DNA of 64,000 bases from Zygnema cylindricum (Eukaryota; Streptophyta; Zygnematophyceae; Zygnematales; Zygnemataceae). Below are positions 1-64,000 of this stretch, one piece after another. The notes below the pieces were generated by a model. It searched no databases and had not been told where the DNA came from. It saw only the letters and a list, made by a program, of their open reading frames with translations. Each line of letters opens with the position of its first letter. Positions within the stretch are counted from its first letter, which is position 1. The translations under genes were made by a program, and so were the position numbers. The stretch spans positions 24,706 to 88,705 of the forward strand of contig JBBHKE010000986.1 in assembly GCA_037447655.1 (NCBI GenBank), read 5' to 3'.

Positions 1-1913
1 ACTTATGTGGATTTGTTTCGGGAAAAGTGAGATGTCCACCACCGGACTTTGGTGGAACTCACTATAGATATTCATCTGGGGCTTTCCATAAAACCAACCG
101 GAGTTCACATACAACGGAAGGTGAAGGAAAATCATTGCCATAGAAAAGGGAAAATGGGAGAAGTGTATAGGAACATGTGTAGTGAGGGGAGCTAGGGTCT
201 TGGCTATTGTTCCACATTTAGGGGTTATAACTAAGCAAAAATCTGAAGAAAAAGACAAAAAAAAATGGGACTACAACAACATAAAACATCTTATACTTAG
301 AAACGTGTCTAAATCAATAGCTATCACCCTTATAATCATAACCAAGTCTTCAAAAATCTGAAAAACACTAATTAAAACATATAAAAGTGAGACTATACAT
401 AGGTTGCAGTTGGTAAAACAAGAAATAGAGGCCTATGTTTATAAAGGCGGTACCATGATAGAGTTTTGCAACGATATTGTTGCACTTAAAAAATTAGAAC
501 TTGGAGTGTGAATGATGAGGAAGAAGGGGAAGAGGAGAAACAGGATAATAACATTGAGCAGCTTCTCCACATCGGTAGTATAGGGAAGAGAGAAAAACAC
601 ACAGAAATTTCATAAAAGCTATAGTGTGCTTTTGGAGGTATAAAGGAACTAAAGTGAAAGGAGGTACTTGAGGGAGTTAAACATGATGGGGATGTCAAAG
701 AGTGTAAAGTAAAAGATTTAGAAATGAGAAAGTAAGACCAAAAATTAAAATTGGAAGAAGGGAAAAATCAAAAAATTGACGATATTCTAATAATTTTTTT
801 GGAGACTTCAATGGATTCCTAAGAAAGGGGAAAAGTAAATCTAGAAGGAGCTTCAAAGGACAAGGGAGAAAAGGAAAATTTAATGGAAGGTTTAGGGGAG
901 GAGAAATATGTTTTGGGAATCAATAGTGAAAGACTCATATAGATATATATGAAAGAGGGAAGAGAGAAAAAAATCAAAAAATGGGGTAATTATCATAAAT
1001 AATCATTTAAGTGGGGAAGATGTAGAATTTATGAGAACTTTAGTCCGGATTAGTGGTTTTTGGGTAAATTTGGGTGAGGGTGGATTTCACATCACTACCT
1101 GGTGTGATATCACTTCTGAAGATGTGCTTGTAAAAGGGTTAGCATCTGGGTATAAGTTGCATATTGGGGCGGGGGCTAGCTGTTGAAACAACAATCGGAA
1201 AATTAGATTTAGCTCGGGTGAAAAACGGATGAGGTGGATAAAATCCTTGTTCTAAGAGCTCGGATTTATGAAAAGTGGCAAGCAAAATAAAACGTGTGAT
1301 AAACAAGATGCAATGTTTATTTCGACTCGTCTAATTCACATTATTAAACACGGGGGTATTCACTTAAAAATTTATGAGGGGAAAAGGAAAAGAAAAAGAA
1401 AATATATATACATTTTTTTTTTTTTTGTTGTTTTTTTTGTGAGTTGAAAAAAAAAGTAGACTAGAAAATAAAGGGAATGTTAAAATCTCTTTATTTTATA
1501 AGTTTGTATTTGTCAACTCATCTGGGTATGTGTTGCATATTGAGGATGGGGCTGGTTGTTGAACCACAATCGAAATTAGATTTTGCTCTAGATGAAAAAA
1601 GGGATTAAGGTGAATAAAATCTCTTTTCCAAGAGCTCGGATTTATGCAAAATAAAATGTGTGATCAACAAGATGCAATGTTTATTTTGCCTGTCTATTAA
1701 CTTTCTTTTGTCATGCGGTAGGTATTTCACAAAGTTAGAGGAGAAAAGGAAGACAGACAGCCAATATATACGTTGTTAGTTTACTTTTTGTTAGTTTTTT
1801 TCGTGAGTTGAAACAAAAAGTATCAGAAAATAAAAGGAGAGTTAAAATGCATTTTGGTATTTGAGTTCCATATTTGTCAACTCACTGTATGTCAGATGGT
1901 CTTTCAAGGTTCC
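1..1913 (+). mobile_element. Decayed internal region of a non-autonomous Copia-type LTR element (5' end outside window)
   Basis: The + strand matches, block by block, the internal region of the intact element at 20147-24452, which lies on the minus strand. The Gag start region is at 1-100 (reading into the element's conserved VRCPPPGFGG-like stretch), the Gag middle at 280-480, the acidic linker near 500-550, and the RT/RNase H remnant at 900-1190. The reading frame is broken by many stops and indels. The polypurine tract near 1465-1480 and its duplicate near 1822-1838 precede the 3' LTR. The same PR-INT-RT deletions seen in the intact copy are present here, so both descend from one deleted ancestor. 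The family assignment is inferred from that comparison. Confidence 0.75.
1146..1888 (+). repeat. Internal tandem duplication of about 370 bp at the 3' end of the element
   Basis: Two consecutive diverged copies, about 1146-1517 and 1518-1888. Each runs from a CATCTGGGTAT(A/G) start through a block ending in CAACAAGATGCAATGTTTAT and a GTGAGTTGAAA(A/C)AAAAAGTA stretch, to a polypurine tract and TTTGTCAACTCA. It is a local duplication of the RNase H remnant, 3' UTR and PPT. It is absent from the intact relative at 20147-24452. Confidence 0.7.
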
Positions 1914-3093
1914 TTCTTGATATTTGTGTATTTTCTAGGTCTGTAAATAGGATGGAAAAAGGTAGAGGTAGTCTGCTTCTAACTCCTCTCTCCAAGCTCC
2001 CACACTTGTTGTAGTCACTGAAGGCTGGATAGGGAGCTAGAGCCATGGCTGCCTAAGCTCTTTAGAGAAGACAAGGGGTAAATTAGGCAGACTTACCAAA
2101 AGATAGTTGACGGTCCCAGGAATTGATCCTGGTACCTGTCGTCTGTCAATCAATCATAGCCGGTAGCTTTAACCGTTTAGTTTAGCGCTAGTATTAAGAC
2201 ATATAAGGTTTGATAATTATTTAATTTGTTACACGTAGACTTTATCATTTAACTTGAAATATATACGTAGAGCATAGATACAGTTATATAAGTACGAAGT
2301 ACGATACGGTTACAAAATAAATACCGCGCATTCTGTTTGACATCAAAAAGAATACCTCGCAAGTATTTATGACGACTACGATTGAAATCTAGATTTGATC
2401 AGACGACCGCGAAGGATGCCGAGATCGCGAAATAGGATTTTGGCGGTTTGCGATCACCGCCACATCAAATGACACGTGACGAAACCACATTGGATTGCAG
2501 TAACTCCGGGGATTACAAAAACGAATCGCGATATGACACGTGTGGACATTTTGGCCATGTTGTACGATGGCCGTACAGAAAGTACATCAACACCTGTACT
2601 TTTATGTACGATACAGTATTTTGACAGGTGTCGTACGACAATAGATAGAGTCTTAGAGGAGAGATAGGGACTTAGAAAATTTTGGGTAGATTGCTGCCTC
2701 TCCCAGAGAGCACCTTGTATAAATGGCAAACTTTGGCCAGCCATAACTATCAATTTACTTGACCATTTTCAGTGATTCTTTTTGCTGCGGACTCAAGGGA
2801 GTCCAGGCTACAAAGGGGTGTAGTCGGTCAGAGTTTTTGTCTGCCAGGGTGGCTGCATTTATAAGGGAAAGTCAAAGTGGGTGAATGTGTCCAAATCTCA
2901 TATTCTAACTTTGCATTCTGTGGTGGAACTGAGCACACAAAAAGTGTTATTTCACAGGGGTGAATCTATAGTGGGGTTTTGATTGTCAAGGGGTTAGTCA
3001 TTTGGGTTTATATCAACTTGGAGTCGGCACTATCTAGATTACCTTATTTTGGATCTGCATACTCTGAGGGCCAATGGAGGTCTTTGAGTTTCA
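1914..3093 (+). repeat. 3' LTR (LTR E) of the decayed Copia-type element
   Basis: About 1180 bp, close to the 1179-bp LTR at 20147-21325. It aligns in the opposite orientation over its whole length: it starts around TTGATATTTG(T/A)GTATTTT and ends in GGAGGTCTTTGAGTTTCA. It carries the family's conserved internal blocks: GCCATGGCTGCCT, the GATCCTGGTACC hairpin near 2130, GACACGTG boxes near 2470 and 2537, and the AGAGTTTTTGTCTGCCAG block near 2840. The start is approximate because the left edge has drifted. Confidence 0.8.
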
Positions 3094-4178
3094 TTCCTCA
3101 CACTTGTCCTAGTCACTGAGGACTCAAAGATAGCCATGGCTACCTTAAGAAATCACAAAGACAGACAAAGTTGGTAGCTGGAGGCTAGCAAAAGTGACAC
3201 GCCTATACCAGGATTTTAATCTATGTCCTACAAAAACGCTATACGGTGAAGCGGTGCTCTTAGCCCTTTGATCTAAATAAAACGTTGTTCTCTCTGGGTA
3301 ACTCTTCAATATTTAGTTGTACCCGGTGACATACGAAACAAACATGAATAAAACCGAACGAAATAGTGGACCACACGAAACGACATTACATTTATAACGG
3401 AAGAAATCAAGTGTCGGTTTTAGATCAGGCAGCTCATAGTGAAGCTAACGCACCGGCGTGGACATTTGGCGCTTTGTGAGCTAATTTGGCGGAGAAAATG
3501 TGGCACTCCATTAGTGGACTGCAAACTTTACGACGAGAGCGACTATGGCTCAAGAATTGACACGCATCAGCGCGACGGCCATGCCGTACCATGGTCTTAC
3601 AATAAGTAGAGCGACACTTGTACTCTCTTGTACCTTAAAATCTTATGATTGGATACATATATTAGTAGTAGGGGTTTAGAGAGGGGTTGAGGACTTAGAC
3701 AAATCTTAGGTAGCCACCTCTCTCCGAGAGAGCTCTTTTACAAAACATCATTTTTGAACATCTATAACTTACTACTCAATGGAGCATATTCAATGATTCT
3801 TTTTTTTATTTGGCTCAAGGGAGTCGGGCCTTTACACATGTGAAGTTTGTCATATATCTTGCCTATCATAGTGGCGGCATTTATAAGGGAAATTCAAAGT
3901 GGGGGAATGTGTTCAAACGCTCATATTCTCACTTTGCATTCTGTGGGGGAATTGAGCACACAGAATGTCTTCTTTCACAAGGGTGAATTCTAACTTTGCA
4001 TAATGTGGGGGAATTGACCACACGGAATGTCTTCTTTCACAGGGGTGAAGCACTATTGGGGATTTTGAGATTGAAGGTGTCAGTAATTCGGAATTTTATT
4101 AACTTGGAGTTGACACTATCTAGATAACCTTCAGGTGGTATACTCACTCTGAGGACCAATGGAGGTCTTAGAGTTACA
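3094..4178 (+). repeat. 5'-truncated LTR (LTR F) of the same Copia superfamily group
   Basis: Immediately follows LTR E and repeats the same order of landmarks in diverged form: CTTGTCCTAGTCACTGAGGA, GCCATGGCTACCTTA, ACCAGGATTTTAATC, GACACGCATC, the CTCTCCGAGAGAGCTC block near 3725, and a terminal ACCAATGGAGGTCTTAGAGT near 4157-4176. About 90 bp of the LTR's 5' end is missing. The 3940-4020 stretch contains a short internal duplication around the phrase GAATTGA(G/C)CACAC. No internal region of its own is visible, so it is a solo or truncated LTR. Confidence 0.65.
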
Positions 4179-4238
4179 TACTTGGTATGTGGTGCCCCAA
4201 CATGCTTGTGACAACAACCTCCAAGCCTCAAATAAAAA

Positions 4239-4600
4239 TTATAATGCACTAGCCAAGATTGTAAACCCACACGATAGAGCTTCTTTCGCGGTGCCGCTTC
4301 GAGGGGTGGCAAACCGAGGTGTGTCCTGGTGCTGGGCAATCTGCAGGCTATCAATAGCCATGGGCATATAACGGGCAAAAAGCAAAGCACGACGAGTGAG
4401 TTTTTCCAAAATAATAGTGTTAGACATCAGTGGAAATGGAAAGCTCGAAGCTTTCTGAATATCGCGACCGAGCAACGGTTGTCGCCCAAATAAAACATAG
4501 TACGGGTGGATATTAGCCAGACTAGCCTGAACTGACATGCGATATCAGATGGTAATGTAGCCGGGGGACTCTCTCCAGTAATTGATGGTTGTCCACAATC
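4239..4600 (-). pseudogene. Gypsy integrase C-terminal fragment
   Basis: The minus-strand frame reads YRMSVQASLANIHPYYVLFG, followed by RQPLLGRD. This is the end of the rve core of Ty3/Gypsy integrases (family pattern: R-x-S-x-Q-x-S-G-x-S-P-x-x-L-x-F-G-R). Residues upstream in the same frame (WTTINYWRES...YITI) fit the integrase lead-in but include a stop. The catalytic DDE residues and the zinc-binding HHCC head are absent. A deletion has joined this tail to the methyltransferase fragment immediately upstream (4580-4845). Non-functional remnant. Confidence 0.7.
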
Positions 4601-5270
4601 CGAATGTCTTGTGGGAGGGCAGTATGCATATGCTCGTATACAAATTTTGGTAACAAATGCGGGTATTGGGAATGCAACATATTACAATGGTGTAATTGTG
4701 CTTTCCGTGCTAATAGATCAATTTCATTCGAAAAATAAAATCGGATTAATAATTCATTTCGCAAACATGCTAGAAAAGAAGTGCCTAATCCAGCAAAGAG
4801 GTCCAAAATCTCCAATCCATTTGGATGAGGTTTCAATTCGACCGGATTCCAATTAATGGGAAGAAATCTAGAAGAGTCAGTAGGGACTAGGATTGTGGGA
4901 GAGACCGGAGAAAGTGGAATTGACAATGTTTGGTTATAGATTCGGTCAACTTCCCTCGTATCTACAAGAAAACTAGGGTCACTCAAAATTTCTGGTAAGT
5001 AAGAACCATTGGGCATAATTTCTTCTGCTAACAATGAATGAAATATTTCGGCCCCTACTGAATTCCTTGAAAACGCAGGTATGGATGTGGCCGAATTTGC
5101 CATAACAGGCATAGGCTTCCTAGCGGAAATTAACGGAATGCAGATTTTGCGTTCGGGGAAGTTAGTGGGCCAATAAGAAAATGTTTGATCATACATGTCA
5201 ACTCCACCCCTACGCGAAATTTAACGTGTTGTCCCACTTTGCATGCATAGTCACTACATTTAGTGACCTG
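4522..5270 (-). pseudogene. Gypsy polyprotein fragment: retropepsin C-terminus fused to a C5-cytosine DNA methyltransferase N-terminal region
   Basis: An open frame of 224 codons (5196 to 4522). Residues 1-25 (MYDQTFSYWP...) continue the retropepsin-like fold that begins at 5827. Residues 118-205 show C5-MTase hallmarks: SAM-binding motif I (LDLFAGLGT, residues 131-139), the acidic motif II (NEID, 157-160), and a motif III-like LPQDI (194-198). Spacing and order fit the family. The catalytic PCQ motif IV and everything after it are missing: the frame runs directly into the integrase tail region. Known from the literature, as I recall it: some streptophyte-alga (Klebsormidium) and dinoflagellate retrotransposons carry a cytosine methyltransferase. 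Inference: this is a deleted copy of such a Gypsy element. Catalytically dead as it stands. Confidence 0.72.
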
Positions 5271-5425
5271 AGCGTGAACCGAGATCTAGCAAAGCCTGTG
5301 GCCGTTCCGCTCTGGAACCTGAAAACGAGCGGTTCCTTAGTGATTCCTATGACTAGCTCGGTTTTACCCGCTGATGTTAACAACCGAGTAGAAGTGGACA
5401 GAAGCTTGTTCGGAGTCAGACCAAG

Positions 5426-5827
5426 CTAGAGTGCAAATCTAGAGCCCAATATCATCGGCTTTGCACCTGTATCCATGAGGGGCAGGGATGGGGCTATACC
5501 ATTGATGAAGAATGCGCACTTCCCATTATCCAAAATGTTGATGTGACGATCGAGGCAATTTCGCTCCTCTATGGAAATAGACTTAATAGCAACCAGATTT
5601 TTGTGCAGCTGAAGTGCTTGTAACGCGGTAGCTCCAGCTGAGCTATCGGACGTAAAGGAGATAGGGGAGATTTTTGGTGAATCTGAAATCATAGTGGATA
5701 GAATGCACAAGCGTTCTTTTACGCAGTGTGCCTCGTGTATAGTTCGATCCACTTTGTTGAGAGCTTCATTTGCGATGGCTGAAGCGGTTTCGGGCAAGGG
5801 AGGAGAAAGCTCTTTAGTGAATGACAA
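5426..5827 (-). pseudogene. Gypsy retropepsin (aspartic protease) N-terminal fragment
   Basis: A 133-codon minus frame. The active-site triad MDTGAKPMILG is near residues 118-128 (D119-T120-G121), preceded by the hydrophobic SLPL strand and followed by a glycine-rich turn, as in Ty3/Gypsy proteases. The upstream residues (KNLVAIKSISIEERNC) resemble a Gag-PR linker. The frame stops shortly after the active site. The rest of the fold is read in other frames through 5430-5180 and joins the feature at 4522-5270. It lies between the Gag zinc-knuckle region (6116-6448) and the MTase fragment, which fits Gag-PR-MTase order. Confidence 0.65.
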
Positions 5828-6115
5828 AGGATTGCGTTTGTTAGGAGTTTTACAGTCATGGCTGTGATCAATTGAACCTTTGTCGAACGTAACCTCTCAT
5901 TGTTTAATGGTGGAATCTCGTAAGATTCGACCCGCCAACATGGGCATGTGTACAACCGTGCGAGCCATGCCAGTAAATTGTGGTTTCATTTGAGTCATGA
6001 AGGCTGCGAATTGTTCTTTCATCACAACCGCCATTTGCTCTTGCATTTCTAAATGCTCTATTTCTCTTCGAGATACCTTAGGTAGAGTGGTGTCCTTCTC
6101 CGGTTCTTTAAGCGG

Positions 6116-7502
6116 TTAAACCGGTTTTGCGGATCGAGCGGGAATGCCACCATTTTTAATTTGGTTTTGACAGGAAAATTTCGGGTTCTTTATATGACAA
6201 CTTTGGACGTAGTTTCCGGTTTGTTTGCAATGTGTACAAGTAACTCTTTTGTCTGGACACATTCGGGCATCATGCCTCGTCTTCCCGCATCGAAAACACA
6301 ATCGGTTTCCAAGAGCAACAGGTGGGGTTCCCATGCCCGGGACTTTAGGGGGCCAATTGTTAGGACGAGGATTGTTCCATGGTGGAACAATCGGTTCTTT
6401 CGAGAATGTTTTAGGACGGCCATGGGCTTCCCACCAACAATTTTGCATTTAGTATTCCACGGCATGCTGGGCGGCTTGGTCGAAAGTTAACTTCAAGCAG
6501 TACGTTTGAGTCAAGTGACTCTGAATAAATTTCTTAGACTCACTCGAAAACTATCCTACAAATTTTTGGGCAGCTTCAGCATCCGACATTAAGTCCGGCA
6601 ATGCTTCACAAAGAGCTTCCATGTGAGCACGCATGGCAGGGGCGGTCTCTCCCAACTTCCATTCAAAGTTCATTAACTCACGAACTTGGTCAGGGTTTTG
6701 CATACGGTATTCCGCTTGCACCATTTCAAACATGACTGAGAGTTGATCCTGTATAGGGATCGTCATCGTTGGTCATCTTAGGATTCTAGCAAACTATAGC
6801 AAACGTGCAACTATAGCAAACTCTTGTGGTATTTCCGCAACTGCTGCTGTAATAACATCGCCGTTGAGATCGAGGACTTCCAAGATAGCCGGTTGGTATG
6901 GAATCTCTGGTTGTCCTGTAATAGCAGGACTCCGAGCGAAAGCCGGAGAAAACTGTGTCATTGCAAGTACGGAATCATACTTGCGAGAATAAAGAGTAGG
7001 TCTGAACCGCAAAGGTAGCGGCCTAAAAGAGAGAAAGCGACCCGTAGATCGAATCGATCTTGGTACCGAAATGCAAGATCACGCATTTCGGTATCAAATA
7101 GCATTAAAAAATGCGATAAAGTCATGGTGTCATTCATTCCTCAAAAACAGAAATGAAGGCGTCCCCCTCCCTCGGATGTGTAAGCCATTTCTAATAATGG
7201 AATGCTTTGGGATAAAATTGGATGGGTAATTTGCGAAAACCAAAAAGAAAATGAATCGGAATCCGACACGTCAAGGTAATCGTGGTCAGATTCCTCTTGG
7301 AAAATTGTGGAAGAGACTGATGATAAGGAAGATACTGAGGTGAGAGTGGATCGAACCGAAGGGGAAATTTGACCCGAGATATATAGGGAAAGATGGTCCA
7401 AAAGACTAGATAAATCTGATGGTCCGTTTTCCGTGGGCCTAATTGAGGCCGCAATCGAGTGGTTCCGACAGGATAATCAAGATTATCCCAATCGGTGGGC
7501 AT
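6116..7502 (-). pseudogene. Gypsy Gag fragments with a CCHC zinc knuckle
   Basis: Frame-shifted Gag on the minus strand. A possible N-terminus is at 7502-7141. Capsid-like pieces at 7140-6950 read MTLSHFLMLFDTEMRDLAF, and at 6766-6551 read MTIPIQDQLSVMFEMVQAEY. The nucleocapsid region is at 6448-6116, with CFRCGKTRHDARMC as a good CX2CX4HX4C knuckle. A second CTHC...C knuckle has lost its histidine (N instead of H). Several stops and frame changes make it non-functional. It is 5' to the protease at 5827 in the same orientation, so it is taken as the same element. Confidence 0.65.
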
Positions 7503-9240
7503 AAAAATGATAACACCAAATGGTGACTAGATAACAAACCCAATCTATCTGATATACTTCAAATGCCAGGCCACACCACTCTTTTGTCCAATCAGCCAAT
7601 CAATCTCTAACAAGGCCTCGATGGCCAAATCTATCAGGAAGTCGTATTACCAAAACCTTCACCCTGTAAACAAGGGGACAAGGCCGAAGGGCTAGATCTA
7701 TAAAGGCAAAAAACTTATTATCCAGGCACTCCCAAGTGCAAATCTAAAGCGGCACAATCCACAAAAGTGCTAACCAATGCCTCCAACGGCAAGATCTATG
7801 GAAGAAATTCCACTCCGGGCAAAACAAACTCAGCCAAGTTCACTCAAGGCTAGATAGCAAGCAAGGAAAGCTGGACAAATGCAATGCTCAATACAAGTGG
7901 ATTAACACTAATCCAGTCCAAACACGATCCCTCTATAGGATCAACCGACTACCTTAACACACGCCTGCACCCGCAAGGCATCGTGATACTTACATAAAAC
8001 TCTTAGCAATCTGGTGATTGCCAAGGGTGAACTGCGGTTGTTCGCTACAACCGAAGTTATGCAGAGCTCCCAAGAACAGATCCGCTCCACTAACTCCACT
8101 CCTTAGTGAAGTATGTCTCAATGTGAGCAAACGATGCTCAAAATATATAACAAAGAAAATGGGGAAAACAAAAACCAAATACTTAGGTTAGTGTAGTATA
8201 TCGTTGGCCGAAAATTGGCCAATAAGGTAAAACGTCAACTAACAAGCAAATAGTAATTATAAATGTAGAGCTAGTTATAGATACTTGTAGAAATGTATCT
8301 ATAAATATTTATTTTTGATATATATATATATATATTTTTTTAAATATTTTTGTTTTTTTTTCTTTAAATAAAAAGAAAACCGAAATTGAAATAAAAACAA
8401 ACAAGCAAGTAAAGAAAATAACACAATTTTCAATTGCAGGAATACTAAGCCGATGGATGATCGTTAGGCCCCACAGTCTATTTATATTCCTTGCAGGAGT
8501 TATCTTTATCGAGAATAATCTGAATTTATACTTAAATAAAATGAATCAAAACATAAACAACCGCGAAAGATAAATAAAAACTGAAAATGACAATATGCCC
8601 GACACTTATGAGGTTTGAGATAACCAAACTCAAAAGATGCGCAAAAGCCAAATAGAAATAAATACACACTCTCAAGAAATAAAAAAACAAATCAATAATC
8701 CCAACATGCAACTTTCACACTTATTAAAATTTAGCCACAGCTGGGGAAAGAAGTTTGTGTTGTGAGATCGAGGTCGAAATCCACTCAAAAGGAAGAGAAA
8801 AGTGAAGGGAAACCGTGTAGGTCTTTGCGGAAGCCGTATAGATTAATATGTAAGGCTTCACAAGATATTGATAATGTAATGAAAAACTAGACGCTTTACG
8901 CAAAGGCAGAAAAACGCCTCTAAGCTGTCCGGACAATTTAACAAATAAAAAGATGGCTGCAAAAAATCGTCAATACTGAAAATAATTAAAATGAATAATT
9001 CTTGCACTTGAAAATTGTGTACAGGAAATGATCCGAAATGAACTAATTAACAAAAACTACGCCTAGCGAAAATAGGCCAATCAGAGTACAGCGTGCTATG
9101 TAAGTATTGGCGTCTAGTTTGGATTCAGCCAAGAGGATGCCGAAATCCTATGCCCTACGTTACAGAATCTATAACCTACGGATTAAAACCCTTCCTATCT
9201 ACATGTGAATGCGTGAACCTCTAAATGTTTCACGACTTTT
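7503..9240. other. Non-coding stretch upstream of the Gypsy Gag; probable leader/LTR sequence, not resolved
   Basis: No credible protein frame on either strand. It includes C/A-rich sequence (7560-7980), an AT-rich patch with TATATATATATA near 8318-8332, and A-rich sequence up to 8700. By position it should hold the 5' LTR and leader of the minus-strand Gypsy element. I could not find a second LTR copy or a clean TG...CA boundary. A 35-bp core near 9206-9240 (AAAACCCTTCCTATCTACAT onward) recurs inverted near 10815-10850. Confidence 0.4.
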
Positions 9241-9840
9241 AAATGTCCAATCGCGTGACTTCGTCAGAATTGACAATCGCTTTGTCTGTCACACGCGTCA
9301 ACGGTCCAGATGAGATATTACGAAAATCGTATACTTTGCGTCGACGGTCGAGATGCTCCCTCGCGGAAAATGATTCCAAATTGTCGTCCGCCAAGATTTC
9401 GGGAAATGAAAGTAGGTACGGTAGGACCGAAGGTACGATCCAATTTGTAGTCGCGTAAATTCCGAAAAAGGTAAGTCGTACGGTTTACGTGAAATCACCA
9501 AAGTAGCCGTCGGCGGAAATCGCGGGCGATAGATGTGGTACGGAAAGATTATTTCCATCGACGTGAATTCGAATATGAGTCGTCGGCGGAAATTCCAGGA
9601 TATAAAAACAGGTACGCCAAGACCGCAAGTACGGTCCAATATGTGACCGCGAGAATTCCGGTCAACTTAAGTCGTACGGTTGACGCGAAATAATCAAATC
9701 CACCATCGACATAAATCGCCTAAAATATACGTCGTATGGTAAGATCGCGGGTACGGTCCAAATCGTCATCCCGGATATTACGGAAAATGTAGGTTGTACG
9801 ATACACGTCGTACAGTACTGCGAAACCCAAATAACACCCA
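9241..9840. repeat. Degenerate GTAC-rich tandem repeat, unit roughly 180 bp
   Basis: Phrases such as GGTACG(A/G)TCCAA(T/A), GTCGTACGGTT(T/G)ACG(T/C)GAAAT and CG(G/A)CGGAAAT recur at about 9410-9520, 9630-9700 and 9750-9800 with heavy divergence. CGTACG and GTAC tetramers are very dense. Open frames across it are by-products of the CG-rich composition. It may be part of a Gypsy LTR. Confidence 0.45.
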
Positions 9841-9869
9841 AATACAAATTAGTGTAGCGGTTGCATGTC

Positions 9870-10462
9870 CTAACACCTAAATATATACAAAAAAAATGGC
9901 CGACGAGATAAGGCGATATCTGTAGAACTTCCTAATAGTTCCGTCGTAGATGATGTAATATACACCGAGTAGCAACCAGACACTGGGATATTTGTCTTCC
10001 CCCAGTTCCATAAATCCAAAGGAACCACCACTTTGGTTCCTTTCAGATTTCCGGGGTCTTGAACGGTACATAGTTTCTTCCACACGCTCAAACTCATATT
10101 GAGCCGGGTCCAAATGGCCATTCCTAACAGAATTTCGATTTGAGTCCCTTCCACCACCAAGAAGGGAAGCTCAATTTTCACCTGTTAGCCTCGGTCATCA
10201 GAAAACTCGATTTCCAAGGCCTTGATTATTCCATGGACTGGTTCACTACCGCTGCATACGGTGCTTGAGCAAATATTGCTCGGGCAAATTTTGCGTCGGA
10301 GTTCCTCGGGCATTTTCTATAAAGAGAGGTGGTTATGAGGTTGGGGAGTGCTTTGGTGTCGACCACAGCATTGTCATGCCGCATCGTATCGCTTGCTAGT
10401 ACGCACAGTATGGGGCACGCTGGCACGATTTTTGGCACGCGCGGACGGTATTTTTCATGCAC
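9870..10462 (-). pseudogene. Second Gypsy retropepsin fragment with altered active site
   Basis: Minus-strand frames show VVDTKALPNLI at about 10375-10343, in the position of the protease D-T/S-G-A active site, with K replacing G. About 55 codons later, a frame-shifted piece reads LPFLVVEGTQIEILLGMAIW, a retropepsin-like flap and ILLG strand. The wording differs from the protease at 5426-5827, so this is another Gypsy lineage. No Gag or RT in the same orientation is adjacent. Isolated and inactive. Confidence 0.55.
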
Positions 10463-11374
10463 TCACGATTTCTTGCACACACGGTTAGTTTGCTCGCGTT
10501 ATCGCCGTTTTATCTATTTGGGACGTGTACGCGATTCGCGTGCACGTTTCGTTTGAACATGTACTAATTTAGTGCGATTTGTTTCATTTCGTGCGTAGGT
10601 ACACGATTTTGGAGTATAAACGTGGAATATCGTTTGGGTAACGCATCGCGATTTCTAAAGTATTTCGTGCATTATGGTTCGTTTCGTGCGTATGCACGCG
10701 ATTTCAGAGTATAGACACCAAGTATCGTTAGGCGACGAAGCGCAATTTCCGAGAGCGTTGGCGACGTTTTGATGTACCTTCATTCATTTAAGTTGGGAAC
10801 CCATGTAGGTTCGCGCATACATGTAGTTAGGAAGGGTTTTTACCCTCGGACGTTGGATTTTGTTAGGCGTACGGCAAACGATGTTGGCCGCCTATTGGCC
10901 AACATCTTAAAATGTTCCATTCATGTAAAGTAGGCTAGACTTAGGCTGGTTTCGCTCTAGGCATAGCTTAGTCCCTACTTAGGCATTCTCAAACTTAGAG
11001 AATTTAGCTTTTGGACAAGAATTTTCTCTTGGCGGCGCAACTTTTCTCTTGCTCTCTCTCTCTCACTGATTGCTCAAGTTTATTCTTTCCTTTTGCTAGC
11101 TAGCTGTAGAGGTTAGATAGTTTACGTATATTCTCCCTTGTAATTCTGCCCACGCTTTTAATCCACGCGGCTTCAAGGGTAATCCATTTCAGTTTTTTCT
11201 CTTCCCTTCTCTCACACCTGCGGTTAAGGATATCTCCATCTATGATTTCCTCAAACCCAGTCATATGTCTTGGGAAATCCCGGCCTATGCAGCCGTTCAA
11301 TCCCCAATTTCATTGTTTCCTGGTCTGGCACCGCACTGGACAGCTGCATTTCCGACGCGTAGCTGGCACCACTG
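10463..11374. other. No gene seen; probable Gypsy LTR or leader sequence
   Basis: Contains two diverged copies (about 10565-10680 and 10681-10760) of a block around TTTCGTGCGTA(G/T)G(T/C)ACACGATTT. It also holds the inverted counterpart of the 9206-9240 core, and a CT-rich patch at 11050-11070. It sits directly upstream, in the right orientation, of the + strand Gypsy RT, so it is plausibly 5' sequence of that element, but LTR borders could not be set. Confidence 0.35.
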
Positions 11375-12915
11375 GGTGAACTGCTTGCAGCAAACTCGGT
11401 AAAATACGAGTTAGGCCACTCACTCATCGCCGATGAGCAAATTGCATTTGCTCAGGCCATGGAAGCTTTCACTATCAAGAGTCTCGAGACGCCCAAGTGG
11501 AAGTTCGGTTCCAGTCTCACAAAGGCGGAACATGCACTATTAAGTGACACAATCACCCGTCATATAGATGCGTTTGCTTTCTCCATGAATGACCTTGGAC
11601 GTCATTCTACTTACAAAATGTCAATCGACCTTGAAGATAATCGACCTATCTTTAAGCCAAAACACCGTCTCTTTTAAACAAAATGGGAGATGGTGGACAA
11701 AAGATGCGTAGAATTGGAAAAAGTCGGTCTAATCTATCAGTCAGATTCCACCTTTGCCGCCCCCATAGTCATGCCAAAAAAGAAAGATTCCGACGAAAAT
11801 TTCACTAAGTGAAGAATGTTTGGGGACTACTAATAGCTCAATGCTTAGACCGTTCAAGACCGTCACCCTATGCCTCTAGCGAAGGAAATATTTGACCATG
11901 TAGGTGGTGCAAAGTTCTATAGCATTCTTAATTTGCATCAAGGGTTTAACCATATTTAAATCGAGGAAAGAGATCAGCATAAAACTGCATTTTGGAGCAG
12001 TGATGGTCGATAGGAATGGGTAGTCATGCCGTTCGATCTTAAAAACGCACCCGTCGTGTTTCAAAAAGTCATTGATTCAATGCTGGGTGGATGTAAATTT
12101 GCCCGGTTCTACATCGATGACTTGATAATCGCTTCCGCCACGGTTGAGGAGCACGCCCGCAATATTGAGTGGGTTCTCACCGAGTTAAAGAATGTCGGGC
12201 TAAAGTGTCACCTAGCCAAGTGTACTTTCGGTGCGTAGGGAGTGCCCTATCTCGGCCATTTTATTTCAGATTAGGGCATCACTCCCTTAGAAGCTAAGGT
12301 AGAGGCTATCACTAAACTGCCGGCTCCAACAGATCTCACTAGTTTGAGGGCTTTCCTTGGACTATCCAATTATTACCGTCGTTTCGTATTGGATTTTAGT
12401 ACGTTGGCTTCTCTCCCCGATGACCTTCTCAAGAAATAAGTGCCTTTTGTTTCGGGACCCGCCCAAATAGAAGCGTTTTGAAAAATGAAAACCGCTTTTT
12501 CTAGCACTCCCATTCTCCGACCTCCTAACCACAAGCTTTCCTTTTGCCTACAAACCGATTTTGGGAAGCCAGGCATTACGGCTATTTTAACTCAAAGAGA
12601 GTTAAATGGAGAGTAATACATAGTGGCATAGGCCTGCCGGAGAAATAACTGAGCTGAATCTAATTACAGTAGTTACGAGGGTGAATGTCTCGCCGTGGTA
12701 TTGGGTGTTATTCATTTTCGACATTATCTTTACGGCAAGCCATTCACGCTCCTAACTGACCATCAACCCCTTCATTGGTTGATGACCAAAGATAAGCTTT
12801 CAGGGAAGCATGCCAGATGGGCTTTAATTTTACAAGAGTACGACGTTGATATCATCCATCGGCCCGGTTAGTTAAGCTTGAACGCCGACGAGATTTATCG
12901 GAATCCACTTTAACA
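11375..12915 (+). pseudogene. Gypsy reverse transcriptase / RNase H fragment
   Basis: Reads as one Ty3/Gypsy RT-RNase H region with about ten in-frame stops. The RT lead-in includes DAFAFSMNDLGRHS (about 11567-11608). Fingers/palm: VGLIYQSDSTFAAPIVMP (about 11725). Template grip: HPMPLAKEIFD (about 11865). Palm: MPFDLKNAPVVFQKVID (12026). The catalytic FYIDD box is intact (about 12107-12121). Connection: GLSNYYRRFVLDF (about 12358). RNase H has QTDFGKPG, SYEGECLAVV and LLTDHQPLHWL. It ends at about NADEIYRNPL and is cut off before any integrase. Many stops make it a dead copy. Gag and PR are not found in the same orientation immediately upstream. Confidence 0.85.
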
Positions 12916-14810
12916 TAGGCACTTCCTTGAGCCTGCAGTTTCATGTCCTCTATAAAGGTAGCCGTCACAGGTGTCGTAGCCACCGCAGCCAATTCAGCCT
13001 CAGCTTGTGAAACTGCAGCATCAAGGGCTGGATCTGAGATCTTGATGTTAGGAGCCATCAATAATAGTTGACGCTCCATGTAATCCGCCAACGACCCTCC
13101 AAAAAGGTAGTTGACCATCATGTGGAAAAAAGTTGTTTCGTAGTCATCCGGAATGGCTCCTCCCCGATACTTATTAATTTCGGCTTGTGTTAAAGATTTC
13201 CACAACAACTCGAAATCTGAAAATGCGATTCCCAAGCTATCTCCGGTAAACATTCAGATATCCCCCATTTCATTTTTTTCCTCTGCAGGGTTGGTGAAAT
13301 GGGAAGAGGAAGGCCTGGTGGGGCTAACAAACTGAGCCGACAAGATGACTCCCGTATCCTCTTCCTCGGTACCAAAACCGTGTCCTACTCCGGAAGAAGG
13401 AGCTGCCCGGAAAGTTGTGGATCCCCCTCCCACATAGGAAGTACCTGCGCCTGAAAATATGGTTGGAGGAAGGATGTTCCCCACTACTCCTCTATATCCA
13501 GAAGAATATTGTGCCACCCTGAGCATGGTCTCCACCAATAGAATGTGGGGACGAGGCTTGTTCAAAGGCTTTGGTGGGATGGCCGATGGCGGAGACAGAG
13601 AAGGAGATAGATACGAAGACTACGGAGCCCTTGTGGGGAAAGGAGTCTGTCTCCTAGTTCGCCTCCTAAAAGTCTCGGGAGGTGGAGTTGCGAAGTTGGA
13701 GGAAGGAGAGCCTCTCTGAGGAGGGGAATAGGGAAGTATGTCGTGTTTTTAGGGAAACACAAGCGAACCATGCGACCCACGGATAGCTGCAGCTGGAGAA
13801 ATGGATAGCAAAAGAGAGGAGGCGAGACTGTCGCGGGGCTCTGTGGTGGGTCTCGGGGAGTGACAGGAATAAGGCAAGAGAGGAGAAAGTGGGAACTTTG
13901 GAGATCCTTTGGGAGAAGTGGAAGGAGGTGTTGGAGCCCTTAAGGGAATGTGAATCCTCTCGTCACATCGTAACTCCACCAAAGCCTCCTCGGCAATTGA
14001 CACCTCCACTTAGACAAAGGTAGTCTCTTCCCAAAGAGCTGAAGCGAGTATAGAGGGTAAATCTGCACTCAAACACTTCACATTAGGTCATGTGTTTCCC
14101 TCCCCTTTCCGCTGAAGAGGAGGCTCTCGGCTTAGTTCCGAGGACGAAATGTCGGGTTGAGTGTTGGTGAGAGGAGAGGTCCTTGGAGCTGGTGCTCCTT
14201 AATGTCGCACAATCTTCGGTATAGGAGGAATCGTTCAACTAAGAATCCCACTTGTCCTACGCCGAGCTTCCTTAATAGGGGTCAGTTCTTGTACCCATGC
14301 CTTTCGCCTTTCTTCCTCTAAAGCCTCCCAATCTACCGTGGCGGTTTCCGCCCCCGCCGTAGCCTGTCCTTGAGATTTTAGATCCTCCAATAGTTCCTTG
14401 GCTTTTTCGACCACTTGGGTAAGATCCGCTATCTCAATCCCCATAATTTCCGGATAATTAGGTATGGTGCGCCACCATCCCTCGGACAAATCTTCAGGTC
14501 CCGTACCCGAGACCTCTGGATTAGTCTGTTTAGATCGCGAGAACCCTTCGGCAGGGCGGACACAAGTTGCTCTAGGATCAGGTTTCTAAGCTGAGGCCGA
14601 CATTGGAGTTGGGAACGTCTCCTCCTTGGGAAGAGGCGTGAATTTTCCCTTGCTGTCACGGTGGTCAAACCTCTTTCCCCTCAATGGATCTCATGCTTCA
14701 CGCTCAATACCCCCGTCTCCTCTACGAGGGCGCGAAGAGGTACATCCCTGGGAGTGTGTGCTGGCTGCGGTGTCCTAAGAGGAAGATGGTGGGGGACGAG
14801 AGTAGGGAGC
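12852..14810 (-). pseudogene. Unrecognised retroelement-like coding remnants, antisense to the Gypsy RT
   Basis: A chain of minus-strand frames: 12852-13253, 13254-13565, 13562-13780, 13749-14009 and 14235-14489. The longest, 133 codons, reads FSDFELLWKSLTQAEINKYR and then a hydrophobic NYLFGGSLADYM stretch. The 14235-14489 piece contains a predicted coiled-coil (LTQVVEKAKELLEDLKSQ). The middle is Pro/Ser-rich. Base composition is more GC-balanced than the surroundings, and frames chain end-to-end, which suggests a former long ORF of an element (possibly a Gag). I recognise no domain. Confidence 0.35.
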
Positions 14811-15152
14811 TCTTTAGGACCGGTCTTGCATCGACTGTGAAGAGCCGCTCTCCAAAGAACTACTCAAAATCTCCACCACCCCTACCACGGGTCTAACCAC
14901 TCTAACTCGATTTGTCCGAGCCACTCTATGTACAAACTCCTTCACCTTCAACTCATAAAGGTTGTGAAGGTCTAGGAGTTCTTTATAACCTGAGCGACGT
15001 GGATCGGTCAAAACCGCGGGGTTAATCAAGATCTCGAGCCGGGGAATTTTGGATCTGGTGTAAAGCTTGACCTCCGGAAGAGGACACAAATGCGGCTCCC
15101 TATGCGCTTGCCTCTTTGGCCGGGCCCTGGGAGACACTCGGTTCCTCTCCTG

Positions 15153-16218
15153 TGAAACTCTGAGACCTCCATAAGTCCTCCAAGTGGACAGCTTCCAAGA
15201 AGCCTCCAAGATAATCGTGACCCCTTTGTGTTTCAGCAAAAACAACTGCCATCGTGGCAGACAAAAATCTGACCACCTGCACCTGTGTGAAGGCAAGACT
15301 CCCCTGAGTCGATAGCAAAAAGAATCTTTGAATTTGCTCCCCTGAGGAGTAAGTTATGGAGGGTCAAAGTTGACCTTTGGTACAAAAGGTCTTTGGGAGA
15401 GAGGGTCCTATCTCCTAATTTTTCTAAGTCCTATCTCTCTCACAGACTCTATCTACTGATGTACGGAGCCAATCAGATTACACTCCCGTACACAAAAGTA
15501 CAGCTGTCGCTGTACTTTTTGTACGAACACTGTATGACATGGCCTGAATTTCGACACGTGGTATATTCGGATTCGCTCCCTTAATCCTCGCAGATGCCGC
15601 AAACTAATGTCATTCCGCCACGTGTCATCCGATGTGGCAATGACCTAAAACCGCCAAAATCCTCTTCCGCAATCTCGGCGTTTAATTCCGACCGTGCGAT
15701 TAAATTAACATTTAATCGTAGCCGTAATAAATACATACGCGGTATTCGTTTCACTAAAGAAATGAATGCGCGGTATTCGTTTCTTATCCGTGCTGTAATC
15801 CCTACTTTTGCATTAATTGATCTATGTCTCCCGTAAACAGTTTCAGTTAAATGAATAATCCTACGTGTTAATGTTTAAGTAAATATCAAACCCTATGGTA
15901 CGTAACACTAGGTCTAGACTTAACGGATAAGGCTACCGGCTACCTGCAGCTTACCTTCCAGTAGGTACCAGGATCAAATCCTGGAGGTACACATATTCTT
16001 TTAGTAAATAAACCCCTAATGGTAAATAAACTAATATGTATATCCCGTAAACTTCTGAATAGCCTAGGTAGCCATGGCTCTAACTTCCTCTCCAATTTCT
16101 GAGTGACTGCAACAAGTTTGAGAGTTGGAGAGAGAAGTTAGAGGAAGATTACCTCGGCTTCTTTCTATATTTCTATTTAGACCTAGAAAATACTTTAAAA
16201 TGACATTTAATTACTACA
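15153..16218 (-). repeat. 3' LTR of Copia-1 (LTR A)
   Basis: 1066 bp. On the minus strand it begins TGTAGTAATTAAATG right after the polypurine tract and ends GGTCTCAGAGTTTCA, the TG...CA form of LTRs. It is a different subfamily from LTRs C and D: the terminal 20 bp are shared, but the inner terminal block reads AAGTGGACAGCTTCCAAGAA instead of the AGTATGCAGATCC block. It contains GACACGTGG and CCACGTGTCA boxes, paired GTACGG/CCGTAC palindromes, and a T-arm-like hairpin at about 15958-15990. Confidence 0.88.
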
Positions 16219-16231
16219 CACCCCTTATTTT

Positions 16232-16565
16232 CTAGTCAATCTTTAATTTCAGACCACACTTCTCCTTGCAGAAAATTAGCTTAGGGGAAGGCACAGGTTT
16301 GGTCATCATATCTGCTACCATCTCACTATCAGGTCGGTACTCTAAACTGATTATTTTGTTTTCTACTTTCTCTCTAACAAAGCCGAGTCTAATGTCCATA
16401 TGTTTGGCTTTAAAATGATGTTTAGGATTGGCAGAAATAGCAATTGCTGCCTGATTATCACAAAATATTTTCTGCACACCACTCTTAAGATGACCAAGTT
16501 CACCAAGTAAACACTTGACCCACATCAATTCTTTTACAGCAAAGCAAGAGGCCATATACTCAGCT
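16232..16565 (-). pseudogene. Copia-1 RNase H, C-terminal half
   Basis: The minus frame reads AEYMASCFAVKELMWVKCLL, then FCDNQAAIAIS and HMDIRLGFVREKVE. These are the standard tail of Copia RNase H: E of AEYMA, D of CDNQAA, and the HxDIRxxFVR signature. The first codons of the open frame (MEVSEFQ) come from the inserted solo LTR, not from RNase H. The coding wording resumes at 17614 beyond the insertion (STMEA). Confidence 0.85.
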
Positions 16566-17613
16566 TGAAACTCTGAGACCTCCATAAGTCCGCAGAGTGG
16601 ACAGCTTCCAAGAAGCCTCTAGGATAATCCTGACCCCTTTGTGTTTAAGCAAAAATAACTGCCACCCTGACAGACAAAAACTCTGACCAACTTCACCCCT
16701 GTGAAGACAAGACTCCCCTGAGTCGATAGCAAAAAGAATCTATGAATTTGCTCCCCTGGGCAGTAAGTTATGGAGGGTCAAAGTTGACCTTTTGTGCAAA
16801 AGCTCTCTGGGAGAGGGGGTCCTATCTTCTAATTTTTCTAAGTCCTATCTCTCTCACAGACTCTATCTACTGATGTACGGAACCAATCAGAATTGAGTTC
16901 CGTACGCAAAAGTAAAGCTGCCGGTGTACTTTATGTACGGACATTGTACGACATTGCCAAAATGTCGACACATGTCAAATCCGGATTCGGTGCCATAATC
17001 TCCGGAGATTCCACAATCCAACGGAATTTCGCCACGCGTCATCCGATGTGGCGATGGCCACAAACCGCCGAAATCTTCCTCCGCGATCTCGGCGCTAATC
17101 CCGGCCGTCCGATTAAATTCGGCTTTAATCGTAGCCGTAATAAATACATGCGCGGTATTTGTTTCATTTACGAAACAAATGCGCGGTACTGATTTTTGTC
17201 CGTACCGTAAGTCGTACATTATATATTACTGGATCTATGTATCCCGTAATTCATTTCAGTTAAATGGTTTATCGCACGTATACATATTTAAATAAATATC
17301 AAACTATATGATACGTAACACTACCGCTAGACTAAACGGCTAAGGCTACCGGCTATTTCCTGCCTGCCGGCCGGTAGGTACAAGGATCAAATCCTGCCGC
17401 CGGCACATGACTTTTACTTAAATAAATAAACCCTAATATAAATTTCCCGTAACCTCAGGATAGCCAAGGTAGCCATGGCTCTAGCTTCCTCTCCAATTTC
17501 TCAGTGACTACGACAAGTTTGAGAGTTGGAGAGAGAAGTTAGAGATAGACTGCCTCGACTTGTATATTTCTTTTCAGACCTAGAAAATACTAGTAAAACC
17601 ATTAGTTTCTACA
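16566..17613 (-). repeat. Solo LTR (LTR B) inserted in Copia-1 RNase H
   Basis: 1048 bp, TG...CA termini (plus strand TGAAACTCTG...TTTCTACA), same subfamily as LTR A and LTR G. It is flanked by a 5-bp target duplication CAGCT (16561-16565) / CAGCC (17614-17618) with one mismatch. It splits the RNase H codons between STMEA and EYMAS. No internal region: a solo LTR left by LTR-LTR recombination. Confidence 0.88.
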
Positions 17614-17995
17614 CAGCCTCCATGGTGGACTAAGCAATAACCTTTTGCTGTTTGCTACTCCAACAGCAAGCCCCATCACCCACATATAATACATATCCAG
17701 AAGTGCATCTCCTCATCGGAGCATCACCATAACTGGCATCACTCCAAGTAGTGATGTCAGTATTCTCCCCACCCAAATGCAACCATAAATCCCTAGTTCC
17801 TATCAAATATCTAAGGACTCTCTTAGCTGCCTCCCAATCCCTCTTAGTGGGAGCATTTAGACTTCTACTCAACACTCCTACAGTTGCAGCTAAATCCAGC
17901 CGGGTACAATTCATAAAATAGATTAGACTTCCCACTACTTGCCTGTAACGAATAGTCAGCATGAACTTCTGTTCTTCAGGAGATAATTCCTCGTC
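17614..17995 (-). pseudogene. Copia-1 end of RT and RNase H N-terminal half
   Basis: The minus frame at 17962-17630 reads YRQVVGSLIYFMNCTRLDLA, then RVLRYLIGT and DITTWSDASYGDAP with CTSGYVLYVGDGACCW. These are the Copia GSLxY and RYLxGT signatures and the RNase H first aspartate (SDASYGD). An in-frame stop replaces the Q of the usual VIAQSTMEAE just before the solo-LTR insertion. Confidence 0.85.
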
Positions 17996-18921
17996 TAAGA
18001 CTATGACCCCTTATTCTCACTCCCCTCACTTCCCTTCTTCAACTCCATTGGAGTTGTACAACAATTAGCTTTATCCATTTGAAATTTTTGAAGCATGTTC
18101 CATATTGCTTCCTTTTTAGTCAATCTTATAATCTTTCTTTTTCGGTCTCTTTCTACTTGAATTCCCAAAATATATTTTGCTTCCCCCATATCCTTCATTT
18201 CAAATCTCCCCTTAAGATCGGTTTTCAATTTATTAATTTTTTCCATTGATTTACTTAAAACAAGCAAATCATCAACATTAATTACAATAAATATAAAACC
18301 TTCCTCATTTTCGAATACATAGATTGAGTGATCTCAGCTGAACCGGATATATCCCAGACCAGTAAGAAACTTTTCAAGCTTCTTATTCCACTGTTGAGGC
18401 GCCTGTTTCAAACCATAAAGAGATTTAATCAGTCGGCATACCTTACTCTCCTCTCGTTCCACCACAAACCCTTCGGGTTGTCGCATTAAGATCTCCTCTT
18501 CTAATTCTCCATGCAAAAAAGTTGTATTGATGTCCATCTGGTGCACTTCCATGTCTTCCGCTGCTGCCAGGCTGAGAAGTATGCGTACGGAGGGAAATCT
18601 GACGACCGGGGCAAAGGTTTCCTCGTAGTCAATTCCCTCCTTTTGTGTAAATCTCTTTGCCACTAATCGGGCCTTGTAGCGCTCGATTGTGTTATCTAGG
18701 TGCAGTTTTAATTTGAAAACCCACTTACAACCGATTCGTTTTCGGTTAGGTGGACAATCCACCAGCTCCCAAGTATCGGCTGCCATAATTGAGGCCATCT
18801 CCTCATTGATGGTTGTCTTCCACCGGTTTCTTTCTGGACAAGTCATCGCCTCTCCATAAGTGTGCGGTTCATCTTGATGAGGTAGTTTTGTTACCTTGTT
18901 ATTAACCTGTTTTTCTTGCAA
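17996..18921 (-). pseudogene. Copia-1 reverse transcriptase
   Basis: RVT_2-type RT. The minus frame 18921-18334 includes WELVDCPPNRKRIGCKWVFK, YKARLVAKRFTQKEGIDYEE, TFAPVVRF, HQMDINTTFLHGELEEEI, and SLYGLKQAPQQW. The frame shifts near 18340. The catalytic box at about 18262-18276 reads NVDD instead of the usual YVDD, followed by LLVLSKSMEKINKLK and EAKYILGIQVERD. The aspartates are present. The Tyr-to-Asn change and frame breaks mark it as inactive. Confidence 0.88.
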
Positions 18922-18972
18922 TCTTTTGCTACTTCTCCTCCCCCCTTCAAAATATGAGGCCGGAATAGATGG

Positions 18973-20146
18973 TTATCGTGGATTCTTTCGAACAAACTCG
19001 ACTTCTCCCCTATCCGTTGATTCCAAATCAATTTCCACCATGTCTTCCGCTTCGGGTAGAGTTGTCAGTGGAGTTTCCACAGCCGAGTCCTTTTCGGTCT
19101 GATTTGTATCTGCAAGAATGTCATCTTCTCTAAAACCTGGATAGTTAGGAAGCTCAAAGTCATCGGAATTTTCTGACTCAAATCTGGTTTTTACTGACTT
19201 TGTATATTTGAAGGGATCCACAGACTTTCTTTCATCCATAACTACTAGAGGCTTTACAAAGATTATATCTTCCCTTTTTAGATCATAAACTCTATATCTT
19301 TTAACATCCTCATCATATCCTAATAAGTATCCCAGTTTTCCTTTAGGATTTAGCTTCCAATTAGACCGATTTGTATCTAGACTAAATACTTGACTGCCAA
19401 AAACCTTTAAGTGAGTATGTCTGGTTTTCAGCCTGTCCATCTCTCATAAGGTGTTTGATCTTTTATAGTTGAAATAAAAACTCTATTTTTGAGGTAATTA
19501 GCACAGTTCATTGCTTCTGCCCAAAACCTTTTTCCTATCTTCTTATCTGACAACATACTTCTAGCATTATCACTTAGTGGTCTATTTAACCTTTCAGCTA
19601 CCCCATTCTGTTCCTGGTTTTCTGGAACTGTCTTTTGGTGTTCGACCCCATCTTCCCTCAGAAAATCCTCAAACTGGTTAGAAGTATACTCTCCACCATT
19701 GTCGATCCTTATTCTCGTGATTGGAGTTTCATGGAGTTTTTCGCTCCATGCATTATATTGTCTAAAATAATCCTGACCTTCAAACATGTTTTTCAAAAAA
19801 TACACCCGGGAATACCGAGATCAATCATCAGTGATAGTCATCATAAATCTCTTCCCCCCCGGTGAGGGCACTTTGGCCGGTCCCTAAATATTTTGTGTAC
19901 TAGATCTAGAATTTTTTCTCCCTTATAGGTGGTTGTTTTAGGAAAGGGTAATTTGTGTGCTTTACCTTGAGCACATCCATTACAATCACTTATATTATCA
20001 CTCTCACTGAACTGAATCCCTTCCACCACTCCCATCTTTTTCATCTCTCTTAACGTATCTAGATTCACATGCCCAAGCTTCTTATGCCACATCATAATAT
20101 CATGAACACCAACATAATAAAGTTTCTTCGTTTCATTATTTAAAAT
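18973..20146 (-). pseudogene. Copia-1 integrase
   Basis: Zinc-binding head at about 20100-19950: MMWHKKLGHVNLDTLREM, then DCNGCAQGKAHKLPF (HHCC). Core at 19860-19430: TITDD (first D, followed by a stop), RIDNGGEYTSNQFEDFL (second D), and QNGVAERLNR (catalytic E), then FWAEAMNCANYLKNR. The C-terminal part at 19440-18973 has the HLKVFGSQVF and GKLGYLLGYDEDVKRYRVYD signatures of Copia elements. Frameshifts separate the pieces. Its 5' edge is cut by the insertion at 20147. The preceding codons (NHGMFRLI) lie beyond 24453. Confidence 0.88.
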
Positions 20147-21325
20147 TGAAACTCTGAGACCTCCATTGGCCCTCAGAGTATGCAGATCCAAAAGAAGCTA
20201 ATCTAGATAGTGCCGACTCCAAGTTAATATAAACCCAAGTGACTGACCCCTTGACAGTCAGAACCCCAATATAGATTCACCCCTGTGAAATAACACTTTC
20301 TTTGTGCTCAGTTCCACCACAGAATGCAAAGTTAGAATATGAGATTTGTACACATTCACCCACTTTGACTTTCCCTTAGAAATAAAGCCACCCTGGCAGA
20401 CAAAAACTCTGACCGACTACACCCTTGTGTAGCCTGGACTCCCCTGAGTTCACAGCAAAAAGAATCACTGAAAATGGTCAAGTAAATTGATAGTTATGGC
20501 TGCCCAAAGTTAGCCATTTATACAAGGTGCTCTCTGGGAGAGACAGCTATCTACCCAAAATTTCCTAAGTCCTATTCCCCCTCTAAAACTCTATCTACTA
20601 AAGTACGGCACCAATCAAATTACTGTGTGGTACATAAAAGTACAGGTGCCGGTGTACTTTTTGTACGGCCATTGTACAACATGGCCAAATTGTCGACACG
20701 TGTCATAGCTGGATTTGTTTCCGCAATCTCCGGAGTCGCCGCAATCCAACATTGTCGCGCCACGTGTCACATTACGTGGCGATGGCTGAAAAACGCCAAA
20801 AGTACATGTTCCGTGATCGCGGCACCTATCGTGGCCGTCCGATCAAAATCGGCTACAATCCTAGCCGCTGAAATTCGACGCGCGGTATTTGTTTCGCTAT
20901 CGAAACAAATGCGCGGTATCCGTTCTGCCCCCATTCCGTACTTCGTACTAAATTAAACTGTATCTATGTACTAAGTATCTATTAGCCGTTAAACGGATTA
21001 ATCTACATATGAGATTTATATATCTGTCAAACCCTATATATCGTAATATCTGTTCTAGACATAACGGCTAGAGCTAACGGCTACTGTAAATTGACGGACG
21101 GTAGGTACCAGAATCAATTCCTGGGTCCGTCTACTAACTTTTGGTAAGTCTACCTAATTTACCCCCTGTCTTCTCTAGAGAGCCAAGGCAGCCATGGCTC
21201 TAGCTCCCTATCCAGCCTTCAGTGACTACAACAAGTATGGGGGCTTGGAAAGGGGAGTTAGAGGCAGACCGCCTCAGCTCTTTTTCTATCCTAATACAGA
21301 CCTATAAAATACTCAAATATCAACA
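20147..21325 (-). repeat. 3' LTR (LTR C) of the non-autonomous element
   Basis: 1179 bp, plus-strand ends TGAAACTCTG / ATATCAACA. It is followed by the polypurine tract (AAAATAAGGGGAG on the minus strand, 21326-21338). It carries a single copy of the 31-bp unit containing TTTGTTTCGCTATCGAAACA (about 20886-20920), two ACACGTGTCA boxes, GTACGG palindromes and a T-arm-like hairpin (about 21098-21135). Confidence 0.93.
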
Positions 21326-21343
21326 CTCCCCTTATTTTCTAGT

Positions 21344-23230
21344 CTATTTTCCTTTCAACTTCCACAAACAAGTAAACAAACACCCCCTCCATTTTTTCCT
21401 TTTCTTTTTCCTTTTTCTTTTTCCTTTCATAAAACTTAAGTATTTAACACAGTGCATTAAATGAACTGAAATGATAATTGTATCACACATTTTATTTAAC
21501 ATCCCATTTTTCTTAAATCCGAGCAAAGATTTTATCCACCTCTTCCCTTTTCCATCCATACTAAATCCACTTTCCCTCTTGAAATTCAAACAACCAGCCC
21601 CATCCCCAACCTTCAACACATACCCGGATGATAACCCTTTTACAGGCACATCTTCACAAGAGACATCACACCAAGTAGTGATGTCAAATCCATCCACCTC
21701 CAAATATTCCCAAAAACCACTAGTCCCCACTAGGTTCCTCATAAGATCTACTTCCGTAATCATATTTTTATCCATGATAATTACCCCATTTTCTGAACTT
21801 CCCTCACTGTCTCCCATGGAATTCTTTCCACTATCACTTTCTATTTTAATTCCCAATAAATATTTCTCTTCTCCCCTATCCTTTAAAACCCCCTCTAGAA
21901 TTAATTCTCCCCTTTCCTCGGAATCCGTTGAAGTCTCCCTTTCCGACCAGTTTTCTGTTTCCAAAATATCTATGAAACTATCCTCAATATTTGGAACTTC
22001 TTCAAGTATCTCCTCTCTCTTTACTTCCCTTATACCTCCAAAAGCACACTGTTGCCTTCGTCCAATTTCTGTGTACTTTTCTCTCTTCCCCATTCTACCA
22101 ATGTGAAGAAGCTCCAATTTTTCTTCATCCTCTTTCTCCTCTTCCTCTTCGTCCTCCTCATCCACATTCCAACTTCTAAGTTTTTCCAAACAAGGGCATT
22201 CCTCCATATAATGACCCGGTTCCCTACAAAAGAAGCAAACCCCTTTTTTGAAAGCCCCCGTGTCTTTTCTTCTCAATCTTTTTCCACCAAAGTTCTGATA
22301 AGGTTTACCTTTGTCTTTCTTCCTCTCATCACGCTTCCGCTCGTCACCACCGTTCCTCTCATCACGCTTCCGCTCGTCACCGTCGTTCCTCTCATCACGC
22401 TTCCGCCAATCACCACCAGCTGAAAAAGCATTGACCCTGTCCTTTCCCCTACGAAGCTCCAAAGTGCTTTCCCTCACAAGAATTATCCCCATGGTAAAGC
22501 TCCAAGTCCATGAGGAGCCATCCATTGCCTGCATACGATAAATAATGTTTTCGTACTCACTTGGGAGTTTCATAAGTAGTGTATAAATCTTACTCTCCTC
22601 AGATTCTACATATCCCGCACTAGCTAGCTCAACATATAACGCAGCAATATCATTACAAAACTCTATCATGCTACCGCCTTTATAAACATAGGCATCTATT
22701 TCCTGTTTTACTAATTGCTGCCTCTGAATAGTCTCACTGTTATAAATCTGAATTAGTACTTCCCATATCTCTGAAGACTTGGTTAGACTTAAAAGAGTGA
22801 TAGCTATCGACTTAGACACATATCTACGTATGAGATGTTTTGCTATAGTGTTTTTGTATTCCCATATTTTTCTGTCATTTTCTTCAGTTTTAATCCCTAC
22901 ATGTGGTACCATAGCTGAGAGCCTAGCTCCCCTCACCATAGGTGTCCCTTTTTCCTTCTCCCCTATTTCCCCATCCACGCAAAGATTCTTCCCTTCACCT
23001 TCCGTTGCATCTGAGCTCCGAATGATATTCTGGGCAGCCTCAGATGAATCTCCATAGTAAGCTCCTCCAAAGCCAGGTGGCGGACATCTCACTTGTCCCG
23101 AAACAATTCCCCATAAGTGTTTCTCGAAAAGCAATCCCGCCATTGTAAACTCCCAATAAGTGAAGTCTATTCCATCGAACATAGGCACCCTAGACGGTGG
23201 GCCCATAACCTGAAACTCTGAGACCTCCAT
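21344..23230 (-). CDS. Chimeric Gag-(RT/RNase H remnant) ORF of the non-autonomous Copia element
   Basis: An uninterrupted 628-codon frame. The first ATG (23230) lies inside the LTR end (MEVSEFQ). The conserved Copia Gag start is more likely the ATG at 23206 (MGPPSRVPMFDGIDFTYW). Residues 9-270 are Gag (UBN2-like), followed by a charged DERND/GDERKRDERN repeat (about 280-310). The zinc knuckle CFFCREPGHYMEEC is near residue 333, followed by an acidic linker. Residues near 400 match the stretch just before the Copia protease (CAFGG versus CAYGG). They then jump to remnants of the INT-RT linker, EKYLLGIKIESD (RT), and DITTWCDVSCEDVPVKGLSS (RNase H). The protease active site, integrase DDE and RT YVDD are all deleted, yet the frame stays open. 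A basic KGKRKRKKKRKK tail ends it. Gag packaging function is plausible; RNase H activity is unlikely. Confidence 0.85.
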   Translation of the reverse strand: MEVSEFQVMGPPSRVPMFDGIDFTYWEFTMAGLLFEKHLWGIVSGQVRCPPPGFGGAYYGDSSEAAQNIIRSSDATEGEGKNLCVDGEIGEKEKGTPMVRGARLSAMVPHVGIKTEENDRKIWEYKNTIAKHLIRRYVSKSIAITLLSLTKSSEIWEVLIQIYNSETIQRQQLVKQEIDAYVYKGGSMIEFCNDIAALYVELASAGYVESEESKIYTLLMKLPSEYENIIYRMQAMDGSSWTWSFTMGIILVRESTLELRRGKDRVNAFSAGGDWRKRDERNDGDERKRDERNGGDERKRDERKKDKGKPYQNFGGKRLRRKDTGAFKKGVCFFCREPGHYMEECPCLEKLRSWNVDEEDEEEEEKEDEEKLELLHIGRMGKREKYTEIGRRQQCAFGGIREVKREEILEEVPNIEDSFIDILETENWSERETSTDSEERGELILEGVLKDRGEEKYLLGIKIESDSGKNSMGDSEGSSENGVIIMDKNMITEVDLMRNLVGTSGFWEYLEVDGFDITTWCDVSCEDVPVKGLSSGYVLKVGDGAGCLNFKRESGFSMDGKGKRWIKSLLGFKKNGMLNKMCDTIIISVHLMHCVKYLSFMKGKRKRKKKRKKWRGCLFTCLWKLKGK

Positions 23231-24452
23231 TGGCCCTCAGAGTATGCAGATCCAAAAGAAGCTAATCTAGATAGTGCCGACCCCAAGTTAACATAAACCC
23301 AAGTGACTAACCCCTTGACAGTCAGAACCCCAATATAGATTCACCCCTGTGAAATAACACTTTCTTTGTGCTCAGTTCAACCACAAAATGCAAAGTTAGA
23401 ATATGAGATTTGGACACATTCACCCACTTTGACTTTCCCTTAGAAATACAGCCACCCTGGCAGACAAAAACTCTGACCGACTACACCCCTGTGTAGCCTG
23501 GACTCCCTTGAGTTCACAGCAAAAAGAATCACTGAAAATGGTCAAGTAAATTGATAGTTATGGCTGCCCAAAGTTAGCCATTTATACAAGGTGCTCTCTG
23601 GGAGAGACAGCTATCTACCCAAAATTTCCTAAGTCCTATTCCCCCTCTAAAACTCTATCTACTGAAGTACGGCACCAATCAAATTACTGTGTCGTACATA
23701 AAAGTACAGGTGCCGGTGTACTTTCTGTACGGCCATTGTACAACATGGCCAAATTGTCGACACGTGTCATAGCTGGATTTGTTTCCGCAATCTCCGGAGT
23801 CGCCGCAATCCAACATTGTCGCGCCACGTGTCACATTACGTGGTGATGGCTGAAAAACGCCAAAAGTACATGTTCCGTGATCGCGGCACCTATCGTGGCC
23901 GTCCGATCAAAATCGGCTACAATCCTAGCCGCTGAAATTCGACGCGCGGTATTTGTTTCGCTATCGAAACAAATGCGCGGTATTTGTTTCGCTGTCGAAA
24001 CAAATGCGCGGTATTTGTTTCGCTATCGAAACAAATGCGCGGTATCCGTTCTGCCCCCATTCCGTACTTCGTACTAAATTAAACTGTATCTATGTACTAA
24101 GTATCTATTAGCCGTTAAACGGATTAATCTACATATGACGATTTATATATCTGTCAAACCCTATATATCGTAATATCTGTTCTAGACATAACGGCTAGAG
24201 CTAACGGCTACTGTAAATTGACGGACGGTAGGTACCAGGATCAATTCCTGGGTCCGTCTACTAACTTTTGGTAAGTCTACCTAATTTACCCCCTGTCTTC
24301 TCTAGAGAGCCAAGGCAGCCATAGCTCTAGCTCCCTATCCAGCCTTCAGTGACTACAACAAGTATGGGGGCTTGGAAAGGGGAGTTAGAGGCAGACCGCC
24401 TCAGCTCTTTTTCTATCCTAATACAGACCTATAAAATACTCAAATATCAACA
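23211..24452 (-). repeat. 5' LTR (LTR D) of the non-autonomous element
   Basis: 1242 bp, same termini as LTR C. It differs mainly by two extra 31-bp units (three in tandem, about 23946-24040) and one single-base insertion near 24139. The sequence after the LTR on the minus strand is GGTTATGGGCCCACC. It overlaps the Gag start codon, so the primer-binding site and leader are very short. It does not clearly match the usual TGGTATCAGAGC initiator-Met primer site. Confidence 0.93.
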
Positions 24453-25640
24453 AAAATCAGCCTAAACATCCCATGGTTACCTTTCTCAGCAATGAAATAG
24501 ACATCCTCCTCAAAACTAGTAGTAAAGAATCCTTCCCAAGTGCATGTAAAAAAGCACTTATCATCTAATACAGATGTAGAGATGAGGTTTTTGTTCAGCT
24601 ACGAGATAAACAATACATCGGAGAATGTTACTATGGATGTCTTTCCTTCTACTAACACTTTCAGATCTATCGATCCTACAAGAGTAGTGGTGACTATCCT
24701 CCCATCCATGTACTATATCTCTACGGTGGGAATTTTTCTCATCTTAGTTAACAGGTGCCTATCCTTATACACATGTGCATGGAGGCACCTGAATCTATAA
24801 TCCAGCCTGTTTCACCTTTCAATCCACCGTAAGCACATTTCTGCCTTCGTGGAATTTCGACCTCATTTTTCGCCTCTAAATCCTCATCCAAAACGAGCTC
24901 ATCGTCTTCGTCCTCGGATTCCGCCTCATGTACCTGTGTCACAAGGGCCTTTTTCTTTCCTCTCGGTGTACCACCGATCTTCCCCTCCTTTAACCGAAGC
25001 TCGGTTAGCTTAGTGCACTCTGTCATATAGTGCCCCGGTTTCTTACAAAAATGACATAAACCTTTAAGGGACCTTGGTCCGAACTCGTCGGCCTGATTTT
25101 TCTGCTCCTTTCCCCTATAGTTTCCGACCGGTTTCCGAGATCCCTTGTTCCTTCAATCGGTCGAAGTTGCCAAGGCTTGGCCACTTTTTCCTCCCCTTCG
25201 GATCTCAATCGTATTCCCCCGAACAAGAATCATCCCTACCACTGAGTTCCATATCCACCTTGAGTCCGGCAAGTCCTGCACACGGTTGACTATGTTCTCG
25301 AACTCATCGGGTAACTTTATCATTAAATAGTTAACCTTTTCTTTTTCACTAAAATCTTTTCCCGCACTCTCTAGCTCCATGAAGAGTGTAGCAAGCTCTT
25401 TGCAAAAATCCAACATTTTCCCCCTCTTTGTATACATATTCCTTAACTTTTTGATCAGCCAACTGTTGTTGCTGAATCGTACCATTTTGGTACATCTCTA
25501 TAAGAGCCATCCACAGATCGGATGCCTTTTCTACTGTTGGTTTCAAACCTTTATCCTCAGTAGATAAGGCTGTGAGGGGAGGTATATAACTTAGAATATT
25601 TTTTGGGTCTTTTAAGTTATAATACTTACCTTGTGTAGTG
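24453..25640 (-). pseudogene. Copia-1 Gag C-terminal part and protease
   Basis: Minus-strand frames. The Gag mid-region at 25546-25153 reads LWMALIEMYQNGTIQQQQLA, KLPDEFENIVNRVQDLPDS and a basic linker. The zinc knuckle at about 25060-25018 is CHFCKKPGHYMTEC. The protease at 24840-24770 is GWIIDSGASMHMC, the classic Copia D-S-G-A active site, followed by the region up to NHGMFRLI at 24453. Frame breaks separate the pieces. Copia-1 Gag is cut off at about 25640. The upstream sequence is unrelated and MITE-like. Confidence 0.85.
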
Positions 25641-25865
25641 TGACAGTGGATGAGTAACTCTTGAGCGTAGTGTATGGTCCGATAGACACGCGTCAGTATG
25701 AGGGATTTAGATCTTATTGTACTTTAATTTTTTACGCTATTCAATACGGTACCTTAATTAAAGTGAAGGAAAAAATATAATTATTTATCCTATTTAGGAA
25801 AAAAACTCAAAATTTCAGGAACCCATATTCGATTTATATACTCTAATAACGATTCACGGTGTACA
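25640..25865 (-). mobile_element. Half of a long TA-type MITE (inverted relative of 29212-29763)
   Basis: The reverse complement of this stretch begins TACACCGTGAATCGTTATTA and follows the left half of the element at 29212-29763: TTTTTTTCCT(A/C)AA, TTAATTAAGG(C/T)ACCGTA, ACAATAAGATCTAAAT. The other terminus is missing at the Copia-1 junction. Confidence 0.55.
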
Positions 25866-26260
25866 TTCTGCCAGCGGCACGGCGGCCTTCGACGATTGGC
25901 AACGTTACATTGTGCCAACCATACGCGGTCTACACAGCGACGTTTGGCAATAATACATTACGCCATCCATACGGCAGTCTGCACACAACGCACGTCAACG
26001 TTAAATTACGCCATCCGTACGGCGTTCTGCACAGCGACGGGTGGCAATGTTAGGTTTTGCCAACCGTACGGCGCTCTGCACACCGGCGGTTGGCAATGTT
26101 AGAGTATGCCAACCGTGCGGTGGTCAACACACCGACAACTAGCAATGTAAGATTATGCCATCCGAACGACGGTACGGGCGGTACCGTTACATTGTGCCAG
26201 CCGTACGGCTATCCTTACTGCGGACGGACGGAAAAAATCGATGACAGCCACACCGCCTAC
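25856..26260. repeat. GTAC-rich tandem array, about 6 units of 60-65 bp
   Basis: Diverged units built on CCATCCGTACGGC-GT(C/T)TGCAC and a GGCAA(C/T)GTTA-ATT(A/G)(C/T)GCCA phrase. The same unit builds the arrays at 29075-29211, 29764-29858 and 30080-30415. The array leads into GACGGAAAAAATCGATGACA and then the TATA-box module that resumes at 27313 after the solo LTR. Confidence 0.65.
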
Positions 26261-27307
26261 TGAAACTCTGAGACATCCATAAGTCCTCAGAGTGGACAGC
26301 TTCCAAGAAGCCTCTAGGATAATCTTGACCCCTTTGTGTTTAAGCAAAAATAACTGCCACCCTGGCAGACAAAAACTCTAACCAACTGCACCCCTGTGAA
26401 GGCAAGACTCCCCTGAGTCGATAGCAAAAAGAATCTCTGAGTTTGCTCCCCTGAGCAGTAAGTTATAGAGGGTCAAAGTTGACCTTTTGTACAGAAGCTC
26501 TCTGGGAGAGAGGGTCCTATCTTCTAATTTTTCTAAGTCCTATCTCTCTCACAGACTCTATCTACTGATGTACGGAACCAATCAGAATACAGTTCCGTAC
26601 GCAAAAGAACAGCTACCGGTGTACTTTATGTACGGACATTGTACGACATGGCCTAAATGTCCACACGTGGAATATCCGGATTCGCTCCTTTAATCCTCGG
26701 AGATGCCGCGCTCCAATGTTACATCGCCACGTGTCATCCGATGTGGCGATGCCCACAAACCGCCGAATTCTTCTTCCGCGATCTCGGCGCTAATTTCGGC
26801 CGTCCGATTGAACTCGCATTTGATCGTAGCCGTAATAAATACATGCGCGGTATTTGTTTCGCTACGAAATCAATGCGCGGTATTGATTTCTTATCCGTAC
26901 CGCAATTCGTACTTTTACACTACCATATCGATGTATCCCGTTAACAGTTATAGTTAATTGATTTATCCTATGTGTACATGTTTAAATCATTATCGTACTA
27001 TATACTATGTAACACTACTTCTAGACTTAACGGCTAAGGCTACCGGCTATCTACACTCTGACGGCCGGCAGGTACCAGGATCAAATCCTGTCGCCGGCAC
27101 ATACCTTTTAGTAATTAATCCATAGACTAATATAAATTTCCCGTAAACCTCAGGATAGCCTAGGTAGCCATGGCTCTAGCTTCCTCTCCAATTTCTCAGT
27201 GACTGCGACAAGTTTGAGAGTTGGAGAGAGAAGTTAGAGGTAGACTGCCTCGGCTTCTTTATTTCTATTCAGACCTAGAAAATACTTAAAAACCATTAAT
27301 TTCTACA
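26261..27307 (-). repeat. Solo LTR (LTR G)
   Basis: 1047 bp of the LTR A/B subfamily with TG...CA ends. It is flanked by a perfect 5-bp target duplication CCTAC (26256-26260 and 27308-27312). No internal region. It inserted a few bases upstream of a TATATAA box, separating the repeat array from that box. Confidence 0.93.
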
Positions 27308-27312
27308 CCTAC

Positions 27313-27390
27313 CGCCTATATAAGGCTTCACAGAGGGGTGAACAACGTTCCCTTATTCATATACTAACAAGACAAAATGAGTCCGTTACA
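27313..27390 (+). promoter_or_regulatory. TATA-box module of the GTAC-array repeat (copy 1)
   Basis: CGCCTATATAAGG followed by CTTCACAGAGGGGTGAACAA and CCCTTATTCATATACT. It is nearly the same as the module at 30425-30480. It sits downstream of a repeat array in both places, which looks like a core promoter of a repeat family. No ORF of that family is seen downstream. Confidence 0.4.
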
Positions 27391-27584
27391 CAGGCTACCG
27401 GCTATCTATTCTCCAACGGCCGGCAGGTACCAGGATCAAATCCTGTCGCCGGCACATACCTTTTAGTAATTAATCCCTAGACTAATATAAATTTCCCGTA
27501 AACCTGAGGATAGCCTAGGTAGCCATGGCTTTATCTTCCTCTCCAATTTCTCAGTGACTGCGACAAGTTTGAGAGTTGGAGAGA
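27391..27584 (-). repeat. LTR fragment (A/B/G subfamily)
   Basis: Matches LTR G 27043-27236, from the GGCTACCGGCTATCTA block through the T-arm-like hairpin and GCCATGGCT to AGAGTTGGAGAGA. Both ends are abrupt. The 24-bp phrase ending GACAAAATGAGTCCGTTACA lies immediately to the left (about 27367-27390) and again near 27733-27756. Confidence 0.8.
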
Positions 27585-27870
27585 TCACGCCTTTTTTTAT
27601 CTCCCGTCAATGGTTTTTTCTTCACACGGCCATGGTTCCGAGAGGGAGAACCTCGGTGTCCTTCTAGACGAAGCGAAGTGAGAGAGAGAGTTTCCATTGC
27701 AATAGTGTTTCCTACCATTGTTTTTTTTTGTACAAGACAAAATGAGTCCGTTACACGGGCAAGGTTCGTGTTTTGTGTGTTTATGCTTGTATAGAGTTTT
27801 TAGCCAGTGTAATGATTTGAGCCCTAATTGTCTAATTCGTACGGATTCGGAATTTTTTTATGGTTTTAAC

Positions 27871-28329
27871 CATAGTTCAAAAGTAGGCGTTTTTTGGTAG
27901 GCCTTTTGTAGGCCGCCTTTAGCGTAAGTTTTGTTACGGGCTTTCCATGTGATCTTTTTAGATCGCTACTTTCATCAGCGACCGTCCGATCGTCCGAATT
28001 TGACGATAGTCCTAACGTAAGTTGTGTTATGGGCTTTTCATGTGATCTTCTTAGATCGTTACTTTCATCAACGACCGTCACATCGTTCGAATCTGGCGGT
28101 TTAAATAAAAAGTCGCTAAAAACTCACAGATAAAAAGATTTTTTTGTCCGATTTTTTTTTCAAATTTAGATATGACGATTATTTCTCTATCGATCCATGT
28201 GCAACTCAACCCTGTTACTATTTTATTTCATTTTGCGGCTAATACAATATGGGTCTTAAGGCCATATTGTATGTTTTGCATACAATAGGCATATTGTATA
28301 GGCGTACGGTCACCTACTTTTGAACTATG
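27871..28329. mobile_element. hAT-like MITE (459 bp)
   Basis: A perfect 17-bp terminal inverted repeat CATAGTTCAAAAGTAGG at both ends, and an exact 8-bp target duplication GTTTTAAC (27863-27870 and 28330-28337). Inside are two tandem copies (about 27922-28012 and 28013-28100) of a GGGCTTT(C/T)CATGTGATCTT block. No coding capacity. Confidence 0.9.
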
Positions 28330-28379
28330 GTTTTAACGTAGTATTCGCGACTTTTATACTTTTCTTATAATCCGTTTAG

Positions 28380-28870
28380 TTTTCGCTGTACGAACATATA
28401 CGAAAATGTACGGAGAGCGTAATCATAGAGAATCCTTAAAAAATCTTAAAATGTACAAAAATGAACAAAAATGTACAGTAATATACGGAAAGTGTACCAC
28501 ACAAAACCTAATGGTACGACAGTTTTTTGGCAGTCATACTCAAATATAAAGGAATGTATGACAATGTACCCTATAAACCCTAAAATCCCCCCTTTAATTA
28601 CCTTATTATGTACAAAAATGTACGACCACTGTACGTAGATGCACGAAAAGTATAGCGCAACTCTATTGAAATACACGGGAATGTACAAAAATGTACCCCA
28701 CAAACCCTAAAACATATAACCATAACAGGTACGGAAACTACGGACGATATACTTACATGTATTGAAAGTGTGGGGCAGCTATACTCAACATACGGAATGT
28801 AAGGAAATGTACTCTAAAGCCCTAAAAATCCCTTAAATAACCCTTTAAGACGGAAAGTGTAGGGACATTG
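28380..28870. repeat. TGTAC-rich tandem repeat, unit about 120 bp
   Basis: Units contain (A/G)TGTAC-AAAATGTAC, a GAAAGTGTA phrase, and a terminal CCCTATAAACCCTAAAA. At least three diverged units. The same array is the interior of the hAT-like element at 36422-37598, so this is probably a fragment of that family. Confidence 0.6.
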
Positions 28871-29211
28871 TCATAAAATGTACAAAAATGTATTGGTACA
28901 TAGGCAAATACACATTTTATAACATTTTTTTCATCATTAAATGCGTATCGTGCGTAGTATTCGCTCGTTTGTTTCGTGTGTATTATGCGCAAGGGACATC
29001 TATGGTCAATCTGCACGCTATGCACCTGTTTTGGCGGACCGCGCTTACTTTTAACGACGCTTTTTTAAGGGTCGGTACGGCTGGTAGTCTGTACTAGGGA
29101 CTGTTGGCAACTTTAGATTATCTGAGCCGTACGTCGTTCTGTATTGCGGCGCACGGCAACGCTACATTGTGCTAGCGGTACGACTGTCCGTACCGCGACC
29201 CACGACAACGC

Positions 29212-29763
29212 TACACTGCGAATCGTTATTAGTGTCAAAGTCACTAATTTGGGTTATTAAAATTTTGATTTTTTTCCTCAAGTAGGATTAGATGACTTTA
29301 CTTTTTCTTTGACGTTAATTAAGGCACCGTACAAAATGGGGTAAAGAACGAATATACAATAAGATCTAAATAGTGTGGTGTACTGTCGATGTCAGACCGT
29401 ACATAAATGTACATCTCTAAATGAAAATTTACAAAAAATGAATTAAGTAAGACTCTCACGCATAGGGATGTGCGCTAAAAAAACGGGATTAAAACGGGAT
29501 TATTTTGACACGTAAATTAGTGTGACCTGTACCGATATTTAACTTTCACGACGGCGTACGATTTCTAATATTTTGTACAGATACATATATTAATGTATAT
29601 AATCGTACGACAATTATTCCATTTTTGCTGTTCCCAAATTAGCATTAAGCCGAAATTAGAATTCACCTTTAAAAAAAAAAATCAAATTCTTAATTAACAT
29701 CAATTACGTTAAATTTTCTTTAACACTATTTAAACTTTGACACTAATAACGATTCGCGGTGTA
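29212..29763. mobile_element. TA-type MITE, long form (552 bp)
   Basis: Inverted ends TACACTGCGAATCGTTATTA at left and, at right, the complement of TACACCGCGAATCGTTATTA. TA lies at both borders. The subterminal block (CACTAATTTGGGTT, TTTTGATTTTTTTCC) is shared with the 221-bp copies. The interior is longer and unlike them, with no protein frame. Confidence 0.65.
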
Positions 29764-29858
29764 CATTGTGCCAGGCGTACGGCAGTCTGTACCGCGACCT
29801 ACGACAACGCTACATTGTGCCAGTCGTACGGTTGTCTGTACCGCGACACAGGCAACGC

Positions 29859-30079
29859 TACACCGTGCATCGTTATTAGTGTCAACGACTCTAATTTGGG
29901 TTCATAAAATCTTGATTTTTTTCCAAAAATAGATACATGATTTTCGAAATTAAATTAGCAACGCTATTTAAGGAAGTGGACCATAATATGCCACGTTTCT
30001 CGAACTAAATTAGAATCAATAACTCTAAATATATTTTTACACTATTTAACGCTTGACACTAATAACGATGCGCGATGTA
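29859..30079. mobile_element. TA-type MITE (221 bp)
   Basis: Inverted termini TACACCGTGCATCGTTATTA / complement of TACATCGCGCATCGTTATTA, bordered by TA. The interior is nearly the same as 31628-31848 (GGAAGTGGACCATAAT, GCCACGTTTCTC). Confidence 0.8.
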
Positions 30080-30424
30080 GCCGTACGGCGGTCTGTACAC
30101 CGACGGTTGCAGCGTAACATTACGCCAAACGTACGGCTGTCTGTACACTGACGGCTTTCAGCGTAACATTACGCCAGCCGTACGGCGTTATGTACTCCGA
30201 CAGTTGGCAACGTAACAATACGCCAACCGTACGACTGTTTGTACACCGACGGTTGGCAGCGTAGCATTATGCCAACCGTACGACTGTCTGTACACCGACA
30301 GTTGGCAGCGTACAATTACGCCATCCGTACGGGTGTCTGTACTGCGACGTGTGGCACCTTTACATTGTGCCCGCGGTACGGCCGTCCGTACTGCGTGTGA
30401 CGGAAAAAATCCTTGACAGACACA

Positions 30425-30490
30425 TCGCCTATATAAGGATTTCCGGAGGGGCGAACGCAGTTCTCTTATTTATATACTGATATATAAAAA
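30425..30490 (+). promoter_or_regulatory. TATA-box module of the GTAC-array repeat (copy 2)
   Basis: GCCTATATAAGGATTTCCGG followed by AGGGGCGAACGCAGTTCTCT and TATTTATATACTGA. It is downstream of the 60-bp array and a GACGGAAAAAATCCTTGACA link, the same order as in copy 1. Confidence 0.4.
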
Positions 30491-30715
30491 CGGTTTTCTG
30501 CAATATCACACAAATGCGACTCACTCCGCGCAAAAATTTCGATTGTAAACTTCCGTACAGATCCAACGGTCGAGATACGTTTATAGTGGAGTCCATCCTA
30601 CGGTTCTAAGGGCTGCGCTCCATTGGCTCAAACACTCGTTTAGGGTAACAAAACGCACTTATGAAAATAACGCGATGACCGCAAAAATACCCCGGGAAAG
30701 GTCAACGATCGACAC

Positions 30716-30923
30716 TACTCCGTGAATCGCTATTATTGTTAATGTTTTTTTTGCCACTTAAAACATTTTTTTCCCGTACACACGTAAAAATCTGACGGTT
30801 GTTATCGAAAGGTAATATTCTCAGCTTCCGATTGACGATCTCAAACTGAAAATTGGACGAGTGTGCACAGAGAAAATATATTTTTAAAAAAATTATTAAA
30901 CACTAATAGCGATACTCGATGTA
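30716..30923. mobile_element. TA-type MITE (208 bp), diverged
   Basis: Left end TACTCCGTGAATCGCTATTA. The right end is the complement of TACATCGAGTATCGCTATTA. TA borders. The interior differs from the 221-bp copies. Confidence 0.55.
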
Positions 30924-31079
30924 CCGCGAGAAATATACTGTAGCAGACCTGTTACTTCGTTACGCGTGTACACCGTCTATTGCTACAGCTTATGTTTTTT
31001 TCTCCACTTAAAAACATTTGAAGTCCGTACACACTTGTCGGAATGCTGCTCTTACGGCTATCCAGAGAAGAAAAAAATA

Positions 31080-31190
31080 GAAAAAAGAAAAAAAAAGTCA
31101 AGGCAAGACCAGACAAGACTAGACGAGACAAGACAGGACAAAACAAGACAAAACAAGACAGGACAAGACAAGACTAGGACAGGAAAGACA
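31080..31190 (+). repeat. AGACA minisatellite
   Basis: About twenty units of a 5-mer, (A/C)AAGAC / GACAA variants, in a run such as GACAAGACTAGACGAGACAA. Simple-sequence expansion; the open frame over it is an artefact. Confidence 0.85.
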
Positions 31191-31266
31191 AGATTCTCAC
31201 ATTCCGATTGGCTTACTTCAATCGAATATCAACTATGTGCACGGAGAAAAAATGTTTAAAGTGTTA

Positions 31267-32202
31267 GGGTAACATTCCATTAGGCGGTCCCAGTAAATGT
31301 ACGGACAAGTCTACTGACAGCGTTTACTGGAAGTCCGCTCCATTTTGTCGGGCCAGGAACGGACCTTCCCCAATTATGATTGGCGCCACATAGGTTAGAG
31401 TCCAGATTCTGAAAATCTTAAAAGAATCTACAAACGGAAAGTCACAACGAAATATCTGTACAACCGGAGGTAGTTAATGATTCGTACGTCAAGTTTGCGG
31501 CTAGATTTTGATTTTCAAAATGAAAATCAAAATTTCGAAACGGAATGGCAAAAGGACGCGGCAAACTTTGAATGTCGGTGGATGTCAGACGGAGCGTGCG
31601 AGGATATTTTTTCGACTGACCTGCATCTACACCGCGCATCGTTATTAGTGTCAACGACTCTAATTTGGGTTCTTAAAATTTTGATTTTTTTCCAAAAATA
31701 GTGTACATGATTTAAAAAATTAAATAAGCAACGCTATTTAAGGAAGTGGACCATAATCAGCCACGTTTCTCACACTAAATTAGAATTGTTAACACTAATT
31801 TTTTTTTACACTATTTAAACTTTGACACTAATAACGATGCGCGGTGTAGCGTGGCAGGCGGCACATGGCATGTACGACGTGTACGCCTGTGATCGTTGTT
31901 CAAAGTAGGATTTTTTTGCTTTATCACGTGTACCAATGGTAATCATCGAGTGGGCCCCAACTCTCCTCGCGAGGAGAGTTGGGAGCCACTGGATGATGTG
32001 CGCGATTGCTTCACGGATATCAAAAAGGGAAACATCCAACGGTCAATAATGACGCCTACATCATTGGAGCTTCTCGACAGCTTTCCAGTAACGATGTTTC
32101 GTTTACAATATAAAATAAAATAGTAAGGTATTGTACGGTACTGTACGAAAATGTACGGCGTCCAGTAACGAACCCCACTTTTCGTCTAATGGAATGTTAC
32201 CC
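31267..32202. mobile_element. PIF/Harbinger-like non-autonomous element (936 bp)
   Basis: Perfect 17-bp inverted ends GGGTAACATTCCATTAG, flanked by the 3-bp duplication TTA (31264-31266 and 32203-32205). TTA target duplications and G-rich ends are typical of PIF/Harbinger. The TA-type MITE at 31628-31848 and a perfect palindrome at 31956-31983 lie inside. No transposase frame. Confidence 0.75.
31628..31848. mobile_element. TA-type MITE (221 bp) nested in the PIF-like element
   Basis: Inverted ends TACACCGCGCATCGTTATTA (both strands), TA at both borders. The body closely matches 29859-30079. Confidence 0.85.
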
Positions 32203-33713
32203 TTATTAATAAAAATCGGAAAAAATAGCGATACACGGTATAGTTCAAGAAAACAAAGAAATGCACTAAGGCCTGCTCCATTATGCGGTCCCAGTAAACA
32301 TGCGGATACGTCTATTTCTAGTGTTTACTGGCACGGCCTTCCATTATGTCGCGTCAGTAAACATCGTTTCTCAATTATGATTGGCGCCACGTAAGTTAGT
32401 TTTATTAAGTAAAAAAGTACAAATAATGATTTAGTACAGGCAATTTTCATGTAACTGTGTTTTAACAAACAGCGTAATGAAAACCTCATAATGACGTGAA
32501 ACTGTACGTTTTGTCAGATTCTGTACTTGTACTTAATTTACAGTGGATATATTCAGCACCCAAATTTACGCCCAAATTAGAGTAAATTTCCTTTTTGAAA
32601 AAGTTCAATCACACAAATTACTAAATTAGAGTTCATAACTCTAATTATTATTTTTTCAATATTTAATCTAATTTTTTCTCTACTCTAATTACAATTCGCG
32701 CTGTACTTCATTTCCGCGGTATGTACTGATATACTTTAACAGTTTAAGATATCGTAATGTATTTTATTCTGTTTTTTTTTTTAGTTTTTCGTATTTTTAT
32801 TATATAATAAGTCAGAGTCGGTCAACGCAATTTAAAAAATATGAAATTTTGAATAATGCGCATATGCGTTCTTTTTCAAAATACTTTTCTGTGCGCATAG
32901 TACGAATGAAACATCTATGGTTCACCTTGTCCGAAAGCACGTGATTTTGGGGACGTCTGAAAATTTTCATTTTTCATCGACGCACGTGTCTATTGTACAG
33001 GTGTAGCAAATTGATTGGTTCTGTAATGGTAAACTCATCACCGCGAGGTCACCGCAAGGTGGGTTCACCATTACAGAGGCAGATGGAGCGTTGCTTCGCA
33101 GATGAAGACCAAAATGTAATCAGACGGTCGATATTTTCTCTCCGGATACTTGGAGAATCATAATCTTATTGTCTGTAATGTTGTTTTCAAGAAACTCACG
33201 AAAATATAGTACGGCATGGTACGGGCAAGTACAAAATTCTGTATTAAACCTCACTTTTCGTCTGATGTAACCATACCCTTATTCACTTTTCCAAAAAATT
33301 CACGATTGACCTAATGTACCTTTAGTTGTAAAACGTGGCATCGTGCGATTCGTCAAAAATTACTCTAATAGAGAAACAATTTTTCATCATTGTTGTTTTT
33401 ATAAAATAGCGTAATGAGAATATTTATTAAAAGAAAGTGCGATGGAAAAATCATTGAGGTACAAAAGGGAAAAAATAAAAAAAACATTTAAAGACAATAA
33501 GATTATGATGCCAACAAGGACTAAAACAAAACAAAACAAACAAAAAAGGAAATCAAAGGTAATTAGGTTAACTTGCAAGACTAAACAAACTACCAAAGAT
33601 GACTAGACAAAAAGGAAAAACCTACTCTATATGATGCACTTCAACCCTAACAAACTAAATATATATATATATTATATACTAAAACTAAAACTAAATATAC
33701 TTAGGGTCACGTT
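32203..33713. other. Repeat-derived sequence; no gene seen
   Basis: Includes a second diverged copy (about 32270-32400) of the 31280-31400 block (GGTCCCAGTAAA, CAATTATGATTGGCGCCAC), which is the left interior of the PIF-like family. A second right-end-like sequence (CTTTTCGTCTGATGTAACCA) is near 33254-33281. The remainder is AT-rich. Probably one or two decayed PIF-like elements. Confidence 0.45.
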
Positions 33714-35821
33714 CCATCAGTTGAAAAGTGGGGTAGTTTACAAAAAACCGCGACTATCCGTACCAAACCGTACCTCTTATTTTGTTTTTATAAGCGAAAA
33801 AACATTACAAAGAATCTTATCAATACTCTTTGAAGGTCTGGGAGGTAACACTAATCGCCGGATATCCATCCACGAGGCGTTCGCTTCATTTTTCTCTGTA
33901 GCTGCCAAGGTACCTCAAAGAGGTGGGTTGGCAACGTACCTCAAAGAGGTGGGTTGGCAGATACAAAAAAAAAAAATTGCGACACACTAAACGATTAAGC
34001 TATGTGTCACGAACGAAAAATCACAAAATTTGATTATGGTATGTACCTTTTGTTGTTCTTTGGTCTAAAATAGACCGCAGAAGCGACCCAAACTATCATG
34101 CAAGAAGTTAAGCAAAGTTAGGCCAATGAACAGTCATTTGAAATGCATCCTCCATATGCGTACACAGACGCAACAGACAACATTTAGGGATCCGTGAAAA
34201 TCACAACTCACCCTAAGACAATGCATGATATAACAAACATAACATTAAGGTTTGATGGAGTAATCAACATAAACAAACCTTAGGATAACATCTAAGGTTT
34301 GATGGAATAATCAACATAACAAACCCTAGGACAAATGCATTAACAATGCATATCAAACACATATATAAAATAACATAACTAAATAATAACAAACAAATGC
34401 ATCACACATAAACAAAAGTATAATCAAAGTATAATCAAATAATCATTATATCATTCAAAGTGCATGACCTAATCGACAACCCTAAAATACTACATCTTTG
34501 GTCCCCACTTTACTAACCAGCATTGATGATTTCGCTTACAAAGCTCATAGCTATATATACTCTTGTGAGCTGTCAACAAATCACTAACTGTCAAAATATC
34601 CAACATAACTTCCACTAAAACATAATATCCTATTACGACAAAATCCTAACTGGAAAGTACGTAACTATCATTATCTCCTATAACCTACTATTAAGAATAA
34701 ACTAATCGTAAGCGTACACCTGAAAGTCAAGCAATCGTAAGCGTACACTTGTCTGCAAATACGACACATAAATTAAAGTGTCGATATCCTCATTAATCAC
34801 ATAAAATATAACTATTTTAATCAACACTAAATCATTAGTTCGCATAAAACAAAATATTGATGTTTCAAATAATTACACCGAGGCGTCCGCAAAATACGCG
34901 TCATAAGCGACAACTCGCTTAGTCACTTGTAGATAAATCCACGTAGTGAACCGACATCGCATATGTACGGTCCACTATATAATGCGTCATAAAAAACAAT
35001 GTGATCTCTTTAAAAATATTGGCGGACGCCGTCCGCCCTCCATGTGTACCTCGAACCACTGCCGAAATTAATCCGTACCTTCTAAATCTTTTCCGTACTG
35101 AATATGCGTCGTTTGCAATAAATGCGCCTGTCGCAAACTGTTTTGTATGTGCGACGTACTATTTTAACTTGTCGCATTATGTTTTGTACGTGCGATGTAC
35201 TATTTTAACTTTTGGAATATTTACATCGGATCGCTTCGCGATCCGCCGTCCATTTCACTTACGCATTCGGCGCCACTCAATTACTCCATTAATTTTACTC
35301 ATGCATTTAATTCCCCTATCGGCAAATCCTTTCGAACCTCCACATTATATCAGGAAATTACATACGCATGCGCACGCATGTACGAAACTAAATCTTCCAA
35401 AAACAACACCTTTAAAAAGCAGCTGAAAATAAAAAAAAAAATCTTGAAGTTGTCCTTCGTCACGATATTTCTAGCAACGCTCTTTCGTCACACTATTTCT
35501 GACAAAGGGTTTTCGTCTTGTTCGAAAATAGGAACCTTAAAAAATGAGTTGGCGTAAAAGACTGGCGTTTGCAAAATGTACAAAAGTTATGTTGTATTAT
35601 GATTTGGTACGCAGGTTCATGTTACACAAGTGAAGATTTGAAGTGAAATTTGTCGGTGTGAAGATCTTTAAGAGATTTTGAATATCCGGTCAAAACCCAC
35701 GTGGTGCCACTCAATGTATAACATGTGGTTTACAAACTCTTCGTGATGGAACATCGACTCAATTAACCCGACCCGTGAAGTTGGTCGTACGATTACAGAA
35801 ACGTCCGATGGAACGTTACCC
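33714..35821. mobile_element. PIF/Harbinger-like element (2108 bp), no transposase
   Basis: Ends GGGTCACGTTCCATCAG (left) and the complement of GGGTAACGTTCCATCGG (right). TTA duplication at 33711-33713 and 35822-35824. The left subterminal GTTGAAAAGTGGGGT matches the complement of the 31267-32202 right end. The interior holds a 26-bp tandem (GTACCTCAAAGAGGTGGGTT twice, 33909-33960) and a 65-bp tandem (about 34248-34328), and is otherwise AT-rich. Frames inside show no transposase motif. Confidence 0.6.
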
Positions 35822-36421
35822 TTATATTTAGGGTATGTCCCCATGTGCATAAGTAAGGGTTTTTTTCTGTCGTTTTCTTGTAAACCTTAGCGCCGTACTG
35901 CCTAAGTTGCAACCGTACGAAGGAATCGCAAATTTGTAGAGTACAGTTTGCGTCATTCTCGAACTTAAGATGTACGAAAATTTGTCGTCTTGTGTTTTTC
36001 GACCCACAGCCATGACAAAAAACGTCATCTTCAAACTTTTCTTTAAAACACATCAACGATGTGTTTTAAAACTAGGTATTTTCGATAAACAAATAGGAAC
36101 ATATATTCGCACTTGCCGTAATTTTTGAAAAGTTTCATATGTTTTCCAAGGACAATTAAAAGTACAAAATTCGCTATGTTTTGTCTGTTTGCGTTTGGTA
36201 CGATGAAGAAAAGTACAAAATTTGTTAGGTTTTGTCTGTTTTTGTCCAGTGCAGATTTTTTTTGCACGGCTCCCGAAATTATGGTGCCATTTCACGTCGA
36301 TCGGATAAGAGACGCAAAGGCAAAGCGTATCTTCTTCAACAGTGAAACGACACATGGTGGAAGGCGGTACGTCTACAATGTCACGGTAAGACATGCGACG
36401 TCACGAGCAATTCCAAAAAAT

Positions 36422-37598
36422 TAGTGTTGTGTATCGGTAAGGATTTGTCGATAACCGATATGAACCTTTTTTCGGGTACCCGATAATGGATATATTGGTA
36501 TGATATATCGTTATTGGTGTTATCGCCGATAAATACCCAATATTTATCGGTATTTATCGGCGATACCACCGATATCGATAACTATCGGCGATATATGTGC
36601 GGACCGTACATATAAATGTACGACCGGTATACTCAACTGTACCTCATATTCCTCGGACGCGCCGCGGACCCCCTTCCCCCCGATTTCGGTAAAAAATCGC
36701 GATTTTTCCTTGATTATCTATTGTTTAAGGGAGTTTTACTTGGGTTCCACGCTCCCATACCCTTCCTTAATGTCCTTTTGACTGTTAGTTACGCCCATAG
36801 ATGTCCAAATCGTACGAATTCAGACTTTTCTGTTAAAATTACGTAATATTCGTCGATTTCATACTTTTCGTAAATTTCGTATAGATTTCTTTGTACGACG
36901 AAAAGCGAAATACTAGAAAATCCTTAAAAAATCTTTAAAATTACGAACAAGTAACATAAATGTACGAAATTATATGGAAAGTGTACCCTTCAAACCTAAT
37001 AATACGGCAAATCTTTGTCAACCGTACTGAAATATATAGGAACGTACGGCAATGTACCCTATAAACCCTAAAATCTCCCCTTATAATAACCCTAAGTAGT
37101 ACGAATATGTACAAACATTGCACGTAAATATACGAAAAATGTAGTGCAGCTGTACTAAAATATACGAAATTGTACTGCAGTGTATCCTCCAAACCCTAAA
37201 ATTAATATCCCTAACAAGTACGGAAAATACGGCCACTGTACGTACATGTATGAAAAGTGTGCGGCTGTTATACTGAATATACGGAATTTAAGAAATGTAC
37301 TCTAAAACCCTAAAAATCATTTATATAACCCTAGAAAGTACGGACATATACAGACACTGTATATAACTGTACGAAAAATGTACGGGTGCAATGGAAGGTA
37401 CTTTGTTATACAAAATCAATAATATAATACAGTATGTTATAAAGTACTATTGTATGCATAGTATATATTTTTTAAGTTATCGCCGATATGGAATTTGTTG
37501 GTCTCAGACCGATATATCGGAACCTCTGACCGTTCGATAACCGATAACTATCGGTATCGGTGTTATCGCGATAAGTTTTTTACCGATGCACAACACTA
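36422..37598. mobile_element. hAT-like non-autonomous element, long form (1177 bp)
   Basis: Inverted ends TAGTGTTGTGTATCGGTAA / TTACCGATGCACAACACTA-like (one mismatch). Exact 8-bp target duplication CAAAAAAT (36414-36421 and 37599-37606). Subterminal regions are strings of TATCGG/CCGATA palindromes. The interior (36890-37400) is the TGTAC/CCCTAAA tandem array of about 120-bp units. Confidence 0.92.
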
Positions 37599-37606
37599 CA
37601 AAAAAT

Positions 37607-38290
37607 AACGTGCGACAACACAGATTGTAGACGTTGACAACCGTCACGGGTATCGTTGACGTATACAATCGTCACAAGCGTAAGTTACGATTACGTTCTT
37701 ACACATATGGACACTTGAAAACCGGGTCCGGCGGATCCGCGCTAAAATACAAAGTAAGTTTGTTAAGTTACAAGTACATGGCGACATACCCTTATAATAT
37801 ACTTATAAAATATGGCGAGGTTAACGAAGGCCTCTCCGTACCATTTGCCCTTACAACCTAGCCGACAAAAAAATCAAACTGTAGGAATCTAATCCGACCA
37901 ATAAACTTTCCAGCCTCACGCCCAGATTCATGTCCGTACACACCATATACACGGACTACAAGTCATGAAAGAAAAAGAAAAGATAAGAAAATGTCGTCAT
38001 CACCGTCGACATTTTTGACCTATTAGCTGACTCAATCATGAGAATGGGAACGAACGGAAATTCCCGCCCAGGCATTGCGCTAAAAAGAAACCTCCGTCTC
38101 GCTTCGCAAAGTCAGCAAACCCAAAGACCTACCGTACCGTACTTCTGTACTTTTTATACTCTTGTATTTTTTTTTCCTTTTGAAAAGCTGCCTACGTCAG
38201 CGAATCTTAAAGGCGAACCGACTTTTGCATTAGAAAAAGGTGCACACGTCATCTCTATCTATAAACACACCGGGATTTTTTAAAATTCTA
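37607..38290. other. Unassigned spacer
   Basis: No supported ORF or repeat family. A CTATAAACACACC TATA-like sequence near 38260 and a CACACGTCAT box near 38243 lie about 250 bp upstream of the candidate F-box gene start and could be its promoter. Confidence 0.35.
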
Positions 38291-38294
38291 TCGA

Positions 38295-38460
38295 TATTCC
38301 CATCCTTTCCCTCCTTCCCTCCTTCCCTCTCTCCCTCCTTTCCCTCTTCCCTCCTTCCCTCTCTCCCTCCTTCCCTCTCTACCTCCTACAAGTGTTCTTT
38401 AGTGCCTTAACCCACTTGGGTATTTCAGCTTCTCTCTCTCTCTCTCCCTCTCTCTAACAC
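38295..38460 (+). repeat. Polypyrimidine microsatellite (CCTTCCCTCTCT-type)
   Basis: Runs of CTCCCTCCTTCCC units and a (CT)n tract at 38430-38456 directly upstream of the ATG at 38506. Such CT-rich sequence is common in plant 5' leaders. Confidence 0.8.
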
Positions 38461-38505
38461 CAATTCCCTCTCCTTTTTTCCCCTACGTTTTTAAATTTCC
38501 CCTCC

Positions 38506-38998
38506 ATGGATGCCTCTAATACCCCCATTGTACCCGAATTATCAAATACCCTCCTCCCAGGCCTACCCACCGACCTAGCCCTCTTCTGTCTGGCACGTGT
38601 CCCTCCTCCTCTCTCTCTCTCCCTTCCGACCGTCTGCCGAGCCTGGGAAAAGGTTGGTCCCAGCAACTCCGTACACTTTTGCCTTTTTCCCAACAATGCT
38701 GCAAAATTCCGTACAATGCATTCAAGAGTATTTACAGATTGCTAAAAGTAAGGGCACGGGAGAATTTTGCTCCCGAAAATTTTCATATTTTATTTTTTGG
38801 TTTTGTTTTTTTCTGGGTATCTTACTATTTTTTTGGAGCTGCCCGGGAATGCGGGCAGGTGTGGCGAGAAGGTGAGGTGGCGAGAGTGAGAGCGCAGGAG
38901 GGAGTGAGAGGGAGGGCGGTGGGAGTGGTGATGGTGGACCGACTGGATGCAGAAGGGAGAGTGGACGTGACTCTCTTTTGTGTAGAGAGACGGTGGGT

Positions 38999-39071
<73 letters not shown>

Positions 39072-41597
39072 CTTCTCCCTCCCTCTCTCTCTCTCTCCCT
39101 CTCTCTCTCTCTTCTCCCTCTCTCCCTCTCATTCTCTATTTGTATCGTTACCTCTCCCGTGTCTTCTTTTCTCCTAGACTCACCAGATCCTTTCTTTCTG
39201 TTGAGTCCTCGTTTCTCCTCACCTGGTTTCTGTCCGTACTATCTATTGTTTTTTCTATCTCTCTCTTCTCTTCCTCCTGTCATCTTCCCCAAACCTTCAC
39301 CCCTCCCCCCTCTCTATTCACACACAATGTATCTCTCTCTGGTACAGGCTATGGTGGAGTGCCCCCCCTTTGCTGACGTCAGATTCTTCCCGAGGAGCAC
39401 TTCTGAGCTGCGAGGTGACATTCTCACACGTGCCAAAGTTGCACATTGGAAATTGCCACCAAAAGTTGAGGCATTTAATTTCAATAATACCAAAAATACT
39501 GATGATTACTAGTTATAAAAGTAACAACGGTAACACTAATAATATTGATATTATTCTTCTTCTGATTCTTGTGGACTGCGGTTTTGCCAGGTGGCAGTCC
39601 ATGGCTCTGACATTTTTGTCTTCAATCCCAAATATGCACGTGGTCATTTGATGGGCTTCTCTTCTTTCAATCGTTCTGCCACGTGGCATCTGGACAGCTC
39701 ATCCCCATCTCCAAAATGGCAACGTTTAACCTCCATGGGAACGCAAGGAATACCGCATGGTTAGCACCAACCTTTTGCTCCCTCTCTCTCTCTCTCTCTC
39801 TCCCTCTGCCTCTTCCTTAGATTCTAATTCCTCTCCATCTTCCTGAATTTGAAATCCTCTCCATCCCTCTCTTCCTCTCTCTCTTTCCCTCACCCTTCGC
39901 CTCTCCCTCATTCTAATTCTTACAATTTTCTATGTAACAGATCCGGAGAACAGAAATGCCTTCACTACAGGACAAACTCTTGAAGGTGCACGTAAAATGA
40001 AACTATCAGTAAAAAATACTTTTTCAGGAAGAAATAAATCCGATTCGGACATCTATACTAATTTTACAGACAGCAACACTTTCAAAAGCTCCGGTTTACA
40101 AAAAACAGACTTTGACGTCCAGTCATCGCCTATATCTTCCGTCGGCCAATCAGAAAGCGGCGCTGAATTCGGAATTTCGTGGGACGCTGACTCAGCCTTG
40201 AGTGGTCGAGTGGCGGTGGTTAAAAAAGAGAGAGAGAGTGACAAAAGGGGAATGTTGAAGGAATCCTGGAAAGAAGTGTCTATCCTCCCTTCACGTACTA
40301 AACAAGTAAGAAATTTAAAATTACACATTCAATTTCTATGCGGTTATGTCAGTTGTACCTTTTTGATTTTTTATGGTCTGAGACTGAAACGTGTTACGAT
40401 TCATTTAAAGAATCGTACGCACGCGGAATCGGTTCGATTTCGCAAAAGGAGAACTGTACTTTCTAGTATGTATCAAAAGTACACTCACGTACGTTTTCGA
40501 GAAAGTACTAGTATGTTTGTTTCGCGAAACATTTGTCGTTTCGTTTCGCGTCTAGATTTTCGTACGTCTAGTTTAGTACGATAGTACTTCTAGTTTTGTC
40601 TAGTACTTTCGTTTTGGTTTGTCGTTTTGCAATGTTTCAGTCCTTAGTGAGAATTAGAGTGTTCTAGTTGAATCCATTGACAGGTGGCAGATTTCTAGAG
40701 GCTTCTTGGCGGCGCACGCTCACACGTGTCACGCCATGGCAGGTATTGTATTTAAGGGACTCCATGAATGTGTGTTAATCAACAACAAATCAAGGAAGGA
40801 ATACAAGGAGTAGAGACAAGGAGATAGAGGAGCAAAATTTGTAAATTCAGATTTTTATAAATATGAGAAATTTTCGAAATGTCTCCTCAATGTTGAATTA
40901 ATGTTTTATAATCTGAATGCTTCTGCTGCTATAATTATTTGTAAGTGAGCTCAGAGTTTATTATCGATCCTTTCAAAACGAAACCAGGCATATATAAGAA
41001 GTCAATTTGAAAAGCCTCCTTGCAATAATTACCAATTAAAATTGCAGGAACTTTGATCTTAAAATATTTATAAATGGAGATTAGATGTTCAAAAGAAGAA
41101 AAAATAAAAAATTGAAGAAAAACCGACTGTCACACGATTATCGAATCTTTTTGTAATAAAGGGAACAAAAACTAACAATAATGGGGCTAATCCAAGAAAG
41201 TATTGAAAATCATCCCACTGCTAGTAACTTTTGTCACTACATGCTTCTCTTAGATCACAATCTTAGTTTTTGCCTGACCGTAAATTTTGGTTTTATTGTT
41301 GGTGAACAGGAAATTGAAACGGAAGGATGCATTTCAGTTTCCAGTTTTGACTTAATGGAAATCGGTCCATTTCTATGTGTCATGCCCGTTGGACAAACAC
41401 GTCACGTCCCATCACTGTCCGATACCAACAACTATAAAAATGAGGCTTTTGCCCTCAGGTTTTGTGATACAAGGACCCTTTTCTCACTAAAGGACGACAA
41501 TTCTCTCGTGAATTCTGAAAGCCTTTGGGAAGCTACATGGATTGGAGTATCTAGCTTGGGTTCGACTGTAATAGGCTGTGTTGTCATCGATATTTGA
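38506..41597 (+). CDS. Candidate multi-exon F-box gene
   Basis: Exon 1 (38506-38652, possibly longer) starts ATGGATGCC and encodes an F-box-like segment, LLPGLPTDLALFCLARVP...CRAWEK. This resembles the F-box of plant F-box/kelch proteins (LPGLPDDLALxCLARVP). It ends at AAAG|GTTGGT. Three further exons were inferred from splice sites and frame: 39591-39759 (CCAG|GTGGCA ... CATG|GTTAGC), 39941-40305 (ACAG|ATCCGG ... ACAA|GTAAGA), and 41310-41597 (ACAG|GAAATT to TGA). Exon phases agree at every junction (0; 1/2; 0), giving about 289 codons. The second exon has a kelch-like SPKWQRLTSM stretch; the last exons are not recognised. An exon may be missing in the CT-rich 1-kb intron 1. F-box proteins are substrate adaptors of SCF ubiquitin ligases. 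Confidence 0.45.
39003..39068 (+). repeat. (CT)n microsatellite
   Basis: About 33 uninterrupted CT dinucleotides, followed by impure CT/CCCT tracts to 39130. It lies in the putative intron 1 of the candidate F-box gene. Long Ser-Leu or Arg-Glu frames across it are artefacts. Confidence 0.97.
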
Positions 41598-42756
41598 GCA
41601 GTACTTTTTCTTTTTACAAACCACAAACAGCTTTTGCAACGAAGTTTTCACAAGACACAACAAATTTTGTTAACATTTTGAACAGATTTTATGTATTATA
41701 TTTTATTATATGTATTATATGTTTTGCTCGACAAATTTCTCATCTGGAGGGCTTAGATACAGTTTTTTTTAAGGAAATGAAGGATTCGTTGTATCTAGGG
41801 TATCTGTGAAATATAGGGTATAAGTTTGGTTCATTGACGAACAGGTGAACGTTGGATTGATTAACTGTTCTTCGGTTTCAAGAATATGGATAAAATAAAT
41901 TATTCTGGACATTTTTGGGGAATAGTCTTTGTTTTTTTTTCTTAGAAATTGATGGTGGACATCCTTTGCTTAACATGTGGTTGTAATGGGCTACATGTGT
42001 GTCAACCGTTTTTTGATGAGAATTCATGTTTTTTGTTTGTTGTGAGTTATATCATCGTGTGACTAAACGTGCCCTTAAAACCACATTCTGTAAAAGATTC
42101 GTGAGACTAAAATTTGCAAAATATAACTCTAATAGAACTCACGCTCATACTAAAATACGAGATGGAAAATACTTGTACTTATTGGAGCTTCACTTCATTG
42201 TGCTCCAAAGAAAAAATCCTAATGATTAACTAAACACATGAAATGAAGAGATTCAGTTTTTCCTTAAAAACATTGTGAATTGATTGAGTGTAACCTATTA
42301 ATTCAGATAACGAAATAATCTTGGAAGAAACGCCGAGACGGGGGAGAGGAGATATTGGGAGCATAGAGAGGAGGGAGAGAGGGGCGTACATAATAACTCT
42401 TCCCAGTACATTTTTTTTTTTCCCTTTTTGTTTCAAAATTGAACCTGTTGCATGATAGATTCAGACGCATTCCAACAATTTTAGCGCGGAATATAACGCG
42501 CGTTTGGACACTATATTTTACACACGTTTTTTATGTACACTGTACAGTTATCGCACTTTTATTCAAAGGTGCAAACCGTACGGCTGATTCATAATGGAAG
42601 CTACGCACGGAATAATAAAAAATCCGTACTGATTTCATATAATCGCAAGAAACCAACGGCGCGACATTTCAAACTCTCAGCCAACTCAGGTGCATTTATC
42701 ATATGTTAATAAAAATATATATAATAAAAATAACACATACTTCTCAAAAGACATCA
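41598..42756. other. Intergenic, AT-rich; no gene seen
   Basis: Presumed 3' region of the candidate gene and spacer to the tRNA. Short frames here show no domain or consistent composition. No repeat family recognised. Confidence 0.4.
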
Positions 42757-42830
42757 GCTGGTGTAGCTCAGTTGGCTAGAGCGTGAGGCTGTTAACCTTA
42801 AGGTCCGTGGTTCGAGCCCACGTATCAGCG
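42757..42830 (+). tRNA. trnN-GUU: tRNA-Asn (anticodon GUU)
   Basis: 74 nt that fold as a full cloverleaf. Acceptor GCTGGTG/TATCAGC (two G-U pairs), D-arm GCTC/GAGC with AGTTGGCTA loop, anticodon arm TGAGG-CTGTTAA-CCTTA (GTT), T-arm CGTGG-TTCGAGC-CCACG, discriminator G. A box TAGCTCAGTTGG and B box GGTTCGAGCCC are intact. TTTT at 42835-42838 is a Pol III stop. The wording is that of a nuclear plant tRNA-Asn, not the plastid one (which starts TCCTCAGTAGC). No intron; CCA not encoded. Confidence 0.97.
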
Positions 42831-43103
42831 ACCATTTTATTTATAATTTTCTGCATGTGGACTGGTAGACTGCTGAGTCAGCTTATTGTTTCTTTTACCT
42901 TTGTTGTTTTCCGACAAAGGCATTGTATTAAATGCGTTAAGGGTGAGTAAGAAGATCAAATCTAAATTGAAGCGTTTAAAAGACTCCTACACCGCGATAA
43001 CGGACAATCAGCGGTGTTAAACGTTAATACAAATAAGTACATTCGTTATATCGTTAAAAGAATTAATCTGAACGACAAAAGAAAAATTCACATGTGAAAA
43101 CGT

Positions 43104-43315
43104 TACACCGCGAATCGCTATTAGCGTTAATCACGCTAATTCGGCGCCCCTAAATTTTTACCCAAATTCTCAAATTGAGTGATTAAAAAAACCCTAAAAA
43201 CCAAATTAGAGTGACTGATTTCCTTGAAAATCCCCAAATTCCCAAATAGCATTTATCACACTAATTTTTTTTTAACACTAAATATTTGTTAACGCTAATA
43301 GCGATTCGCGGTGTA
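43104..43315. mobile_element. TA-type MITE (212 bp) with perfect inverted ends
   Basis: A 27-bp perfect inverted repeat beginning TACACCGCGAATCGCTATTA, with TA at both borders. The interior is AT-rich. It is the best-preserved termini of the family. Confidence 0.85.
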
Positions 43316-43395
43316 CTGTGGTGCAGTGTATCGGTAACCTCTTTCCGATCAGCAATATGTACCTACCGAAAGGAACGATATATTGATACGGAGAC

Positions 43396-44086
43396 CAGAG
43401 GTCGCAAAAGTCAAAATTTTACATAACCGAAACCGACCGTTTTTTTTTTTCAAAATCTGAGTAACCGACGCCCGATCGGGTTATGTCACGCTCCAAAATT
43501 GTCAACCGTTAACCGACCGGCGCTTGCGAAAATAAAAGTTAACCGAAACTCGATTTCTCGCGACTAACCGTGGCCGCCCGTAACAGAAAAAGTACAAAAT
43601 TAACTAATGTACGACGTATGAATAAGCCAAAAATTACGATTTGTCGCGTTCCCTTAGATTTGCGAAATGAATAGTGTTTACTAACGTGTCAGATTTGCGA
43701 CGCTTTGTCGCGTTCCCTAAGATTTGCGAAATGAATAGTGTTACTACCGTGTCAGATTTGCGACGCTTTGTCGCGTTCCCTAAGATTTGCGAAATGAATA
43801 GTGTTACTACCGTGTCAGATTTGCGACGCTAATCATGATGTCACGTACTTCCACGATACCAAAGAGTACAAAGTACAATAATGTTGGATTGTATGGACAG
43901 TACAAAATTTTCATTTTTTTTGGTTTTTTGGTTGACCGACCGTAACCGACCGTTTTTTTTTTCTGGTGAATCAACCGACCGCAACCGCCCGGCCCTCAAA
44001 ATTTGGCAACCGAATCCGTTCCGGATCCGGCGCGGGCGGTCGGTTAACGGTCGGTCACGGTTTCGGTTGACCGTTTGCGACCTCTA
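43396..44086. mobile_element. hAT-like non-autonomous element (691 bp)
   Basis: Ends CAGAGGTCGCAAA and the complement of TAGAGGTCGCAAA. Exact 8-bp target duplication ACGGAGAC (43388-43395 and 44087-44094). It is rich in CCGACCG/CGGTCGG repeats (ACCGACCGTTTTTTTT). It contains a threefold 62-bp tandem (43639-43830). It sits within a diverged TATCGG-type repeat. Confidence 0.92.
43639..43830 (+). repeat. Three tandem copies of a 62-64-bp unit
   Basis: Each copy runs TTGTCGCGTTCCCT(T/A)AGATT...TGAATAGTGTT(T)ACTA(A/C)CGTG... to GATTTGCGACGC. Copies 2 and 3 are virtually identical, so the expansion is recent. Confidence 0.9.
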
Positions 44087-44222
44087 ACGGAGACTATCGC
44101 GATGCATTACCGATATATCAGGTTAGTAAGCCCGTAAGAAACCACCGCGATATTCGTAAGGTACAAACCGTACACTTTCGCTACAGTACTGTACTTTATT
44201 GCGACCACTCCGCCCCCCTAGC

Positions 44223-44385
44223 AACCGGCAGAGGTCGCAATAGTCAAAATTTTACATAACCGAAACCGACCGTTTTTTTTTTTTCAAAATCTGAGTAACC
44301 GACGCCCGACCGGGTTATGTCACGCTCCAAAATGGTTAACCGTTAACCGACCGGCGTTTATGAAAATAAAAATTAACCGAATCTT
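44223..44385 (+). mobile_element. Left-end fragment of the same hAT-like family
   Basis: From CAGAGGTCGCAATAGTCAAA it follows 43396-43558 closely (AACCGAAACCGACCG, TGAGTAACCGACGCCCGA, GGGTTATGTCACGCTCCAAA) and then stops without a right end. Confidence 0.8.
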
Positions 44386-44389
44386 GATT

Positions 44390-45788
44390 CCCTTTGCCCT
44401 CCCCCTTCCCTCTCCCCTATTTTTCCTATTTTTTTCCTTTTTTCCGTAAGCTTTGTTGAAGCACAAAATACTGTAAACATTGCCCCTTTTTTTTCTTCAA
44501 ATGTTTGATAACCAAATTAAATCAAACTAAAAAAAGGAACAAAAAGTTGAAAAACGACATGGGGGGTGGAGGGAGAGGAGTGGGAGAGACGGGGGCAAAC
44601 TGGGTAACCAAATGAGAAAAGATAATAATAAAAAAATAAAAAACAAAAAAAGAAGTTTAAGAAAGATTTTGATATTTTTATTTCTCCTTCTATTTCTGAA
44701 AGTTTCATAATCTATTCATCTCCCTTATTCTGACTAAAATTTTGATCCACACTAATTACGGTATTTATTGTTTTCACATCTTATATTATCGATACATTCC
44801 TCTCTTACCTATCTTGACACCTGTACATTTCTCTCTACCCCAGCCTATCTCTCTAAACTATCAAGGAAAAAACTTTCACCCACTGCCCAGCTTTCTTACA
44901 AGATAAGAAAAAAAAAGCGTCGCAACTTTTCCGAAAAAAAATCGAAACGACAACCTATTCAAATATTTTTTCTAGGTAATACCCATTTTTATGAAAGTCT
45001 TTTTTTTACTTCCTTCCTTTTATCTAATAGTATCGGGAGTTTCACACAGATTTTGTTTTGTTTCTTTGTTTTTTTTTTTTGTCAATTTTCTAAAGACAGC
45101 GGAATAACCGCCCATTCGTTCGAAGGAATTTTGTCCTTTTCTGAGTTTTTGTCCGTTTCTGGAATTCGTGTAGATAAGGTGGACATATTTGAGAGGGGTA
45201 AGTCAAGGGAGCCATTCTGCAAAAAAAAAAAGAAAAAAAAGGAAAAAAAAAAAAAACTTATGTTACATGTGCTGACAATATTTAAAAATACTGGAAAATT
45301 GAGGTACCAAAAAAAAATACTTTTGCATTGGTCTCAAAAAGGTTTGCATGGAATAAGATAATAAGATAATAAAATAAATTAAAATAAGATTAAATGAGCC
45401 CAAATGAAGTTAAACTAAAAAAAAATGCAACAGGAAAATTAATTCATAAATTTTGGTTCCACCCCATAACTTATCTTCTTTCCGGATTATCATTTTTTTT
45501 TATATAATTGTTAAAAATGTTAAACACTAATTAAGCATAACTTATTTTTTAAGTAAATTAAATTCATTTTCCATTTTTTCCCAAATGAAAGTAAAATATC
45601 TCTCTTTCTCTCCCACCACACCTTATGTCAACAGAAAACTTTATCTCCCAAAAAAACCAAAATAAAAAAATAAAATTAAATACAAGCAAAAATAATTAAT
45701 TATATCTTACATTTTACAAAACATTCTATAGATTTGAAATTTTCTCAAGTTTTTAACTCACTCGAAAACTACTTTTTGTTTTTTTTTT

Positions 45789-45842
<54 letters not shown>

Positions 45843-45843
45843 C
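44390..45843. other. AT-rich spacer ending in a poly-T run at the assembly gap
   Basis: Homopolymer-rich sequence with no credible gene. The 44768-45361 frame is rich in Phe/Lys/Ser and crosses several A and T runs with no domain. It ends in more than 50 T at 45790-45842. Confidence 0.45.
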
Positions 45844-46500
45844 NNNNNNNNNNNNNNNNNNNNNNNNNNNNNNNNNNNNNNNNNNNNNNNNNNNNNNNNN
45901 NNNNNNNNNNNNNNNNNNNNNNNNNNNNNNNNNNNNNNNNNNNNNNNNNNNNNNNNNNNNNNNNNNNNNNNNNNNNNNNNNNNNNNNNNNNNNNNNNNNN
46001 NNNNNNNNNNNNNNNNNNNNNNNNNNNNNNNNNNNNNNNNNNNNNNNNNNNNNNNNNNNNNNNNNNNNNNNNNNNNNNNNNNNNNNNNNNNNNNNNNNNN
46101 NNNNNNNNNNNNNNNNNNNNNNNNNNNNNNNNNNNNNNNNNNNNNNNNNNNNNNNNNNNNNNNNNNNNNNNNNNNNNNNNNNNNNNNNNNNNNNNNNNNN
46201 NNNNNNNNNNNNNNNNNNNNNNNNNNNNNNNNNNNNNNNNNNNNNNNNNNNNNNNNNNNNNNNNNNNNNNNNNNNNNNNNNNNNNNNNNNNNNNNNNNNN
46301 NNNNNNNNNNNNNNNNNNNNNNNNNNNNNNNNNNNNNNNNNNNNNNNNNNNNNNNNNNNNNNNNNNNNNNNNNNNNNNNNNNNNNNNNNNNNNNNNNNNN
46401 NNNNNNNNNNNNNNNNNNNNNNNNNNNNNNNNNNNNNNNNNNNNNNNNNNNNNNNNNNNNNNNNNNNNNNNNNNNNNNNNNNNNNNNNNNNNNNNNNNNN
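45844..46500. other. Assembly gap (657 N)
   Basis: Unknown bases. It begins directly after the poly-T run, which probably caused the break. Open frames across it are meaningless. Confidence 0.99.
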
Positions 46501-47690
46501 ATACATGTTTTTCATGTACTTGTGATTAATTTCACTATGTGAATTCTGAATCACAAGATCCTAACTTTTATAGTACATTTTCCTGCTTGATTTGTCCTCA
46601 CAAAGTTATCCTGTCATCATCATGCTTAAGGTTACGGGGGGGAGCTAACTTCGTGCTTCTCTAAATCGGTACATCCGGTTTTCTCTCTTGTACAAACAGC
46701 TTATTTCCTGCTCCTTCTCCAAACCATTCTTTCAGCCGTTCAACTACTCTTTTACATGATATTTTCAATCCTAGAACACTAAGTCTTAAGTGTATCACTT
46801 TAATTAGTGTTCATGTACTTTTTGTACATAATGATCTTTACGTAGAAAGATTCCCACTAAACACTTAGAATCTTTCTACCTAGTTATACCTCAACTACTA
46901 GATATACCTACATTAATCGTAGTTCCACTTATTAGGTGTACCTAGATTAGTTCTACCTAAATTAGTTATACCTTGACTTAGATTAGTTCGACCTACACGC
47001 TTGAGTTCATCTATAAAACTCAAGCATCTCACTATGTTTAATATATAATTCTTTACTATTGAACCTAAGTTCACGACAGCCTCAGTTGTCCTTGTTGTCT
47101 TTATGTACTTTGTACTTTTTCCTGTTCCTTTGTTTTAATTTATTCCTTTGTTATGGCCACTAATTTATTAGTCACGTCATCATACAAAATGTACGACGTC
47201 GTTTCGCGGTGGTACTTTTGTTAACCGCGAACGAAATGTACTATTTCGTTTCACGTAACTTTTTTTTTTTCCGTGTGCAGGTTGTTTTCGTTTCGTACGC
47301 ACGAAACTTATTATTTGAAGAAGAGGCGTGAAAGCCTTTCTTCGTGGAATCTTCCTTTCCGTGTTTTCCTTTGTTTGTTTCGGCAGGAGACCTATGTGAA
47401 ATAGGACAGAATTTTGTCGATTTGCTAGCTTTGGAAGGTAGTTTGAAGAGAGATGTGCGTTGTAGGTATAAATCTTTATGGAGTAGAGATATTACAATCT
47501 TAAGAGAGAGAAGAGAGGAGAGTGACGATGTAAGAGGCTTCGGTCAAAAACACTTATAAATCTTTTTGGCCGATTATGCTCTTGCTTTGTATGAGCTTCC
47601 GCTGTGATTTATTTCTGTTTTATTTGTGAATTTATTTTGAGTGAATGTCTTTTGCTTAAGATCCTACAATAGCGATACACGGTGTAGCAC
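46501..47690. other. No gene or repeat recognised
   Basis: A CT-rich upstream part has short diverged repeats around TTA(T/G)ACCT(C/T/A)A (46880-46990). A 71-codon frame at 47344-47559 (MESSFPCFPLFVSAGD...) has no recognisable domain. AGCGATACACGGTGTA at 47673-47688 looks like an isolated TA-MITE end. Confidence 0.35.
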
Positions 47691-47699
47691 TCGAAAGGT

Positions 47700-47790
47700 A
47701 TTCACTTCTCCCCCTTCCCCCTTCTCCCTTCTCCCTTCTCCCTTTTCCCCTCTCCCTTCTCCCTTCTCCCCTCTCCCTTCTCCCCTCCGC
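47700..47790 (+). repeat. CCCTTCT minisatellite
   Basis: About twelve units of (C)CCTTCTCC / CCTCTCC. Simple polypyrimidine expansion. Confidence 0.9.
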
Positions 47791-48095
47791 CCTACCGACT
47801 CGTTTAATAATCATTCTACCCATAGTGTTGGGCCCGGGCCGCCGACTCTAGGTTCGTATTTTTCTTTTTGTTTCTTTTTATTTCGTTTTATTCCTTTTTT
47901 TCTATTATTTATTTTGTATTTTTTCGCATATTATTATTATTATTTTATTTTTTTTCCTCCTAATCATCGTTGTTGTCGTCTTTTGCTGTTTTTGTCTTTT
48001 CTGAACATGTTTCTAGGGTTTCGAATTCCAGTTCTCGGTGTCCTTATTCGTCGTATTCTAATGTGTCTTATTCTAGTTTGTCTTATTCTAATTTG

Positions 48096-48525
48096 TAGTG
48101 TTGTGTATCGGTAAAAAAGTCATCGCGATAACACCGATACCGATAGTTATCGGTTATCGAACGGTCAGAGCTACCGATATATTTGTACTTTCTGTACTTT
48201 CTGTCTGTATTACACGTGGCAGGTTTCAAGTGGATCCCAAGGAAGAAAGGGACAAGCCATAACGTTAGAGGTACATCTTTTTATCTGGAGCCGTACTAAA
48301 GCCGTACATATCTTATGCCGGCTATTGTACTTTCAGCCTGTACAAATGATCTGATTGGTAGGCACCTCATTAAGTTTATTTTTGTTTATGATTTACGTGT
48401 ATGATTGGCCGTACATTTATCTGTACGGTCCGTATAAATATCTCCGTACCGATATATCGATTATCGGCTACCCGAAAAAAGGCCCATATCGGTTATCGGC
48501 AAATCCTTACCGATACACAACACTA
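48096..48525. mobile_element. hAT-like non-autonomous element, short form (430 bp)
   Basis: Ends TAGTGTTGTGTATCGGTAA and complement. Exact 8-bp target duplication CTAATTTG (48088-48095 and 48526-48533). Shares both subterminal regions with 49195-50035. Confidence 0.95.
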
Positions 48526-49194
48526 CTAATTTGTCTTTTTCTGCGGTCCTCGGTCTCATCGATGGAGAACGCATCGTTGGAAACTTTTGGAACTCAGGCC
48601 GCACTATATTATATATTTTGAAGTATTATATTATATATTATATGTTATATGTTATATATTATATATTTTACCATAGAGGTGCGGAAATTATAGCTCACTA
48701 AAATACGTATTTATTTCTACGTAAGCTTAACAGGTCATTATTTTTATTTTATTTTATTTTATTTATTGATTATTTCTTTCGTCTAATTTTCTTTTTTTTG
48801 GTCTTATTATTGATTTTTTTTATTTTTTTTGGCAATTCTTGTCATTGATTTTTTTAAAAGCTCTTATTAGTTCTTTTGGAACTCATGTTCTGGTACAATC
48901 GCACTAATTCTCTTCATTTATTTTCGTAACGTTACGGCTTATCTTTGAGAGAATTATATCACAAAATATGGAAAGAACATTTTCCCTCTTGTGTTTAAAA
49001 TTTAATTTTAAAGTATTAATAATATTATATTATATATATTAATATTACAATATAGTATATAAGTATTTCCGGGTTGTACCAAGGTTCGTTTAGGGCTATT
49101 TCATTTTTTAAGGGTTTATTTAGGGCTATTTCGGGCTTTTTAGGGTTTTCTTAGGGTGATTCCGAAGTTTTTTAGGGTTTTTAAGGGTTTTTTA
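48526..49194. other. AT-rich spacer with TTTAGGG-like end
   Basis: No gene seen. From about 49083 to 49194, phrases TTTAGGGCTATTTC and TTTTTAGGGTTTT recur, a degenerate plant-telomere-like tract that continues after the hAT-like insertion (50036-50165). Confidence 0.5.
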
Positions 49195-50035
49195 TAGTGT
49201 TGTGTATCGGTAAAAAACTTATCGCGATAACACCGATACCGATAGTTATCGGTTATCGAACGGTCAGAGATTCCGATATATCGGTCTGGGACCAACAAAT
49301 TCCATATCGGCGATAACTTAAAAAATATATAGTATGCATACAATAGCACTTTATAACATACTGTATTATTTTATTGATTTTATATAGCGTGGCATGCCAC
49401 GTATAAAAATATGTGCCGTTACCGTTTAGCTGCAATTTATTACGGAAAGCGCAGCATATAAACGTTGGCCGGTTAACTGGACAAAAATTTTACGGCGATG
49501 TACGTAATTTTACCAAAAACTGGTGAACATCGAACTGTAAAAGGACGGCGCACACAAAAGTACAACGGACGCAAAATAACATTCTGCGTGCCGCCGAAAT
49601 CGAACGGACGACTTGGAATGAGAAAACAAGAGCGGACGGCCAGCGTGAGCGCCAGCATCCGGAATGGCTCTTTTGGCAGCTTATGCCAAAAAAGCTGGCA
49701 GGTTGACACGTGGCAGGTCCCCAGTGGATCTCAAGGAATAAAGGGACAAAGCCATGGCGTCGGATGTGAAAGGTACATCGTTTTTACTGGATCCGTACGT
49801 CCGGAGAATAAGACGTACAGTTGAGCGTATAGGCCGTACATTTATCTGTACGGTCCGTACAGTTATCGCCAATAACTATCGTTATCGGCATTATCGCCGA
49901 TAAGTACCCGATATTATCGGCTACTTATCGGCGATAATACCAATATCGATATATCGTACCAATATATCGATTATCGGATACCCGAAAAAAGGCCCATATC
50001 GGTTATCGGCAAATCCTTACCGATACACAACACTA
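49195..50035. mobile_element. hAT-like non-autonomous element, middle form (841 bp)
   Basis: Ends TAGTGTTGTGTATCGGTAA and complement. Exact 8-bp target duplication GTTTTTTA (49187-49194 and 50036-50043). Left subterminal matches 37598-37440 inverted. A long TATCGGCGATAA palindrome cluster lies at 49863-49970. No transposase. Confidence 0.95.
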
Positions 50036-50170
50036 GTTTTTTAGGGTTTTTTAAGGGTTTTTTTGGGTTTTTTAGGGTTTATAATTTTTTATGGTGTTTT
50101 AAGGGTTGATTTAGGGTTTTTAGGGTTGACTTAGAGTTTGTAGGTTTTTTTTTGAGTTTTTTTGGAGTTA
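50036..50170 (+). repeat. Degenerate telomere-like TTTAGGG tract
   Basis: Repeats of TTTTTTAGGGTTTT(T)(A/T)A, TTTAAGGGTTGATTTAGGG and the like. It is split from its left half (49083-49194) by the hAT-like element. An interstitial, decayed tract, not a chromosome end. Confidence 0.6.
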
Positions 50171-50870
50171 TTTGCACTTAAAAATCGCAGGTTTTCAAAT
50201 AAGTTCCAGAGTCCAAACTGACAACGCGCCATTCCCATGTCGCCCATTCCGTACCGAAGACTCCTCCGTTCCTCCCTTGTACGGATTTGACCGGCGGAAC
50301 TGATACAATTCTAGGGTTTGGATCTTTTGTCGTCATCTTGTTGTCAGCTTTCTGACCTAAGATTTTTGGCTTTTGCTGACTCACACTTTTCTCTCTTCCC
50401 TCCTTCCCTCCTTCACTAATTATGAATTCTTTCACTCATTATTCCTTCAATCTTTACACTCGGAAACTTATTCATCTCTTATTTTAGTAAGTCCTAGAGT
50501 TTTCAAACTCGTAAAACTGATTAATTTTCTTAATTTAGTAACTCATTGATTTAGTATCTCACTAACTTTTAATGTGTTGATTCATTAACTCTTTTTGCTC
50601 TATGAACTCATTCACTCGTTCTCTCATTCATATAACATGTTTATCTTTTTAGTCCTTTTTTATCTTTTTTTGTTTATCATGAGTTTTTATAAATTCATAT
50701 ATGAACTCATTCACTCTTTAACTCATGAGCTCATGACTGATTAACCATCTTTTTTTTTTTTTTTGGGAGGGGTGGAGGGACGGTATGGGGTTTACCACTG
50801 AAAATCCGCACTAACCTCGCACTAAATCCCCGCGCTGAATTTCTGCACTGAATTTCACAAAACCCTATAT
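50171..50870. other. Spacer; no gene seen
   Basis: The 50435-50178 minus frame and others show no domain. A region of repeated ACTCATTCACTC / TTAACTCAT words (50430-50740) may be a weak tandem repeat. Confidence 0.35.
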
Positions 50871-51255
<385 letters not shown>

Positions 51256-51962
51256 TGTTTACATTTATTTACATATATATGTTTATGTTCATACATAAAT
51301 AAAGTGAAAGATCTCCCTATGCAGTCGACAATTCCAAATGATTTACATTTTTTATTTATTTATTTATTTTTTTGATGTGTGCACATGTACATATTTGCTT
51401 ATGTTCATTGAATGACTATGTTTTGGAGTTTTTCTTGTTCTCTTTCAGTTTTTCGCTAAAAAAATAACACTTTTTTTTGTTTTGTTTTTTACTTTATTTA
51501 CCACCTTTTTTGTGTTGTCTCCATTTTTTTTTCTCCCTCCCCCTCTCCCCCCCCCTCTTTTTTTTGCAGTCATTCTACTTCAAGTGCCTTCTCCTATTAT
51601 TCGAGTTTTAATAACTCGAAAACTTTTCAGAACGTCGAGATTCTTACCCTCTTTTTAAAACCGTTAAACCCCTTCCAAAAGTTAAAGAGTCGTCAATTTT
51701 TTTATTTGAGCCGAATCGACCTTTAATGGGATATTGCCTAAAATGACTGGCAGGAAGCTTCTTTCCAAACTTCCTTTTCTTTTCAAATGAGGAAAAGCAT
51801 CAAAAACTGCTTCATATATTCTGTGTTTAGGGTTACGGTTCTGATTCTGTTGCTGCAATTTTTTCACCATCCAGTCGATTAGGGTTCCGTACCTGTTCCT
51901 GTTCCTTTATTTTGTTCTTTTCTTTTTTCTCTTTCCTTTTTTCGCACAAAGAGAAAGAGGCC

Positions 51963-53168
51963 ATGGCTCAAATGTCCGAGTCACCCTTACTAAATCTTCC
52001 CAACGATGTCCTTGATACGATCCTTAGTAAGGCTTCTTCTGGCAGGGCTAAAAAACTCGCACTCTTGGCCTCTGTATGCAAAAAGTTTCAACCTCCGGGT
52101 AGATCTGTTTCAGTTTTGTATATTGATAGTAGTGTTGAATACAAAATTGATGGCATCGCAAACATCCATGACATTCAGTTACGTTTGTCACTCCTCCTGC
52201 GTCACGCACCAAAAGTGACAAAAGTCACGTCAAAGGTGGAAGTTTCGCCTTCTACCCTCCTTTCTTGGTCTACGATTGTCGGTAAAACGTTGACTTCTTT
52301 GGAGCTTCCTGCATTGGATGCCGATCATGTGGGAATGTTGTGCATGTTTCCAGTCCTGGAGGACTTGAATGTAACCGTGGCTTCCGATTTCTGGAAGACT
52401 ATATGGACCGGTTTTCAAAAGTTCAAGAGTATTAAGACATTGTGGTTTGATCTTTACGATGATTCTTATGTAGTGGAAAGGAATGACTTGGTTTCTTTCT
52501 TCCAACTCTTTCCTAACCTTGTCTCTTTATCGTTGTCTATCTACGAGGCTGAGCCTTGTAACATCGTTCATCCAAATGTTAGTGTTCTCAGCGTAAATAC
52601 CATTGCTTCTGATATTATAATCGACTGTCCGAATATTACAAGTTTAAACATGGAAATTTGGCGTGCTGTTAACCTTCACATGAAGACGAGGACTTTTTTG
52701 ACGGAAGTCGAGAGTTTAGGCAATTTAACACTCATTGACGACGATGACGACGATGATGAGGATACAGAGGATGACATTAGTATGAAATATGAGGTCCAAA
52801 AGGAGGAGTTTTCATTGACTTATCTCACTACGATTTCACGATGTATAACTTTTGATATTATGAGGAAGTGCAAAAGTGTGAAAAGCATGTCGATTCCTGC
52901 TCGCGAGCTTGTTTTCCTATATAAATGTGAAGGAAAGCTATTGTTTCCGCGTATCTTTCACGAAGCTGAGGACGTTTATGACTTTAGCCTTGGCTTACCC
53001 GTCAAGTTGGTTGAACGGCTTGCGAATTGTCCCGAATTCCAAGAACTTTGTTTCTTTTCAGGGATATTTGGTCTTAACGAAATTCAAATGATTGTTTTTC
53101 AAGACCGGTACAAAACGTTGAAGAGCTCGTATCCAAATATTACGTTCAAAAGCCCTTGGGATGCATAG
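51963..53168 (+). CDS. F-box protein (F-box plus LRR-like repeats)
   Basis: A 401-residue intron-less ORF. I prefer the ATG at 51963 (GAGGCCATGGCTC, good plant context) over the upstream in-frame ATG at 51912, whose 17 extra residues are Phe-rich leader-like. Residues about 7-45 form an F-box: PLLNLPNDVLDTILSKASSG, then KKLALLASVCKKF. The remainder has irregular leucine-rich segments (LTSLELPALDADHVGMLCMF, FPVLEDLNV, LFPNLVSLSLSIYEAEP, ITSLNMEI) and a poly-Asp run encoded at about 52734-52760. F-box proteins bind SKP1 through the F-box and recruit substrates to SCF ubiquitin ligases. The target is unknown. An inverted paralogous fragment lies 2.4 kb downstream. Confidence 0.8.
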   Translation: MAQMSESPLLNLPNDVLDTILSKASSGRAKKLALLASVCKKFQPPGRSVSVLYIDSSVEYKIDGIANIHDIQLRLSLLLRHAPKVTKVTSKVEVSPSTLLSWSTIVGKTLTSLELPALDADHVGMLCMFPVLEDLNVTVASDFWKTIWTGFQKFKSIKTLWFDLYDDSYVVERNDLVSFFQLFPNLVSLSLSIYEAEPCNIVHPNVSVLSVNTIASDIIIDCPNITSLNMEIWRAVNLHMKTRTFLTEVESLGNLTLIDDDDDDDEDTEDDISMKYEVQKEEFSLTYLTTISRCITFDIMRKCKSVKSMSIPARELVFLYKCEGKLLFPRIFHEAEDVYDFSLGLPVKLVERLANCPEFQELCFFSGIFGLNEIQMIVFQDRYKTLKSSYPNITFKSPWDA

Positions 53169-54060
53169 AGTATTTGTTTGTTGTTTCTTTAAGAGATAAA
53201 CCGTTGTTTTAGGGTAGTTGATCAAGTGTAGGATTGCTGTTTGATTCCTAGGATAGAGAATTTGTTTTTGTTTCTAGAGATTTAACTAGGGTGAATTTGT
53301 TGGAAGTCTTAATAGAGGGAATTTGTTTGTTGTCTCTTTAGGGTTTTAACCATGAATAATCAAGTGTATTCAATCAAGAGAGATTATTCTTTGAGCTATT
53401 AACAGAGAGAGTTTGTGGGTTTTTACCTTTTTTTTTTAAAGTGATTGATATTTTCATTGATGTTGTATAGTCATCGCCTCTTTTTTTTGTTTTTTAAACA
53501 TGGACGATGAAGAACATGTCACGTAACGGATTTTTCGTTTGTAAAAGGATTTTCTCTCTCCTCCCCCACTCTCATTCCTCCTCCCCCTCCTTCTCCTTCT
53601 TCCCCTCTCCCTGCCCCTCTTCTCCCTTCGCAGTCTTTAGAGAGGGTTTTCTTATGCTACTATTTAGTGTTTATTGGTTAAATTTCCTGTCCCTCCTTTC
53701 TCCCACTCCTTTTCTTTCTCTCCTTCCCCTCGCTCTCTCCCTTTCCCTTCCCCCTCCCCCTCCCCCTTGCATCTCCAGTGTTTGGAAGATTGGGCTGATC
53801 AAACTTTTTTCAATATATGAAATGTTTTTTTTATTTCTTATTAGTTTGTATGGTTATCGAAACTGGAGGAGAGGGGGAAAGGGACAGAGAGGGAGAGGGA
53901 GAGAGGGACAGAGGGACAGAGAGGGAGAGGGAGAGAGGGACAGGGAGAGAGGGAGAGGGAGACGGGAAAAAAGAGAGGGAGAGAGCGAGAAAGAGAGGGG
54001 CGAGGGAGAGAGTACTTTTGTAGTGAAGATGAGGCCCAGTTTTTTTTTGGTAAGTGCTCT
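53169..54060. other. 3' flank of the F-box gene with purine/pyrimidine microsatellites
   Basis: Several TTTGTTTGTTGT(T/C)TC-containing repeats (about 53172-53340) directly follow the stop. A CT-rich stretch is at 53550-53770 and a GAGAGGGA-rich stretch at 53865-54010. No gene supported; the 185-codon frame over it is low-complexity. Confidence 0.5.
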
Positions 54061-54639
54061 TTAACTGACTTCAAAATTGATGTTTCTTAATCTCGCATAT
54101 TATATTTAAATATTTTTTTTAAATGCAATCATATTTTTTTAAATGCACTCATAAATATCATTTGTTTTTTTTCCTTTTTTTTTTTTTTGTTTTTTTTTTT
54201 TGGACGTTTCAGTTTACCTCTAATGGTCTCAATGTTTTTTTTTTTTGTCTTTTTTTTGCAAAAAATATTTTAAGTTGTTTCAATCCTCATTACTGTTATA
54301 AAAAAAAATCGCACTAATTTCCAAAACAATTTAGTCGACAATCTAATAATAAGAAAGGAATTCCAATCCTTTTGTGTAAACATTAAAAAGGAAAAAGAAA
54401 ATCAAAATTTTCTTGATTTTAATTGTCCATTTTTTTATTTTTTTCCTTTTTCTGTGGTTGGGCAGGTCAATGGGGATCCCAGAAAGGATAAAAGATCTGT
54501 GTTCCAAAAATAAAAAATCCCACTCGTAAATGTTTAAAATTTTTAAATAATTTATTCATTTCTTATTTGTCACATTTTCCAATAGATGATTAAAGTCTAT
54601 CTGAGACATGACAAAAGAAAATATTAACAAAAAAGAAAG

Positions 54640-55265
54640 CAAAATGGGTGAAGAAGAATGGTTTCGAATCCACAAAATATAAATTCTGGACTTAAATGAA
54701 TTCGAATCCAGATTCAATTTCAAATTCAAATTTCAAAATCCAAAATCAAACAAAATCCGAGTTCAAATTGGAATTCGGATTCAATTTCAATTTTAAATAA
54801 GATTAGAATTCAAATTCAAATTCGAATCTGCTTTCAAATTCAGAAACCAAAATTAAATTCAAATTCAAAATTGAATTTGGATTAAAATTCAAATCCAAAT
54901 TCAAATTCAAACTCTAATTCAAACGGAAATTCAAATTTATTTCTGTTTCAAAATTATAACGGATCAGGGAAAAATTTGAAATCGCGGCCGTCTTTTCTGC
55001 TTTGTAAACACATTTTTGCCATCGTTTTTATTTTCATTATCGTGAAAAAATTAAATAACAGAATATCCGTTACGTGAAAAAAAATTGAAATCGCAGGCGT
55101 CTCAAACAGAAATTCAAATTTATTTCTGTTTCAAAATTATAACGGATTAGGGATAAATTTGAAATTGCATGCGTCTTTTCTGCTGTGTAAACACATAATT
55201 GCCATCGTTTTTATTTTCATCGTCGTGAAAAAATTAAACAACAGAGTATCCGTTACGTGACATGT
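54640..55265. repeat. AAATTC-rich degenerate satellite followed by a 170-185-bp tandem duplication
   Basis: About 54670-54950 is built of (T/C)AAATTCAAATTC-like words. Then 54925-55080 and 55110-55262 are two copies of a block from AAATTTATTTCTGTTTCAAA through TAAACACAT(T/A)(T/A)TTGCCATCGT to TATCCGTTACGTGA. Confidence 0.75.
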
Positions 55266-55589
55266 GCATCGTCGCATATGTTACTAAAAAAAAAAGGCGA
55301 TGATTATGCATAGATAAAACTATCAATCACTTTTGAGAAACAAAAGAAAAATGAAAACTCAGTAAACTCTCTATATTGATAGCCCAAACAACAATCGTAG
55401 ACTTTGATCATTCATTTGAAAACAAGGGTTAACACTCTAAAGCGACAACAATTAATTTTTTTACATTAAAAAATTTGACAGATTTATTAACATGATAGTT
55501 CACCCCATAAAAACGGTTGAGCTTTTAGAAACAACAAACACATTCTCTGCACTAGAAGCCAAACGGTAATTCTACACTTGATCATCGAC

Positions 55590-55852
55590 CCTAAAACAAC
55601 GATTTCAAAAACATTCACTATATCCAATTTTAAACTTGTAATATTCGCACAGTCGATTATAAGCTCAAAAGCAAGGGTGTTTACGTCGAGAACCTTGACA
55701 TTTGGATGAAACACCTTACAAGGATCAGCGTCAAAGGACCTCAACATCAAAGAGACGAGGCTAGGAAAGAGTGGCAAGAAAGAAAACCAAGACATTCTCT
55801 TGAAATTCATAAGTATCATCCTACATTCCCAAACAAAACGTTTTGCATACAA
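55590..55852 (-). pseudogene. Fragment of an F-box/LRR paralogue, inverted
   Basis: The minus-strand frame reads SFLPLFPSLVSLMLRSFDAD, PCKVFHPNVKVLDVNTL and LIIDCANITSLKLDI. This closely matches the F-box gene at 52495-52665 (FFQLFPNLVSLSLSIYEAEP, PCNIVHPNVSVLSVNTI, IIIDCPNITSLNMEI). The similarity is confined to this middle part; the F-box and C-terminus are not seen. A broken tandem-inverted paralogue. Confidence 0.75.
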
Positions 55853-55859
55853 GGGTGAG

Positions 55860-57540
55860 TTTTTTAGCCTCGTATTACTTGGAAACTTTGTTTCTCCATA
55901 TTAAAAGCGTACTGTATCATAGATTGAACGTATGGTATGAGGTAACCACATGTAGAGTTTCCAACCTAAAATTTTTATACTATACGACTGTCATACGCTA
56001 CAAAATACGTATAGTATGAGGTAACCACATTTAGCGTTTCCAATTGTTTTTCTTTTTTCACATTTAAACCATAAGTGGCATGGACTATCCGAATCTCACA
56101 TATGCTTGAACCACTTCCTTTTCTAAGTCAAAAGTCAAAAGAAATTTAGAGGCCGCTTAAAGTAGTGACGACCGGGTTAGGAAAAATCACGCTCTGGGGA
56201 ATTAGCGGTTACGTTTTGACGTCCAAATTCTGGAATAAAGTTTTCACACCTTCGGATTGAATACAGTACAGTTTTTAAGGCCGAATAATTTTTTGGCTTG
56301 CGATACAGATACTGAATATTCGAATAATGAACAAGGAACCCCTTGTTTGGATGTTTGAATCCGGTGACTTTGATAGTTGGTTGTCTCTTTTGTGACAATT
56401 TTAGTGTTTAACATACAGTTCCTTAGAGGGAAATACAATTAATAGATCTTTGGGTAAACCACAAAGAGTTTCGACAATTCACTTGAATTGGGGTAGCATG
56501 AAAATGTCGTTGTTTATTACAAAAAATTGCAACATGTAAATGCTTTTGATAATCCATGTGTGCATGTAGTATCAGTCTGTTTTATGGGATTAGCAGTGTT
56601 GGTTATTGAACAAAATCGGATACAATGTATAACAATCTATACATCGCGATGTCTCAATATTGTAATATTGACAAATTCAAATCTCGATTTTTACCGATAT
56701 CGCGGTAATCCCTAATAATTGACCAACATTTTTTTAAGTAATGGTATTTTAGATGTAAGAAATGTAAAAATATTTGGAGTGTACAAAATATACAGAATAT
56801 AAGGAATGTACATACATTGTTAGTATTGTGATATCGATATCGACACATTGCGGTTATCGGACGTCCAATATGTCGCAACAATGTATCAACTTTAGAGACT
56901 CTAAAAAAAATGCATATCTAGCATCGGCGAAACCCATTCGATATTCAACATTACGTGTAAGTCAAGGTATTTATATAAACAATATACGACTTCTTCTCTT
57001 ATACTTTATACGAACATATTACGCATCCTTTCCATTGAATGGTAATCCCTTTTAGGAATTATGGTACAAAGCATTTACAAACTCAGTACAATGCCAAAAT
57101 AAAGCAAATAAAACCTTTGTGGCATCAATTTATCTACAATTATCTTAAAAACTAAACTCCTCTTTTATACATCGAGTGTCATATGACGAGGGAAAACTTT
57201 TTTGCAATTAAAGTTGAAGGCATAAAAGTTGTGTTTGTTGAAACTGTTTGCGACCAAATATCCATTGAGCTTGGGGCCCTACTATTAGTTCAAGTTGGTA
57301 AATGTTACGGTACCCAATGGTTTTCTAATGGGAACCAACAAAACTTCGTCTAGTACTAACATGAAATCTGATTGGACATATTTATTCAAAAGCTATGCTG
57401 AGACATGTGGATTAATGTTCGAATACAAATGCAAAAATCCTATTATTAACTGCAATAATCGTTGTGAAATACCTAAAAATGCATGATTGTAGAACTTTCT
57501 AACAAGTAATAGAGGTCAATACATGAAACATTATAATTTA
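55860..57540. other. No gene recognised
   Basis: Two copies of a CGTATA(G/T)TATGAGGTAACCACA motif occur near 55925-55950 and 56007-56035. Sequence with CGATATCGCGGTAAT words near 56690 resembles the TATCGG-type hAT family but has no defined ends. The 63-codon frame at 57295-57486 (Cys-containing, KNPIINCNNRCEIP) could be an exon of the LRR/EGF remnant that follows, but nothing confirms it. Confidence 0.3.
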
Positions 57541-57559
57541 ACTTTTATACTTTTGAGTG

Positions 57560-57850
57560 TTTTTTGTAGGGAACTCAATAACAACCTTTTAACAGGTCCT
57601 ATAAACCTCCAAAATCTAGGAAAATAAGGTCCTATTTTAGTCGATGCCAGCAACAACTTCCTCTCTGGAGTCCCCTCGTTGCCCAAAAACGGAATCTCAA
57701 ACTGTAGAGTTCGCCGAAACAAAAGACCCAATCAAAATGCGCCAAATTTTGCAACGCTTCTCAACCTTTGGGGGCATGTGGAGGCCACGGCACCTGTATT
57801 AGTGTGGATGGTCCTTGTAAATGCGATCCTGGAAACTCGGCGATAAAGAC
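57560..57850 (+). pseudogene. LRR and EGF-like receptor fragment
   Basis: After a possible acceptor (TTTTTTGTAG|GGAACTC) the + strand reads LNNNLLTGPINLQNLGK, stop, GPILVDASNNFLSGVPSLP. These are two plant-type leucine-rich repeats of the LxxNxLxGxIP form. In another frame, at about 57743-57868, it reads a cysteine-rich CGGHGTC and GPCKCDPG, an EGF-like pattern. A stop and a frame change make it non-functional or mis-assembled. It resembles the ectodomain of an LRR receptor-like protein; the parent gene is unknown. Confidence 0.5.
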
Positions 57851-58069
57851 TCCAGGCACCTGTATCGGAAGTACGTCACGTCTTCAAATTTTTTGTTTTT
57901 TTTGTTAGTTGTTTTTGTTTTGTTTTTTTTTTGTTAAATGTTTTTGTTTTGTTCGTCCCTTATATTTTTTCCTCGGGTTGTTCTGTCCTGTTTTTTTTCG
58001 TCCCTTTTTATTATCCTTTCTGTGTTATTTTTTGTTAATAATCAAATCAAAAAACAAAAAATGAATAAT

Positions 58070-59160
58070 GAAGATTAAAAAGGGTTGTTATACCCGTGTA
58101 GAGTGTAGACATTGTATTTAGATGAAAAGCACCCTGAATGATTAATCATAAGATAAGTAAACTAACGAATGTTCTAAACTTTGTTTAAGGCATAAGAAAG
58201 TGTGCTACAACAAGAGGCCAACAGCGAAGAAAGAATCTTCAAACCATTAGTACGCCTACCCGTGTTGAAAAAGAACCGAGGGAGTCGGTAAACACAAAAC
58301 GAAAGAATTCTCAACTCAAGGGTAAGAGATGCATTTGTGTTGCTAATGAAATTACCCTAAATTTGTTGTTAAAATGAATAGCGTAGAGAAATATAGAGAA
58401 GTATTGCAACATGTAAAATACAACATCGAACCCGAAAACACACGCTGATAATATACTTTGTTCATGACAACAGAAAGCGTGATGAAACAAGAAGCCAGAA
58501 AAGAAGAAAGAAGATTAAAAAGGGATTTGTACCCGTGTAGAGTGTAGACAAACTATTTAGATGAAAAGCACCCTGAAAGATTAATCATACAATACGTAAA
58601 CTAACAAATGTTCTATACATTGTTTAGGGCAAAAAAAAGCATGCGACAACCGAAAGTCAAAAGCGAAGAAAGAAACTTCTCAACAACGCCTACCCGAGTC
58701 GAACACGAACCAAGGAAATCGGTAAGCAAAGAAGACACAATAATTGAACAACTCACGGGTGAGGATGCATTTGTGTTGCTAAACAAACTACCTTATGGTT
58801 GATGCACCCATCAATAGCGTAAAGAAACTGTAGAGATGTATCGCATAAGGTGAAGTTCAACATTGAACACAGAAACTGACAATGACGTTAAAATTCAATG
58901 AGATAAATATTCCAAAAGGTAGTTGTTCCCATGTAGTCTGTTTGAAAAGCATTGAGTAGGTCGTCTCTTTTCGTTCGCAGACCTGAAGGGCATATCCATT
59001 TGGCGAAGTACATTCAATAAAAATGTACGCCTACCCAAGCTAGACAAAAACGAAGGGAGTCTACAAGCACACAAGTCATTCGAGAGCAATTCATGCAACA
59101 ACCTACCCAAGATGAAGAACAAATCCATGCTAGGTAAAGCTTAACAAATCATCCTACGGT
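58070..59160 (+). repeat. Three diverged tandem copies of a roughly 430-bp unit, exon-like
   Basis: Copies start near 58070, 58500 and 58880. Shared phrases are ACCCGTGTAGAGTGTAGACA, TAGATGAAAAGCACCCTGAA, AGCGAAGAAAGAA, ACGCCTACCCG and CGGTAAGC/CGGTAAAC. The second copy holds a 64-codon frame (58608-58802) with no recognised domain. The unit may contain an ancestral exon with GT/AG borders. It follows the LRR/EGF remnant. Confidence 0.55.
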
Positions 59161-59764
59161 TGGTGTCCCCGCGAAGAGTGTAGAACTACTAAAATTGTTT
59201 ACATATAACGCACCAAACCCACGTAAGTTTACAGGCTAGCATGTTGAGTCATTCAACTTTTCCTGTTTAAAGTAGACCTGTGAAACATTAAAATCAACCT
59301 TCCTTTTATCTTTTTTTTTTTTGTTTGTCTTTGTGACGTACTAACTGGATCAGAATTATGTCCATGCATTCCCATTTTTTTTATTTTTTTTTTACTTTTC
59401 CTTTATCCTATTTATTTTCTTTTTAACGCACTAAAGAAATTGATGGTTGCTATGGTGGTTATTTTTTGTGGTCTTTTAGAGCTTATAATTTACTAGGGTT
59501 TTCAATCACATATAGTTAAAGGACATGGTCAAAAAATATATATATTATGATAGTGCGATGATAATCATAAAAAATACAGTATTTCTGTTATTTGTAGTAG
59601 TAAAAGAAATACATCAAAAATCGTCATTAGAGTAAAGATATTATTATTGTGGGGTTTATATTCGTGTCATTAATTCTCAAATTATCGAGTTCCAAATCAC
59701 GAAGTTTATTTTAATCCATTTAAAATGTAAGAATTATCTTAATACAAAATGAACATCCATTGTT

Positions 59765-59850
59765 ATTAAATACCCTAAATACCCTAAAATCCCTAAAATC
59801 CCTAAAATCTCTAGATACCCAAAATACCCTAAAAACCCTAAACAACCCTA
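59765..59850 (+). repeat. CCCTAAA-like telomere-type tract
   Basis: About ten units of (A/T)A(C/T)CCCTAAA(A/T). Degenerate and short, so interstitial. Opposite in strand sense to the TTTAGGG tract at 49-50 kb. Confidence 0.75.
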
Positions 59851-59997
59851 ATATAACATTACCAATTATAGTTCACAACATTGACTTTGACTTGAAACAA
59901 ATCCAATCCAATTTGGATTTTGAACGAACACACTTGTAAATTTTGGATTGGCACATTATTAATTTCACATACAAAATTTAAACAAAATTGACATAAA

Positions 59998-60270
59998 GAA
60001 AGAAAGAGAGAGAGAAAAAAAGAGTGAGAGATATGAAGGGAGATGGAGTGACTGAGTGTAGAGAAGAGAGGAAGACGGAAAAAGACGGAGAGTGTATGCA
60101 TGGAAAGAGGGACAGGGAAGAAAATCGAGGAAGTCAAACCACAAGGTGGGTGATGGAGTGGCAAGAAGAGGGAGGGAGAGGGAGGAGAAGAGGGAGGGGG
60201 AGGTAGTGGGAGAGGAGAGGGAGAGGGAGAGGGTGGGGACAAGAGGGAGAGAGAGAGAGAGAGAGGGACA
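59998..60270 (+). repeat. GAGAGGGA purine microsatellite
   Basis: Impure (GA)n/(GGGA)n with mixed words. Similar tracts recur in the introns of the neighbouring WDR5 gene. Frames over it are artefacts. Confidence 0.85.
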
Positions 60271-61424
60271 CAATAATAAACAACTGGTATGCCAAAATGT
60301 AAACATAAACACCGATCTCGGGGAAACCAACTTATTACAATTGAAGTATTAAGTGGACCGACTCGAGAATCTTAACTTTCCATGTAAGTGTACAAATTCG
60401 ATTTTTTAAGGGTGCATTTAAATCTCTCCGCAAAAAAAAAAAAAAACGTTTTTAAAACAAAAAACTGACGTATTAAAAAAAAAAAAAAGGTTTTGAAATG
60501 AAAACAGTTGTTTTTGAAACGGAAACTGACGGTTTTGGAACGTTCATCTCCAAAAAAATAAATTTTCACTGTCTAAAACTAAAACGTCAAAAAAAATGAA
60601 AAATGCAAAAACTAGATTCGGTAACGTTTATTAAAACACACTTATCACATTCATTCACACCCCTCGTAAAACCTTCTACAACTAACTCTCCCTCGCTCTC
60701 TAGCTTCTCTTTTTTCCTTTTTGTATCCTCCTACCTTACTGTTCTCTGAGCTTTTAGACCGATTCCACTCCCTCTTCCCCCTTTCTTTCTGTTCCTTTCC
60801 GCCTCTCCCATTCCTCTCCCTCTCGCCCTCTCTTCCCTCTAATAAATTGCGGGGACCCTCAAAAACAACTACTCCCAACACTATTCCTCTCTTTTCTTAC
60901 CACCCCACATACCCTTTCTCTTCCCTTCCATACAATATTCGTTACACCCTTCCCTCTAGCGATGAAGAATTTTTTTTCTTCCCTCACTACCTCTACTTAT
61001 TGGGTGCTAAAGTCCTCTCTCTCTTTTCTCCTTTACTCTCAACTCACCTTCTATTTTTCTTCCTTCTCCCTCGCCACCCAAGATTCTCGGTTTATTTTTC
61101 TTCCTTGGGAAACGGCCTTCTCCTTCCTCCTCCCACTCTCCCTCTTAATTACTAATATCGTCAGAAACTTGTTTTGCCTCTTTCTTTTCTTCATTTATTA
61201 CTTTTGGTTCTCTCTGACCTAACTCACATCCTACCACTCCCTTCCTTCCTCTCTAACCTACTCTAAAATAACAATATAGAAACCAAAACGACTACCATTC
61301 GAGTCCTTTTAACTCCCCTAAACACCCTACCATCTCGTATCATCTCTATCGCTCCTCCCTTACCTCCTCTCTCTCTCACTGCCCTCTCTTTTCTGACTCT
61401 CCTCTCTGTCCCCTAAATCCTCCT
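60271..61424. other. Pyrimidine-rich spacer downstream of the WDR5 gene; no gene seen
   Basis: A stretch with CTCCC/TTCCT words (60660-61420) carries long Ser/Leu/Pro frames typical of low complexity. Homopolymer A runs at 60430-60490. Nothing supports a separate gene. Confidence 0.45.
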
Positions 61425-61680
61425 CCTATACCCATATTCTCACTGTCTCACCGTTATCGAGAGCTCCGGAAGCGAATTTATTTTTGCTCGGGTAATACAC
61501 AACTCTCCTCCTCCCCATTCTCCCCTCCCCTTCCCTCCTTTCCCCTCCGCCCAGTCTTCCCCTGGTGTTCTGATTTCTCCTCCTCCTCCTCCTTCTCTCC
61601 TCCTCCTGTACCCATATTCTGTCGTACCGGTCTCTAGAAGCGATTTTATTCCCGCTCAATTCCCTTCTCCTTCCCTTCCC
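61425..61680 (-). repeat. Two decayed tandem copies of the WDR5 last-exon 3' part
   Basis: Downstream of the real stop at 61701, the minus strand again reads ..SGNKIAS..., RIWVQEE (about 61665-61600, degenerate), and SKNKFASGALDNGETVRIWV (61485-61426) followed by a stop. Both mirror the true ending [13 protein letters not shown]...RIWVQEE. Unit spacing is about 135-180 bp. Confidence 0.8.
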
Positions 61681-61700
61681 TCCCCTCCATTCTGGCCCGT

Positions 61701-64000
<2,300 letters not shown>

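What the first reader, a model, noticed from the sequence alone, without database searches (positions are those of the whole stretch)
4522..5270. Cytosine-methyltransferase domain embedded in a Gypsy retrotransposon
Directly behind the retropepsin C-terminus, the same open frame shows C5-MTase motif I (LDLFAGLGT), an acidic motif II (NEID) and LPQDI in the right order, before a junction with an integrase tail. A retroelement-borne DNA methyltransferase could maintain or alter methylation of its own copies. Such captures are rarely described; I recall reports in Klebsormidium and Symbiodinium. The position right after PR and before the (deleted) RT would define an element architecture PR-MTase-RT-INT. 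This copy lacks the PCQ catalytic motif, so intact relatives must be sought.
Basis: partly seen in the sequence, partly recalled or inferred. Interest (0 to 1): 0.88.

Follow-up and report, generated by a model that had tools for sequence, protein, structure and literature searches.

The report
Relic of DNA-methyltransferase-carrying Gypsy retrotransposon
The stretch is a broken copy of a jumping element that carries its own DNMT3-like DNA methyltransferase; a whole, recently inserted copy exists elsewhere in the same genome, and its enzyme has a Glu where such enzymes normally have a Pro in the catalytic motif.

Summary
ORF 4522-5196(-) holds the first ~81 residues (about 4815-4572) of a C5-methyltransferase inside a Ty3/Gypsy remnant, 4292-9753(-). 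The segment alone has no Pfam DNA_methylase hit, but 149 other places in the genome match it (150 scored of 1367 candidates) and two whole MTase domains hit PF00145 at about 1e-12 to 1e-11. This copy is dead: a 3410-bp deletion at 4571/4572 removed the catalytic motif, RT, RNase H and integrase core. Whole copy L009 has one 2395-aa frame, gag-PR-MTase-RT-RNaseH-INT-PHD, and identical 931-bp LTRs. The MTase is under purifying selection and nearest DNMT3. The kind is known: KnitGypsy-Dnmt3 (PMC5890265); a K. nitens relative is 37% identical. Not met in the papers I opened: the PHD finger; motif ECQ for PCQ in 22 of 22 readable copies, with more than one switch among relatives (p-AU 3e-6); two MTase positions in Pol that split its tree (100/99). 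Activity is untested.

The parts
4292..9753 (-). Ty3/Gypsy copy carrying the MTase fragment, internally deleted and frameshifted
   Evidence: 88.9% to L012 over 5197 columns (4572-9753) and 87.9% over 4292-4571
4572..4815 (-). N-terminal part of a DNMT3-like C5-methyltransferase (motifs I-III); ends about 10 residues before the catalytic motif
   Evidence: tblastn with L009 MTase 4842-4564, 66% identity, E 2e-36; deletion falls at residue 140 of the L012 frame, ECQ starts at 151
4816..5196 (-). stretch between protease core and MTase, same frame as the MTase fragment
   Evidence: matches the PR-to-MTase part of L009, 5208-4843, 53% identity
5285..5554 (-). retropepsin core with DTG, other frame, one in-frame stop
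   Evidence: 63% identity to L009 PR, stop counted; L009 PR matches PF13650 E 8e-4, below cut-off
5561..7170 (-). gag with CCHC zinc knuckle (in 6116-6448), several stops
   Evidence: tblastn E 1e-163 and 1e-25; zf-CCHC E 0.007, below cut-off
4290..4571 (-). integrase C-terminal tail joined to the MTase by the deletion, third frame
   Evidence: 68% identity to residues 350-452 of the L009 INT piece, E 9e-39
10976..12909 (+). second, independent deletion derivative of the same family (another subfamily): sequence from upstream of gag joined at about 11175 to RT-RNase H; gag-PR-MTase not found
   Evidence: L014 15-212 and 5655-7390 match 10976-11176 and 11175-12909 at 89-92%

Best explanation
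The segment is a dead relic of a multi-copy Ty3/Gypsy retrotransposon whose Pol carries a DNMT3-like cytosine methyltransferase between protease and reverse transcriptase and a PHD finger after the integrase. SHOWN: relic status, deletion, family, a whole copy with identical LTRs, purifying selection, DNMT3-like sequence and predicted fold. INFERRED: the element's protease frees the MTase (or leaves it joined to RT) in the particle or nucleus, where it methylates the element's own cDNA or new insertion, while the PHD finger on the integrase reads a histone tail and guides integration or marks the site. This would let new copies enter already looking like host-methylated DNA. The 4522-5270 copy itself does none of this.
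Against: No activity is shown: KnitGypsy-Dnmt3 gave no methylation in yeast, called inconclusive by its authors. The Pro of the catalytic Pro-Cys is Glu here. CpG observed/expected is 0.70-1.02 in the element sequences measured, so there is no strong CpG loss; in L011-L017 the CG excess over CHH was small (0.044 against 0.036). No target-site duplication was seen at the one copy with both ends read. L025, which gives the best informed omega, has itself lost the Glu of motif VI, and some protease pairs of decayed copies have omega near or above 1, so selection acted in the lineage and not in every copy.
Confidence: 0.88

Rival explanations
1. The domain is kept but no longer a DNA methyltransferase: ECQ makes it a DNMT3L-like structural or AdoMet/DNA-binding factor.
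For: Glu replaces the Pro of Pro-Cys in 22 of 22 readable copies and in 13 of 23 readable relatives.
Against: In 25 aligned sequences the Cys is invariant, and the Gln beside it, Glu and Asn of motif VI and two Arg of motif VIII are in 90% or more (exceptions include L025 and P0017 in motif VI). The MTase shows purifying selection. In M.HhaI the contact of the ENV Asn is with the carbonyl of that Pro (PMC4802922 passages), a group that a Glu also has. Relatives with PCQ sit among ECQ ones in the tree.
Confidence: 0.3
2. The MTase methylates RNA (element RNA or tRNA primer) rather than DNA.
For: KnitGypsy-Dnmt3 gave no DNA methylation in yeast; the authors raise RNA methylation for the LINE-borne enzyme.
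Against: Sequence and fold are nearest to DNMT3.
Confidence: 0.15
3. A host gene fragment inserted by chance in this copy only.
For: None found.
Against: 149 other genomic places match; in the loci read, the domain sits in the same element; homologous elements exist in other algae.
Confidence: 0.01
4. Chance resemblance to motif I.
For: No PF00145 hit for the segment; the only Pfam hit is FWWh at E 0.003-0.016, below its cut-off.
Against: The best matches are 80-84% identical copies, and complete domains of the family hit PF00145 and DNMT3.
Confidence: 0.01

Closest known systems
KnitGypsy-Dnmt3, Klebsormidium nitens (PMC5890265; abstract, sections 9, 10, 11 and passages read)
   Same: Gypsy element with a Dnmt3-related domain in the Pol ORF under purifying selection. 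K. nitens KFL_013780020 (P0006) is homologous: gag, PR, MTase in that order, 37% identity; that P0006 is one of the paper's copies is inferred.
   Different: P0006 has FPCQ, here WECQ. Here a PHD finger ends Pol; 'PHD' and 'proline' do not occur in that paper's main text. Its legend says the repeats are arranged as in DIRS; here plain LTRs. P0006 is partial.
SymbioDIRS-Dnmt3 and SymbioLINE-Dnmt (PMC5890265)
   Same: Retrotransposon-borne DNMTs; SymbioDIRS also has two domain orders.
   Different: DIRS and LINE, not Gypsy; described there as unrelated to the K. nitens case.
DNMT3A/DNMT3B/DNMT3C
   Same: Closest solved structures by sequence and fold.
   Different: Motif IV is PCN in Dnmt3a and ECQ here. 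Animal DNMT3 has PWWP and ADD domains; here a PHD sits at the far end of Pol.
Chromodomain-tailed Gypsy integrases (chromoviruses; recalled, only a reference title on chromodomain targeting seen)
   Same: A chromatin reader after the integrase.
   Different: PHD finger instead of chromodomain.

Membership tests
Ty3/Gypsy LTR retrotransposon | PR-RT-RNase H-INT order in Pol | tested here: met
   L009 pieces; window copy lacks RT, RNase H and INT core by deletion
Ty3/Gypsy LTR retrotransposon | direct LTRs at both ends | tested here: met
   931 bp, identical, C1344:85514-86444 and 94981-95911; the 3' end of the window copy was not found
Ty3/Gypsy LTR retrotransposon | target-site duplication | tested here: inconclusive
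   none obvious at the one copy with both ends read
DNMT-bearing Gypsy (KnitGypsy-Dnmt3 kind) | DNMT domain in frame inside Pol, multi-copy | tested here: met
DNMT-bearing Gypsy (KnitGypsy-Dnmt3 kind) | homology of the MTase to a K. nitens one | tested here: met
   P0006 E 7.5e-55, 37% identity over 96%
DNMT-bearing Gypsy (KnitGypsy-Dnmt3 kind) | repeat arrangement as in DIRS (figure legend) | tested here: not met
   plain LTRs in L009; K. nitens repeats themselves not compared
C5-cytosine methyltransferase | motifs I, IV, VI, VIII, X and PF00145 | tested here: met
   (1.4e-12, 48.2 bits, cut-off 22); motif names recalled
C5-cytosine methyltransferase | Pro-Cys doublet in motif IV | tested here: not met
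   Glu-Cys in 22 of 22 readable copies of 23 held; L006 unreadable
DNMT3 class | closest to DNMT3 by sequence and fold among solved structures | tested here: met
DNMT3 class | groups with cellular DNMT3 in a tree | not tested
   no cellular plant DNMT3, DRM, CMT or MET1 sequence was held
C5-cytosine methyltransferase | methyl transfer to cytosine | not testable with these tools
   needs an assay

The most novel reading that the evidence does not exclude
Green-algal Gypsy elements form an old lineage with an epigenetic writer (DNMT3-like MTase) and a histone reader (PHD finger) in one polyprotein. In it the MTase has sat at two different places in Pol, and the catalytic doublet has switched between Pro-Cys and Glu-Cys more than once, which points to a natural change of substrate, rate or chemistry of cytosine methylation on the element's own cDNA.
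Probability: 0.35. Interest if true: 0.82.

Novelty: new variant of a known kind. Interest (0 to 1): 0.6.

Why it matters
Why a selfish element would carry the enzyme that its host uses to silence it is an open question, and only a few hosts are in print among the papers I saw. This genome offers a large family with a whole, very recently inserted copy, so the question can be tested. The PHD finger adds a reader to the writer. The repeated Pro/Glu switch in the catalytic motif is a natural mutagenesis series for C5-methyltransferases. It also warns that counts of DNMT or PHD genes in algal genomes may be inflated by such elements.

Tried and rejected
Led nowhere: Pfam on the segment (only a weak FWWh match, taken as chance); PDB phmmer on the segment (three hits, best E 0.35); two protein searches with the decayed frame (none of 753 candidates at E <= 0.01; none of 39 at E <= 10); IMG/VR scans with the segment and with the L009 MTase (six pattern matches each, none confirmed); phage C5-MTases listed but not used; literature on PHD-tailed Gypsy elements (one listed paper each, not opened, off the subject by title) and on motif IV (one paper; passages read, no ECQ in them). 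Rejected: chance motif, host fragment in one copy only.

Weak points: the MTase position class of P0007, P0008, P0009, P0011, P0013 and P0023 was inferred from MTase lying before INT with no RT between, that of P0018 from this and its precomputed RNase H domains; that of P0001, P0003, P0004, P0006 and P0016 from PR before MTase with no RT match in the record. P0021, P0022, P0024, P0025 and P0026 were left out of both MTase trees; the first also held M.HhaI on a very long branch. The AU test presumes that the group was named before the tree was seen; I named it after seeing and mapped it first. In the INT tree P0025, a partial and long-branched row, fell among the own copies, so the class label needs two changes there. 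In one search many pairs gave no value and are not in the counts. Comparisons of copies used only the loci held, not all genomic copies.

Not done: genome-wide count of complete MTases, host DNMT genes, PHD count. The genome search answered once; the second query was tried 25 times and never answered.

Full report
WHAT IS IN THE WINDOW. ORF 4522-5196(-) is 224 aa. Scored against M.HhaI it is the best of 365 six-frame segments of at least 60 aa in the window, with the alignment on the first 48 residues of M.HhaI; 2 of 2000 shuffles reach the score. Pfam gives no DNA_methylase match to the segment, only FWWh at E 0.003-0.016, under its cut-off, so the segment alone would not have settled the matter.

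THE GENOME SETTLES IT. The window is G000:C735:24706-88705 in an unnamed 352.8-Mb assembly of 2689 contigs. 150 places were scored of 1367 candidates and all 150 match (the window itself included), the weakest listed at E 8.4e-69; most full-length matches end at query residue 205-210. I read 20 stretches of 9.5 kb besides the eight short loci; together they are 23 distinct other copies.

A WHOLE COPY. L009 (C1344) has a single open frame of 2395 aa at 1535-8719. Searched in pieces it gives zf-CCHC (19.9 bits, cut-off 20.8) and aspartic protease PF13650 (20.6, cut-off 24.3; DTG present), both just below cut-off, then DNA_methylase PF00145 at 1.4e-12 (48.2 bits, cut-off 22), RVT_1 2e-30, RNase H 4e-35, Integrase_H2C2 2e-15, rve 3e-12 and PHD 3e-10; the MTase of a second subfamily, L011, gives PF00145 at 1.2e-11. 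The LTRs of L009's element, C1344:85514-86444 and 94981-95911, are 931 bp and identical; the element is 10,398 bp. No clear target-site duplication was seen. L010 (C1407) is 99.87% identical over 7070 columns, from L009 position 2274 on; upstream of that the stretch read is different. Identical LTRs mean a very recent insertion. A match to the PHD part was found in 18 of the 20 long loci (not L016, L018), some with stops.

THE WINDOW COPY. It spans 4292-9753(-), 88.9% identical to L012. At 4571/4572 a deletion of 3410 bp relative to L012 joins the MTase, about 10 residues before its catalytic motif, to the integrase tail. Gag and PR are in one frame, the MTase fragment in the second, the integrase tail in the third, with 4 stops in the gag part and 1 in the PR part compared. 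No part can make a working enzyme. The PHD and 3' LTR are not found; next door at 3577-4179 lies a fragment similar to the repeats that flank the gag-only element at 20147-24452. A second deletion derivative, of another subfamily, lies at 10976-12909(+): sequence from upstream of gag joined to RT-RNase H, with no gag, PR or MTase match.

GLU-CYS INSTEAD OF PRO-CYS. Motif IV is ECQG in 22 of 22 readable copies of the 23 held; L006 could not be read. Of 26 database relatives, 23 have a readable motif IV: Glu in 13, Pro in 9 (one of them PCE), Ser in 1. On a tree of 26 MTases built without the five motif columns, the Glu/other label needs 5 changes (4 in the tree); well supported branches force at least 2; holding all Glu rows as one clade is rejected, p-AU 2.9e-6. 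So the doublet changed more than once; the direction is not known. That Pro-Cys is otherwise almost invariant is recalled, not tested. PMC4802922 (passages) states that in M.HhaI the Asn of ENV bonds to the carbonyl of the Pro, so a Glu need not break that contact (inference).

TWO POSITIONS. In 13 of the 26 element rows (five of them own copies; also K. nitens, Closterium and a protein labelled Mesvir1) the MTase lies between PR and RT, in 13 between RNase H and INT; for 12 of the 21 database rows the place is partly inferred from incomplete records (see Tried and rejected). The two classes are separated by a branch with support 100/99. An integrase tree of 19 rows gives the same split except P0025, a partial row with a long branch. 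12 of the 15 relatives with an integrase match also have the PHD; P0002, P0020 and P0021 do not. One old capture followed by a move, or two captures from similar sources, both fit; cellular DNMT3 sequences would be needed.

METHYLATION SIGNS. Without any consensus, by pairs: in 8 of 9 comparisons towards the more decayed copy, C-to-T at CG is about 1.8 times or more that at CHH, and CHG is raised likewise (for example L009 to L026: CG 0.083, CHG 0.077, CHH 0.042); the ninth, L011 to L017, is weak at CG (0.044, 0.061, 0.036). The two reverse comparisons show little. CpG observed/expected is 0.70-1.02 in the element sequences measured. This fits some CG/CHG methylation of copies by any enzyme; it does not show that the element's own enzyme did it.

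WHAT IS KNOWN. PMC5890265 (abstract, sections 9, 10, 11 and passages) describes KnitGypsy-Dnmt3 and the Symbiodinium elements. Its K. nitens enzyme gave no methylation in yeast, which the authors call inconclusive. PMC12344493 (passages) cites the same cases, naming the LTR family Copia. Besides PMC5890265 I opened six papers, passages only: PMC9915684, PMC10538959, PMC4802922, PMC12344493, PMC6453930 and PMC11244446; none of the passages describes another such Gypsy element. The other papers in the listings I saw by title and start of abstract only; one search listed none; KnitGypsy occurs in one paper. For PHD-tailed Gypsy elements searches listed one paper each, not opened. Only open-licence full texts are searchable, and supplements were not open to me.

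HOST. Not given. By size (352.8 Mb) and relatives, a streptophyte alga is likely (inference). PMC9915684 (passages) gives 359.8 Mb, 3,587 scaffolds and 73% repeats for Zygnema cf. cylindricum SAG 698-1a, and a PHD family at least 9 times larger there than in the other strains. If that is the host, PHD fingers of this element could account for that expansion. This is a guess that a name or a count would settle.

VERDICT.

Noticed in passing
window 20147-24452 and 1-3093: Gag-only LTR element: one 628-aa gag ORF (21344-23230, -; copia-type gag PF14223) between direct repeats 98-99% identical, with a second related copy at the window start on the + strand; looks like a non-autonomous TR-GAG-type element (name recalled).
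   Followed up: partly
window 10976-12909: Second copy of the MTase-Gypsy family with its own internal deletion at about 11175; no gag, PR or MTase match in it.
   Followed up: partly
window 15153-27308: Copia-type RT (RVT_2, 18334-18921) and related LTR-like repeats at 15153-16219, 16566-17614 and 26261-27308.
   Followed up: no
P0002, P0005, P0010, P0012, P0014, P0015, P0025: Relatives with the MTase after RT/RNase H instead of between PR and RT, including one named Haematococcus lacustris (P0025).
   Followed up: partly
L009 C-terminus, PMC9915684: The PHD finger of the element might explain the at least 9-fold larger PHD family reported for Zygnema cf. cylindricum SAG 698-1a, if that is the host.
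   Followed up: no
window 51912-53168: 418-aa ORF with a weak N-terminal F-box match (E 0.018, below cut-off).
   Followed up: no
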